From Cloeon dipterum (lineage: Eukaryota > Arthropoda > Insecta > Ephemeroptera > Baetidae): a stretch of DNA of 64,000 nt. How positions within the stretch are numbered: position 1 is the first letter of the stretch; every line of letters begins with the position of its first letter. The notes below the pieces were generated by a model that saw only the letters and a list, made by a program, of their open reading frames with translations, was not told where the DNA came from and did not search any database. Where the stretch lies: positions 7,502,001-7,566,000 of the forward strand of contig NC_088788.1 in NCBI RefSeq assembly GCF_949628265.1, in the 5' to 3' direction. Below, in pieces: positions 1 to 64,000 of the stretch. Position numbers and translations under genes: made by a program.

Positions 1-276
1 TTTCTCTGCTCCTCAAAGGTCGACCTCAGGTTTTTCACGTCAACATCATCGCCTTTGCGAACAACATCTTTGCCTTTGTAGTCGTAGTGGACGACCAGAA
101 CCCAAACGCTAATTGTAAGAAAAGCAATATTTATCTTTAATAAATATAAAAAATAAAAATAATAATAATTTACTTTTCTGCACGTCTGGTCACGAGGTGC
201 CCGTCTATAGAAGACTCAAAAAATCCCAAGTTCGCTGGACCTGTCATCTTGCAGTCATGCTCAGTCAGGTCGTTTC
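1..276 (-). CDS. Caspase-like cysteine protease, partial (window edge)
   Basis: Two exons on the minus strand, 276..174 and 108..1, join in frame (donor AAAA|GTAAAT, acceptor ATTAG) and run off the left edge. The translation ends with VWVLVVHYDYKG, then RKGDDVDVKNLRSTFEEQ. This matches the start of the caspase p20 domain: a hydrophobic beta strand, then the R-x-G-x-D-x-D-x-x-x-L-x-x-x-F pattern that carries the first substrate-binding arginine. The catalytic His and Cys would lie beyond the edge, so activity cannot be judged. The upstream exon reads LGFFESSIDGHLVTRRAEN and probably belongs to the linker before p20. Prodomain exons were not located. Caspases cleave after aspartate in cell death and immune signalling. 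An inactive caspase homologue is the main alternative. Confidence 0.68.
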
Positions 277-2228
277 CTGAATAATTTGCACTTGTAAGGC
301 CATAATTATGCACTCTTCAATTTCAGCAGGTATTAAAATGTGCCAAAACTATTTAATTTGCATAAAAATATGATTAAATTATCTCCATATAAGGCTACAA
401 GAAATCATGCTTCAATTTATGGCATTTTTAAAATAAATTAAAGTTAACTTCTTCATATTTAAAATCTGTCAATTTTGTATAGGCTTAATCTTAGAGTTGT
501 GTCGGTTTTCTTTGACTAATACATTTGATTAAAATAATGGGCCTAGCTGCCAAAACTGTGGTAATTTAATTGCGTCCAATTATGCGCCTATTACGTGAGC
601 GCGACTCTCGAGGCCCAAGGCCAAAGCAAGTGAAAACGAAGCTCCAAAACTTGTGTATAGTCCGACTCTCTCAGAATGTAACCGTGCAATGGATATAGTC
701 AACGATTTAAGTAAATATACAAATATATAAATTTATAAAATATGTATTTTGTATAAAAATTGTTGTAATTTTTATTTAATATAAAAATTTAAAGTATATA
801 AATAACTAACAGACAATAAAACAGTTTCTTTATTTTGTTTATTAAAAAATTTTAATTTATTTTTTTTAATTATAGACTTGAACATATTTTTCAATAAAGG
901 ATTTTTACGATTTTACACAAATTGTTGCTAGTAAAAGTAAAAAATATATTATAAATTAAGGAGAATACGCAACACTATATATCTTCATTAAAAGTGTCAT
1001 AGGTACCTTATTCAGAGTTTCTAAATTTCCGCATAATTATTTATTTTGCTTTACAGAAAATACTTAAATTTTAATCGTTGAAAATGATGTTTTAGGCGTT
1101 GTTACCTTTAGAAGGAAAACTGAGTTTGGTAGTTGAGCAATGTGTAATTTTAACGGCACGAGGACGCAATGTCAAAAGAATTATTATTTATCAATTGTTT
1201 GCGCTTTGAATAATCGGATTCTCCAATTTACGATTTCTTTAAAACTGTTTAATAATTTGCTCATTATAACAGTAAATAAATAATCCCAGTTGAAATAGTT
1301 ACTTTGTGCTCTTCAAAGGATGTCAAAACAAGGTAATCCAAGATTTTGGGAGCGTCGAGAAATAACGACCACAAACACTCTCACTGGCCGGCAAACTGGT
1401 TTTCCTCCCGCCGCACACACACAACCTACAACAACGGTCCAAACCACGATGATCTCTTCAAAGTATATCCGACCCATACAGTCCTTCCTCTGTCTCATCC
1501 GTTAATTCTCATGCCACCTGTGGATTCTCCTCAAACTTGTCGCGCGCCAGCCCAGCCGCCTGCTCCGTCCGACACGTTGATCTCCTTTTGATAGGAACAC
1601 AAATTGTGGATTAATTCTTCCCGTCAATTTTGAGTTTTATTAAATGTCAGTTCAAATTCTGTCAGACTGTTTTCCTGTTTTACCGATTTAAATAAATAAA
1701 CTCATCTTTCAACAGAGGATTAGTTTTTTTTGTGCAGAATAATCTTAAGAGCGTAAAACTACCAATTAAAATTACTACAATTTATGCTTTTATGTATTGT
1801 ACGCACTACAGGAAATCCTAAAATTCAGTCGCTTACTGTTTGTGTATTTTTACTTACAGAGGAGAATAAAATCAAAGATGTTTTCAAGCTATTAATTTAC
1901 AATCCTCTTCATTTTCGAAGCATTAATTTCTCACTTTTTAAATAAATTTTATTTCTTTAATATTTCACTATGGCATCATCCGACGTCTGCGTTACTTCGT
2001 CTCTTGATTGTAATTTAAGAGGAAAATAATAAAAAGCCACCTGTTTTTCTCGTTTTTTTCTATTCATAACTTTATTTGATCATCAACGTTACACTAATAT
2101 TCGTAATTCGAATTAATTTCTCAATGCTAAATTACTATTTATTTTCTATCTTTGATTTCTTAAACAATTAGATTTTCTGACGAAAAAATATAACAATTTT
2201 ATCCAAATTAAAAATAATCACAAATTGT
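277..2228. other. Gene-free AT-rich stretch
   Basis: I see no convincing gene in these 1.95 kb. A more GC-balanced patch near 1380-1590 has short open frames on both strands, but they show no family resemblance and no splice-site support. The patch near 540-680 (GCGCCTATTACGTGAGCGCG) could be promoter DNA of the caspase-like gene on the minus strand. That is a guess from position and base composition. Confidence 0.5.
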
Positions 2229-5200
2229 CTAGCTGAGTTGGAGGAGAACGATGAAGTAGGTGAAAACCACGCTGACCATCTGAAACGAGACACAAAATTA
2301 AATTGAAAAAAATCTGTGGAGATGATATATAAAATAAGCACCGAGACGAGGAATTGCAGACTCATGGAGAAAAACGGTGCCCCGGGCAGTTTGTTTCCGC
2401 ACTTCTCGTTCGCTGCCAGGAAAATCATGAGGGTGGCTCGCTTCGTCTCCTCATCTTTTCCCAGCATCCACGAGCAACTGTACGCCTCACTGCTCAGGTT
2501 TTCCAACTTAAAAAAATAAATAAATCCGTTGAAACCTGAACCAACAGAGATAATTATTTTTAGAAACCTTGCTCTGCAGTTTTTGCCCAAGGACGCAGTA
2601 GACAACAATTTGCTGAACCGACGCCAATCCGTAGGCAATAAACGCTACAGCAATACTTGTCTCGTCGTGGAGCTGCAAAATAATTATAAAATTTGCAGGT
2701 TAAAATCTTCTTCAACATTTGAAAGAAATTACTTTGAATAGGATGAAGGAGCAAACGCTGATTTTTATTCCAGTAAAAAGAACCACCACCAGGATGACAG
2801 GAGCGGTAAATGCGTTAATCTCTTTCAACAGTCTGTAATAAAAAACAATGCTGGCACTCGAGCTACAAAAATCACTCCAATTCTCACAAAGCCAGATTTA
2901 AAGTGGAATGATACAGGGCAACAGTTGAAAATTATTTGAATTGTTGGATGCCATAAGCAATTGATCGATAAGCAATTTTTTCAACAAATTGCAATAGTAA
3001 AAAAGTACCGTGCTACAATAAAAATTCAAATTTTGCCAATTTTTTCCAAAATTTACAGTGTTTGAACATATTTTCTTGGCACATTCCGATTCCTCTCGTC
3101 GAGATCTGTCCAACGGTGTATGCCACTTATTGGGGAAACTCTTGGTTTTGAAATTAATTCGGATTTCAAGTAAGGAGACAGCCATTACCATTTGAAAAGC
3201 ACGCTAACTTTCCAGCCAATTTTCTCAAAAAATTACAGTGCTTCTTAGATCAATTTAGGCTTTAACTGAATCCTAAAGGACAAGTTTATGCATTGGCAAC
3301 AAGCATTTTCCAGGCTTTTGCAGTATTCTCCCCTTAGCAAAGCATGCGCACAACAATGTGAGCCAACACAGCTTGATTATTTTTATTTCAATTGTTCGTC
3401 AAAACAATAATCCACAATTTGCAACGGTAATAATATTCATTTCGTCATAAATCTGTTATTCTGAAATATTCAAACATTAGATCAACTTTCGTCTTCCGCT
3501 AGTACTCAAAGAGCAAAAACCCACGCGTTTTCAACTTTGATCCTTCAAAAAAATTCTCTATTTATACAAATAAATAAAATGCTGCATTTCCTTACTAAGC
3601 AAGTGGATTAATTATGAAGGAAAATTTACGTATATTTCATATCGAAATTCTGGTTATAGGTTCATTTTGTTTTAATTTGGTTCTATAAGTATTTCTGAAT
3701 AAAATTTATTACCTTATAAGCAACACTTTATAGGAGATGAGCCCTTTTGAAAATTATTTCAAAATAAATATTTCCTTCTATTACTTTTATTTTTCTTAAA
3801 TTATAAAATTCAAAAATATTTTATTTTAGAATATGAAACGTAACCAATCTCTAGTGTCATTATTTTAACAATGCGCCTGGTTTTATCCGAAAGAGACATG
3901 AAAATTGGAATGCCTGAAAATCAGCGAAGTGCCCAGCACTGAAGAACGAGGAGAAAACCGTCAGGTATTCCATTCTCAATAAATTTTTAACACAAAATTG
4001 TTCTGGTATTCTAATTTCAGGTGAAACACTGCGGGCACCCATTTGAACCTAAATATTTTATTTTAAAAAGGTCAAAAAATATTCTTAAAATCAATTTAAT
4101 TAACAGGATTTTACTATTTGTTTTTTAAATGAAAAGAAAATACGTTACTTGTCTATCGAGGAGTGGTACTCAGCCCAATCCCTGAGTTTCTCCCTCTCGG
4201 CAAGGGCGGCGGAGAGGCCGCGTACAAGTTTTTGGTGCAAATGGACGAGGCCGCAGTACCACGAGTAGAAGAGCAGGTCGGACGCAACGAGGCGGCCGAT
4301 TGCAAAATAGCACGCGGCGAAGATGAAGCAAAATACAGCATTTATGGCGGCCACCGAGTCCCCGAGTCCAAAAAGCCCAAGCACGCGGGCCACGCAGCGC
4401 GTAACCTCCACGATGAGTTGTTTATGCATCGGCATGGCTCGCACGTCGGCCTCCTCGTCACTCAGGTCGAACAGGTCACTTGCATCTAGGACCACCTGCA
4501 CGTGGAACCTGAAGCTCGGCACCACGGCTAGGAGGCAGGAAGCCACCCACAAAAGCAGCAGACTTGTGATGATTCTGGAGTTTAATTAGTATAAATGTAA
4601 ATTTTAAAAGTAAAAATGAAGAACAATAATGCTTTGTGTTTTTTATATCAGCGGGGTCCAGATGTTCGATAAAATTGGTTCGCTTTGCGCAGATCCAAGA
4701 TGGCGTCTGAATGTGGGAAACAAAAAGCTCTCTTTGGATTGCCGTACGAGTGTCAAGAGTTTGATTTTACGATCCAAAAGACACAATTAGTTAAGAGTAA
4801 TGCAAATTATGTCACATAATTGACGAAAACATGGTTCTTTTCGCGCATTTTCACGTGACCGTTTTTTCGCGCCAGACTCTACCGGACGCCATATCTGCGC
4901 GTCGCACGAATCTGGACCCCACTGCTTCATATATAATTTTAGAGGCTTTATTTTTTCCTCATAGTCTTATTAAAAAAATAAATAAAATACCTGGAAAGTT
5001 TCAGTTCGAATTTTTCCGAATCCCCAGCGTCAAAAAGGTCCTGGTGCAAGATTTTGTGCATTTTCTGGGCGATCTGCTCCATTTTTTCCCTGCGAGCGGT
5101 GGTGTAGAGGATGCGGAGGAGGCAGTGGAGGGTGCCGATGAAGCCGGCGGTCAGCAGCACGGCGTGATCGAACTTCTGCAGGTTGGAGGCGAGCACAACG

Positions 5201-5740
5201 CCGGCAGAGGCGAGGAAGCACAGCACGCCGCACACCACCAACACACCGTGCGCCGATATTAGGAAGCGGCTGCTCGCCCTGAATCGTCGCTCGAAATTCG
5301 GCAGACGGAGTAACTGCCCGCACGCCGCGTGCATCCACACAAGAAGACGAATGCCCAACGTGCTTTTCCTCACCTTTTTGACGGGCCATATTAATTTAAG
5401 GAAATTCGAACAATAATAAATTAAAAATTGTCACATCTTTTAAAACTGCCGAATAATCTCAATGCCAAATTTTAATGTCTTCTTCAAAATTACACTAAAT
5501 TAACAACAGAATAAAATGGCTTAATACGAAATGAAATAAACCTTTTCTGCTCTTAGAAAGAAAATTAAAAAATATCCTCGTTTGAGAAATATAATGAAAG
5601 CTCACATTTTCCAAATTAATTGGTGTATAATGAAAAAAGTTTTTCAGTTATCAAAACTAAATCCTTCTTCATTTTTACTATTTTACCTCTGTATGATGCT
5701 GAAATCCGACTAAAACCGAGCCCTCTCGGCGCTCTGCCAT
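2229..5740 (-). CDS. Gustatory-receptor-like chemoreceptor A (7 exons)
   Basis: Seven coding exons on the minus strand, 5740..5687, 5373..4991, 4574..4149, 2832..2733, 2672..2568, 2506..2342 and 2279..2229, give about 427 residues in consistent phase. Exon 2 carries LLTAGFIGTLHCLLRILYTT, exon 3 SDLLFYSWYCGLVHLHQKL, exon 4 the LLKEINAFTAP helix start, exon 6 LPGAPFFSMSLQFLVS and exon 7 MVSVVFTYFIVLLQLS. The final TYhhhhhQ pattern is the signature of insect gustatory receptors (7tm_7), seven-span ligand-gated channel subunits of sensory neurons. The 383-bp second exon and the last exons match chemoreceptor B in length, which supports the model. Intron 2 holds a MITE at 4649-4924. The first exon (start MAERREGS) is placed by analogy with B. 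A divergent odorant receptor is the alternative, but the C-terminus argues for a gustatory receptor. Confidence 0.8.
4649..4924. mobile_element. hAT-type MITE, copy 1
   Basis: This 276-bp non-coding element lies in an intron of chemoreceptor A. It has terminal inverted repeats CAGCGGGGTCCAGAT and ATCTGGACCCCACTG. The flanking octamers TTTTATAT and CTTCATAT agree at 6 of 8 positions, as an aged 8-bp target duplication would. It carries no transposase frame. Three relatives are at 25116, 25991 and 41451. Confidence 0.8.
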
Positions 5741-6031
5741 GGTAGGATGAGAAAAATAGTCTCTTTGGCCGTTTATTTCCTTAGCTTGAGAGACCTTTCC
5801 AGTTCTACTTATCTCTTATCTTGCCCTTTAATCGCAATAAATCGATTTCCAGCAATCCCTATCACGCAAATCATTTTATTTAAGAAAGGTTTTTTTATAT
5901 CATTCCAAAAATTCATGAAATAGTTAAGCTAAAATCTAGTAAAAATATCTGTGGGTGGTCCCTTCTGCACTAAGATTCCATTTTTTTTTTAATTTATGAA
6001 GCTGAAACAGCCGAAATCAAATATGAAAATG

Positions 6032-6263
6032 TGACTTTTCAACAATGAGGAATGTCCGATTATTCTCCCATGAAAGAATCCTCAAATTCTTTGATGAAAA
6101 TATTTGTAGTGAAATGTTTACAACAGAAATAAGTGACAATATTCGAAAAAATAGTTTGTGATGTGTCATTTGCTATACAAAAATATCCCAACAACAAGCA
6201 AAAATATATCACTCTGAACTCAAGTTGTCTGAAAACCAACTTAGTCCGTTTTCTAGAATAGAG
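6032..6263 (+). promoter_or_regulatory. Conserved upstream segment of small TM gene 1
   Basis: About 230 bp before the start codon resembles the DNA before the two paralogues at 12128-12366 and 14846-15105. Shared landmarks are GAGGAATGTCC near its start and a TAGTC...TTTTCTA...AGAATG-type block just before the start codon. It is probably promoter plus 5' leader. It is the most conserved non-coding DNA in this gene family, so it is likely to matter for expression. Confidence 0.5.
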
Positions 6264-7832
6264 ATGGATAACCTCAAGACAATGTTCGGAGTAGGAGCAC
6301 CTGGATTTGCTGCTGCTGCTTCTTCTTTCCACGCGGGATCGCAGGTAGGAAATTCATTAGCAAAATCACCATTTAAAAAATACATATTTGAGTTCAGACG
6401 TTGACAACCATCAGTTCTGGTTCACTCTCGGCACTCTTTACCAACTCAAACGTCGGCGGATCGCAGCAGGTAATAAATATGTGTGGTTTTTTTTACTTTT
6501 TTATACCGTGATAAATTTGCAGGCGATTACATTGCTCGACAGCGCGAGAGGAGCGCTCGCTTTTTCCACCTATCCTGGTTTACAGGTTGATAATTGGCTG
6601 TTTAAATTTTATTTTATAAATAATAATTATTTTTTTAGGTTTTTGTAACAAAGGATTGTTGCTGCGGAAAGTCGAGTTTCTTTGGCGGCCTTCTTGGTGG
6701 AACAGTATCCGCCATAGTGATTGGAACAGTGATATTTTTAGGGTTGGGAAACTTGGATTGTTTTTTTTTGTTTTTTTTTTTTTGCAAAATTTTAGACGCT
6801 TTTTGCCCTCAAACAGACTGTTTTTAGACGGCTTTTGGTGATTTAGACTATTTTGAGGAGGCTGATTTCTGGTGCCAATTTCATGCATTTTCAATATTTT
6901 TTCAGTTTTTCTTTCAATTATTCAAAATTATGGGCCAAATAATTCACTTAAATATCACCAAAGTTTTTCCTGGAAAAAGTAGGAAAATGTACTTATACTA
7001 TTAATCTTTATTATTTTTTGTCACACAAATGACACCGCCGACGACATTTGAGGATTTTCGGTAGAGCATGAAGGGTACTGTTCTCAAACTTTTCAAGTAA
7101 AAGCGGCGCGCGAAAAAAATGAAAATTTGCAAATATTATGATATTTTTGCAAATCTCAAATCTCGGGTTCTAACCTTCAGAATTGCAATAACTACCCACC
7201 GTTGGACTCGTCACGACCTGCCCTGTCCAGTTTTACCCTCAATCCGTAAGATGCTATACTTGAACCCCCTCGAGAAAAGTAAAAAATTAATTATTCAAAC
7301 AAAACACAAATCCTGGCGTTGTTTGCGCTGTCCGATGTCCCGGTAGAAAAAAATAACTTGGAAACTTGCCGCGAAAGCAGGGTGAAACATGTTTCAGTAT
7401 TCAACGAGCAATTTCTATTGGTCGAGAGTCGTGAATTCGTGAAATGACGTCATGAACAAACATGATAGGGGCTACAGATGATTCTGGGAGCATAGATAAT
7501 CGCGGCAAATCAACGTTGCGTTCTGTTATATTGTATATTATGAGAATTTCCCGAGCAAGCGGCCTATTTCGCGGTATTTTAGACGGTTTTAGACGGGTTT
7601 AGATAATTTTTGGCAATTTAGACAAGTTGAAGTGGATGTCAATCGTCGTCATTTTTCATGATTCGTGAAGATTTCATGTTTTTGGGGAAAAATAGTCGAT
7701 TGTCTAACTAAGTTTCCCATTTATGCATGATTTCCCTTTCAGATTATTTAATTTTTATTTTAAAACTGTGATATTTGCAGATGCTATTTTTTTGGTGATG
7801 ATGATGACGATGATGACGATGATGATGACTAA
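6264..7832 (+). CDS. Small membrane protein family, member 1 (acidic tail)
   Basis: Five exons, 6264..6344, 6398..6469, 6523..6585, 6639..6742 and 7781..7832, give about 123 residues. I do not recognise the family. The order is a Gly/Ala/Ser-rich start (FGVGAPGFAAAASS), a Thr/Ser-rich middle (TLTTISSGSLSALF), KDCCCGKSSFF, and one predicted membrane span GGLLGGTVSAIVIGTVIFL. In the model drawn the last exon adds GCYFFG and eleven aspartates before the stop. Members 2 and 3 instead stop right after the span. There is no signal peptide. The last intron (about 1 kb) is swollen by repeat DNA. The last splice is the weakest part: another frame of exon 5 stays open to 7929. Confidence 0.55.
7161..7275. 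repeat. Interspersed repeat fragment (relative at 26429)
   Basis: The stretch TCTCGGGTTCTAACCTTCAG followed by AATTGCAA and CCACCGTTGGACTCGTC reappears in diverged form at 26429-26545 (TCTTGGGTTCTAGCCGTCAG, then ACACCGCTAGACTCGTC). It lies in the last intron of small membrane protein gene 1. Its family and ends are unknown. Confidence 0.45.
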
Positions 7833-8619
7833 CTGGAGTATTAAACTTAATTTTGGATATTTTGGCAATCAACACACATTCGGCGTCCTTTATTGTAGTC
7901 AAACCTACATCTCAAACATGAAAAAATAGTGGGATAAACGCGGCTATCAACATCGCGAAGAGATTTTTCTTTCTGCATGCTTGATTGACAATAAATTCAA
8001 CATTTTTCTCATTTTCTTGTTTTCTTGTGTATTCTCTGAGTACCAAAGTCACCATCAAAATATTTAACACACAACAAATCCAATTAATAAATAATTTTTT
8101 GAACGGGCAACACATATAAAGCCAAATAAGAAAGAAATTCACGAAATTTTGATGAGTTTTTAGGACACTTTATATATACAATATTTTTTTAGATGTAATA
8201 AAGGTGACAAGTTCAAAGCTTGTTCATTTATGGGAAACTGTTGGAGGATTATTTCATAAAAAAATCTATAAAATGAATTAATTTTTTTGATTTCTTAGCT
8301 AGCTCTCTCTGTAGCTGATATTGCTTACGAGAGCTATAAAAATTTTGTTTCACAGCCAAGCTATTCTAATGAGCCGTAACAAGACAAACAAACATGTCAT
8401 AATCACTTTCAACGTGTCTTTTTCAAGAGCGATTGGTGAAATGACATATTTTGAGTAAAGTCTTTGTTCTGAAATAACATGAGCCTTCAAGTAGCATGGA
8501 GTTTGTCCTCACAATTTGATATGCATGCTAAATTTTCAGCATTTATTTCTTAAATGGTCAATTTTGGGTTTAAGAGAAACCTCTTGCAACAATGATTTAT
8601 CAGTAAAAGACCACTTTCC
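7833..8619. other. Gene-free stretch
   Basis: This AT-rich DNA between small membrane protein gene 1 and the M13 remnant contains no coding pattern that I can support. Confidence 0.5.
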
Positions 8620-8943
8620 TGGCAGTAGTGACCTTTCAATGAGGACAACGGACAACATCCTGAGGAAAATGGTCAAGTGAAGAAGTTCGCAACTTGCTCT
8701 TCTTTTATACGCCGCGGGTTGCATACTTTCTTTTATTCTAGTTTTCCTGCTCGAGCCAAAACCGTTCACTTTAAAGAAAAATATAATTCTACTCCGATAA
8801 AAGCGAGAGCAACAAAATAGAAAGCACGACCCTGCAAGGTTCATGGTCAATGTGCCGATGAGGAATCTCAAAGAATTAACCGATGCGTTGAAATGTCCTC
8901 GCGGATCCAAGAAGAACGACGTCAATCTTACATCTCCACGTTA
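8620..8943 (+). pseudogene. M13 (neprilysin-like) metallopeptidase remnant
   Basis: The plus strand contains the decayed C-terminal exon of an M13 peptidase. From about 8820 it reads HDPARFMVNVPMRNLKEL, then ALKCPRGSKKNDV and a stop. This aligns with [19 protein letters not shown] and [11 protein letters not shown] in the intact gene ending at 48367. Upstream traces such as NLLFFYTPRVA resemble [10 protein letters not shown] but are interrupted by stops. No zinc motif or earlier exon was found. The remnant sits just before an LRR gene, in the same order as the intact M13 and LRR pair at 45818-51398. It is therefore probably what is left of a duplicated pair. Confidence 0.6.
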
Positions 8944-9578
8944 ATTGCAGTTTTCTGTCATCTATATTCTGGCAAATCAATTTGATTCTAAACTTGACGA
9001 GTAACCGTGCATATATTTAAGTTATTGTTCACGAAGTAAATATTTACAGTCAAATAAAAGAAAAAACACTAAAAAAGGCAAAGCATGATTAGCAAAATCG
9101 GTTCTTATTTATTATGTCTTTACAAAAGTCAATTACTTGAATTGTTTTTATTTCAGAGCAAATTTTTGTGAGAATACAGGGACCACAAATGAACATGACA
9201 CTAATTGCTCAATTAACACTTAATTATGTAACGCTTACAGAATTATTTTTCTACAAATAAGTGTTTTTACAGCAATGACTATTATTATTAAGCTGGCGAT
9301 CGATCAGTCAACACCGGTCCAACATTGGTTTTATTTTCAACAATGTTCTAGTCTCCACCACAAAGGTAAAATATTTTAATTTACTCTAAATGTTGCGAAA
9401 ACATTTCTTTTTTTAGGGATTGAATATTTTTAATTTGATAAAGCACACATTCTTTTGTAAATATTTTAAAATAATTCTGACAAACAGATGGAAACTCACT
9501 CTTTGATTAACTTCGGCTAGCTTTGAGCCCATCATATCCAATTTGTGATCTTGATTTTTTTTTCAGCTCTGCTTTCCG

Positions 9579-11458
9579 ATGATGGACGAAGAAAAGATTT
9601 TGCGTTTGACCAAACGAAAGCTTCAAACGATGAAACTAGAGAAAAATAGCTTATCGTTGGAGAATCTGGCTGTTACAGATATAATTCGAAATTTGATGTA
9701 CTACGCTCAATTTCCGGATAAGAAGGAAAACCTGCTAGAATTGCGTGAGTTATTATGATTTATATTTGTCCAGGTGTAAATGAGAAATTGATAGCTCGTG
9801 TTTTGAGGGAAAAGTTGCTGCAAGAGATGATGAGAGGAAAATGTAACGCGGAATTTAGAGAAGAGGAAAAATTTAAAATAATGATGGATGTCTTCCCAAT
9901 TTTACTTAGTTCAAGAACACGTTCCATCGAACTGAATGGAATTTTATCCTTTTGTCCTGATAGATATGTGAACGATTCATTCAAAAAGGTTTTGATAATA
10001 GTTTTCTCTACAAAAGCAATTGAAAATAAGAATTATTTTATTATTCTAGACACTCCCTTACTGCGAAGAATTGCTTAATAGCGCCGCAACACTGGCTCCA
10101 AACATCAATGAGCTGACTATCCAGAGAAACCATGCGATTAAAACGAATATTCGAGCAAAGCGTTGCACCCCGAGAATGCTGGAAATGATGAGCAAAATGC
10201 TAAATTTAAACCGGCTTTTCGTCGAGTTGTACTCATTTCAGGTCGGCGCAATTTTAGATCTGTGTAAAAATCTACCGAGCCTGCAATTCCTCAATGTGAG
10301 ACTAGAATCTACGAAAAACCATCCTTCAGCAGAAGAAATTAAAAGCAGCTTGTTCAACGTGAAGGAATTTATCTTTGAATCAACAGACGACACGGATGAC
10401 GAGCACTATTGGTTGAGGGATTTGTGCATTCAAAATCTTCCAAAAATTGAGGTTGTGCAGCTTTACTGCAATGTGTGTCCAGTAACAAGAAAAAGGCCTT
10501 TTGGCTCTTATTATCGCTCTGACAAGAAAATACGCTCGCTCGGATTCACTGAATCTTCAAACCTGCGACACTTGTGTGTGGACGTCCGTGAATCCGAATT
10601 TAACATAGCCTCTCTTCCCGATATGTTTCCAAACACTACTGATCTCATGGTAATTCTACAGAGAAAAATTAGAATATTGAAAATTAATGTTTTCTAATGT
10701 TTAAGGTTGACTTCTTCCAATATGGCGGATCCCCTAATATTGATTCATTGTTCGGATTTTCTAAAATCAAGTGTCTTCACATCTACGATATGAGTTTTTT
10801 CCTTGATTTTCAGCAGAGGTTTTGGCAAGCATATGGCAGAAATCTTCAAACGCTTTTCCTATCCCACGAAAATGGCCAGCGCTTTGTAGATTTGAATTCG
10901 TTGTTCAAACAGTGTCCCAACCTGGAGAAGATTTCATTGCTGAATATTAACACCAAGCGGAATCAGATCAAGTTTTTCGCTGAGCTGAAGGAATTCGAAT
11001 GGAAATTTCGTGGCTACGCTAGGTATGGACTTCTGAACTTGTCAAGGATCTTATTAGCGCCGAAGTTAGAGATCCTTTCGATTGATGGTTGGGAATTCGA
11101 TAAGGCGGGCATTAGAAAGGTGATCTCGATGATTCAAAATAATGAAATCCTGGCCCAGCTGCACACCTTCGAATTACACGCGCACCATGCAGTTGGAGAG
11201 AGAGTTGAGGATGACGTTGAGCTGAGAGATTTACTGGTCGACCTCGTGAAGAATTCAAGTGCTTTTCTTCCTAAACTTACCAATGTCAAATTCTTCTCGT
11301 CTAACGAAAAGTACGATGGATTAGAATCTAGAATAAATGACTGGGAAGAAGAATACGAGGTTAAAGATCCTTTTATGGTGTATGAAAAAGATCAAGATGC
11401 TGATATTTATGTAGATAAATTTATTTTGCGGCTGGAAAATCTTTTTGAGTCAAAATAG
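9579..11458 (+). CDS. LRR / F-box-like protein, copy 1
   Basis: Four coding exons, 9579..9744, 9795..9988, 10050..10649 and 10706..11458, give about 570 residues. Residues near 56-65 read LPRVLREKLLQEM, like the start of an F-box helix. Repeats with leucine-rich character follow, such as LCKNLPSLQFLNVR, CPNLEKISLLNI and APKLEILSIDGW. Proteins of this type usually act as substrate adaptors of SCF ubiquitin ligases; that role here is inference, because the F-box match is weak. The paralogue at 49526-51398 shares exon boundaries and exact exon 2 length (194 bp), which fixes the splice sites. Copy 1 lacks the intron that copy 2 carries inside the last coding block. A 5' untranslated exon may lie upstream, since AG precedes the start codon closely. 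Confidence 0.75.
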
Positions 11459-12127
11459 TATCACAACACAATTTTTCCTAAACGTATAGGACATTTTCAG
11501 AAAAATATCATAATTTGGTCTTAATTCTAAACATTTATCTTTTAATTTTAGAAAATTAATATTAGCATGAAAAAATTTGTACTTAAAAATTCCACTTTGT
11601 GAGCGTTTTCTTGGTAAAATATTTTAGATTATGTTTATACACACATATTATTGTTATAAAATAGATTTACAAAACGTCAGTACTATGTGTATACAATTTT
11701 CTATCACAATATCTTCTCATCCTTAATTTGATCATAACCACGATGGTTTTATTCCCATGTAATGAAATAAAAATTTATCATCAAAAGTGTTCGAACAAGA
11801 GCTTTTGCCTTTCATTGAAATAAATTATTTTCCTGTGTTAAATTAGGTTCTTTACACTTTAAATGATTCAAATTATTTGAAAATGTTTTTCAGAAATATG
11901 AAAAAACATTGATTTTTTGAAATGAATATAATTTTACCACACCCATTTTTAAGAACGAGCATTACATGCCAACAATTAATAAATTTTACATTGTTGGCTT
12001 TATCATTGTTAGTGGAAGCTCAACAGCTCATATTCATTCTCCAAAGTTTTTATCTCTCTTTTAAAATTCTTTCTCTCAAATTCAAATTCAACGCACTCTG
12101 TCATCCCGCTTTTAAGCATAAAAAGTA
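11459..12127. other. Gene-free AT-rich stretch
   Basis: This is the 3' flank of LRR gene copy 1, with AATAAA-type sequence near 11764. I see no gene here. Confidence 0.5.
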
Positions 12128-12366
12128 TGACATTTTCAACTAACGAGGAATGTCCAATTATTTCTTCCATGAGCGCTACATTTGATGGAAAAAATATATT
12201 GTTCATCAGAAGTATATGTATAGTGACTAAGGACAGAAGAAAAATATTCGAAAATATCTTCAGCTGCTTTCATTTTCTACGGATTTATCAAAATAAAGTA
12301 AAAATAACCAACCAAAATATATATCGTCATTACTCAATTCGAAACAGAGTTAGTCTAATTTCTAGA
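12128..12366 (+). promoter_or_regulatory. Conserved upstream segment of small TM gene 2
   Basis: It begins TTTTCAACTAACGAGGAATG and contains TTTGATGGAAAAAATAT. It continues through a block shared with 14846-15105 that includes ATTTTCTACGGATTTATCAA and GAGTTAGTCTA just before the start codon. It is probably promoter and leader, retained from a tandem duplication. Confidence 0.5.
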
Positions 12367-12901
12367 ATGGCGATGGTGGACTATAAAATATTTTACGGAG
12401 CAGGAGCACCTGGATTTGCTGCTGCTACTGCTTCTTCTTCCCACGCAGAATCGCAGGTAGAAAATAGATTACCAATATGGCCGCTTTAAAAATACTTAGA
12501 TTTACAGACGTTGACAACCATCTGTTCCAGTTTACTCAGGACAATCTCTTCTAATATATACTTCGGCGGACCGCAGTTGGTATTAAAAATGTATTTTTTT
12601 TTTAACTGATTTCTACTGTGATGCATCTTTTTGCAGGAGTATAAAGTACTCAACAACGGGACAGTTACTGCTTCTAGATTTGGAAGTTTTCAGGTTAATT
12701 GGCTGTTTTTTAGTTTGTTTCATTTTATAAAAATAATTATTATTCAAAGGAACGTAACTACAAAGATATTAATTTTATTGGCGGCCTGCTTTGCGCAACA
12801 CTACACGGCATTGCGATTGGATTAGTGATAGCATTATGTATGATTTTTTCCCTTTCAGATTTTTTAGTTTCAATTTTTAAATGGTTATATTTTCAGATTA
12901 A
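12367..12901 (+). CDS. Small tail-anchored membrane protein family, member 2
   Basis: Exons 12367..12456, 12508..12579, 12637..12693, 12750..12837 and 12897..12901 give about 103 residues. It starts MAMVDYKIFYGAGAPGF with AAATASSS, has EYKVLNNGTVTASRF in the middle, and ends with ERNYKDINF and one hydrophobic span, GGLLCATLHGIAIGLVIAL. After the span the model has only a tyrosine and the stop. A single C-terminal span with no signal peptide is the layout of a tail-anchored protein facing the cytosol. The last exon adds only five bases, so this splice is provisional; without it the frame runs on into intron-like sequence. Function unknown. Confidence 0.6.
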
Positions 12902-13284
12902 TACCGCATGGGGCGATCAGCCATCAGCTCTATGATGATGTTGCACCCGCGTCTTCCATGAAGAGTTTTTTCTGCATATATATTATGCTTCATTGGCAAT
13001 AAATTAAAAAAAAATATTGCTTATTTCTTGTTTTTAGTTTTTAACCAACTAACTATATTTTTAATCTCCTAATATTAGTAATATTGCTTATGAAATTAAA
13101 ATAATCATAATATAATTTTCTTTTATAAAAAAAACAACTCCCTGATTAAGACTTATGCTCTTGTCTTCACGAAATCGACGTGTATATACAAGTTAACGAA
13201 TAACATGCTGATAAAATTTTTATTTTTTACTGATTGTCATAGTCGGCTGATTTGTTAGTGCATGGAATCACATCAGACACCAAA

Positions 13285-14748
13285 ATGATGCGTAATTACG
13301 ACCCAGAGGTTACTGAGGTTAGGTTTTGGGATTCCACAACGCATAGCCCAGTCGATGACGAAGCAAAGGTATTCAATTATCATACAAATATTATATATTT
13401 AAATGTATTATAATCCTCCGATTGATGTAAGGAGAAAGTTTTCAGAAATTTCCGCTGTTCTTCAAATGTTTAAAAACGCTTTAATACGCTCTGGTTTTGG
13501 TGCAGAGTCAGCGACGGTGATTTTAATTTAATTCTATTCTTAAAATTTAATTTCAAAGTGAAATGCAGTCAAATGTTAAATCATTATTGTAAATTATGTC
13601 CTTCAGTTGCTTGTATTTTGTATTTTATCTTATTGAAGCAGAAAGTACATAATTTTTAACATTTTAAATAATTGTTTGGAGGCCAAAATATTTAAATCTA
13701 AGTAGATGAATATATAACAAAAATGGCAAATTGTGCCGTTGTACTAAATAAATTGCAATCCAACCGTGCTTTGTCAATTATCCTGCAAATTAATTTGTTT
13801 TGTTTAATATTTCCAAATATTTTTCGACAGAACCATATCAATTATCAGCAATAAAATTCTTGGGTCAGATACTAAAAACAAAGTAATAATATTATTTATC
13901 ACTCAGGAAAATGTAACGTGTTTATTCTAAAGACTGAAAAACACTTTAAAGTATAAGAATATCATTACATGACATGATAATTTCCATTCTTTGTTGGAAC
14001 TCCTATTCGTCTAGCTGGGAGTTTTTGAGAGACCCAAAAAGAAGATGGAATACAAGCCGCTGATCCCAAGGGACAATGTTCCGGTTTACCGCGCCAAAGC
14101 GAAGGTATTAGAGTATTAACAACCAAATTTGTGAGTGTTGAATGTAATATTTAAATGAACTTTCGTTGCAGGAGGAACACGGGATTATTAATATACACGA
14201 AATTGTATTCGACGCTTTCAAAGCAAATCATGAAAACGAGAGCTGGTCCACTGACGCTGTATCAAAATACGTCTTAGCATTTCTCTTCAGCTTTTTCTTC
14301 TCGTTTGTTTTTTACATCTTCATCTATGCAGGTAAACACGCTTGATTTCCTTAGATTTTATGGCTATTAATTTTCCATTTCCAAAAGTTGCGTATTTTTG
14401 CGATCTCAGCTACACGGAATATGCGCTCCTCTCGGTGACGATTTTGCCACCACTGCTCATTTATGATTTTTCCGCCTTCATTGGAGCCGTTCCGTCGTTT
14501 TTCTTGTGCCTGGTTCTATATCAAGACCATTTATCTCTAACTTACGAGGGAGAAAATGAATTCACGTTGTATGACTTGAGCTGGAAGTGGCATCTCGTCA
14601 ATTTCTTCGGTTAGTATTTCGTCACTTGTTGAAATTTTAAATCTAACAATGTTTAATAATTTCAGTTATCTGCACCTTCAGCATTGGAATTCTAAAGCGA
14701 TTGGAAAATAATGTTGTTCCTTTCTTGCGGAGAAAAGCACGTATGTAA
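13285..14748 (+). CDS. Small multi-span membrane protein 1
   Basis: Exons 13285..13368, 14015..14104, 14172..14331, 14388..14609 and 14666..14748 join in phase to about 212 residues. The N-terminal third is hydrophilic (MMRNYDPEVTEVRFWDSTTH). Hydrophobic segments follow: YVLAFLFSFFFSFVFYIFIY, a long stretch TILPPLLIYDFSAFIG plus AVPSFFLCLVLY, and a last one around FFGVICTFSIGIL. The end is basic (LKRLENNVVPFLRRKARM). Three or four spans are likely. I do not recognise the family. The gene at 18879-19852 has the same order of hydrophilic head, split spans, phase-1 introns and short basic tail, and is probably a distant paralogue. An AATAAA lies at about 14788. Confidence 0.65.
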
Positions 14749-14845
14749 GGGTGTAAAACATATATATGACTGAATTGTATATCATGAATAAAACTCAGCA
14801 ACAATATTAAATTAAGATACAAACGCATTTTGTAAGATAAGACTC

Positions 14846-15105
14846 TTTCAACGAGGAATGTCCCATTATTTCTTTCATGAATGAATCCTCGAGCGCAACC
14901 TTTGATGGAAAAAAATATTTGTTCACTACCGAAACAAAAGAAGAAGTCGTGACAAGTGCAAAATAAAAATATTTTGAAATATTTTCAGCTGTTTTCATTT
15001 TCTACGGATTTATCAAAATACAGTAAAAGGAACCAACCAAAAAATATAACGTCATTACACTACTTTGAACTGAAGTCAAAACAGAGTTAGTCTATTTTCT
15101 ATAGA
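14846..15105 (+). promoter_or_regulatory. Conserved upstream segment of small TM gene 3
   Basis: It contains TCAACGAGGAATGTCCC, TTTGATGGAAAAAAATATTT, ATTTTCTACGGATTTATCAA and GAGTTAGTCTATTTTCTA, in the same order as upstream of member 2. It begins less than 100 bp after the preceding membrane-protein gene ends, so the promoter is compact. Confidence 0.5.
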
Positions 15106-15639
15106 ATGGTGGACTATAAAATATTTTACGGAGCAGGAGCACCTGGATTTGCTGCTGCTACTGCTTCTTCTTACAACGCGGAATCGCAGGTAGAAAATAT
15201 ATTACTAATATGGCCGTTTTAAAAATATATACAATTTTTACAGACGTTGACAACCATCGGATCTAGTTTGTTCAAGGCCATCTCCTCTAAAATATTCAAA
15301 ATATTCATCGGCGGACCGCAGTTGGTAATAAAAATGGATTTTATTTTAAACTAATTTCTTCTGTGATGTATCTATTTGCAGGAGTATAAAGTACTCAACA
15401 ACGGGACAGTCACTGCTTCCAGATTTGCAAGTTTTCAGGTTCATTGGCTGTTTTTTTATTTATTTTATAAAAATATATTTTTCCAAGGGACGTAACTACA
15501 AAGATATTAATTTTAATGGCGCCCTGCTTTGCGCAACACTACACGGCATTGCGATTGGATTAGTGATAGCATTATGTAGGATTTTTTCCCTTTCAGATTT
15601 TTTAATTTCAATTTTTAAATGGTGATATTTGCAGATTAA
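15106..15639 (+). CDS. Small tail-anchored membrane protein family, member 3
   Basis: Exons 15106..15189, 15244..15324, 15382..15438, 15488..15575 and 15635..15639 give about 104 residues. It is close to member 2 throughout: MVDYKIFYGAGAPGFAAATA at the start, EYKVLNNGTVTASRF in the middle, and the span around LLCATLHGIAIGLVIAL at the end. Exon 2 is 9 bp longer than in member 2. Introns and about 60 bp of 3' flank (GCATGGGGCGATCAGCCATC) are also conserved, so the duplication is recent. The function is unknown, and the same reservation about the 5-bp last exon applies. Confidence 0.6.
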
Positions 15640-16399
15640 TTCCGCATGGGGCGATCAGCCATCAGCTCTATATGATGATGTTGCATCAGCGTCTTCCACG
15701 AGGAGTTTTTTCCGCATAAATGCTTCATTGGCAATAAATTTAACTCATAAATATTGCTTATTTTTTGTTTTTAACCCACCAATAATTTTTTAACCTCATA
15801 CCAGTATCGTCGCTTATGAAATTAAAAAAAATCCTAGACTTTTCTTTAAAAAAACAAGCTTCCTGTTTTTGACTTGTGCTCTAGTCTTCACGAAAAACAC
15901 CGTGTGTGCGTGTCTCACAATCTTTTCAAGCAGAATTTTACTAGTTTCGTGATTCTTTTAATTGGGTTTCTGCTTCCCCTACTATACTCCCCATAATGAT
16001 GTTCTCCTGTTACATTATGTCACGTTTCTGCTTTGCAAAAATCAGCAGAACGGGCTAATAAGATCATCCATTCCATAAAGAGTTAAAGCAGTGCTAGTCT
16101 CCCCTCCCTGACCCCTTGTGGCTTTTGGCTCATTAATGCTCGTTTTCGCCTTTCTTGCACCAAATCCCCTCCCCTTGCTTGCATTCTGTCTCGTCCTGCG
16201 GACTGCTCTTCTTGTTGTGTTAATCAGCTGTGTGAAGAGAAGACGGGGAAAACCCAGAAACAATTAAAGGGCATTGTATACATTAATCATTAATGCCTAA
16301 CGTCGTCTAGAGTGAGATCGCGAAGGTAATTAATGCAATTAATCGCCATTGTATCATCAGTAGCAATTTTTATTCTATCGTAGAAATTGAAAGGAAATC
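15640..16399. other. Gene-free stretch before ART gene A
   Basis: This DNA contains a C-rich patch at 16075-16200 with an open minus-strand frame that I do not accept as a gene. The last 100 bp before 16400 are probably the promoter of the first tankyrase-like gene. Confidence 0.4.
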
Positions 16400-18245
16400 A
16401 TGTCTGTCCTGCAAGCGTTGCGTGAGACTGACCCTGAGTACACGGATGTGGTGAAGAAAATGAAAGAATCCATTGTCTCCCACAGGAATGGAATTCCGCT
16501 CTCGGATTACGTCGTGACCAAGGTGAATGAATTAAACTCTCTTATTTATGTACATAAATTTATAAATAGATCCATACATTGACGAGAACTGTAACAGTAC
16601 CAATTAATCCAAGCGGAAATTATCAAAAGGAGACTTGTACGAATGCAATAATCCCAAACTGTATTTTTTGACCATTTTAATTTTTCAGGTGGAAAAGGTG
16701 GTTAATTCGAAGTTGGAGTCGCAGCACAAATCAATCATCAAGATGATCAAAATGGAAATGAGCAAGGAAGATGCAGCCAATGCACTGACGTTGCATCTTT
16801 ATCACGGCAGTCCAAATGCGCAGAAAATCGCCCTTGGCGGATTCGATGTCGAATTTTCGGCTACTCAAAATATGTTTGGCAAAGGTAAATCATGCAAATA
16901 TTTAAAAGTTTCCCCTCTGAATTGAATTTTGCAGGCATTTACTTTGCGGCGCTGTCGTCAAAGAGCAATCAGTACGCGTGGGGCAACAACGCCGGGTGTC
17001 CGCAGCACCGGAGCCGTTCTTGTTGCGTTTGTCCACGCCAGTTGCTGCTTTGCGAGTGCTTCATGGGCAAGCCGTTCAAGCCGACGCGCGCCAATGAGCC
17101 CGTGCCCAGGGGCTTCCACAGTGTCATCGCTGAGCCGGCAAACGTGTCTGGCCTCCGATACCCTGAGTACGCCATACTCAACAGTGCCCAGGTGCCAGTA
17201 GCGTTTGCTTGCTGTTGTTATTGTTTATTCTTCTTTCACCTAAATTTTACAAAAGAAAAACACCATTTATTTTCAGCAGGTCTGGCTCTGCAAATGGCAA
17301 TGATCTAAAAATGTCGGCTTTTTTAAAAATAATGTTGGCCGGCTAAATTGGCAAAATTCAGGGAATTCACCAGTTGCATAAACCCTAAGTGTTTGAAGCC
17401 GCCAACAGATGGCGCCACCGTAGACTTTCGATTTTAAGGCACTTCCGCTGCGATTTCAGACTCAGTCTAGCTATTTTGCTTTTTTTAATTAATTTGCTAA
17501 TTTTTGACGTGCTGAAAACCAAAATCGGTTCAGCCATTCGCCGTAGAAATGTCGGAAAAGATTTTTTTATCTAAAAAAATAATTTTTTACGATTCTACGG
17601 CGATTGGCTGAACCGATTTTGGTTTTCAGCATGTCAAAAATTAGCAAATTAATTAAAAAAAGCAAAATAGCTAGACTGAGTCTGAAATCGCAGCGTAAAT
17701 ACCTTAAAACCGCTTAAAACAAAATTTTTAAGAAAGTCTGTGGTTGCGCTATCTGTTGGCGGCTTCAATAACTAAGGGTTATGCAACTGGTCAATTAACA
17801 AATTAAAATAATTCAAGAAGTATAGAACGCATCCCCACCTGGAATTTTAAAAATTTAAGACTTTTAAAGTTGTCTGTTTTTAACTGCCCTGCTAAAACCA
17901 GCTATTTTATTACAAAGATGTGAAAAATTTAGAATAGTGGTGAAATATTCAAAATATATACATAGAACATTGGAGATATCTATATAAATGGCACAAAAAT
18001 TAAATACTATTCCATAGAGCTGTCTAAAAATATTCATAAAAAGTCACAATCATATTAATAATGTTTGTAAGGGTAAATTATTTCCATCTCCAAGCTCGGT
18101 TTAGATAAAATATATAGTGCTTGCTCCTTTATTGGTCTCCAATACCGCAGAAACTGCTTTCAGAATATGAATTTCAACTCGTAAATTGTTTCGATTGTTG
18201 CAGGCGTTGCCGCAGTATCTGATCACATACAACATCAAGCCCTGA
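16400..18245 (+). CDS. Tankyrase-like ADP-ribosyltransferase A
   Basis: Exons 16400..16522, 16689..16884, 16935..17191 and 18204..18245 give about 205 residues. It corresponds to the C-terminal catalytic region of tankyrase alone, starting at the helix [17 protein letters not shown]. The NAD-binding histidine is in LYHGSPNA (about H80), the tyrosine in SKSNQYAWG (about Y120) and the glutamate in YPEYAIL (about E184). The zinc ligands are C-P-Q-H-x4-C-x2-C. The end [13 protein letters not shown] is closer to true tankyrase than any other copy here, and it has no CAAX box. It transfers ADP-ribose from NAD+, and tankyrases build chains. Ankyrin and SAM regions are absent, so targets must be chosen differently. 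Intron 3 (about 1 kb) contains a foldback repeat. This is probably the oldest member of the family in the window. Confidence 0.85.
17370..17790. repeat. Foldback inverted-repeat element, copy 1
   Basis: This 421-bp palindrome-like element lies in intron 3 of ART gene A. The left arm begins CCAGTTGCATAAACCCTAAG and the right arm ends AACTAAGGGTTATGCAACTG plus G. The inner arms also match (AACCAAAATCGGTTCAGCCA against its complement), around a short centre near 17565-17590. It has no coding capacity, so it is best called a foldback MITE. A relative is at 36761-37166 and a decayed one near 35170-35330. Confidence 0.75.
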
Positions 18246-18878
18246 ATTGAGGATCACGTGGAGTGTGTGCTTTTAAATTATCAACAAAAATATAGGTGTT
18301 CTCACAATTTAAGTCCAAGCAAATTGTCTTGAATGAATTTATGTTTTTAAAATGTCAATGACGTAAGAATAATAAATAAATTATTCATCCACCATTTTTA
18401 TTTTGTTTAGTCACTTTAAGAACTGCACTTTTTAAATATCAATATTTTGTCACAGTTAAGTGGAAATAAAAATCACGAGGGACCAGTCGGTTTTTGAACT
18501 GCTAAAAGCGATTAGTACCCAGCTAGCGAAGTGTTGGCTCATAATTAGTGATTTTCAAATTTTCAAAAAAACGCATGGTTTGTTTTTGCTGAAAATTTTC
18601 TAAGTCCGAGCAGAACTAAAGTGAAGCTGCTCTTTGTCCTTCGCGCGTTGGGGCAGTTATTTTCACGACAATTATTATTTTGCTTTGCAGGTACGTAATA
18701 AAAAGGATATCTTTTACGGATACGCACTCTTAAAAGCCATAATAACAAAGTTTCGTTTGAGAAGTTTTAGGCAACATTAAACTTTAAGAAGCAATAATTG
18801 AACTTTAGCTTTGTTTACAGTTAGTTGCTACCAATGCTGTGCTAATAAACAAAGAGTTCTCGCTCTTTGAAACAGAAA
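18246..18878. other. Gene-free stretch
   Basis: This DNA holds AATAAA-like signals at 18370-18385 for ART gene A and the likely promoter of the next gene. No further gene was seen. Confidence 0.45.
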
Positions 18879-19852
18879 ATGCTTCGCCAGGCAGAGCAGG
18901 AGAAGATGACCGCAGACAGCAGCAGTTGTGAACACGTTGCGTCGGTGCCTTCGATTGTAACTGATGAAATTTCGGGTGCAGAACCTAAAGAAAGAGTAAT
19001 GATACAAATGACCTGTTATATATATACTGATTTATTTAAGTACATTTTTCTTAAGCTTGGTACATGGGGTTTGCGCTATTTTTATGTGCCCCCGGAAGAA
19101 GCTGGAGGCATTTCTAGTGAAGGTACAATGGTAAAAGGTGCAAATAATCTTTACAAATTCTTACCTAAAAAATATTCCTATTTTGAAGGTTGGCACTTGC
19201 ACGTACGTCTATTTTAAAGACCAAATTTCACGAATTTGGGAGGTGAGCAGAATTTCCTTTGATTATACAATTTAAATTCGTTTTAATTATTTTTAAAGGA
19301 AAACAAATTGCACGCAACTGGTGCTGTCCTTGCGGAATTCTTGTGGATCTTGTTAATTATTTTAGGTAAATCATTTCTCTTGCAGTTGGTTATTGGAAGA
19401 ATATAATTAATTCTAACAAACACTTGCATTGATTTTTATATAGTACCCTTTGAAGGCTACAAGTTGACACACGTGGATTTAATTTTACTTAATATTGCCT
19501 GCTTGTCGACGTTCTTCGCGCTCAGCCGCAAGTCTCAGATTATTTTCAGTGCATTTGTCTGCTGCGTCCTAAATGGAATCAACGATCACTTCATGCACTC
19601 TCTTTCGAATAAAAATGGCGTATTGATAATACCCATACCAGCTTGGCGGTTCTATGCCATTATCGGCTATGGTCAGTATAATTATAATTTTTTTTAACAC
19701 TTTAAATTCGGTTAAAAGTAAAAAAATTAAGGTTCAAATTGTATTGTTCTGAAGAACGATTATTTTTTTAAAGCCGTATTATTATTTCAGATGCATTTGC
19801 CATAACAATTGGATTGATTCGACGGCGCGGTTGTGGAGGAGCGAATGACTGA
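18879..19852 (+). CDS. Small multi-span membrane protein 2
   Basis: Six exons, 18879..18995, 19056..19122, 19220..19242, 19299..19365, 19444..19671 and 19791..19852, give about 187 residues. The N-terminus is hydrophilic (MLRQAEQEKMTADSSSCEHV). A first span, ATGAVLAEFLWILLIIL, is followed by DLILLNIACLSTFFALSR, a third segment around IIFSAFVCCVLNGI, and a fourth around RFYAIIGYDAFAITIGL with a basic end RRRGCGGAND. The 23-bp exon 3 is needed to keep the frame and is the least certain part. The plan resembles the gene at 13285-14748 (phase-1 introns in the spans, short basic tail). Family unknown. Confidence 0.6.
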
Positions 19853-21617
19853 TGCGATTTCTCTGTATTTTGGGCTTGCAACGAATTCTTGTATCCGTTC
19901 AGGATGGCATAGGAAGCAGCGAAAATTCATCTGCTCAAATATAATTTATAATCCTCAATCGCTAAATTTAAGGGGTTTTCTTCGAAATTAAAATAAAACC
20001 TGGACGTTTTAATTTTTAAGAGAAAAATATTGTTTCGTAGATTTTTCAGCAAAATAAATTTTTAAAAATAAAATTAGTTATAATATTGGAGCAGAATGCA
20101 CTGTCATTTTTAGTTTTTTTTTTAAGTTTTTCATTTAATTCCTGAGTGTTTCTGGGAGATGCGGCAGTCATTTCCCTTTGAACTTTGCTCATTCTCATTG
20201 CTTTGTTACGCAGAGTAAATAAAATAAATCATTAACTCAAACATCAACATTTCTCCGTATATGGAGGAGAAAAAATCGTCTTCTGACACAATTAACAATC
20301 AGTTTTGAGAAGTTTCTTCAAGAGAATGGTTTATTTTCCCCTGTTCGACTTATACTACTTGATTCTAATGTTGTTGCGGATGATTTTTTTATTACATATT
20401 GACAAGTAAAAATAAATACATATCCTGGCATGTAGAGTAAATCATTAAAAAAATTAAAAAGAGTGGTCGTAATACTACACAATGCGGCTCTTCTTTCAAG
20501 AAACGGATGTTATATACCCCTATCCTTCTAAGTATGTGCGAGGCTTCCGTTTCCTAATGCTTTTAAGAGAGTGTGTGTTCTAGCCAGACCACAGAAATGC
20601 GACAGTTTCACCGATAAATACCTTTCTCGCTCCTAAACTCGAGTTGTATTTAATCAGCAAATTTGTTATAATGCCATTTAGCTCTGTAAGAAATTAAAAT
20701 TTGATTTTTTATCATTTTTAACTTTAATTTGGTTTTCTCCATTTTATAAATTAAGTCCTTTTCGACTCATCTGCTCTAGGGGAATATCATCAGCGTGCAA
20801 CGAGAAGAAAAACGGCCATTAATAATAATAAGGGAAGGGGGAGAATGAAAAGAACAGTGGCTATATTTCAAGTGCTCGATTTATAACTTTGACCTTTGCG
20901 TGTCGCGCGCGGCGCCGCGTTATTTGCTTTTCTGCCAAGTGGGTATTATTATGTGCGTTCTCTTGCCGCTCAATGCTCAATATATAGTAGATTCCTTCGT
21001 TCAATTCAGGGCAAAGATGGCCTCCTTTTTTGTGCCTTGAATAACCACTGACACGTCACCCAAGTCAGATTTCAAAAATGTATCCCAAAAAATTACTAAA
21101 AAGAACAAAATTTAACCTTGCCTTAATTTTAGTAAAAATATTTTTCTACACTGCTATTTTAAAGCAAGAAAAAATTATTTGTTGTGTGCGTTCTCTTAAA
21201 CGCTCCGCTTCTCACAGGTTGTTCGGGTTTTTCATTCATTCGTGGCGGTCATGTTGTTGGCGGTCTTTCCCCCTCGAACCCATTCATTGCCGCGCAGGTA
21301 CGCCAGTCAGCCAGTCTTTCTATCGTTCCATTGTTATCACAGGTGCATGAGCAGCTCGCCTGCGCTGTTACTCTCCATTGGATGTATTGAATTTAATTCA
21401 TTATTCATCGTCTGCAGCTGCTGAGGTTTTAATCACATTTTTGTATTTTTATCTTAAAATAAATAAATTTAATTTTTAACATCATTGCCATTTTCCGTAT
21501 TATCATTATTATTTTTAAAAACGGTCCTGATATTAAGAAAACATCTCTCACTTAATATTTCACACATTTATTTTTTACATTAATCAACTGAAATATTTAA
21601 AAGAAGGGGGATGTATA
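19853..21617. other. Gene-free stretch, 1.8 kb
   Basis: This is AT-rich DNA with one GC-rich patch at 20895-20930 (GTCGCGCGCGGCGCCGCG) and another near 21180-21420. The latter has overlapping short open frames but no family match or splice support. The GC-rich patch looks promoter-like, but no gene obviously starts from it. Confidence 0.4.
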
Positions 21618-23385
21618 TTAATTTAGTTGTAAGAGGACGATGAAGTAGGTGAACACGACACTGGCCATCTGAAAATAACATGGATAACAATAAATTGAAC
21701 AGGCCAATTACAAATTAAACAATACCGAGACGAAAAACTGCAAGGACATAGGAAAAAACGGAGTGCCAGGCAGTTTGCATCCACTCCTCTCGTTTCCGGC
21801 CAGGCAAATCATGAAAGCCGCCCCTTGCTTCCCTCCTTTCCCCTCCAGCCACGAACACTTGTACGCTTTCGCATTCAGGTTTTCAATCTGCATAACCACT
21901 AAAATTAAAAAAAAATGAAACCATTTTTAAGGGCCCATACTTTGTTCTGCAGAGCTTGGCCAAGAACGCAGTAGATAAAAACTTGTTGCAACGTGGCGAT
22001 TCCAAAAGCGATAAATGGCAGGACAGCCGTAGTGTTGTGAAACTGCAGAAAACAATTAAATTTAAAATGCCAAAAATAGTTATTTAAATAAATATATACA
22101 CACCTTAAAAATTACGAAGGAGCACACGCTTATTTTTATTCCTGTAAACACGACGGCGACCAAAATGACTGGAGCAGTGAACGCGTTGATTTCTTTTAAT
22201 AATCTATTTTATATTTATATTTGTTAAATTGTCGGTTTAATCAAATTTTCCTCACTCATTTAAAACAGTGTGGTAATGCGCCCAATAATTCATTTTCTTT
22301 CCCCCGTCTGCAATCGCTTCTGGGAGGCAGTCGATGAGCTGCTGGTACTGGTGCACGAGCACGCTGTACCACGAGTAGAAGAGCACGTCCGAGACGATCA
22401 GGCGTCCGATGGCCACGTAGTTCGAGGCCAAAATGGCGGCCACGATCAGTCTGACCGCCAGCTGTGACGGAGGCACTCCAAGTCGCTGAATTACCTTAAA
22501 ATTGACATAATTTTTGTTTGATTAAATTAATAATGTAATAAAAGAATCAATTTTTAATTATGTAGTGATGAAATTTTTTTTTGTACCTTGGTTGATGTCA
22601 GGGTCGTCTCGAAAGTCAGTCGATCCTTGAGTTTAATTTTCTCAACCCCAGTCTGGTTCGCCGCAATATATTCCAGTACTTGGTCCACGGCTTTAATGTT
22701 GTCCGAAACTATTGAAATCACGGCGACAGTGAAACACGACGACCACAAAAGCAGCAACCCCGTGATCAACCTTGGAATTCATTTTAAATATTAATATTAT
22801 TCAGGATCTACGGATGAAATTAAAATTTTATCCATTTTCTAGGACTCATTTTTTTCAAAATTATAGTACAAAATGTATGCAATAAAAAACCTTGACAGCT
22901 TCTTGTTGAAATCAACCGAATCCTTCTGCAGTCCGTGCCTGTTTAAAGCTCTGTGCACCTTTTCGGCGATTTCCTCGATTTTCCCTTTTCTGGCCGTTGT
23001 GTAGACGATGCGCAAGAAGCACTGCAGAAACCCGAAAAACCCGGCGGTCAGCATCACGGCGTTTTCAAAATCGTGCAGGTTTTTGACGAGAGTCGACGCG
23101 GTGACTGTGACGAAGAAGGTAATGCCGAGAAAGGAGACAGCCCCGTAAAATCCAATTATTAGTTTCAAAGCCGGATTTATTGTCCAGCGCGGTGTCGGCA
23201 GGTTCAGGTACTGTCCACACACCAGGTGCACCAGGAATAAGAGTTTTGAACCAAACGTGTTTGCGATCTTCTCCTGAAATATTTTGAAATTTAATAAAAA
23301 TGGTTTATAAAATTAAATTTGTTACCTCTTCCTGAAATTCGCTGGAGCTATCAGAGCCGCAAATAAAATACTTGTTTTCCTCCAT
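21618..23385 (-). CDS. Gustatory-receptor-like chemoreceptor B (8 exons)
   Basis: Exons 23385..23326, 23273..22891, 22770..22587, 22494..22256, 22203..22104, 22042..21941, 21887..21726 and 21668..21618 give about 426 residues. Landmarks are LVCGQYLNLP near the start, AVMLTAGFFGFLQCFLRIVY, SDVLFYSWYSVLVHQYQQL, LLKEINAFTAP, LPGTPFFPMSLQFFVS, and the closing MASVVFTYFIVLLQLN with the gustatory-receptor TYhhhhhQ pattern. The large exon 3 of gene A is split in two here. The start of exon 4 could be 22494 or 22485, since both keep the frame. It has no MITE in its introns and is the most compact of the three chemoreceptors. It probably forms a chemosensory cation channel subunit. Confidence 0.82.
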
Positions 23386-24207
23386 TTCTATAACTGGTCT
23401 GGCGGAGAAATCGAAATTTATCTGCTCGTTATTGTCGTCTGCAATCTTATCTGTTAACGAATGCCATATTGCGAAGTTTTCTAAGATATTATATTGAGGT
23501 AAGAAGTTTTTATTTTATTATTGTTAATATATTGTGATTTAAACCATTTTTTCATTTAAAATAAGAAAATTTTTATCCCAGAACAAAATATACTTATAAA
23601 ATCGATTCACATGGACTTTTACTGATAAATCCTCTCGAGTCAATGGTTTGAATTTTAAAAATTGTGGAGTGCAAGCTGAAGTTTAGCCGAGATTATTATA
23701 TTCATCGATTTTCCCCTTTCGAGACACTATACGAAAAGTATAAAAAAGTCTCAAGAAGCAGTCTAGTGAGAGCTGAGCAGTCCTTGCCTAAATGTAGACA
23801 AAAAAGTCAAATTGTTTGTGAAAGAGGGTTTTCAGGGTGAGCAGCAATAACAGAATATCGCGAAGAAAATGAGCAGGGAGAGCAAATTGAGAACAAATTG
23901 CGGTAAAAGACCCAGATTTCAGTCTAGCGGAGGCCAAAGCAGCTGGTTTTCGTGACCAGCTCTGAATAATATTTAACTAAATTAGAACTAAAAAATGAAA
24001 AGTATGTATCTAAAGCACTTGTTGGCTCTTCAGGAATGAAATCGAGAGACTGCTGATTTCCATTGCGCCCGTCTTTTTTTGACTGACAATGAGTGAAGTG
24101 ATTGATTTATTTCTATCATTAGATAAGCAAAATCGAAGCTTATTTGCTAAGTTTTTGTCAAATATAAAAGATATAGACACTCTGTAGGAGTAGAACAAAA
24201 AACATTT
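23386..24207. other. Spacer between chemoreceptors B and C
   Basis: This DNA lies upstream of chemoreceptor B (its promoter side) and downstream of C. I saw no coding sequence. Confidence 0.5.
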
Positions 24208-27200
24208 TTATTGAAGTTGAAACAAAACGACAAAGTAGGTGAACACAACGCTTAGCATCTGCAAAAAAAATATGCCTATTAAAATTCAATTTCATTTCTT
24301 TTGAAACAATTACCGAAGCCATAAACTCAAGAGACATGGAGAAAAAGGGTGCCCCAGGGAGACTCTGTCCAATCTTGTCACTGGCCGCCGTGCAGATCAT
24401 CAGAGTCGCGTGCTGCACCGTCCCGTCACTCTCCACCCACGCCGATTTGTAAGCCTGCGCGTGCAAATGCGTCACCTATTCTTTTAAAATTGGTTAATTT
24501 AACGCAAATTGAACAATATTGTTTTTTATTCATACGTTGTTCTTGATCCTCTGGCCAAGGATGCTGTAAACGAAGACCTGCTGCACCGACGAAAGGCCGT
24601 AAACCATGATTAAGAAAATGCTGGTTGGATCAGCAAGCTGGAGTTTAAAAAATGTATAAATAATTAGATCGATTTAATTCAAAGAATGGAAAGAAAAAAT
24701 TTGAGCATGGATTTAAAGAGAGGAGGAGGAGAAACGTCCTGATTGGCTCCCTTCTCTTTTGGAGGGGAAGGGATGCCAGATCAGAGGGTTCAGCAGCTCC
24801 CCCACTCCCATTTAAGGCTTATTTTGGCTTAATTTAAACAAAAAGAGCACAAATATGCAATTTTGTATAAGAAAAGGGCATATAATAGAGCTGGTGTACC
24901 TTGAAGAGCACGAAGTACAAAATGCAAATGCGAAAGCCGGTCAAAACGACTGCAATCACTATGACTGGTGAAGTAAGCGAGTTGATTTCCTTCAGCAATC
25001 TACAAATTTCAACGGAAATCAGTCTTTTTAAAATTACAAAATATTTGTAATGATGTTAAATAATAGGTACCAATCCATTCTCTGGTTTAAAGGTAATTTT
25101 TGACTTCTTTATAAGCAGCGGGGGCCAGATATGCGATAAAATTTGTTCCCACTGCACAGATCCAAGATGGCGTGCGGATGTGGGAAACAAAAAGCTCTCT
25201 TTGGATTGGCGTACGAGTGTCAAGAGTTTGTTTTTACGATCCAAAAGACTCAATTAGTGCAAGGAATGTAAATTATGTCACAATATTCACGAAAGCTTGC
25301 TTCTTATCGCGCATTTTCACGTGACCGTTTTTCGCGCCATACTCCAACGGACGCCGCATCAGCGCGTCGCACGAATCTAGCCCCCGCTGATTTAAACATA
25401 CTTATAAAATTTAAATGACCTGAAATCAATTTAAAAATTTAAATTTCTAACTGATTTAGTGAGTGGTGGTGTTTGATCCAGTCAGCGAGCGCCTTCTTCC
25501 TGTCAGCAGCGGTGTCCGCGGCGAGCGCCTGGGGCAGGGCGTCGACGAGGACGCGGTACAGGTGGTTCAGGGTGGCGTACCACGAGTAGAAGAGGATGTC
25601 CGAGACGACGACGCGGCCCAATGAGAGGAAGGAGACGGCGTAGACGAAGGCGGCGTACGCCTTGACCAGCGCCACGTACGGCCACATCTTGAAGAAGCGG
25701 TGCACGTAGTACCACGCTTCCAGGATCTCGATCGACACCTCTTCGCTCTTGGTCAGCAGCAGGTCGGCGTCCTCGGCCTGCGTCCCGTTCTGCATGTAGC
25801 TGTCGATCAGCGTGCCGATCTGCGCGAAAATCGTCGTGTAGCTGGAGCAAATCGCCACGCCAAAAGTCGAGAAAAGTGTCACCAGAAACACCGCCGTCAC
25901 CCTGAATTTGTTTAGAGTTGTTTTATTTTGAAGTAAAAGGGAAAAGTGAAAGGCATGATGTGTCGTTTGACAATAATCGCAAGTATCTATCAGCGGGGGC
26001 CAGATGTGCGATAAAATTGGTTCCCACTGCGCAGATCCAAGATGGCGTCTGAATGTGGGAAACAAAAAGCTCTCTTTGGATTGCCGTACGAGTGTCAAGA
26101 GTTTGTTTTTTCGATCCAAAAGACACAATTAGTACAAGTGATGCAAATTATTTCACAATTTTGATGAAAACTTGGTTCTTTTCGCGCCTTTTCACGTGAC
26201 CGTTTTTTCGCGCCTTACTCCACCGGACGCCATATCTGCGCGTCATCTGGACCCCGCTGGTATCTATAGATTTATTTATAAAAAAGCAGTAATATTTTAA
26301 AAATCTGTCAAGTATTCCTTAATCTTATATGAATTAAATAGAGTAGTTGCTTTAATTTTTGAGAATTTTCAACCTAGAAAAAACTCGCTTTTTTTAAATC
26401 TGCCTATTTTGGATTTTGGCACCGGTTAATCTTGGGTTCTAGCCGTCAGAATTGCAAAATTTGCACACCGCTAGACTCGTCTCTATCTCCTCTAAAGAAA
26501 TGAAGGGATTAGAAAGGTGCTCAACCCCCACCTTTTTTCAATAAAGCAAGAATTTAAATAAAAAAATCAGCCTGCTGTTAGGTATGCCCACTCAAAAATA
26601 TTGTAAATAACAAACAATGTAAATTAATTTTTGACACTTATCAGTCTGTCAAATACTCACCCTCCAACCCCTAAATTAAACAATTTCAACTACCTAAAAA
26701 AATAAAAATCATCCTTTAATGTTTTTTCTAATTAAAAAAATGAATACCCTTCCAATTTTATTTTGAAATCTAAAAAAACTTGTATAATCCCCCTACTTGG
26801 AAGTTCTCCTGACGAAGTGCTCAGGTTCAGGGTCGATTTGTGCTTGGTGGAGGGCGTGGTGGAGCTTGCCGGCGATGCGCTCGATGGTGCTCTTACGCAG
26901 TACCGTGTAGAGGATGCGAACGAGGCATTCGGCCATGCCGAGGAATCCGGTGGCGATGTAGAGCGCGTGTCCGAAGTTGTCCAGGTGCTTGGAAAGCGCG
27001 TAGCCGCCGCTCAGCGTGCAGTACACCGTGGCCAGGCTGATGGTGGCCGCGTGCAGGCACATCAGCACGCGCCGCACGCCCCCAAACTCGCCCCCCGCCC
27101 CCGGCAGCCGCAGGTGCTGGCCACACAGCATGTGAAGAATGTACAGCAGGCGCGGACCCAACTGGCCAACTGCAGCCTTCGGACGCTGAGGAAGCAGATT

Positions 27201-27463
27201 TAATTTTATTGATTTGAAAGATTGTTTGCCTATTTTAATTTTTGGATTTATTATTTAACAAAATGATTTTGAGGAGGGATTATTTTTTCCCAATAATGTT
27301 GAAATTTTAAGAAATTAGAAATAAATGGTACCAGCAAGAATTTTGTAATATACCGGAAAAATATAGAAAATAATCTGAATTGATTTTGTCAGATGGAAAT
27401 AATGGAACTTGCCCTTTCTTCAGAAAGCATCTGGCCATTTTCCGCTTTTCTCAGCTGCTTCAT
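24208..27463 (-). CDS. Gustatory-receptor-like chemoreceptor C (7 exons)
   Basis: Exons 27463..27413, 27185..26797, 25901..25452, 24999..24900, 24637..24536, 24475..24314 and 24258..24208 give about 434 residues. Landmarks are HMLCGQHLRLPGAG, ATGFLGMAECLVRILYT, SDILFYSWYATLNHLYRVL, LLKEINSLTSP, LPGAPFFSMSLEFMAS and a final MLSVVFTYFVVLFQLQ. Exon lengths and phases match chemoreceptor A. Exon 1 (MKQLRKAENG...) is inferred and would use a GC donor (AGG|GCAAGT), so it is the weakest exon. Exons 2 and 3 are unusually GC-rich compared with the rest of the window. Two MITE copies sit in its introns. It is predicted to be a seven-span chemosensory receptor. Confidence 0.78.
25116..25389. mobile_element. 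hAT-type MITE, copy 2
   Basis: This 274-bp element lies in intron 3 of chemoreceptor C. Ends are CAGCGGGGGCCAGATATGCG and AATCTAGCCCCCGCTG. Its flanking octamers no longer match clearly, so it is probably the older of the two copies in this gene. Confidence 0.78.
25991..26259. mobile_element. hAT-type MITE, copy 3 with clear 8-bp target duplication
   Basis: This 269-bp element lies in intron 2 of chemoreceptor C. It is flanked on both sides by the exact octamer GTATCTAT (25983-25990 and 26260-26267). Terminal repeats are CAGCGGGGGCCAGATG and CATCTGGACCCCGCTG. An 8-bp duplication with CAG...CTG ends is the hallmark of hAT insertions. It has no transposase and must have been moved by an enzyme encoded elsewhere. 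Confidence 0.88.
26429..26545. repeat. Interspersed repeat fragment (relative at 7161)
   Basis: This is a diverged copy of the fragment at 7161-7275, in intron 2 of chemoreceptor C. Confidence 0.4.
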
Positions 27464-28529
27464 CTTGCTCCAGTCTGATTCTAGCAATTGACTATCGGCA
27501 TAAATTTCTCTTATTTACTACCGTATCTATCTTGCAGCAGATAATCAATAGAAAATTGATAAGAGTTCCGTTCTTAACGTTGTCTGATAGTGAGTGCACT
27601 TATTGATGAAATAAAGAGCGCCTGCAGAAACCAAAAGTTTGCAACCGTTTTCACAGCGTAAAGGGCAAAGAAGGCGAGACTGGGAAAATGCACACATGAC
27701 GATTCAAATGAATTAAGTATTTTAATTTGCATTCCAGCATGAATCAAATGACCAATAATTTTTAAAACTCTCTCCCTGTCGAAAATAGACTAATGAAAAT
27801 ATTTAATTAGGCACGGAAAAGTGCGCTGAAACCATACTAGTTTTGGAATTTTTATTTCAAACATGGGTAAAAACTTCATATTTTTCTGTTAGTTTTTCTC
27901 CAGATCTTTCAGGTTGTGCAAAAATGATGCAAGGAATTTTACATTCGAGATCATTTAAAATTAAATGGCTTCATTTGTGTTTAAAAAGGAAGGTGCGCGC
28001 AGGAATAAAAATCTCTTGGCTTATATTAACATATGATTTCTTTTAATTAGTGATTTTCAAGAACATATATAAATGCCCTCTTTAGAATAACAATCTTCTC
28101 ACAGAAGCGAATTAAATTTCTTTCAACAAATATTCATCTTTATCCTTTTTAACATAATACATATTCAACTTTTAAACATAGCTGAAGTTTAAACTCCTTG
28201 TTAAGTTCTGGATGTGGATGTATGGGGCACAGTTGCCCTGCTGATCCGTAATAAACCAAAATTTGAATCTAAACTCTCAATGACTGTACGAATGAAATTC
28301 TTCTGATTTATTTACAATGGCTACTTGTAGCCTTCCATGCCTGATGTTTGCTTATGGGAAGAAGCCATATTTTAAAATTAGTAGAATTAAATTCATCCAA
28401 CGTGTTTTTTCCTTTTGAAATAACATACATAAAATTTTTGTTATAATCAAACGAATTTCAAGAAGTACAAATAAACGAGCGTAAAAAAGACGCAGTAAAA
28501 AACTGTATGCGGGTTAACTCAGCAGGTTT
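27464..28529. other. Spacer with a short repeated block
   Basis: No gene was seen. About 45 bp at 28198-28243 (TTCTGGATGTGGATGTATGG followed by GGCACAGTTGCCCTGCTGATC) recurs nearly unchanged, in reverse orientation, at 55674-55718. Confidence 0.45.
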
Positions 28530-31500
28530 CTAGACATAGTACATGGGGTTATTGTCGATGAAAGTCTTCATATTCTTAACAGTTTCATCATTGACTCTAT
28601 CAGTTGCTGCTTTCCAATCCCGATATATCTCTTCTTTGTCTCTGCAAAAATCGCCAGTAGAGAGAATTTGTTTATTGCTAGCGTAGAAAAGATTATAAGC
28701 ATTTAAAACAAATATGAATTAGTCTTTTAAATATTTACCAGAAAAAAACTACAATTACAGAGCCATAATAAACTGAGTTTGTCTACTAATTTGCCAAATT
28801 TTCAAAGCTTGAAAAATAATTAATAAAATACAGAATGTCGTATATACGAGAACGTGGATTCTCTAATAAAAATAAACCTTCCGTTATTTTTTTCCTGCAA
28901 AATTAAGATGCAGCAGAGCAGGTGGGACTTACCGTCCAGCAGAAGTGTCGATATCATCGAACTTGTTGTTGCAGTAGAGCTTGACCCTGGCGGCAGCCAA
29001 GTGGGCGTAGTAGGTGGGGGCAGGGTAGGACACGCTCTGATTGCATCTGGCGTAGAGGAAGCACAGGTAAAAGGTCATTCTCTTGATTTCAAGCTCATTA
29101 ATTTTTATTCCACCATCAAAGAGCAATCTATATCTGGCTGGACAAGCCGTGCCCTGTCAGGGAAAAATATTTATGAAGTCTTAAAAAATATGTAGGGTTT
29201 TAGGTTACTCACCTTCCCCGCATTTTGGCTGACAAGGAAGAAATCAATTTGCCAGGGGTGCGTTATGATGGTGTCCACAACAAAGCCAGACTTTACGTTT
29301 CCCTGCTTGGGATCAACTCCCGCCGGTGTTTTATTGTTTGGGCAGACGGGGAAAAACCTGGAAAGGAAAAATTGAGTCGCTGAATACTCTATTTAGGGTT
29401 TAGATTATATCCTGCAGCTCCCGGTCAAATTCAAATTAATTGCAGAAAAAAAGCAGTGGTTCAAAGGCCGAAAAATAAATGGATCATAAGGAGGGCTGTG
29501 AATTTAAAACAAACCATTTTTCCAACATATTCGTATCACCAAATCAGCGCCAACTGATGCAATTTTAAGCCATTTAACCCACACTCATACCATCTCAAAC
29601 CACAAGTAACGTCTAATAAACCATCTAAAGCGAATATAAATCCGAGGAAAAGTGCATTCTTAGGGTAAATATATAGCAAAGAAAATGTTACTACTCCCGA
29701 AAAACTTTAATAATATATACACACAAATTCGGCTACATTAAAAACCTCTGCCTTTGTCAATTTTGATGGCACAAAAGAAGTGGAAATAAGTATTAAAAAA
29801 AGTAAAAGGAAGTTATTTCTAAAAACGATTAAAATGGCATTGAAAAGAAAAATGAGCGCATTTTTTTAAATTTGCTGTTTGAAGGAAAAAACAATCAAAA
29901 TAAAATTTAATTAAAAACGAACATTTGCGGTGCAATAATTCCTTCAAAAATGATATTTTTATCGAAATTTCAACAAAAACTTTACATATTTTTGGAGAAG
30001 TGTGATTATAACAAGCTGCATATGTTGAAAAATGTTGGTGAAAAAATATCTAAACAGTTAAAGTGAATATTATACCACACCTCAAGGCTTAATTAAGCAG
30101 ATATGTACAAAAATTGTTGTTAATGATCAGCTTAAAACTCCAAGATTAAAGAGATTAGTTGGTTTTCAAGGGAGGACACAAATTTAAGGCACTGCTAAAA
30201 TGGACCATTAATTCGTACCCATCAAATATAAAAATCGGAAGTTTAAAAGATATTTTTGTATTTCTCTGAATAACAATTAATTATTGAGTTCTCACCTGGC
30301 GTGGTTCCTCTTCTGGACAACCAAGAAAGTAATTATAGGTTTGAAATCTTCTTCCCACTTATACTGTTTAGCAACTTCTTTGCACGCTTCTTGGATGGCT
30401 GCCAACTCTTTCCGTTTCACCTGAAATATTAAATTAAAATTAAGCTCGCATTGTTTAAACATTACACACTGAGCTCTCACCTCGGCGAACTGGGTGTCGC
30501 TGACGCCGTCCCTGTAGAAGACGATGTATTGCGGTCTTTTCTGGTTAGGTTTCTCTTTTTCGCTATGATTGTAGTAGTACAGGAGGTGCTCCTTAGTCAT
30601 CTCCTTCAAGTCAGCGATTATTTCCTCTCTTGGTGGCTGCACGCGCCAATTCATGTGGTACCTGAAGAAATCTTCGTCGTAGCTCGCTGTCACCTAATTA
30701 ATCAAACAACAATACACATTTTCAAGAAATGAAGAAACTGAATTGCGTTCAATTTTTCAACTCACGGCTGCGAAGGAGGGAACATTGGTCGATCCCGCAC
30801 CAGGGTGAGTGACGTCAGCGCCCATAATCATGGTGCGTGGCTTGATATACGAATCTCTAAAGCCGGTTATGAAATTCAGTTTTAATACCAAATTGGCTCT
30901 GGGATAGTCAGCCTCACCTTAGAAGGACATCAAACCCGAAGTTTGTGCCACCCAATTTGGCGTTGATCTTGAGCATAATCTGGGAGAATTTTTTTTTCTC
31001 TATATCCGCAGCCCTCAATGAGTTTGGAAGTGCTTTGTTTTCTTTGCTAATTGCTTCGATTGCTTTGGCTGCATTTGACCTCAAGATGCATTGAGAGACC
31101 AATTTCAGTTCCTGATCCATTATCTGCTTTATAGTCCCTTAAAAAATAAATAATGGATGAAAATATTAGATGTAAAACAGCAGGCCAAAATACAGCCGGA
31201 TTCCACCAAAATGGGAGTATAAAGGAATAAGTTTTAATAATAAACTTTACCAATATACATAATTTGACTGAAAATATCGTGCTAAAAATCACATCCGACT
31301 AAAAACAAACAAACTATATCAGGCTCTTTTAATTGAAGCTTACCATATGGGTCTTCTCCACCGATGTTTTGATGAATCAAAATGATCACCAAGTCATACT
31401 TTTTGTTTGCCAGTTTTTCTTTTAAGAATTCACCAAGTTCCGTCATTGTAGTCAACTTCTTACCTGGCCAAATCCTATGGCTATTTTTGACAGCAGCACT

Positions 31501-34500
31501 TCCCAAATAATTACCAAGAAACAATTGGGCCTGCACTCCGCTGTCAAAATTAATTACATTTGCATAAAATTTATAAGAAAACATTATTTGGTGCATACTA
31601 ATATAGCTTTTCCTGATCTTCAGTGATATTATTGATATGGCCTTCAAGCAAGTCGACAATCGCAAGGTTGATGTTGGCCTTCCCCGAGTCCTTGAACTTC
31701 TCCAATTCCCAGAAGCCATCTATCACTTTGTTTGGCTTCTCTTTCTTTGGATCAATTTGAAAAAGAACAGGGTAATCTATACGCCAGCCTTTAACTGAGG
31801 TCATCGAAGTCTCCACCGTGATTCCAAACTCTTTCATGCAGGGGTTTTGGTTCAGATCCAGCTTTGTCAGCTATTCCAGATTTGATGGATAAAAAATTAA
31901 ATTTAAAGAAAAAGACTGGTAAAAAGCTCAATACTCGTGCTCAGCCAGTTTAAAGGGCAGCATATTTTGAATTAGAAGAGATAAATAAATATAAGAGTAC
32001 TAACTGACCTGTGTCAAAATTATTTTTTCCCGTTCACTAGGTTTGACGGCGGTTTTCAAAATCATGGTGCTTTTCTGTGTTTCGTTCAGTCTCTTCGTCG
32101 TTACTTGATTTTTAGCCACGCTGCAGAGCTGTTAGGACATACACCAAACGATTTATAGTGTCATTTCATTTCTCTTGATCTCGTTGTAGATAGGAATAAG
32201 TTTTTATTTATAATTATTATAGATTTCAGCCAGCCTCGCGATTTCGAGGCGGTGGCTGTCGAATTTTTAAAAATCAATTTCAATGGTTCTTGATGGCTCA
32301 GGGCCAAAACAATTTTTTCAGCAGGCTGAGATGACTTTACCAAACAATTATTACTAATTTTGGGCCACCGTGAATTTGGCTAAGCTGCGCAAGCCCCGCC
32401 AGCAGTGTCAGCCACACCGTTTATATATAAAAAAAAGAGAAAATGAAAAGTGTCTTTGAAAAAATTTAGCTCCAGCTTTTCGGGTCGCTATTTTTCACTT
32501 TAAATCTTTTATTTTGCGCAAAAAAAATGCTCAGCCGCCGGACCAAAATTCAACTCAAAAACCGGGCAAACAACACACCCATCCCAAGATTTCGCGGATG
32601 GGTTCTCTAGCTCCACTTTTCACTTTGATTTGCAAAATTTATTTCAATCAGGGGACAACAATAAAAAGCATATTTTACTAAAACTGTCTAGATAAAATTA
32701 ACTAATTTGTCTTTGTGCTTGTTTGTTTGGCGCTATTTTTAACCTTTATGAATCATGAAATTTTCTTTCTTGTGAGATAAATCCTGATTTTCACATGCGC
32801 GTAATAATGAAACCATTTTTTATGGAAATGTAAAAACAGCGCACTCGATGTTTTCCCAATGATGAAAAAACGTTCAGAAAAGCAGAAAATCGCAGCACAT
32901 AGAGCAACTAAATTTACATAAATATTGTTTAATTTTTAGTTCATTATTATAGTATAGGTTCTTTATATCCTCTGCAAAAGCCAAGTGAAATTTAAAAAAA
33001 TAGCTTACCTCTATGGGCAGATAGATCGTTCTATCTCCACTTCTAGCTTCCAGGCACGGCCAGCCTGCGTGTTTTAGAGTACGTTTCTTTTCTTTGTGCA
33101 TATAATTAGCCACAGTGTACTTCTGTTCCTTGTAAGTGAAGCTACAATTTCAGGATTAGATATAGATTCTTGTTTTCTTCTAGCATCCATATTTTTCATT
33201 TTTCTTGTCAAAAATACAGTGAATATCGTAAGTAAACCCAATCAATCAATTTTCCGTTGAATTGGAAATCCAAACTGTATGAATTATTTAGATTTGCTAC
33301 AGATTTACTGAAAAAAATACTGATTTTATTTTTTTTAAATCAGTATTTTTTAAGCCCGATAAAGTATAAAAAAAATATTAATTTTTATGCAAAAAGTAGA
33401 TTTGGAACTATCCAGCAAAATTTCATTCAAGATAAAACTTACCTTAATGCATTAGCCGGCTGTGCAACCGCTCGCACGATGTATACTAATGTCTTCTGTT
33501 CCGCCCCTTTCTCAGATTGAGGGACGGAGTAAATGATTTTGAGCCCTGCGAAAAATAAAATAAAATAAAACCCAACTAAAAAGATTTTGAAACTACGCAT
33601 CCTTGGTATCCTTTAAAATTCTTGTCAGAAGTAAGAAGTTTTAATATCAAGTTTGGTTGAATTTTGAAAGAAAAGTTTTCAAATTAAAATAAAAAGATGA
33701 ATCATTATCGCACGAAACAGAATAGAATTAACCTTGATGCCCTTAATTTGGAATCTTACCTTTCAAGTAATCTTGAAGCTTTTTGATATCCTTTCGGTCA
33801 ATATAGTTTCCTTCTGTGTTGATTCGTAGATCATCTTCCATCAGTTTTTCGATCGATTGGGGTTTCGCGAAGGCTTTGTAGACAGCTGCACGGAAAACAC
33901 AAATTATTAATTGCTTTATTTTTTAGCAACCGTAACTCACCATCCACGTTTAAATAGAGCTTTTGAGGCTTCAGATTATCAGCGAATCTTTTGGTTTTCT
34001 TGGATGATGTAGGGAGTAGCACACCACACTCTCCGAGATAGGTGCTTTGAAACAAGCCTTGCCAGAGTGTCATTCCGTCCTCCAAATCGGTCAACTCTCC
34101 AGTGTAATAATTCCGGCCAACTTTCAAGTAGCTGCAGTAGGGGATAAGAATTAAATGCGGTACTACTTATTTTGGTCTCTATCTCTTACTTTGAATAGCC
34201 AGCTTGGTGGAGGATCCAGTCTAGGCATTGCATTGCTTCTCGAGGTGCAACTTTAGTTTTCTCGTTGGCAAACTGGCGTATTGATTCAAGCTTGACCTTT
34301 TTGTTGACGTTGTTTATGTTGATCCTCAGAGTAATGGGCTTCCTGGTGAGGGTGTCTTCTATGGTCACCGTTTCATCAGGCTAAGAGAAAAAATAATTCA
34401 GCGAAGAAAATTATTTGGCTTTCTGTTTTTATTTTCGAAGGAATGATCGGTTTTTATTTCAACAATTTGATTTTTTCTGTGGCGGTGGAAATATTTTATT

Positions 34501-35745
34501 TAGCCAAAAATAGCTTGTTTTCATTAAAAGAAAGTAATTCCGAGCTTTCCAGTTCTCGCAGAAACGGTTCGATTTAAAGTTTATAGTGAATGCGACGCTG
34601 TTTCAAAAACGACAGCAACATAATAGCAATGAAATATGCTGAGGGCACAAATAAAAATAAAAATTTCATCCTCGACTCACTAGTTCTTTCAAAGGCTTCG
34701 CAGCAACCATCATTTTATCTCCGTCATATGCAGGATGACGGTCAGGCATGACTTTCAGGCGGTACGCCTCCATGGCTTTCCTTAAGTTTAAGTTATAAAT
34801 AATAATAACAAATAGTTAAATTAAAAATAGCACCATCTCAATGTCTTTGGGCAGTCCTTGTCGCCATTTTTTGTGACCATCTTAATGTCAACGCTGTACT
34901 GATTGTAAATAGTGATTTTTGGATCAAACTTGATCTCGAAGTAGTTGACATGCACAGTCAATATTCCAGTTGGTAGTGAACTTAACACGCCCGGCACCCT
35001 CGCTGGGAAATCCTCTTCGCTGCGAGAGCAAAGGATTATAATATATTGGTTTGCTATATATATAGAATTTCAGGAAATTGGCCAGTCGATCATTTTTTGT
35101 TTAAGTTTAAAGCCGCTAACGGACCGGTTATTATTTTAACAATTTTTAGTAACTGAACAGAAAGGTTCAGATTAAATCATGGCGTTGGAGTGCTATAAAC
35201 CAAAATCAGTTCAGCCAATCGCGGTAGAAATTTGTTTAAACAGTTTTCTTGTTTACCGCAATAAACGGAAACAAATTTTGTTTCGAACTCGTCAAAATAA
35301 ATTATTATTTGGATCTGAAATCGCAGTAAATTAACTCTTATTTTTCCCATTTGTAATTTAGGGGGAACTAAAATTATCTTGCTAAAAAGAGAGGTTTTTA
35401 GAGTATACTTCTTGATATCGTCCGGGGACGGCTGCTTCTCCAGGTCGCTTTTGTCCGACGACGGCGAAAGCAACGGGGGGCTGCTTGCCTTGCTCGCGCT
35501 GTCCGTGACAGAGTCACTCTCGGTATAATCAAACTCATCAGGGTTCGACTCGACCTCACTGGGCGAGCTGATTTGCAGATCAGCCAGAGAAGGGTTGCTC
35601 TCGTCCTCAGCACTTTGCTGTGATCGCCCTTTGGAAATCATGATTTAAAATCAGATTTTAACTTTTCCAAATGTGAAACAAGAAACTCACCCGCCGTAGC
35701 TGATGCTTTTTTCGCATTCTTTCTATCCTTTTTCTTTCCTCCCAT
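28530..35745 (-). CDS. AGO2: Argonaute, AGO2 class (slicer of the siRNA pathway)
   Basis: Nineteen exons from 35745 down to 28530 keep frame throughout and give about 1006 residues. Exons run 35745..35691, 35628..35409, 35019..34834, 34780..34681, 34380..34190, 34131..33941, 33885..33760, 33545..33443, 33141..33009, 32128..32009, 31870..31599, 31540..31344, 31137..30918, 30856..30766, 30693..30481, 30420..30296, 29357..29213, 29153..28933 and 28641..28530. The order is an N-terminal head rich in Lys, then acidic and Ser residues (1-92), the Argonaute N domain (HVNYFEIKFD), linker, PAZ (about 350-460, TIYLPIE), MID and PIWI. The slicer tetrad is complete: D719 (GADVTHPGAG), E759 (REEIIADL), D797 (FYRDGVS), H947 (YYAHLAAAR). 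It should bind siRNA and cut RNA in antiviral defence. The divergence from AGO1 and the head indicate the AGO2 class, although no glutamine-rich tract is present. Confidence 0.92.
35170..35330. repeat. Decayed relative of the foldback element
   Basis: An AGO2 intron contains AACCAAAATCAGTTCAGCCA followed by ATCGCGGTAGAAA, and later TCTGAAATCGCAG. Both are core blocks of the foldback repeats at 17370 and 36761. The ends are not recognisable. Confidence 0.5.
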
Positions 35746-36402
35746 TTTGATGCTGGGATGGCTTCAACTCTACACAAAATAAATTGTTCAAAAGGTCAAA
35801 TTATTCCAACAATGCAGGATAAATTCTTGGAATTCTATCCGAAAAATATTCAATGCGAAAAATTTATTTCCAGAAGGAGGAATCAGGCAAAAAATTCTTA
35901 CACCTTTTTTTGCTAACCTCTCTAAACAATATATATTGATTTAGAATTGAAAAATTCATTAAAGGAAATAATTCAAACTAATACTCTCGAAGTAAAATGA
36001 AAATGCATAAATCTTTTGATAAAATGCACAGAGGCGCTCAGAGAATGCTAGAATCTGCTCTGTAACGCGAACTATTTGCGCCTGACGAGCCAAAGAATGC
36101 TCTTCTGTGGATGAAATATTCGCTCTGGCAGAGACTCCAAAAAATAGTCTGCATGCTTGAGGATAATAACTTCATTTCTTGTTTCAGAACTAAATTCTAG
36201 AGATTCCAATCAACAATTTTTATCATATTTCCATTAAAAATGTAATCTACACACAGCCAAATTAAACTTGCACCCTTTTCTAAAAATTAAATAGAATTTA
36301 AAATGAATTCGCCTTTGCACGTGTTCTAAAATAATTTTGCAATCTTCCCGGAGAATTAATCAATATGAATTAACAAAAATCAAGACTTTTATATAGCTTA
36401 CC

Positions 36403-36480
36403 TGTTGAGAGCGTTCTCTGTGCAAAGAAGAGAGGGAGAGGCAAGAGAGACCCAACCGCCCTGCCGCTCGTGCACTGCGA
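36403..36480 (-). other. Possible 5' untranslated exon of AGO2
   Basis: On the minus strand CTCTCAACAG is followed by the strong donor GTAAGCTATAT at 36401-36391. A matching acceptor TTTTGTGTAG lies near 35770, 24 bases before the AGO2 start codon. The exon's own 5' end is unknown and placed only roughly. Its position in a GC-rich patch upstream of AGO2 fits a leader exon with its promoter at about 36480-36560. Confidence 0.4.
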
Positions 36481-36760
36481 TAATGGCGTCACTTCGTCAG
36501 GTACGGAGAGGGGGGGAGACTCAGGGGGAAACGTGGGAGTGGCCCGCTGTACAGAGGTTAACCAATTAATTTTGGTATAGGCCACGCTCGAAATTTTAAT
36601 TTTATGCTTCAATTATTAATTTCTGATAAATTTTTTGTACTAATTGAAACAATCGTTTTATCACAAATTGAATTAGTTTATTTCTAATTTAAAGCACAGA
36701 GGAATAATCATCACAATTCTTTGCACGAATGAAACTCGATTTTAATTTAATACTCTTTTT

Positions 36761-37166
36761 GTATAAGCCCTTAGTGTTCGTAGCCGCACACAGATGGCGC
36801 CACCGTATACTTAAGTAATATAAATTTAATTAAGGCACTTTCGCAGCGTTTCGAAACTCAATCCAGCCTCTGTGCATTCTTCACTTAATATGCTTTCTTT
36901 TCGACGTGCTGAAAACCAAAATCGGTTCAGCCAAACGTCGTAGAATCGTCAAAAACTATATTTTGAAACATAAAATCTTTTCCAACGTTTCTACGGCGAA
37001 TGGCTGGACTGATTTTGGTTTTCAGCACGTCAAGAGAAAGCATATTAAGTGTACCAGGATTGAGTCTGAAATCACAGCGGAAGTGCCTTAAAATTAAATT
37101 TATTTTGAACGTATATGGTGTCGCCATCTGTTGGTAGCATCGAACACTAAGGCCTTTAGCAACTGG
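36761..37166. repeat. Foldback inverted-repeat element, copy 2
   Basis: This 406-bp element lies between AGO2 and the plexin-domain gene. It shares with copy 1 the blocks CAGATGGCGCCACCGTA, AACCAAAATCGGTTCAGCCA and, inverted, GATTTTGGTTTTCAGCACGT. The right end is CTTTAGCAACTGG. The left end has lost the outer CCAGTTGC. Confidence 0.72.
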
Positions 37167-37362
37167 GGAATTTGACGAAAATCTTACTCAAAAGAGGGAG
37201 CTCTAAAATTACTTTCTGGGTAAAAATAGGTAGATCTAAATAATTGATGCATTTTTTAATATGAAATAACTGATTTATTTTACACTTTATACCTTTGCCA
37301 AAGTCAACATATTAATTTCCGAAATTTCCAAACATTAGCCAACAAATTATTAAAGAACAGGT

Positions 37363-38819
37363 TCAGGATTCTGACACCGTCGAGAAGGATTTCTGAATGT
37401 TTGTTACGTCACTCGAGCACAAAGTTATTATTTGCTTACATGTGGCAATATTGTATTGGCATGCTATTCATTTGCTGAGGAAACTTATAATCATATTTTT
37501 TTCTGAAAAGATGTCTCACCGCTGCCAAGAACCCAAATCTGTGCAGCTCGTAGCCGATGAGCAGAGTGATGATTATTCCTAGTAGAGCCATGATCCATTT
37601 TTGTGCTGAACAGTTGCAAATATCCGCTATGTAACAGAAAATAATTTATTTATAGCTTTCATTTAGCACCAAATAAATAAATTTTGAGACCAATAAAATT
37701 GATAACATACACGTAGTACCATTTGGACAGTCAAGCGGGTCAGAAAGCTCCAGATCGTCACAAGCATTGTCATTCCAGACCTTTTTAAGAAAGTCCGTTT
37801 TGCTGGAGCAGACCCCGGCCCCGATAGCCGGGCACCAGGAGCAGGGCAGCGACATTGCGTCTCTCGCGTCGACGCAGCTTTTGCAGTCGTAGAAATTCGA
37901 GCACGACTTCAGAGGCTCAAAAATGACCACGGTGCCTTCCGTGATTTTTACTTCTTTGAAATTAAAACTTGATCCCAGAACAACAAAATCAGCGGGTCCT
38001 GAAGATTTTCTTATTAACCCTCGTGTTGATGTTATTAGTTATTTAAATACCTGACAAATTAAAAACGTATCCAACCCCCATTGGATTTGACGAAATTTCG
38101 CCTTGAAAGTTTGTATCAAAACTGATCAGGTTGCCCAGAGGTATCGATCTGTAGACAAAATCAATCCTTCCACTTGAATAAATAGTGATTTGGAAGTTTA
38201 GATCCTTATCCCAGTTGTGACGAGTCCTGTAATCTCTTCTGAAATTCCACTGGACTGAGAGCGACGAGCCTAAATTGGAAATGTTTATTTTAAACGCTCT
38301 ATACTTAAAAATATTATGCTTACCGCTGTCGACGTATCTCAATTCTTTTAATCTGTCTATTTTGTCGATGAACACTAGAGGGACTATGGACCACTTAATG
38401 TCGCTAGTAGGATGAGAGATTATCCCGTAATCGGTCAGATTGACTTTCCTGATCTTGCGGCCGAAAAATGGGAAATCAAATGACAAGTCAACGGGGAGCT
38501 TAAAAAAACGCATTTAAAATTTATTAAATTTCAATTGTAACTAATGCACGCACATTTTTACCTGATATAATAGCTTGAATCCCACATTTTTTTGCTCATA
38601 CATGTTGACCCACAACCTTTTCGCCTCTCCCGTGTCCATAAAGATTGTCCTTTGCATCACATTGTGTGGGTCAGGTTTGGAGCTGAGATCCCTTTCTGAA
38701 ATTGTAATTAACAGATGATGATGCCGAACAATTTATATATTATACTGACGACCTTCGGGTTTGGCTAGAGAAAACGATGCGATGAAAATTAAAATGACGA
38801 AGAAGCGTTTCGTCCCCAT
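37363..38819 (-). CDS. Plexin-domain-containing membrane protein (PLXDC/TEM7 family)
   Basis: Exons 38819..38753, 38695..38562, 38498..38324, 38269..38051, 37998..37720, 37626..37520 and 37392..37363 give about 336 residues. A signal peptide (RFFVILIFIASFSLA) is followed by the nidogen-like block (SFDFPFFGRKIRKVNLTDYG, VPLVFIDKID, LSVQWNFRRD, IYSSGRIDFVYRSIPLG). Next come a cysteine-rich PSI module (CSNFYDCKSCVDA, CSWCPAIGAGVCSS) and one C-terminal span (IMALLGIIITLLIGYEL). This is the order of PLXDC1/2, type I surface proteins; the vertebrate members bind PEDF. The cytoplasmic tail is very short (about 18 residues, ending KSFSTVSES). The first donor is GAAG|GTCGTC, chosen because only it keeps the frame. 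Confidence 0.85.
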
Positions 38820-40319
38820 TGTCTTTCTCGGTGTCTGAAAAGGAATTGTCGCGAATGCTGTTTGCTCTCGTGACGCCTATCGAAGCCGGAGAATTCAGAA
38901 TTTTCTAACATTGCAATCCAGATTATCCAAGGAATGCATCAGCCGAAATTCATGTGAATATCTTCCAAAATATTTAAGATTATTTCAATATCACGAAATA
39001 AGACATTCGTTTTTATTCTTTTTTCAAGCCTATTTATTGAAGAAATGAGTAGAATGTGTCACAGTACATAATTAAATTTTGTTGCTTTCCTCTTTAAGGA
39101 CTCTGGATCAGAGTGATTGCAAAATACTCTTTAAGAAAGCAAAACAGTGTGAGAATTTTGGAGTTTTCACCGTGAACCTTCTCCCATATTCTCTAAATTA
39201 AAATTGCATTATTTTTTTCTACAGATTTAATTAAACAAATATTTTTCTGCTTCTGTTTTAGTCGTTAAATTGGAATGGTCTTGAATGGATTTGAATGGCT
39301 GCAACATTCACATCATGCGAGCTTCACAGGTTGCATAAATATATACTTTTTCCACTCTCAATCTGGTCGAGCAAGCAATTTCTGTTCTGCCGTTTCCAGC
39401 AGTTCGATGGGACTCCATTTAATTTCTAAGCATATCTGCTCGATTTTTTCAGTCTTCATTCACGTTTGCCAATATCGCCAATAGTTAAAATACACGTTTT
39501 TATTAAAAGATTTGCTTTTGATAATTGTGAGTACACACTTTGTATGTACAGAGCACAGGAAATTTTGCCAAATCTAAACAATCTTGGAGCCGAGCGAGGG
39601 TAAATTAACCAGTTTAATTTTTTATGTGCACGACGCACACTGTGTCCCATCTATTTAAATTGTTCTTCTATAGTAGTTAGATTGAACAGAAGTGAGTTGT
39701 CATATTTTAAATTAATTTAATACAAACTAAATTCTGAATGCCGGTGCGATTTATTCCATTAAAGAGAGTTACAGGCTAACAAACACATTAATTGAAAATA
39801 GCCAGGTCATGAAATTGGAAAGAGAAACATGACATATTATTGGCACAGATATTTATTTTGATACATTACAACGCTGAGAACCAGAACTATATATATTTTC
39901 CTTTTACATCATACAAAACAAATTTAATTACAATTCAATTCCTCTCGGTTTTAAGATAATATCTCGAGTTTTTTCTCCCAATCAGCTTATCATATTACAT
40001 AATTAGCTAATATGTAACGATATTGAGTTATTCACATCCATTGTTCATTCATGAGTCATAAAATTATAAAATTCACTTCGCAAAAAAAACCGTTGGAAAT
40101 TTTGCTGCTTGTACAGGATTTTGAAACAAATCCATTGATAATTTTTCAACGCGACAACAATTTCTGGAAAATTTCGGCGCAGTCTGACATTTAGATTTTC
40201 TTAACAGGATATTAATAATAAAATTAAGGGATCAATAATTCTTGTTGTTACCTGTAGTAAACAATAAGGTTAAGTTTTATTGTAGAAAACCACTCACGTA
40301 GTCATGTACCACTCACGCA

Positions 40320-40320
<1 letters not shown>
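38820..40320. other. Gene-free stretch, 1.5 kb
   Basis: This AT-rich DNA upstream of the plexin-domain gene shows no coding pattern. It should hold that gene's promoter on the minus strand, just above 38820. Confidence 0.5.

Positions 40321-40401
<81 letters not shown>
40321..40401. repeat. (TA)n microsatellite
   Basis: About 80 bp of nearly pure alternating T and A directly abuts the stop codon of the ninjurin gene, so the 3' untranslated region of that gene begins with this repeat. Its length is likely to vary between individuals. Confidence 0.9.
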
Positions 40402-40406
<5 letters not shown>

Positions 40407-40986
40407 TCTTTTCTGGAATATAGTTATCCAGACCAAAACTTATTATGACCAGGTTGAAAATGGTAACCAATGAGCTGCAGAGAGTACAAATGGCAAAACG
40501 AATTTTTTCAGCCTTTTCTGAAGAATCGAAGAATCGAAGAACCAAAGTAATCATAACCAGAATCTGTGGATTATAAATTGACCGTGATATATACATACAT
40601 ATTATCTATATATTAAAATGATATATTTTTCTGCATTTTTGGATCGACTGATAAAATTAAGAAAACTATAGCACGTATCCAAACAATTTAAATCCATTGG
40701 AATGACCACACTACTTGTAAATTTAACATCTTGAATCCTCCAATGAAGAAGAATTTACTTACTTGAAAGCCAACCGATAGTGCAATCATCGTGATTAACA
40801 GAATATAAAAATCGTGGTCTGGTCCAGCCTAAAATATGATTTTTTTATCAATGGATCAATGAATAATGAAAAATATATAAATACTATTATGATGTACTTA
40901 AGCTGGTTGAAATTTGACAATAATAGAGATACATTGAGTAGGCCATCCGTTGCGGCTGTTTTGAGGTGATCAGGAATCCCATTTGC
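40402..40986 (-). CDS. Ninjurin family membrane protein (N-terminal exons not placed)
   Basis: Three exons on the minus strand, 40986..40885, 40828..40763 and 40563..40402, all in phase 0, encode the conserved ninjurin core. First comes the amphipathic block ATDGLLNVSLLLSNFNQLKY, like vertebrate AES-MLDIALLMANASQLK. Then come two spans, HDFYILLITMIALSVGFQ with ILVMITLVL, and CTLCSSLVTIFNLVIISFGL, ending DNYIPEKK. Ninjurins oligomerise in the plasma membrane; NINJ1 ruptures it in lytic cell death, and fly ninjurins act in adhesion and stress. The variable N-terminal exon was not found with confidence. A frame extends upstream of 40986 to about 41070, but it crosses the acceptor TTCAACAG and looks intronic. 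Confidence 0.75.
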
Positions 40987-41450
40987 CTGTTGAACAAAAA
41001 TTGAAAAGAAAATGGTTAATGGTTTAATCGGTTTTATAAAAAGTAAGGTGGCTTCGTTAAAAACGACCAAAAAATCACTGTTTTACAATGGCTACGTCTG
41101 TTTTTATCGCACCACATGGATGAAGTTTATTGTTTTTTGGTCGACCATTATTTTAATTATTATTTTATATGTGTCTTGTTAAAATTAACAATCGAATATG
41201 AGTTGAGAACAACATACCATTTCAAATTCTTGATTTCCCGAACAACTCTGTCCAAGCTAGTCTCTCAACTAAAATTTAAAATCATAATCAATGCCTCTCT
41301 ATGAGAAACTTGGTACGTGCTTAATATCAGAGATAAGATAAAAGGCCTTCTTAGTTCTTATTGATAGTGATTTTTGTCGGGGCTTTGTAGTTAGAAATTC
41401 CTTGCTATATATTTGCATTCAACTGGAAATGACCGGCAAAAACTTGTTAC

Positions 41451-41734
41451 CAGCGGGAGCCAGATTCGTGCGACGCGCAGATATGGCGTCCGGTGGAGTA
41501 TGGCGCGAAATTCAAAAAATGGTCATGTGGAAATGCGCGAAAAGAAAGCAAGTTTTCGTCAATATATTGTGACGTAATTTGCATTACTTGTATTAATTGT
41601 TTCTTTTGGATCTTGAAAACAAACTCTTGACACTCGTGCGGCAATCCAAAGAGAGTTTTTTGTTTCCCACATTGAGACGCCATCTTGGATCTGCGCAGTG
41701 GGAACAAATTTTATCGCACATCTGGACCCCGCTG
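41451..41734. mobile_element. hAT-type MITE, copy 4 (inverted)
   Basis: This 284-bp element is intergenic and in the opposite orientation to copies 1-3. Ends are CAGCGGGAGCCAGATTCGTG and CATCTGGACCCCGCTG. The flanks CTTGTTAC and CTTTTGTTAC look like a target duplication with a two-base slip. Confidence 0.78.
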
Positions 41735-42286
41735 CTTTTGTTACAAATTAAAGCACTTTTTATGCACTATTCTATTTAGGCAGTTTATTTTTGATTAAAA
41801 AATATTGTAAATTCAGAAGTTGTTGACAGGCAATATTAAGAATGCAAAATTGTGATGATTTCGCAAATGATGTTAATTTGAAAAACGTTAACACCAAAAA
41901 GCATCATTTATACGCACATACAGAGATTGCATTTTTAGCTGAAACTGATTTTTCATTTTTTATTCAGATATCAAAGACAGATTGATATGTAAAAGAACAA
42001 ATTTTTGAACATTATTAATTTACGGTATTTCTGAGCATTGTTCTATATTTTTTAAAGTATACAAAAAATAAAGAAACTTTGGTTATTGTGGTCTGCAATG
42101 AACAAAAACGTGGTTTGAATTACTATATTAAGAAAGCTGTAAAACAGAAATGACGAACAAAAAATATGAATAATTTTTGCTTTCCAAAAATTAAAGTGAT
42201 TTTTGTATGATTTAAAAAAGTCTTACTTAAAGTTGCAATCGCTTTGTTAAATCGCAATTCACACACATCGACTTTAATCAGAGATG

Positions 42287-42300
42287 CGAAAGTCTAAGAC
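42287..42300. promoter_or_regulatory. AAAGTCTAAG motif before ART gene B
   Basis: GCGAAAGTCTAAGAC lies about 65 bp upstream of the start codon. The same word or its complement lies before ART genes C, E and G and far upstream of PARG. It may be a shared regulatory site or initiator region. Confidence 0.4.
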
Positions 42301-42360
42301 AGCGGAGCAATCTTATAAGAGCGGCTGCTTCACCAGACATCCAATTATTAGCGAGGAAAT

Positions 42361-43290
42361 ATGTCAAGAAGATGGTACGACGGAATTCAGCTGGAAGAGC
42401 TGGACAGAGGCCACAATGACTTCAAATACGTCGAGGGCAAAATGCGGAACAGCATTGGTCACAGCGACGTGACCAGCTACAACTTAAAAAAGGTGAGATT
42501 TGATCAAATCAGAATCAAATTAAGGGAAATTATTTAAATTAAATTAACCACAGGTTTTCCGCATTAACAATAAATACACGTGGCCCCGGTACAAGAAGCG
42601 CCGGGGAAAGATTTATTGGGAAATGGGAAGGCAGCAGTTGGTGGAGGAAAAGAGGCTGTTCCACGGCTCGCCCAAAGCGGACGTAATCGCCAAACAGGGA
42701 TTCGACCGTGGATACGCCAAGCAGTCCGGAATGTTTGGAGCGGGTAATTTTCCGTTCTTATTATTTGAATTAAAAATTATTCAGTTTTAATTTTGAATTT
42801 GAGTATTTTAAAATTGTGTTAACGCTTTTAAATAATTAATTTTACAATTGTACGAATTAATTAATTATTCATCTCATTCGGACTTATTGCTAAATTTTCC
42901 AGGTGTATATTTCGCTGAGCACTCATCCAAGAGCAACAACTACGCGTTTGGCAATCACCAGCCTTGCTCGACGCACAATAATAAAAAGTGCAGCGAATGC
43001 GTCCGCAAGATTCTCATATGTAGGGTAGCCCTGGGCCGCAAGTACGAGACGACCCTGAGAACTGTGTCGTCGCTGCCCCAAGGGTATCACTCGGTCAAGG
43101 CCAACCAAGGGGTGCGCCTCCAATTCCCTGAATACGTCATCTATGACGATGATCAGGTAAATAATAATTTATTTTGAAGGGGTTAAAAATAATTTTTTTT
43201 AATTATCAGGTGTACCCTAGTTACCTGATCGAGTACACGACCAACTACACCACTGCAGCTGCCTCAAGTAACGGGTGCCAAATTATGTGA
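42361..43290 (+). CDS. Tankyrase-like ADP-ribosyltransferase B, CAAX-ended
   Basis: Exons 42361..42492, 42554..42743, 42903..43156 and 43210..43290 give about 218 residues. The N-terminal helix region (WYDGIQLEELDRGHNDFKYV) matches the segment just before the tankyrase catalytic fold. The triad is complete: H81 in LFHGSPKAD, Y121 in SKSNNYAFG, E184 in FPEYVIYDD. Zinc ligands are C-S-T-H-x4-C-x2-C. The last exon, after YLIEYTTNYTT, ends in CQIM, a CAAX box of the type usually farnesylated (C215). There are no ankyrin or SAM domains. A broken PARG-like copy lies 0.9 kb downstream. The closest relative in the window appears to be gene G, which is likewise followed by a PARG-like gene. Confidence 0.87.
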
Positions 43291-44199
43291 TTAAAAAAAT
43301 TAAATAATTGTGATCTTCCGCCGCAAAATTTCTAAGGTTTTGATAACCGTGATGGTTGTATTTAATTAAGGAGAGTTGTGATGAATAAAAACAGATTTTA
43401 ATAAAACTTCCCTAAGAATTTCTATTATTCGACCAGTGCAAAAATATTCAAGTTTATTTTTATGCCTATGCATTTCCAAAATTTTACCTAAAGCTAATTA
43501 AATTAAATTTTTAATTACTCTAGATGCTGGCTAGTTTTATTTTACTGCTTAAACAAAACCATTTTCATAAAGCATAATCAAACTTTAATTGTAATCTATA
43601 ATACAAACTGCTGGAAAGAGATATAAAAGATTACGATTGCTGGTGTAACATCATAAAGAAGAAAAGTGTAATTCTCTGTGTGACAGTAAAAACGGCCTTA
43701 TCGCTCATACCATACATATTACAGTCAACGAGCCTCTTAAAAAGTCTACCTAACTTTTCAGTGTCTATGCTGCATCAAAATTATCTCGTTAATCCCATCG
43801 CATGATACATGAAGTCTCGTCTTTTCGAAAGGACGCTTTTGAATTTCAACTTTAACTTCGTCGTATGGCCATGGCAGCAAGTAACAATGATTCTCATGCC
43901 TCACACACAAAAAGATGAGTTATTTTTACTCAAATTAATGTGCCAAAACGGTTTATTTCCACTACAAAATTAATCATCCTATAAAAGAGCACAATATTTT
44001 GATAAATACGTTTTAAATTGCGCATAAGGGTGAAATAAATAAAATTTAAACATCTTATTTGCATTCATGTACCAGTAAAAATTGTAACGATTCCAGCGAA
44101 AATCTGGGGTTTTCCCTGTCTGCTGCCACCGCTATCAGACAAGTAAATGCATTTGATATAATTTGAGTACGATACTAAAATTGAATAAAATGGAAGGTC
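43291..44199. other. Spacer between ART gene B and the broken PARG copy
   Basis: This is AT-rich DNA without a gene that I can support. It may hold decayed 5' exons of the PARG copy, but none is recognisable. Confidence 0.4.
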
Positions 44200-44641
44200 A
44201 GAAACTCTGGCGACCTGGAAATGTTCATCAGGAGCGAAGGTCGTGTGCCAGCCTGGGACATGGTGGTCATGCACGGAACTTTCCAAGAGGTACAATTTAT
44301 GCCCACCTCTCATCACGCTTCCCAAATAAAATATAACACTGATTTCAAATGCAATTATTCCATCGTTTTTTAGCAAGAGTGGTAAAAAAATCAGAATTTC
44401 ACAAACTTTGTGAGCGGCTTAGTGACCCTGGCGGAGATTCAGGACTATTTGGCCCTGCAGGAGCGCTTCCGCAGGGACATGTGCGTGGAACTGAGCCGGC
44501 ACGAGGTATCGGTGCTGCTGGCCAACGCCTTCCTCTGCCGCCTCAAATACACAGACTACGAGAGCAGCCTCAACTTCAACAGCCTCTGCAGCTCCCGGGG
44601 AGCCAGGGAAATGAAAAATGCTGCTGCATTTCTCGTTTATT
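44200..44641 (+). pseudogene. PARG-like gene copy, broken
   Basis: Two blocks match exons 3 and 4 of the PARG-like gene at 63092. 44200..44289 gives GDLEMFIRSEGRVPAWD, and 44374..44641 gives NFVSGLVTLAEIQDYLALQE, then ELSRHEVSVLLANAFLCRLK and SLNFNSLCSSRGARE. A stop lies in frame at the start of the second block (EW-stop, where the intact gene has DW). The sequence loses homology after RGAREMKN and ends soon after. No counterpart of exons 1, 2 or 5 onward was seen. It cannot make an active glycohydrolase. Nucleotide identity in the second block is high, so the duplication is not old. Confidence 0.8.
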
Positions 44642-45817
44642 AAAAATGATAGAAAAAATATTGAAAAAGGATTAGTGAGAGAAGAAATGGAATTGATAAT
44701 TTTTAATTTAATTATTTTTGAGGGATTATCGTAGAGGTGAAAATTGTGCTGAGAGGAATTTCACCTCTTTTGATGTGATATTGTACAAAAATTAATTAAT
44801 AGATGTTGTAAATCTTAACTTTAATTTAATTCGTTGCAAGACAAAATAAATAATTTAGTATGGTGTTAACGTGTGTCAAATCCATATATTTTATTATTTC
44901 CAACTGCGGCAAACAAACAAATACCATATAGAGATCATGTAATTTAAGAGCTCATAACAAATAAGTTTTTAAATAAAATAATGCTGAGAACAGGCAATTT
45001 TACAGTGAAGTCTCATGAATTATATATCCAAAATTATTACATGTATATAGGTTGGTGAAAACGCTGATGGTGCGCTGATATTGAGGTCCAATATTCGTCA
45101 CTTTGTTTGTTCAATATATGTGTTATTGTTGTTGTTAGTCAAACAATCCCACTGACAACACATTCCCACCAAAGTTGCCTCGATTTGTGGGTTTTGTTAG
45201 ATTGAGGAGATGAATGCTCAGAGTTAGCAATTGGACGTACTTCTCTGCTCCACCAAAATCCGATTGTTTACCATGTTAAGAGGATGTTAGGCTGTCGCGG
45301 CCAACAAGAAGTCCCCGTTGAAGGTCAGCAATGATTGTTTTTTAGGTTTAGTCAAAGCTCAAAAGCTGTTCCGCGGAAAACGCTCGTAAATTTATATTAT
45401 TTGAAGGATGACGACCTGCCGAATAGAAATGTTTGCAACAGGCACAGCTCAGAAATGTGGCACGTTGCATACACTAGGAATTCTTATGTAATAAGGTAGC
45501 TTTGCACAAATATGCTATTTTCTTTTGTGAAGCCATTCATTCAGTATAAGAGGAATTTTTATCATGCATTTGGCGGGGAAGAAGGCAATGTATACATTTT
45601 ATTATTTGTTTAAAAATCTAAATACAAGGCTTGTATAAAAAGATAATATTTGTTTCTGCTTTTGGATTTGATTTTCATACGGAATTGTAGACAGTCATCA
45701 TCTGTAGAGTGTTTAAATGAAAAAACCTTACACAAACTCTGATTTTATTTCCAAATAGCTTGGCTGCATCGGTGGTGTAAAGCACGACCCTTTTGATCGG
45801 TAAATAAAAGTCGGAAT
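44642..45817. other. Gene-free stretch
   Basis: I see no coding pattern in these 1.2 kb. The last 100 bp should contain the promoter of the M13 peptidase gene. Confidence 0.5.
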
Positions 45818-48367
45818 ATGCGGACACGGTAAGTGTAAGCAGGGCAATTCAATTGACAAAAAATTCTACAAAACAATACGGTATTTTATAGAGCAATTCT
45901 CTTGGTTTTTTCGTGTCTTATTCTGGCAGTAAATTTGGAAGGTACGTAAATTTATTTAAATTTTTTAATCAGTACGTGTTTTGTAATAATTTCTCTTCAC
46001 CAGAGACACCACTCAGCCCAAGGATTGATTGGTACAGGTGGCTGATAGAAAGAAATGAAACAAACAGAGCATTAAATGGTGAAATTAATTGAGCTTTCCA
46101 AACTATCGTGATTTAGAAACATTATGTGTTTGTAGAAAGCTCACTGCCACAGCTTCATAATTTTGGAATCAAAGTGCGATTTCATAAAATCGGGAGTCCA
46201 CATGCACGTATTGAGGCCGAAACTAAGGATGTCTGTTATTCAGAGGAATGCATGGAGTCTGGTCAGCTCAACGACTTTTATTCAATTTCAGCCCGGTCAA
46301 CTGCCACTTTATTCAAATTTCAGCAAACCGTATTTTGGCTTCAATGGATTTGAGTGTCGATCCGTGCAGCGATTTCTTCCAATTCGCGTGCGGAGGCTAC
46401 ATGAAAAACAACCCGGTCACAAGCAAATTCCCCGAACACCAGAAATTCCAAATGCACTCTACCTTGGACAATGTTTACAAAAAGTTGCATGGTAAGAAAG
46501 AGTTAAAAATCTCAAAATAAGTAAAAATTGTGCAGTGATTCTCGAGGATGATAGTGATAGCAAGCACCCGTTTCTGCAGAGAGCGAGAAGAAATTACGCA
46601 ACATGCGTTCAGAAAGGTTTTTAGGTTTCATTATTGCCAGTAATAAATCTAGTTCATTTTTTTTTAGCTGAGCCAAGGAAATGCTTGCGTAGCGTGCTTG
46701 CAAATAAACGTTTTGAATGGTTTCTTGGAGTGGCGTACGCCAGGGACTACCCTCAGACGGATAAAATTAATAAAGTAAGTTTTTGATGCTTTGGACTTGA
46801 GAATTTTATACGTATTTCAAATTTATTAGTAATTATGTGGACAAAACTCTGCAATTTTTTTCTTTCAAAATTGGCAGTAGTGTTCACTTTTTTGGTTTTT
46901 AAAAAATTAAGAGAGTACATATGGAAATAAAATTTTTCTTAGTCTCTTCATTCAGTCCCTAAAATTTTTTTTACTTTAAATGGGGTTCAAGAATCTCGGG
47001 AAATAAGTTTATATTATTTATCTGGAGTCACCAAATTATCCAAAGCCCAAATTTTCGTTCCAAAAAAATACTTGCAATCCCAAAAATTATTTCATATCTG
47101 AGTTAAAGTCTTGAAAAGCCAGTAAAGCTAACAAATAATTTTTAATGCTAAAAATTTGGCATTAAATTTCCTTAGAATCATCTTTCTATTGAAAAATTCT
47201 AGTTTCGCTTTTTAATTTTTTTTATTCTCATGCAAGCTGTGTTCTTTTTTTCAGACTAAAATCATGTTTGAAGCAGTCAAGACGGAGGTCAAGACTCTCG
47301 TGGCGAACAGCATGTGGATGGACTGGGATAGTATAGAAAATTCGGTGGAGAAAGTGGATGACGTGATAGCTGTAATTGGTTACGATCCTGTAGTTTTAAC
47401 TGACCATAAAAAACCTAGGGTGAACGGATTAAAAGCATTCATGAAACCACTGAGGAATAATCCGTTCTACGTGTCCCACTATAATGCAATTTGTAATTTG
47501 TTTTTATTCTTGATGTTCTTACAAACTGATACAAAAACTTCCTTCAGGTTTACCCGTGGCTTCATTGAATCCTCCATTACTCAACCTGGGTCTCGAGTGA
47601 GTACCAACTAACAAATATTCTCTCTTTTAGATGGAATAAAGATATTTTTTCAGTGCTTTGGAATATGGCGCGATCGGAACTATAATTGGCCACGAGTTTG
47701 CACATTGCATCCATTACTACGGTTCGTCAATCCAGAAATATCTGCATTTTTTAATCTAAAACGATTTTTATTAGAGCTTGGCAGGAGAGGCTTGTGGAAC
47801 ACTATTTGGTCTGACGGAACAATCGCGAATTATGACTCGATAAAGGATTGCTTCGTAAGGCAGTACACCGAGGAATTACGAAAATTTATCACTCTTAGAA
47901 GGGATGAAGTTGGAAAAGTAATTCATAAAATCCTCCTATGTATTATTTATTTAGTAACAATTATTCAGGTTGATGGAAGGAAAACCGTGGCCGAGAACAT
48001 AGCGGACCTTGTTGGATTGCAAGCCGCCTACCGCGCCTTCAAGCGACTCAACGTCACAAATCGCATACTCATGGGCCTCATCACGGACTACTGCCCAGAG
48101 CAGCTTTTCTTCCTGGGGATGGCAATTGTAATTTTATATTTAAAACTTTTATAAATTAATTCGACGAAATTAATTCTTCAGGCGCGGTGCACGAGCGAAT
48201 CGGTCCAATTCACGGAAGATTTCATTTTGGACAGGTCTCAAGTGCACAGTCCCTGGAAATTCAGGGTCAATGTGTCGCTGAAAAATTTCAAAGCGTTTGC
48301 CAAGGCTTGGAACTGTCCCTCAGGATCAGAGATGAACCCTATTAGGAATAGGTGCACCATCTATTAG
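45818..48367 (+). CDS. Short M13 (neprilysin-like) zinc metallopeptidase
   Basis: Thirteen exons, 45818..45828, 45892..45941, 46004..46078, 46136..46261, 46324..46491, 46536..46616, 46668..46774, 47255..47492, 47548..47596, 47654..47721, 47775..47917, 47969..48127 and 48182..48367, give about 486 residues, against 700-770 usual for M13. A signal peptide ([15 protein letters not shown]) is followed by the M13 start [15 protein letters not shown]. Zinc ligands lie in GHEFAH (H315, H319) and ENIAD (E381), and the transition-state histidine in QVHSPWKFR (H447). The end is WNCPSG...NRCTIY. About 250 residues of the usual middle are missing between YATCVQK and the next block, while every junction keeps frame. 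It should be a secreted or membrane-tethered peptidase for short peptides. Whether it still folds is uncertain. Confidence 0.78.
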
Positions 48368-48434
48368 ACCTTGTTTGATTAATTTTATTTGTTCACAATA
48401 ACTCTTGTTTGCCTTCAAAATATTTGTTTTTAGA

Positions 48435-48657
48435 GCTTTTAAACAAATTTTGTAGAACATTGTTGTATATCAATTATGAAAAAGTCCCTACGTGATAAAA
48501 GGAAAGCAAACAATGATCTGTTTGTTATTTATTCACACCACTTCGTTTATCAGCGCGGTGGCACGCGACCATATAATAGTCGTGATATCGTAATTGAATG
48601 AAGGGCCGCCGCCACGCCAAGTGATAACACGTTTACCGCGCACAAACATTTAAAAAA
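48435..48657. repeat. Duplicated segment (3' flank of the M13 gene), copy 1
   Basis: From GAGCTTTTAAACAAATTTTG through TTATCAGCGCGGTGGCACGC to TTTACCGCGCACAAACATTT this block is closely matched at 55340-55570. It marks one edge of the segmental duplication that also copied ART genes C and D to E and F. Confidence 0.75.
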
Positions 48658-48854
48658 ATGTAAATATGTATAAGAATACGGTTTTTCGACAACTAGCACT
48701 TATCCCTTCTGAACAGAAAATTCCTGGAATTTTTTCGTTTTGTATATTGAGCAAAAATCCTTCACATTGGAGAGATTGATCCTCTCTTGTATTAATTAGG
48801 TCACGTATTTTTCTTTAAATTCCGTGTTATAACTCATGCAATGATTTATACTAT

Positions 48855-49046
48855 TTGAGAAATTGCCACGCGTTTTTGTCCAATGCAAGCTGCCGGCTTA
48901 AAAACCTGGTTGAGTTAGTCTTGGAGATTGACGCGACAGAGATGTTCCCTCTCCGTGAGGTGAGGGACTCGCTGCACCAAAGGCTAGCTGACGAGGGTTT
49001 AATACCCGAAACGGCTGTCCTAGTCACGGGTGTTTGGCAACAATGA
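48855..49046 (+). other. Coding-like orphan fragment
   Basis: A GC-richer open stretch reads LVELVLEIDATEMFPLREVR, then DSLHQRLADEGLIPETAVL, ending VWQQ and a stop. Composition and lack of stops suggest a real exon or the remnant of one, but I recognise no family. No partner exon was found on either side. It could be a fragment of a captured gene. Confidence 0.3.
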
Positions 49047-49525
49047 ATGTTTTGTGTTTTTTTCTTGGACATTTTGGCACTTGCTTAAAATGTTTTCGAA
49101 AAATTCGCTTAACACTTGTTTTTGATGATTTCTCAAATGGTCTGCGTTGCATTGAGTATAGAGTAGCATCCCTTAGTATAGTACGAGTATCTTTTTTTTA
49201 ATTGAGATGTATAAAAATATTAAATAAACCAATTATAATGTGAGTAAAGTATAATCATACAGCGAGGCGTGAACATTTTATTTTGCATGAAAATCGGCGC
49301 TTTTCGAAACTCTTTTAGATAATTGTGTTTTTGAGTAGTACTAGAAACGGGTCTTAAAATATGTTTTTATGAAATATCAATTAAAAGACGCTCACGAAGC
49401 CATGATCATTAGCATTATTTTTGGTCAGTTGCCAGCAGTACACGGATTAACACGGAAAGGTACGTTCTCTTTACTCTAAATTATATCTTTTGGCTAATTT
49501 TCGGATATTTTTTTTGTCTCAAGGC

Positions 49526-51398
49526 ATGATGAATGACGAATCATTTCTGCTTTTGACAAAAAGAAGACTGTATCACATTAAAAACCAAAGCTTGGAACAT
49601 CAGGCCATTCGAGTAATTTTGCACAATGCTCACTTTTATTTAAAATCATTCGAACAGAAGCTAAAAATGCAAAATTTGCGTGAGTTTCAATTTATTAAAA
49701 AGTTTAAATGTTCCAAGTATTTCCAAATAGCCAGAGTGTTGCGGGAAAAACTGTTGCAAGAGATGCTGCGATGGAGATGCCGGAGAGAAAAAGGTGACAG
49801 TAAAAAATTTGATGATCTAATGGAAGTGTTCCGGATTTTACTCAGTACCAGAACGCGTCGCGTTGAACTGAACGGGATTTTGTCCTTTTGTCCTGATCGA
49901 TACGCAAACAAGTCATTTAAAATGGTACGTAAATATTTTCTACCTTCCGACAAAAATCTAGTTTTCAATATAGACTCGCATTTACTGCGAGAAGCTGCTG
50001 TGCTGGGCTGCAAACCTGGCTCCAAACATCGAGGAGGTGACGATCAAAAGAAACCACGCTTTCAAGATGAAAATCACTCCAGAGCGAGGCACAGCGAAAA
50101 TGTTGCAATATTTTAGCAGAATGCAAAATTTAAATCGACTCTTCGTCGAAATCTACTCATTCAAGGTCTCGCAAATTTTGAATCTGTGCAAAAACCTTCC
50201 GAGTCTGCAATTCCTCAATGTCAGATTCGAAAATTCAAAATGTTTTCGTCCTTCTGCGGAGGAGATCAAAAGCAGTTTGTCCAACGTGAAGGAGTTTATT
50301 TTTGCATCAAAAGGCTTAGCAGACACGCACTTTTGGCTAAAGATTTTGTGCATCGAGAATTTGCCGAATATAGAAGTGGTGCAGTTTTACTGCAATGATA
50401 GTTCCACGAAGCAGAGGCGGGAATTTTTCTTCCTGAAAAATTTCAGCGAGACTTCAAACCTGCGACACGCAAACGTGGAATTCAACACGCACGCTGATGT
50501 CCATACAATGTTTCCCAACATTACTGATTTAATGGTGACTCTTCTTATTTATCCAAATAAATCATTTTTTGTTAATCTTGATTTTCCAAAGGTTGATTTG
50601 GAGTTTTACTCTGAAAGGGTTAATGAAGCGAGTGATTCTTTGTTCAAGTTCACTAAAATCAAAAGCCTCAACCTCCAAATTTTAGAAGCATGTCCGTTTC
50701 CCATCCGGGATAGATTTTGGGAAACATACGGCAAAAACCTACACACGCTCGTGTTATTCAGTCTATACGAAAAGAACTTTATTGATTTGAATTCCGTTTT
50801 TAAACATTGCCCGAAACTGGAGAAACTTTCCCTCATTCACGCGAATATCATGATGTCACAGCCAACGGATTTCTTTGCAGAGCTGAAAGAGTTTGAGTGG
50901 CGACAATTTCCCGCGTAAGTATGATTTATTTTTTAGTTTGAACATATTTAAAAATAACTTGATTATAGTATTAACGGATGCATAGATATTTCCAACATCG
51001 TTTTGGCCCCAAAGCTGGAAAAAATAGAGATATACAGCAATAAATTCAACCAAGAGGGTTTGAGGAAGGCCACTTTCCTTATTCAAGAGAAAAAAATTCT
51101 GAAGCAGTTGCACACTTTTCACATGCACACCTATCGCATAGTGGACGAAATACTGAGCGATTTGCTGCATGAGCTTGTCAAGAGTGCCTGTGCCTTTCTC
51201 CCAAAGTTAACAAAAGTCAATTTCAGTGCATCGAATAACGCAGCGAGCGAAGAGAATTACATTCTAGATCGTTATTGTCATGTTTTTGAGAGAGAAGAGG
51301 ATTATCCGTCTACAGATCCTTTTATGGTTTATGACCGAGCAGACGTCCATAGTGATCAATGCATTTTGCAGCTTCTTGACCTTTTTGAGTCATACTAA
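49526..51398 (+). CDS. LRR / F-box-like protein, copy 2
   Basis: Five exons, 49526..49679, 49731..49924, 49974..50534, 50592..50914 and 50969..51398, give about 553 residues. It starts MMNDESFLLLTKRRLYHIK. After an F-box-like LPRVLREKLLQEM it has leucine-rich repeats (LCKNLPSLQFLNVRFENSK, CPKLEKLSLIHANI, LAPKLEKIEIYS). It is a paralogue of 9579-11458, with shared phases and the same 194-bp exon 2, and it carries one additional intron (50915-50968). The role is probably as adaptor for ubiquitin ligases, by family analogy only. It sits directly between the M13 peptidase and ART gene C, and it is missing from the corresponding place in the duplicated segment at 55.3-56.3 kb. Confidence 0.75.
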
Positions 51399-51745
51399 AA
51401 ATTCACTGGGCTATAAGTTCTTTCTGTTTGCAAAATTGTGAGTAGTAAATTTTTAGAAACATGTGTATAGTAATTAATACTTGTAATATGGTGCAATGTG
51501 ACTTTTTCCTGAAGATAAGATTACAGTGGTATGATTCCTAATAAAACACTTATTTTTTACTATCCATCACCATTTCTATTTTTAAAATTTAAACTGGAAA
51601 TTAGAAAAGCTCCAAACTTTTGATACAAATCAGATATTAACTTTGTTTTTGTTGATAACAATATAAAAACTGGACACCATGAGAACCCAATCAACTATTT
51701 TTCCTTCTCGTATCCGTGGTATAAAGCAAACGCAAATTCTGCAAC

Positions 51746-51755
51746 TTAGACTTTC
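51746..51755. promoter_or_regulatory. TTAGACTTTC motif before ART gene C
   Basis: The decamer TTAGACTTTC lies about 90 bp before the start codon, within a 140-bp block (CGCAAATTCTGCAACTTAGA, ATATAAACGTCG) shared with 56205-56345 upstream of gene E. See the same motif at 56253, 56357, 60602 and, inverted, at 42289, 60563 and 62170. Confidence 0.4.
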
Positions 51756-51842
51756 TTAATAAGTCCAATCAGGCTTCTGAAGATAAGGAAGGATAAGCAA
51801 TATAAACGTCGTACCAGGATCCTTCAACTAACACCTCGCAAA

Positions 51843-52733
51843 ATGACGTCTTCAAGAAAGACATGGTACGACGGAATTCTTCTGGAGGAGCTAGACGGAC
51901 GTGACAAAGATTTCAAATACGCCAGTGACAAAATGAGTAAAACAATAGGCCACGACGATGTGACCAGCTACAACATTTTGAAGGTTCTATTATTTGAAAT
52001 TGTATTTTTAATTAAATTAAATTTTTTTAAAAATGTCTGCCAGGTGATCCGCATCAGTAACAATGACACGTGGCCGGCATATGAGCAACGCCGGAAAGAG
52101 ATTTACAACGACCTTGGCAAGCAGGTGGAGGAAAAAAGACTTTTCCACGGCTCCCCCAATGCTGATATCATCGCCAGGGAGGGATTCGACCGCGGATTTG
52201 CTAGACAGTCGGGAATGTTTGGAAATGGTGAGTTTATATTCATTCATTTTCACGAGAATTAAAGGAAACAAAAGATAAACAAAATTTATTTCTCTGTAAG
52301 TTTAAAGCGCTTACAATAGTTGATTTTATAATTTTACTTGTAATTCATCCAGGAGTATATTTTGCGGAGCACTCCTCAAAGAGCAACAACTGCGCGTTCG
52401 GCAACCACCAGCCCTGCCCGACACACAGAAACAAAAAGTGCAGCGTGTGCGTCCGCAAAATTCTCATCTGCAAGGTTGCCCTGGGCCGAATTTATGAGAC
52501 GAACCAGTCAACCGTATCGGCGCTGCCCGCAGGTTACCACTCGGTCAAGGCCAATTCTGGACCACTTCTCCTGTTCCCTGAGTACGTCATTTACGACGAT
52601 AAACAGGTTTATTGAAATTTAACCTACACATATAGGGTTAAAGATTTAAATTTAATTTATTTAGGTCTACCCTAGATACCTGATCGAGTATACAACTAAC
52701 TATGCTCCTGAATCTTGGTGCACTATTGTTTGA
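51843..52733 (+). CDS. Tankyrase-like ART C, CAAX-ended, catalytic Tyr replaced
   Basis: Exons 51843..51983, 52044..52227, 52353..52606 and 52665..52733 give about 215 residues. It has the same plan as gene B: TWYDGILLEELDGRDKDFKY, LFHGSPNADII (H82), GVYFAEHSSKSNN, zinc site C-P-T-H-x4-C-x2-C, FPEYVIYDD (E185). The triad tyrosine is replaced by cysteine (SKSNNCAFG, position 122). That should weaken NAD binding and may leave a pseudoenzyme, or change it to another activity. The C-terminus YAPESWCTIV ends in a CAAX box. All splice sites and the frame are sound, so selection on a non-catalytic role is possible. Gene E is its duplicate and also lacks the tyrosine. Confidence 0.85.
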
Positions 52734-53805
52734 TTTGTTATTTTTTTATATATATGTGTATTAAAAAATCTAAAAGTCTACTTGCAATTAGATAGCTTTT
52801 AATATTATATTTTCTGCAGTATAATAATTATACCTTTTATTGTACAAAAATTATATCCTAGTAAAAAATTGCCTCTGATTTTCCTAATTGCTTTTTTCTA
52901 AGAAGCTCAAGCTTTTTTTCTATCAAAACCAGAGAGGTTTTTATTTATACGAGTCATTCCAATCGAGAATAAAAAAATTTAATTCATCCAGAAACATTAA
53001 AATTTTGTTTCAATTCTTAAAAAGTGCCATGGTATACGGGGATAAAAATATTTCATTAACTGGTGACACCAGGAAAAGGTCTTAATCTGTGATTATATCA
53101 TTCAATAAAAACGGTATGACGCAATTGGAGCATTGAAGGCCCACAATTGCAACTAAAAAAGTCTAAGGCATTTATTTCATATTTACATCAGTCGACATGA
53201 GCCTGATAAAAAAACTTCCCTCGATAAATAGAGACAAACATTGTGGTTTTAAACATTGCTTTTCATCTTTAATCGCAAATTACAGGAAATCCATCTTGCC
53301 ATTAAGGGAAACAGGTTTCAAGATGCAAAAGTTTGTTAATATATTATAGCGAGCAGAATAAAAATTACTTGTCTTTTAATCCAAGTTATGCAAATAAATT
53401 TTATTGAATTTCAGATGTCCTAAACATACTAATATTTCATTTGAAGATATTATTGATCGTTTTTTGAACAGCACATAAAAGCCAACAGTATGGTATGAGG
53501 CGATTAACATATTTTCCTCTGTTCTATAGCTATAGCACGAAATAGGCTCTACACAACCAAAATATCTATATCATATCCGCACCATGGAAATGAACATAAT
53601 TGATTAAAAACCATGTACTACAAAAGGATCGATAGGAATATTAGTTATTGGCACGTCATCTTAATTACACTGGTGTGTGATAAAATATGACTTTCTTTTA
53701 CAGATTAGCTTTATTTCTCATAATCCTGTCAGACGATCGTACGTAGATAAAAATCCGACATAAAAAGCAGGCCCGATTTGCGCTTCAACTCAATACCGCT
53801 TAAAT
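52734..53805. repeat. Intergenic duplicate of the E-F spacer
   Basis: The block 53110-53384 (AACGGTATGACGCAATTGG ... GAGCAGAATAAAAATTACTT) matches 57640-57922 between genes E and F. It also contains AAAAGTCTAAGGC at 53157. No gene was seen. The DNA just before 53806 (CCTGTCAGACG) matches that just before gene F (59147). Confidence 0.65.
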
Positions 53806-54730
53806 ATGGCATCATCGAGCAGGACATGGATCGACGGGATTTCGTTGGAGGACCTTCCCAGGGGAAACGATGATTTCAAATACGTCGAGCACAAAATGCG
53901 GTCCACAATTGCACACGCTGAAGTAACCGGCTACAATATTCGCAAGGTAAAAAGGAACTAACTAATAAGTGGAAATATATTATTTAAATTTTAAAAGGTG
54001 TATCGAATCAACAACAAATACACACGTGGCCGCAGTACGTGAGGCGCCGGCAAGAGATTTCCCGACAGTTGGGCGGGCAGAAAGTCGAGGAGAAGCATCT
54101 CTTCCACGGCTCACCTAAGGCTGATGTCATTGCCACGGAGGGTTTCGACACCGGATTCGCCAAGGCTTCAGGCATGTTTGGAAGTGGTGAGTTATTTTTA
54201 TATGAAGGAGATGAAAAAATCCGCAGAACGCCGATCCTGATGTTAATAACTTTTATTTTTAATTATGCACAGCATTTCTTAGTGACTGCTTTTAGCGAAA
54301 TTATTAAAAACAAGTTTAATCCTAAATTTCCAGGCGTGTATTTCGCTGAGAACTCTTCCAAGAGCAACAACTACGCGTTCGGCGACCACCAGGCATGTTC
54401 GCCGCACCGCAACGTAAACTGCAGCGTGTGCGTGCGCAAGATGCTCATCTGCACGGTTGCTCTGGGCCGCAAATTCGAGACTTCCGAGGCGACCGGGTCC
54501 AGACTGCCTTCAGAATACCACTCGGTCAAGGCCAATGCGGGATCCGCCCTTCTGTACCCTGAGTACGTCATTTACAACGACGATCAGGTATTTATAAAAT
54601 ATTTCATACAAATAATGGATTAAAATTTAATTTTTTTCAGGTGTACCCCAGCTACCTGATTGAGTACACGACTAATTACGCGCGTGGAAATGAAATGCGC
54701 GTGCCAGCGGGGGCAGCGGGCTATTATTAA
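53806..54730 (+). pseudogene. Tankyrase-like ART D, frameshifted in exon 2
   Basis: Exons 53806..53946, 53998..54186, 54334..54587 and 54641..54730 correspond one to one with gene F. In exon 2 the stretch AACAACAAATACACACGTGG has two extra bases (AC) compared with AAATACACGTGG in gene F, so translation from the first exon soon stops. Everything downstream remains open: LFHGSPKADVIA, SKSNNYAFGDHQ, zinc site C-S-P-H-x4-C-x2-C, YPEYVIYND. The triad residues are all present. This could be a very young pseudogene, a segregating allele, or an assembly error. The end is YARGNEMRVPAGAAGYY, with no CAAX box. Confidence 0.75.
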
Positions 54731-55339
54731 GCACGATGTCAGGGATGAAAAGTGCACAATGTTGAGATGAATTCTTATTTATGGTTCAATCTTTGTGTAC
54801 GTTTTTTCACTTAATTGGGAAGTGTTTTAATTATTGCTGTTATATGCTTTGCAAAATAAAGTCCTAAGGAAAATTGAGAAAAAATAGTCTTTTAAAACAA
54901 TTTTTAATTAATTTTCATTTTATGATCACCCCAATGAGATTAGAAAAGGGGAAGAACCAATATTTACGATGATAAAATTTGATAATTTTTCACGGCATTA
55001 GCACTATCATTACAACAAATTTAACCCTTGTGCTTTTGATAAGATTACAACAATTTGGGGTCTTGGCTATAGTCAGCTGCCGTGCTGTAATTTTGGGTCA
55101 TGTGGACAGGCAAAGGCCGTCAATTTTGCCAAGCTATCGCCAGCCGTCGTCTGTCAAGTCAAGAAGCCAAAAAAACGGTGGAGAATAAAATTAATGAAAT
55201 AACTATCAAACCTCTATTATTTTGAATACACCAGCCGCTGTCAGTCCAAATACATCTCACAATCAGTTGCTGCCAATTTTGCTTGAGAACATTTGAATTT
55301 TTAAAAAGTCTTCACAATATTTGTTTTATTTGCATTCAT
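54731..55339. other. Spacer after ART gene D
   Basis: This is the 3' flank of gene D, with similarity to the flank of gene F (both contain AGATTAGA-AAGGGGAAGAA). The stretch 54754-54775 still carries AAGTGCACAATG just after the stop codon. I see no gene. Confidence 0.4.
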
Positions 55340-56345
55340 TTAGAGCTTTTAAATAAATTGTGTAAATCATTTGTTGTATTTCAATTATGAAAAGTCCCTA
55401 CGTGATAAAGGGAAAAAGAGGGAAAGCAAACATATTAACTGTATTATCTGTTTGTTATTTATTCATACCACTTCGTTTATCAGCGCGGTGGCACGCGACC
55501 ATTGTCGTGATATCGTTAATTGAATGAAGGGCCAAAAGTGATAACGTTTACCGCTCACAAACATTTAAAAAAGAAAACAAATAATGTAAATATATGAATA
55601 GGAAATTAACCAATTATAATGAAAATATTGTACATTCATAATAAATTCAGAAATTATATTTTATTGCAGATCAGCAGGGCAACTGTGCCCCATACATCCC
55701 CATCCAGAACACAAAAAATATAGGTGTTAAAATTTTATTTTGCATGGGAATCTGCGCTCTTTGAGACTCTATCTTTTAGATAAAAAAAACACTCAATACT
55801 TATTTTTTGCTATATCAATTAACCATAATGTTTTTAAAATTTAAACTGGATTAAAAAAAACTCAAAACTTTCAATATACAAATAAGAGATTACACATGTT
55901 TTGTTGTAAAAAAATGAACAACCTGTGTCGTGCTTGAACTGCCCCAACACGAGCCTGCAGGCCCGGCCGCTACCCAAGAACCTGCCCTCGGCCCAGGTTG
56001 AGTATGGCGTCTGGCAGCATCTGTGCTCCTTGGACTGCACGGATAGTTTTACTGAGAAAGTGGTCAAACTTGCTGAACTGGTGGGCATGTGAAAATGTGA
56101 AGCGTTTAGGCACAATACGCTTTCCTTTCCCTGTCTGCATAGGCGCCCGTTGGAGCAGTTCAGAGGCCGAGTCATGTAACGACACCATGAAAGCCAGATC
56201 CGCAATTTTTCCATCTTGTATCCGTGGTTTAAATCAAACGCAAATTCTGCAGTTAGACTTTCTAAGAGTCCATAATCAGGGTCCTCAAGATAAGAGAAAT
56301 TGCAATATAAACGTCGCACCAGGACATCTCGCGAAAGATGAGGAT
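55340..56345. repeat. Duplicated segment, copy 2, with the LRR gene missing
   Basis: In order, this region matches 48435-48657 (M13 3' flank, at 55340-55570), about 49270-49330 (TTTTATTTTGCATG..., at 55730-55800), about 51545-51655 (3' flank of LRR copy 2, at 55790-55910) and 51700-51840 (upstream of gene C, at 56205-56345). The LRR gene itself is absent. A coding-like fragment occupies 55935-56092. This shows a duplication followed by an internal deletion or replacement. Confidence 0.65.
55935..56092 (+). other. Coding-like fragment with a Cys-pair (MYM-type?) pattern
   Basis: This GC-rich island reads VSCLNCPNTSLQARPLPKN, LPSAQVEYGVWQHLCSLDC and TDSFTEKVVKLAELVGM, then a stop. The spacing C-x2-C ... 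L-C-S-x2-C-x3-F resembles MYM/TRASH zinc fingers, but one short fragment is thin evidence. It stands out sharply from the AT-rich surroundings and could be an exon of an unrecognised gene or a captured gene fragment. Confidence 0.3.
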
Positions 56346-56366
56346 ATATATACTACTTAGACTTTT
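56253..56366. promoter_or_regulatory. Two TTAGACTTT motifs before ART gene E
   Basis: TTAGACTTTC lies at 56253-56262 and TTAGACTTTT at 56357-56366. The second is about 95 bp before the start codon, the same distance as in gene C. Confidence 0.4.
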
Positions 56367-56460
56367 TAAACAGTCCAATATTTGTCTTATCGCACACCTA
56401 CTCTAAAATAAAGTCATAGTAACGAAAGCTATTCAATTTGAATTCGCGGCTGAGGAAAAA

Positions 56461-57352
56461 ATGAGCAGAAGGTGGTACGACGGAATCCAATTGGAGGAGC
56501 TTAAGAGGGACCAACCTGCTTTCAAATACGTGGAAGACAAAATGAAAAACACCATCGTGCACAAAGAAGTGACAGGTTACCAAATTCAAAAAGTGAGTAG
56601 GGCTATTTCAATTTGTTCAATTATTTCTTATTTTGTTTGAAAATTTAAAAGATTTACCGCCTCAACAACAAATACACATGGTCGCATTACAAGAATCGAA
56701 GAGCGGCAATTTCCGAAGAAATGGGAGGACGTCACGTGGAGGAAAAGAGGCTTTTCCACGGCTCACCAAAGGCCGACACCATTGCTAAAGAAGGATTTGA
56801 CCGCGGATTTGCCAAGGATTCGTGCATGTTTGGGAGCGGTAATACAACTAAAATTTAATTTCTAAACAATCACGGTTGATTATCTGTTATATCCTTTAAA
56901 ATTTATTTAAATTTTTTTATTGAAAATCAATTTGCATTATTCTTCCCCTAATATAATAAAATCAAATCAGGGGTGTACTTCGCGGAGCACTCCTCAAAAA
57001 GCAACAACTTCGCGTTCGGCAACCACCAGCCTTGCCCGACGCACAACAACAAAAAGTGTAGCATTTGCGTGCGCAGCGTCCTCCTCTGCAAGGTTGCCCT
57101 GGGCCGGATTTATGAGACGACCCTGTCAACCGTATCGGCGCTGCCTGCAGGTTACCACTCGGTCAAAGCCAATCCTGGACTTCTTCTCCTGTTCCCTGAG
57201 TACATCATTTACGATGATAAACAGGTATATAATTAAAATTAAACCTACACATATAGGGTTAAAGAGTTAGATTTATTTAGGTTTACCCTAGATTCTTGAT
57301 CGAGTATACAACTGACTACGCTTCTGACGGACCTTCGTGCACTATTGTTTGA
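56461..57352 (+). CDS. Tankyrase-like ART E, CAAX-ended, catalytic Tyr to Phe
   Basis: Exons 56461..56592, 56652..56838, 56971..57224 and 57281..57352 give about 214 residues. Landmarks are RWYDGIQLEELKRDQPAF, LFHGSPKADTI (H80), VYFAEHSSKSNNFAFG (F120 in place of the triad tyrosine), zinc site C-P-T-H-x4-C-x2-C, FPEYIIYDD (E183) and the CAAX end SCTIV (C211). Phe keeps ring stacking against nicotinamide but lacks the hydroxyl, so activity is uncertain. It is the duplicate of gene C, with which it shares exon 3 (RIYET...STVSALPAGYHSVKAN) and the end. Gene C has Cys at the same site, so the tyrosine was lost in two different ways or in two steps. Confidence 0.85.
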
Positions 57353-59188
57353 TTTTTTATATGATAAATCAAATCCGAAAATATTATTTGATCTGCCGTA
57401 ATAACTTTACTGTACAAAAATTATATTCTAATAAAAAACAAATTCTTGTTTTTTTTTTAAATCAGAAGCCTGAATAAAAAATGTTTTTATTTATAGGTTA
57501 TATATATGATAAATTGATAAAATCCAGAAACATTAAATTTTTTTCATTTCTAAAATCGCTGCAATGGTATGGTGATAAAAAAGTTTCATTAACTGGCGAC
57601 ATGAGGAAAAAGTCTTTATCTGCGAATAATTAAAAAAAAAACGGTATGACACAATTGGGTAATTTAACAATAAGGCACCAGCCAAAATGTCTAAGACATG
57701 ATATTTCATTTTTACATCAGCCGATAAGAGCCTGATAAAGACTTTCCTCGATAAATAGATACAAATGTTGTGGTTACAACATTGCTTTTCATTATTAATC
57801 GCAAACTACAGGGGATGATCCATCTTGACATTAAGGGAAGCAAGTTTCAAAGATGCAAAAGTGTGTTAATATAGCGAATTAGCGATCCGAGCAGAATAAA
57901 AACAACTTGCCTTTTAATCCAATAATTAGGAAAGCAACTCAATTCTTAAAATTTTTAAATATCATGTAACGAACAAAAATTATTTCAACTGTTCCGTTTC
58001 TTTACACAGATAATAAAATAACTTCATTATTTAATGCTGTAGATGTCAAAGGGTTATACGTGTGAGACAAATTGCAAATTTACATCTGAGAGACGCCAAC
58101 GAACACACGGGCAGTAATTGCACTAATTGCAAAATAGCTTATGTGTAGCGAAGAAGTAAATTAATGCGAAGAAGCTGCTGTGCACGGAAATAAAGCAGAC
58201 CTACAAGAGAAATTGAAAGAGTGACACGTCCGCACCACCGACCACCCTATCTTTTCGCCCCTAAGTTGCATTGTATACGCAAAAAACATTTTTTGTAGTA
58301 TCCTTATCCTTGCGTCCACGTCTTGCAATTTTAATTTTTCAGTTTAAATAGAATTTAAGAATTTCCAAGGTGAATCAGACCTCTATTACTTTGCTTCCAT
58401 TCACATTCGTGATATAATTTATCTCGCTTTCAGCGTTTTATTCATGTTACACGACAAGGAAACGCCACGCTTGCGGTCACCGACACATCAATTCAGTTTT
58501 TCAGTGCAAAGCATTATTTTACGATCAGAGATATTTTATCCCACCCACTAGTTTTTCATCGTGGACAAATTAGCGATCTTGTGTTGCGCAAAAATTTACT
58601 TCATTCTTGTACCAAAACAATTTAGACAACAACTGTATTGGATTTTTTTTATAAATTACATTATTTAAGGCGCGGCCGCTATTATCTAGGCATGAGGCCA
58701 AACAATTTTTTAAGCACACCACTGAAAAACTCATTTGTTTTGCAAGAAATGCATAACATGTTGGGTTACAGATCAAATTCCGCTGTATGGCATGTTAATG
58801 TTACATAAAACATGAAAATAAAAAAAAAGCGCGCAAGACATTGTTGTTTTTCTTTTTGTGCGCGGCTCCCACAACGAAAACGCTTAGAACGGAATGTCGG
58901 GAATATCATACAGTTTTCATTTACGTTTCATTTGGTCGAGGAATAGTGTGGCTTTTGATGCTGCCAGATTCATGCAAGTTGCAACACCCAGCCGACCAAT
59001 AACAATGCATTTAACAGTTTTGGCTCATTGGCCGAGACTGCCGAGAGTCTCCATTGGTGACGTCACAGGCTGCACGCGCGTGGAAGGGAGACACTGCGTC
59101 CTGCGGCTCACCGTAATTTCTCAATATCTCTTAATCCTGAAAACCTGTCAGACGTTCATCCAATTGCCCTTCATTTCAACACTTGAAA
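57353..59188. other. Long spacer between ART genes E and F
   Basis: 57640-57922 duplicates 53110-53384. The remaining 1.2 kb (57923-59140) has no counterpart between C and D, so it was inserted in one lineage or lost from the other. A GC-richer part at 58840-59160 is probably the promoter of gene F. No gene was seen. Confidence 0.45.
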
Positions 59189-60134
59189 ATGGCATCGTCG
59201 AGCAGGACATGGGTCAACGGGATTTGCCTGGAAGAACTTCCCAAGGGACACGATGATTTCAAATACGTCGAGGACAAAATGCATTCCACAATTGGACACT
59301 CTGAAGTAACTGGCTACAACATTCTGAAGGTAAAAGGAACTCGATTGTTCTAATTAGTGGAAACGTAACATTTAAAATTTAAAAGGTGTATCGAATCAAC
59401 AACAAATACACGTGGCCGCAGTACGTGAGGCGCAGGCAAGAGATTTCCCAACAGTTGGGCGGGCAGGAAGTCGAGGAACAGCATCTCTTCCACGGCTCAC
59501 CAAATGCACATGTCATTGCCGCGGAGGGCTTCGACACCGGATTCGCCAAGACCTCAGGCATGTTTGGAAAAGGTGCGTTATTTTTTTATGAAAAGGAGAT
59601 ATAAAAAATCATTTGCGCAGAGCGCTCCATCCTGATTAATTTCTATTTTTAGTTACACACAGAAAATCGAATCTCTTTTCTGACTACTTTAAGCTGAATT
59701 ATTAAAAACTAGTTAAATCCTCAATTTCCAGGCGTGTATTTCGCTGAGCATTCTTCCAAGAGCAACAACTACGCGTTTGGCGACCACCAGGCATGTTCGC
59801 CGCACTGCAACGTAAACTGCAGCGTGTGCGTGCGCAAGATGCTCATCTGCACGGTTGCCCTGGGCCGCAAATTCGAGACTTCCGAGGCGACCGTGTCCGG
59901 ACTGCCTTCAGGATACCACTCGGTGAAAGCCAATGCGGGATCCGCCCTTCTGTACCCTGAGTACGTCATTTACAACGACGATCAGGTATTTATAAAATAT
60001 TTCATACAAATAATGGATTATAATTTAATTTTTTTCAGGTGTACCCCAGCTACCTGATTGAGTACACGACTAATTACGTGCGTGGATATGAAATGCGCGC
60101 ACCAGAGGGGGCAGCTGGCGACTATAAAGCATGA
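59189..60134 (+). CDS. Tankyrase-like ART F, intact triad, no CAAX
   Basis: Exons 59189..59329, 59386..59572, 59732..59985 and 60039..60134 give about 225 residues. Landmarks are MASSSRTWVNGICLEELPKG, LFHGSPNAHVIA (H83), EHSSKSNNYAFG (Y123), zinc site C-S-P-H-x4-C-x2-C, YPEYVIYND (E186). The C-terminus is extended, YVRGYEMRAPEGAAGDYKA, and lacks the CAAX box of genes B, C, E and G. AAGTGCACAATT, the codons for a CTI-type box, survives about 20 bp past the stop, in another frame. It is the sound sister of frameshifted gene D. It should be a soluble mono- or poly-ADP-ribosyltransferase. Confidence 0.86.
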
Positions 60135-60562
60135 TGTATGTCAGGATTGAAAAGTGCACAATTAAATGTCGAGATAACGCCTTATTCTTTATGGTTTAAT
60201 CTTTGTGCACGTTTTTTCACTTGATTGCTTAGCAAAATAAAATCTAAACGGCAAATTGAGACAAATTTGTGTTTTTAAAAAAGCCAAACATAACTTTTCA
60301 AGCAGAAGGAATTTTATAATCATTCCAATGAGATTAGACAAGGGGAAGAAGGGAAGAACCAACATTTATGATGATAATTGTTCACGGAATTTTAGCACTA
60401 TCATTACAACAAGCTAAACCCTTGAGCTTTTGATGAGATTACAACAATTTAGGGGGTCTTGACTATTTAATCAGCGGCTGTACTGTAATTTAGGGTCACG
60501 TGGACTGCCGCCGTAAATTTAGCGATGAAAATAATAAACTGCAATTGATAATAAACGAACCG

Positions 60563-60611
60563 CGAAAGTCTAAAGGAGCGGGAGTAGACTAAAACAGCAA
60601 GTTAGACTTTC
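60563..60611. promoter_or_regulatory. Paired AAAGTCTAA / TTAGACTTTC motifs before ART gene G
   Basis: GAAAGTCTAA at 60563-60572 and TTAGACTTTC at 60602-60611 form an inverted pair 29 bp apart, ending about 60 bp before the start codon. They are the clearest instance of this motif in the window. Confidence 0.45.
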
Positions 60612-60673
60612 CAAGCAGATAAGTTGGCTGTACCACTTATAGAACGGCGCTGTTAATACCGTCTCTCGCAATC

Positions 60674-61499
60674 ATGACGAGCGATAGTAGACATTGGTAC
60701 AACGGAATTCAACTGGAGGAGCTGCGCAGGGGCCACAATGACTTCAATTATGTCGAGGACAAAATGCACAAAACCATCGGACACAGCGACGTCACCGGCT
60801 ATAACATTAAGAAGGTGCTTTTTATAGGATTGGGTATAAAAATCCATAATTTATAATTTTCTAACATTAATTTTTGACAGGTGTACCGAATCAACAATAA
60901 ATACACGTGGCCCCGGTACGTGAAGCGCAGGGAGGAAATTTTCAAGGACCTCGGCAGGCAGCGCGTGGAGGAGCGAAGACTTTTCCACGGCTCGCCCAAG
61001 GCCGACGTCATCGCCAAACAGGGATTCGACCGGGGATACGCCCAACAGTCCGGAATGTTTGGAAATGGTAATTTTTTTGTGAATTAGACTATTTCAAATT
61101 AAATAAAAAAATTTCAGGTGTGTATTTCGCGGAGCACTCGTCAAAAAGCAACAACTACTCGTTCGGTTGTGGACAGCCGTGTCCGACGCACAGCAGAAGC
61201 AAGTGCAGCGAGTGCGTCCGCATGATTCTCATCTGCAAAGTGGCCCTGGGGAAGAAATACGAAACTTCCTTGACGACCGTGAACTCGCTCCCCAGAGGAT
61301 ACCACTCGGTTAAGGCCAATGCGGGAATACGCCTCCAATTCCCCGAGTACGTTATCTACAATGATGACCAGGTAATTTTTTTTCTTTTAATAAAATGGTT
61401 GAGAAATTTGAATCATTTTTTTAAAAATTATTTCAGGTGTACCCCAGCTACCTGATCGAGTACACGACCAACTACTCCGACTCGTGCACAATTTCATAA
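60674..61499 (+). CDS. Tankyrase-like ADP-ribosyltransferase G, CAAX-ended
   Basis: Exons 60674..60814, 60881..61067, 61118..61371 and 61437..61499 give about 214 residues. Landmarks are HWYNGIQLEELRRGHNDF, LFHGSPKADVIA (H83), EHSSKSNNYSFG (Y123), zinc site C-P-T-H-x4-C-x2-C, FPEYVIYND (E186). It ends YSDSCTIS, a CAAX box with serine in last position, normally a farnesyltransferase substrate (C211). The triad and frame are complete. It lies 1.6 kb upstream of the PARG-like gene on the same strand, so it is a natural candidate for co-regulation with the eraser. The closest relative is gene B (shared RINNKYTWPRY, SECVR, LQFPEYVIY). Confidence 0.88.
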
Positions 61500-63091
61500 A
61501 AAAATAACCAGAGTAATTAAATGATTGTGATTTGTCGAAGTAATATTAATAAATATTCTAAAACAATATTTTTCTACATGAATTGTAACAAATTCTTTTA
61601 ATTTAAAACCACCCTAAATCAATTAATTGAACCAGGAAAATGTAATATTTAAACCAGATATGATATTATTTTGTTAATATTAATTTTTTGCGTAAATTAT
61701 TGAACAGAGGGTACGTAAAAACCCACATTTTTCATGAAAAACCCACTAAATTGAAAAAAACGCATATTTCCGAAACACATTTTTTTATATGGATGACCAC
61801 AAAAATGGGGATTTTTTACAAATCAGTTAAAAAGCCAAAAGACCAAAAATATTCTCTCATCGTAATTATTTGCCAAAATTTCTGAATTTTTTGGCACGAA
61901 ATGTGACCTATTTGAAGGTTAAATTCGGACAAATGCGAATAAAACCAAAACTGTTAATTATTTCCAGCTGGTATTTTGTGCAAAAAAAACAGTGGTGCAT
62001 TTTTATGCGAACCCTACATAGTTTTAAATTTGAAATATTAGATGAGGTTTGAAATTTCAAAACCAGGCGAAACAAAAAGTCTTACAAGAAGGTCTAGTCT
62101 TCGCTTATCAGCGAGCTCTCACTCAGCGCGACATAATACAAACATTGCGACTTGTGAGTAGATTGAAAGAAAGTCTAAGGCACTCTGTCTCCCGTTAAAG
62201 CGCCGCTGCTATAATTATCTCGCTGACTCGCCCGACAACTCCCAACACTGCACGGACCGCAAGCCAAAACGCTCCTCAATTGGACTCAAAAGTGAGAATT
62301 TCATTGATTTATACGTTTAAAGTTTAGAAAATATTTCGCTCTTTATACAGCATACAGCATTCCGTTTAAAAAAAGTCTTTTGTTGGAGGGGGGCTCTAAA
62401 TAACGCTAATTTTTTATGTTTTCGCGGCCATTAGTTGATGTTATTTTGGTTTTTCTGCTCGTTAAATTAAATAATTTCTTATCTAGAAGGCAAGTACGCA
62501 GCAGCTGAACTATATAATTAATCCAATAATAAAAAAACTGACGATGGACCAACCGTCATAATTTTAAATAATCATACAATAATTAATTATACTATAAGTT
62601 CCTCCGGTGCAAAAATTGGTATATTATTTCTCACTGCAAAAAACAAGACAGCTCTCTTGAGTCCGTCATGTCACGATGTTGTGTTTTTCTTTGCAATCGC
62701 CTCCATAACCAGATAAAAAGAGATTAAAAAAAAACCTGCTCTGGCTTTGCATTCTTTGATAAGAACGCTGAGGCAGTCAAACGAAACGTGTTAATTATTT
62801 AGTTTAATATTTTTAGTTTTCCCCAAAATTCGCACTGCAACAACCAATCAAAGTGGGCGGGGCTTCTTTATGGTTAGTCACGCGGCTAGTGCTGAGAGCG
62901 CGTAGCGCGCCGGTCTTAGACTTGGACTTTCTCGACTTGTTGCAGCGGCGATAAAGCTCAGGCACGAACGTGTCGAGTCGCATCCTCCGGCCGACGGCGG
63001 AGGTTCAACAGCTGTGACGTCATCACCTGCTCGCATTTCTTGCAGATTCTTTTGGATTTTTATCGCAGGCATCGCACTTTTCGCAACTGTC
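61500..63091. promoter_or_regulatory. Upstream region of the PARG-like gene
   Basis: The first 0.6 kb is AT-rich and apparently empty. AAAGTCTAAG lies at 62170-62179, followed by GC-richer DNA (62200-62280) that may be a first untranslated exon or start site. A second GC-rich patch at 62870-63010 precedes the coding start. No ART-like or other coding exon was seen. Confidence 0.4.
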
Positions 63092-64000
63092 ATGCTGAAC
63101 TACAATAACAAGCAGCCCTTCCAGTTTCGAGGCAATGGCGGAGGCGGAAATCAAAGACATCCAGGATCAGGGTAGGCTTTATTCTAGTATATTTTAAGAA
63201 AATTGATTTACAAATTTATGTAAATTTAGAAATAATGGAAGAGGATGGGGCACGGGCCAAAATACGTTTGGCAACGCTCAACGCTCTTTCCAGATCAACG
63301 TGAGTGTTTCTAGAAATAAATAAATGATAAATATTAAATTAATTTCTGATCCTGAATTAGGTCGGCTCAATCAGGAGCACTGGTGACCTGGAAACGTTCA
63401 TCAGGAGCGAGGGCCGAGTGCCGAGCTGGGACTTTGCAGTCTTGCATGACACTTTCCGCGAGGTACAGTCCCTTTGTCCCTTCTCTCTCTCCATTGTCCT
63501 CTAATGTAATTCAACCATTTCTAGCTCGATTGGCTCAAACACCAGCAGTTCACTGACTTTGTGAGCGGCGTGGTGACCCTGGCGGAGAGTCAGGACCACT
63601 TGGTCCTGCAGGAGCGCTTCCGCAGGGACAGGTGCGTGGAACTGAGCCGGCACGAGGTGTCAGTGCTGCTGGCCAACGCCTTCCTCTGCCGCCTCAAATA
63701 CACGGATCACAAGAGCAGCCTCAACTTCAACAGCCTCTACAGCTCCCGGGGCGCCAGGGAAGTGAAAAAGGAGAAGCTCAAGTGCCTCGTTTTGTATCTG
63801 TACTTTGTCCTGACCAATTCACATTATGGTAAATTTGTTTAATTTTATTAGACTTTTTATTGAATTTATTTTCCGGCAGCTCGCGAGACAGTGACATACA
63901 GAAAAGTGAAGATGCACGCGCAGGATGAGAACTCATTCAGGCAATTAAATTTTGCAGACAGCCAGAGTGTGCTCAGTGAAGTGGATATTATTCCTAACCA
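63092..64000 (+). CDS. Parg: PARG-like poly(ADP-ribose) glycohydrolase, partial (window edge)
   Basis: Exons 63092..63171, 63230..63299, 63361..63462, 63525..63828 and 63880..64000 (continuing past the edge) give about 225 resid. so far. A Gly/Asn-rich head (QFRGNGGGGNQRHPGS) is followed by the helical PARG region: LETFIRSEGRVPSWDF, LDWLKHQQFTDFVSGVV, then the family hallmark LSRHEVSVLLANAFLCRL, SLNFNSLYSS and KKEKLKCLVLYLYFVL. PARG removes poly(ADP-ribose) chains down to the last unit. The catalytic GGG-x(6-8)-QEE loop lies beyond the window, so activity is not proven. The head has no obvious nuclear signal and is much shorter than in vertebrate PARG. A broken copy is at 44200-44641, next to ART gene B. 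Confidence 0.78.

What the first reader, a model, noticed from the sequence alone, without database searches (positions are those of the whole stretch)
42361..61499. Tandem array of tankyrase catalytic-domain-only genes with CAAX boxes
Seven compact genes (A at 16400, and B-G) encode only the C-terminal catalytic part of tankyrase, with no ankyrin or SAM domain. Four of them (B, C, E, G) end exactly in C-a-a-X: CQIM, CTIV, CTIV, CTIS. Genes with different last exons all keep this ending directly before the stop, which is unlikely by chance. Prenylated, membrane-tethered tankyrase-like enzymes are not something I know from the literature. The tether could replace the ankyrin region as the means of choosing targets.
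Basis: partly seen in the sequence, partly recalled or inferred. Interest (0 to 1): 0.92.

Follow-up and report, generated by a model that had tools for sequence, protein, structure and literature searches.

The report
Mayfly tankyrase-type enzymes with lipid-anchor tails
A mayfly carries a large family of stripped-down tankyrase-type enzymes, several of which end in a conserved signal for a membrane-anchoring lipid, which suggests that attachment to membranes takes over the targeting job of the missing parts of normal tankyrase.

Summary
The window is from Cloeon dipterum (mayfly). Genes A-G encode only a tankyrase-type PARP catalytic domain; B, C, E and G end exactly in CQIM, CTIV, CTIV, CTIS. 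Corrections: D is frameshifted in this assembly (an intact counterpart is in a second assembly); A, D and F lack CAAX; the last exons of B-G are homologous, differing only in the tail. The CAAX is unlikely to be chance: it sits exactly at the end in 13 of 35 mayfly homologues, against a mean of 0.20 per other position. It occurs in another genus, Neocloeon (CSLM, CVVM, CVIA, CVIA, CIIL, CTIC), and in three lineages of a mayfly clade. One lineage also has a hydrophobic N-terminus and ends KCSIM. Catalytic H-Y-E and zinc ligands are kept; the modelled tail of B is disordered beyond the last strand. Best explanation: active, prenylated, membrane-tethered tankyrase-class enzymes; prenylation is inferred, not shown. 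The kind is not wholly new: mammalian ZAP-L/PARP13 ends in a farnesylated CVIS after a catalytically dead PARP domain. New are the tankyrase origin, the kept active-site residues, the lack of other domains, and PARG genes nearby at two loci.

The parts
42361..43290 (+). Gene B, 218 aa; exons 42361-42492, 42554-42743, 42903-43156, 43210-43290; tankyrase-class PARP domain + GCQIM
   Evidence: identical to P0001; PARP Pfam E 1.2e-22
43276..43287 (+). CAAX codons CQIM of B, directly before the stop
51843..52733 (+). Gene C, 215 aa; exons 51843-51983, 52044-52227, 52353-52606, 52665-52733; ends WCTIV
   Evidence: counterpart P0005 in the other assembly, 204 of 215 residues identical, also CTIV
52719..52730 (+). 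CAAX codons CTIV of C
53806..54730 (+). Gene D; same exon plan, frame lost in exon 2 in this assembly; no CAAX (tail GAAGYY)
   Evidence: intact relative P0006
56461..57352 (+). Gene E, 214 aa; exons 56461-56592, 56652-56838, 56971-57224, 57281-57352; ends SCTIV
   Evidence: identical to P0003
57338..57349 (+). CAAX codons CTIV of E
59189..60134 (+). Gene F, 225 aa; exons 59189-59329, 59386-59572, 59732-59985, 60039-60134; no CAAX (GDYKA)
   Evidence: identical to P0004
60674..61499 (+). Gene G, 214 aa; exons 60674-60814, 60881-61067, 61118-61371, 61437-61499; ends SCTIS
   Evidence: identical to P0002
61485..61496 (+). CAAX codons CTIS of G
16400..18245 (+). Gene A, 205 aa; exons 16400-16522, 16689-16884, 16935-17191, 18204-18245; different clade, no CAAX (ITYNIKP)
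   Evidence: tree
44386..44643 (+). Open frame with a fragment of a PARG (PAR glycohydrolase) helical domain, about 1.1 kb after B
   Evidence: Pfam PF20811 E 2.2e-6; own-genome hit
63525..63842 (+). Open frame with the first recognised exon of a PARG gene, about 2 kb after G; the gene runs past the window end to about C3:7567472
   Evidence: Pfam PF20811 E 6.3e-13

Best explanation
B, C, E and G are working, catalytic-only tankyrase-class ADP-ribosyltransferases that are prenylated on the terminal CAAX cysteine and so held on the cytoplasmic face of membranes. Shown here: gene structure, tankyrase-class fold, conserved H-Y-E triad and zinc ligands, purifying selection, a flexible tail in the model of B, a CAAX present in two genera and in three lineages, and prenyltransferase-family genes in the genome. 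Inferred: farnesyl (for CIIL in Neocloeon, geranylgeranyl) is added, aaX is trimmed, and the enzyme labels whatever lies near its membrane. Canonical tankyrase, also present here, has ankyrin repeats and SAM for targets and assembly; these proteins have neither, and membrane address would do the choosing. Inferred with less confidence: neighbouring PARG genes supply the eraser, and the family serves a fast-turnover role such as immunity or stress.
Against: No prenylation, localisation or activity data. 23 of the 29 loci have no CAAX found (one of them, C4:12.1M, with its last exon unresolved), nor have 10 of 16 Neocloeon proteins, so the box is dispensable for much of the family. P0007 (E counterpart, 174 of 205 identical) is annotated without a CAAX. 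Genes related by duplication are not independent. Beside the boxes of B, C, E and G there is no basic stretch or second cysteine of the kind Ras proteins use as a second signal (recalled), so membrane residence may be weak. CTIV is not a textbook farnesylation sequence (recalled).
Confidence: 0.74

Rival explanations
1. The C-a-a-X ends are chance tails of tandem duplicates: one accidental tail copied by duplication, with no lipid attached.
For: The four genes share ancestry and a homologous last exon; D and F lack the box; D is frameshifted.
Against: Synonymous divergence between genes is 0.82-1.76 and the linkers differ in length and letters, yet C at -4 and I at -2 stay in B, C, E and G. 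Boxes in another genus and in two further lineages. Positional control.
Confidence: 0.1
2. The conserved end is read by something else, for example a PDZ domain (T-I-V is a class I-like end), a C-degron, or cysteine palmitoylation.
For: CTIV and CSLM end in [S/T]-x-hydrophobic (motif class recalled, not tested by a call).
Against: CQIM, CTIS, CVVM, CVIA, CTIC, CIIL do not fit a class I PDZ ligand (recalled); what is shared is Cys at -4 and an aliphatic at -2, the prenylation pattern.
Confidence: 0.08
3. The tails are prenylated but the enzymes are weak or mono-ADP-ribosylating, so the protein works mainly as a membrane scaffold, as ZAP-L may do with its dead PARP domain.
For: ZAP-L precedent; the SAM domain that tankyrase uses to assemble is absent.
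Against: The five intact array proteins keep H, Y and E and the four zinc ligands; selection is purifying; PARG genes lie near tankyrase-like genes at two loci.
Confidence: 0.2

Closest known systems
Canonical tankyrase (PARP5a/5b; PARP clade 4), present here at C1:22.94M
   Different: The canonical gene has ankyrin and SAM matches upstream; the 8 family proteins scanned have neither, are 175-297 aa, and some carry a terminal CAAX; 29 loci were found instead of one
ZAP-L / PARP13 (ZC3HAV1 long isoform)
   Same: PARP domain ending in a C-terminal CaaX (CVIS), farnesylated, membrane-located (PMC8568172, passages)
   Different: ZAP-L has an RNA-binding domain and a catalytically inactive PARP domain and is not of the tankyrase clade (recalled); the mayfly proteins keep the triad and show no other domain
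PARP16 (tail-anchored, endoplasmic reticulum)
   Same: A short, membrane-held PARP catalytic domain (recalled); the C1:24.79M lineage with a hydrophobic N-terminus resembles it in plan
   Different: Transmembrane segment at the C-terminus, different PARP clade, no CAAX (recalled)

Membership tests
PARP / ARTD catalytic domain | Pfam PARP match over the curated cut-off | tested here: met
   B 80.9 bits, F 89.5 bits, cut-off 26.7; P0213, P0215, P0017, P0010, P0020, P0008 58-87 bits
Poly-acting PARP | H-Y-E triad | tested here: met
   H81, Y110, E184 invariant in B, C, E, F, G and aligned to tankyrase-2; activity itself not tested
Tankyrase (clade 4) | Catalytic domain closest to tankyrase, with the CxxH...CxxC zinc site | tested here: met
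   best PDB matches tankyrase-2 and -1; C129, H132, C137, C140 kept
Tankyrase (clade 4) | 15-18 ankyrin repeats followed by SAM (PMC2964712, passages) | tested here: not met
   No ankyrin or SAM match in the 8 intact proteins scanned, 175-297 aa; the canonical gene at C1:22.94M has both. Upstream sequence of the other loci was not scanned
CAAX-prenylated proteins | C at -4, aliphatic at -2, permissive X, nothing after | tested here: met
   B, C, E, G; 13 of 35 mayfly proteins
CAAX-prenylated proteins | Box on an accessible, flexible tail | tested here: met
   B: residues 210-218 pLDDT under 50, last strand ends at 205; only B was modelled
CAAX-prenylated proteins | Lipid actually attached | not testable with these tools
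   needs labelling or mass spectrometry
ZAP / PARP13 | Zinc-finger RNA-binding domain | tested here: not met
   no such match in the 8 proteins scanned

The most novel reading that the evidence does not exclude
Baetid mayflies evolved a rapidly turning-over set of prenyl-anchored, constitutively active, single-domain tankyrases, paired at two loci with PARG erasers, that ADP-ribosylate proteins at membrane surfaces, possibly as an innate-immune or stress effector: a convergent, catalytically active counterpart of farnesylated ZAP-L.
Probability: 0.25. Interest if true: 0.82.

Novelty: new variant of a known kind. Interest (0 to 1): 0.66.

Why it matters
Tankyrase is thought of as a large scaffold that picks targets with ankyrin repeats and assembles through SAM. 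A lineage in which a bare tankyrase-type catalytic domain has multiplied to some 29 loci, several carrying a lipid-anchor signal, would show that address can replace recognition for this enzyme class. It would also give a natural set of minimal tankyrases with and without an anchor for direct comparison, and a test of whether membrane-anchored PARPs arose convergently with ZAP-L.

Tried and rejected
Rejected: that the CAAX cysteine lies in the last core strand of the PARP fold (as the YLITYQI stretch of tankyrase does), which would bury it; in B 13 residues follow that strand and the last nine are disordered in the model.

Tried, weak: the string GTGCACAAT lies downstream of the D and F stops and matches the CTI codons of G, hinting that D/F lost an ancestral box; the 8-base core TGCACAAT occurs 4 times on the + strand of the window and once on the other, and the alignment does not place it, so I do not rest on it.

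Tried, inconclusive: a tree of 10 PARG loci to see whether the two PARG genes near tankyrase-like genes are sisters; support too low. C4:12.1M last exon not resolved. How often the CAAX was gained or lost: 6 changes on the tree, at least 5 forced by well-supported branches; one ancestral gain with several losses is as possible as three gains.

Limits: the 29 loci were found by a search whose counts are lower bounds; their last exons were read by homology and splice pattern, not transcripts; upstream sequence was scanned for other domains only at the canonical gene. The 181 non-mayfly proteins come from capped lists (one search listed 120 of 213) and many look truncated. Not available to me: genomes of Neocloeon or Ephemera, transcripts, a mayfly proteome-wide CAAX rate.

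Literature, PMC open part only, listings unless said: 'tankyrase' + 'mayfly' 0 papers; 'tankyrase' + 'prenylation' + 'insect' 1, unrelated by title; 'tankyrase' + 'CaaX' 11, none on a CaaX tankyrase by title, one seen in passages uses CAAX as a tag; 'Cloeon dipterum' + 'ADP-ribos' 1, a Neocloeon thermal study, one passage seen, PARG in its qPCR set; further listings. PMC9688111 on tankyrase evolution: two passages seen, no mention of mayfly, Ephemeroptera or Cloeon.
Full report
WHERE. The window is C3:7502001-7566000 of a 190-Mb, 10-contig genome. Proteins identical to B, G, E and F are filed by NCBI as Cloeon dipterum 'tankyrase-like' or 'tankyrase-2-like' on a contig of 37,097,636 bases, the length of C3, so the organism is that mayfly.

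WHAT IS THERE. B, C, E, F and G are intact four-exon genes of 214-225 residues, intron phases 0/1/0, all GT-AG. A (16400-18245) has the same plan. D has the same exons but loses its frame in exon 2; a second C. dipterum assembly encodes an intact D-like protein, P0006. Ends: CQIM, CTIV, CTIV, CTIS for B, C, E, G; none for A, D, F. The last exon starts alike in B-G; only the stretch after ...EYTT[ND]Y varies in length and sequence.

IS THE CAAX REAL. In the model of B the last strand ends at residue 205 and 210-218 has pLDDT under 50, so CQIM should be reachable by a prenyltransferase. Of 35 mayfly proteins from the searches, 13 end in C-x-[ILVM]-[AMSQCLFV]; the same pattern occurs at no offset from 1 to 32 and on average 0.20 times per offset over 1-59. 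By source: this assembly 4 of 8, second C. dipterum assembly 3 of 9, Neocloeon 6 of 16, Ephemera 0 of 2. Of 181 other hits one matches, a metagenome piece (P0079, CPVS); many of those hits look truncated, so this second control is weak by itself.

OTHER SPECIES AND LOCI. Neocloeon triangulifer boxes: CSLM (P0008), CVVM (P0010), CVIA (P0013, P0014), CTIC (P0017), CIIL (P0020). Second C. dipterum assembly: P0005 CTIV, P0214 CSIM, P0215 CTIA; against this, P0007, the counterpart of E, is annotated with no box. In this genome I examined 29 tankyrase-like loci besides the canonical tankyrase (which ends DVDLR, no box): 6 of 29 have a box, the four array genes, C3:20.99M (KDICTIS) and C1:24.79M (KCSIM); C4:12.1M is unresolved. 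The tails were read by homology and splice pattern; for C1:24.79M the NCBI model P0213 agrees. Loci of other PARP families (for example C1:0.93M, C2:35.5M) were not counted. The search that found the loci says that its counts are lower bounds.

TREE. 51 rows; tails were cut at the last strand in 26 rows, 25 did not fit the cutting pattern; columns filled in under half of the rows were dropped, 203 of 516 kept. All Cloeon and Neocloeon rows other than the canonical tankyrase form one clade (44 rows, 100/99), with two Ephemera danica proteins next to it, then insect tankyrases. The box occurs in three places: the array clade (9 of 15 rows), the pair C3:20.99M + P0017 (2 of 2, 100/98), and C1:24.79M (1 of the 10 rows of its clade). 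P0214-P0216 came later and are not in the tree; the window's D is represented by P0006. The label is clustered (6 changes against a shuffled mean of 11), and near-copies contribute to that.

A SECOND ANCHOR. The NCBI model of C1:24.79M (P0213), its counterpart P0214 and the paralogue P0215 begin with a hydrophobic segment (17-residue averages 2.39, 2.22, 1.59) and end KCSIM, KCSIM, SCTIA. The same scan gave 1.57-1.59 for a core segment of P0004, P0006 and P0102, so P0215 by itself is weak; P0213 and P0214 stand out. In these two, basic residues follow the segment, which by the positive-inside rule (recalled) would leave the enzyme and the box on the cytoplasmic side. Two membrane signals in one protein is the strongest hint that membranes are where these enzymes work.

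PARG NEXT DOOR. A PARG gene with a GGG...QEE stretch (signature recalled) lies about 2 kb after G (first recognised exon at window 63525-63842, rest beyond the end). A PARG fragment lies about 1.1 kb after B. Another PARG follows the tankyrase-like gene at C5:5.911M within 1 kb. On my approximate list of 12 PARG loci (the fragment and weaker hits left out), 2 lie within 10 kb of a tankyrase-like locus; random placement on contigs C1-C5 gave 2 or more in 9 of 20,000 trials. One duplication of a PARP-PARG unit could explain both, and the PARG tree does not settle it.

HOW IT LIKELY WORKS. Translated in the cytosol, the protein folds as a free tankyrase catalytic domain; farnesyltransferase (or geranylgeranyltransferase I for CIIL) modifies the tail cysteine; the enzyme then sits on a membrane and ADP-ribosylates neighbours. 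Prenyltransferase-family genes are present (three loci, subunits not told apart). Lipid choice rules are recalled. Activity, lipid, membrane and targets are inferred. The role is open; the number of copies, a frame-broken member and the uneven presence of the box fit an immune or stress role no better than moderately.

KNOWN OR NEW. ZAP-L/PARP13 is the precedent for a PARP domain with a farnesylated terminal CaaX, there with an inactive active site and an RNA-binding domain (PMC8568172, passages). Tankyrases are defined by 15-18 ankyrin repeats, SAM and PARP (PMC2964712, passages); the family proteins scanned lack the first two. I saw no description of a CAAX-bearing or catalytic-only tankyrase in the listings, all within the open part of PubMed Central. 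Hence: new variant of a known kind.

Noticed in passing
window 63525-63842 and on to C3:7567472; C5:5912125-5913223; window 44386-44643: PARG (poly-ADP-ribose glycohydrolase) genes or a fragment shortly downstream of tankyrase-like genes, same strand, at two separate loci; PARG itself is multiplied to about a dozen loci.
   Followed up: partly
L039 (C1:24783600-24789600); proteins P0213-P0215: A tankyrase-like lineage with both a hydrophobic N-terminal segment and a terminal CAAX.
   Followed up: partly
C4:28742000-28769500 (L054, L055): Three nearly identical tankyrase-like genes with an uninterrupted frame through the PARP domain, unlike the four-exon array genes; possibly intron loss or retrocopy.
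   Followed up: no
window 30295-30693 (-): Piwi-domain exon (PF02171, E 8.4e-18): an Argonaute/Piwi-like gene between A and the array.
   Followed up: no
window 10050-11455 and 49974-51398 (+): Two related open stretches with weak similarity, below the curated cut-off, to LRR repeats of F-box proteins; one lies inside the array.
   Followed up: no
window 46236-48151 (+): Peptidase M13 (neprilysin-like) exons inside the array, between B and C.
   Followed up: no
window 17429-17712: Inverted repeat in the last intron of A, arms of 141 nt, 91% complementary, 2 nt apart; perhaps a foldback mobile element.
   Followed up: partly
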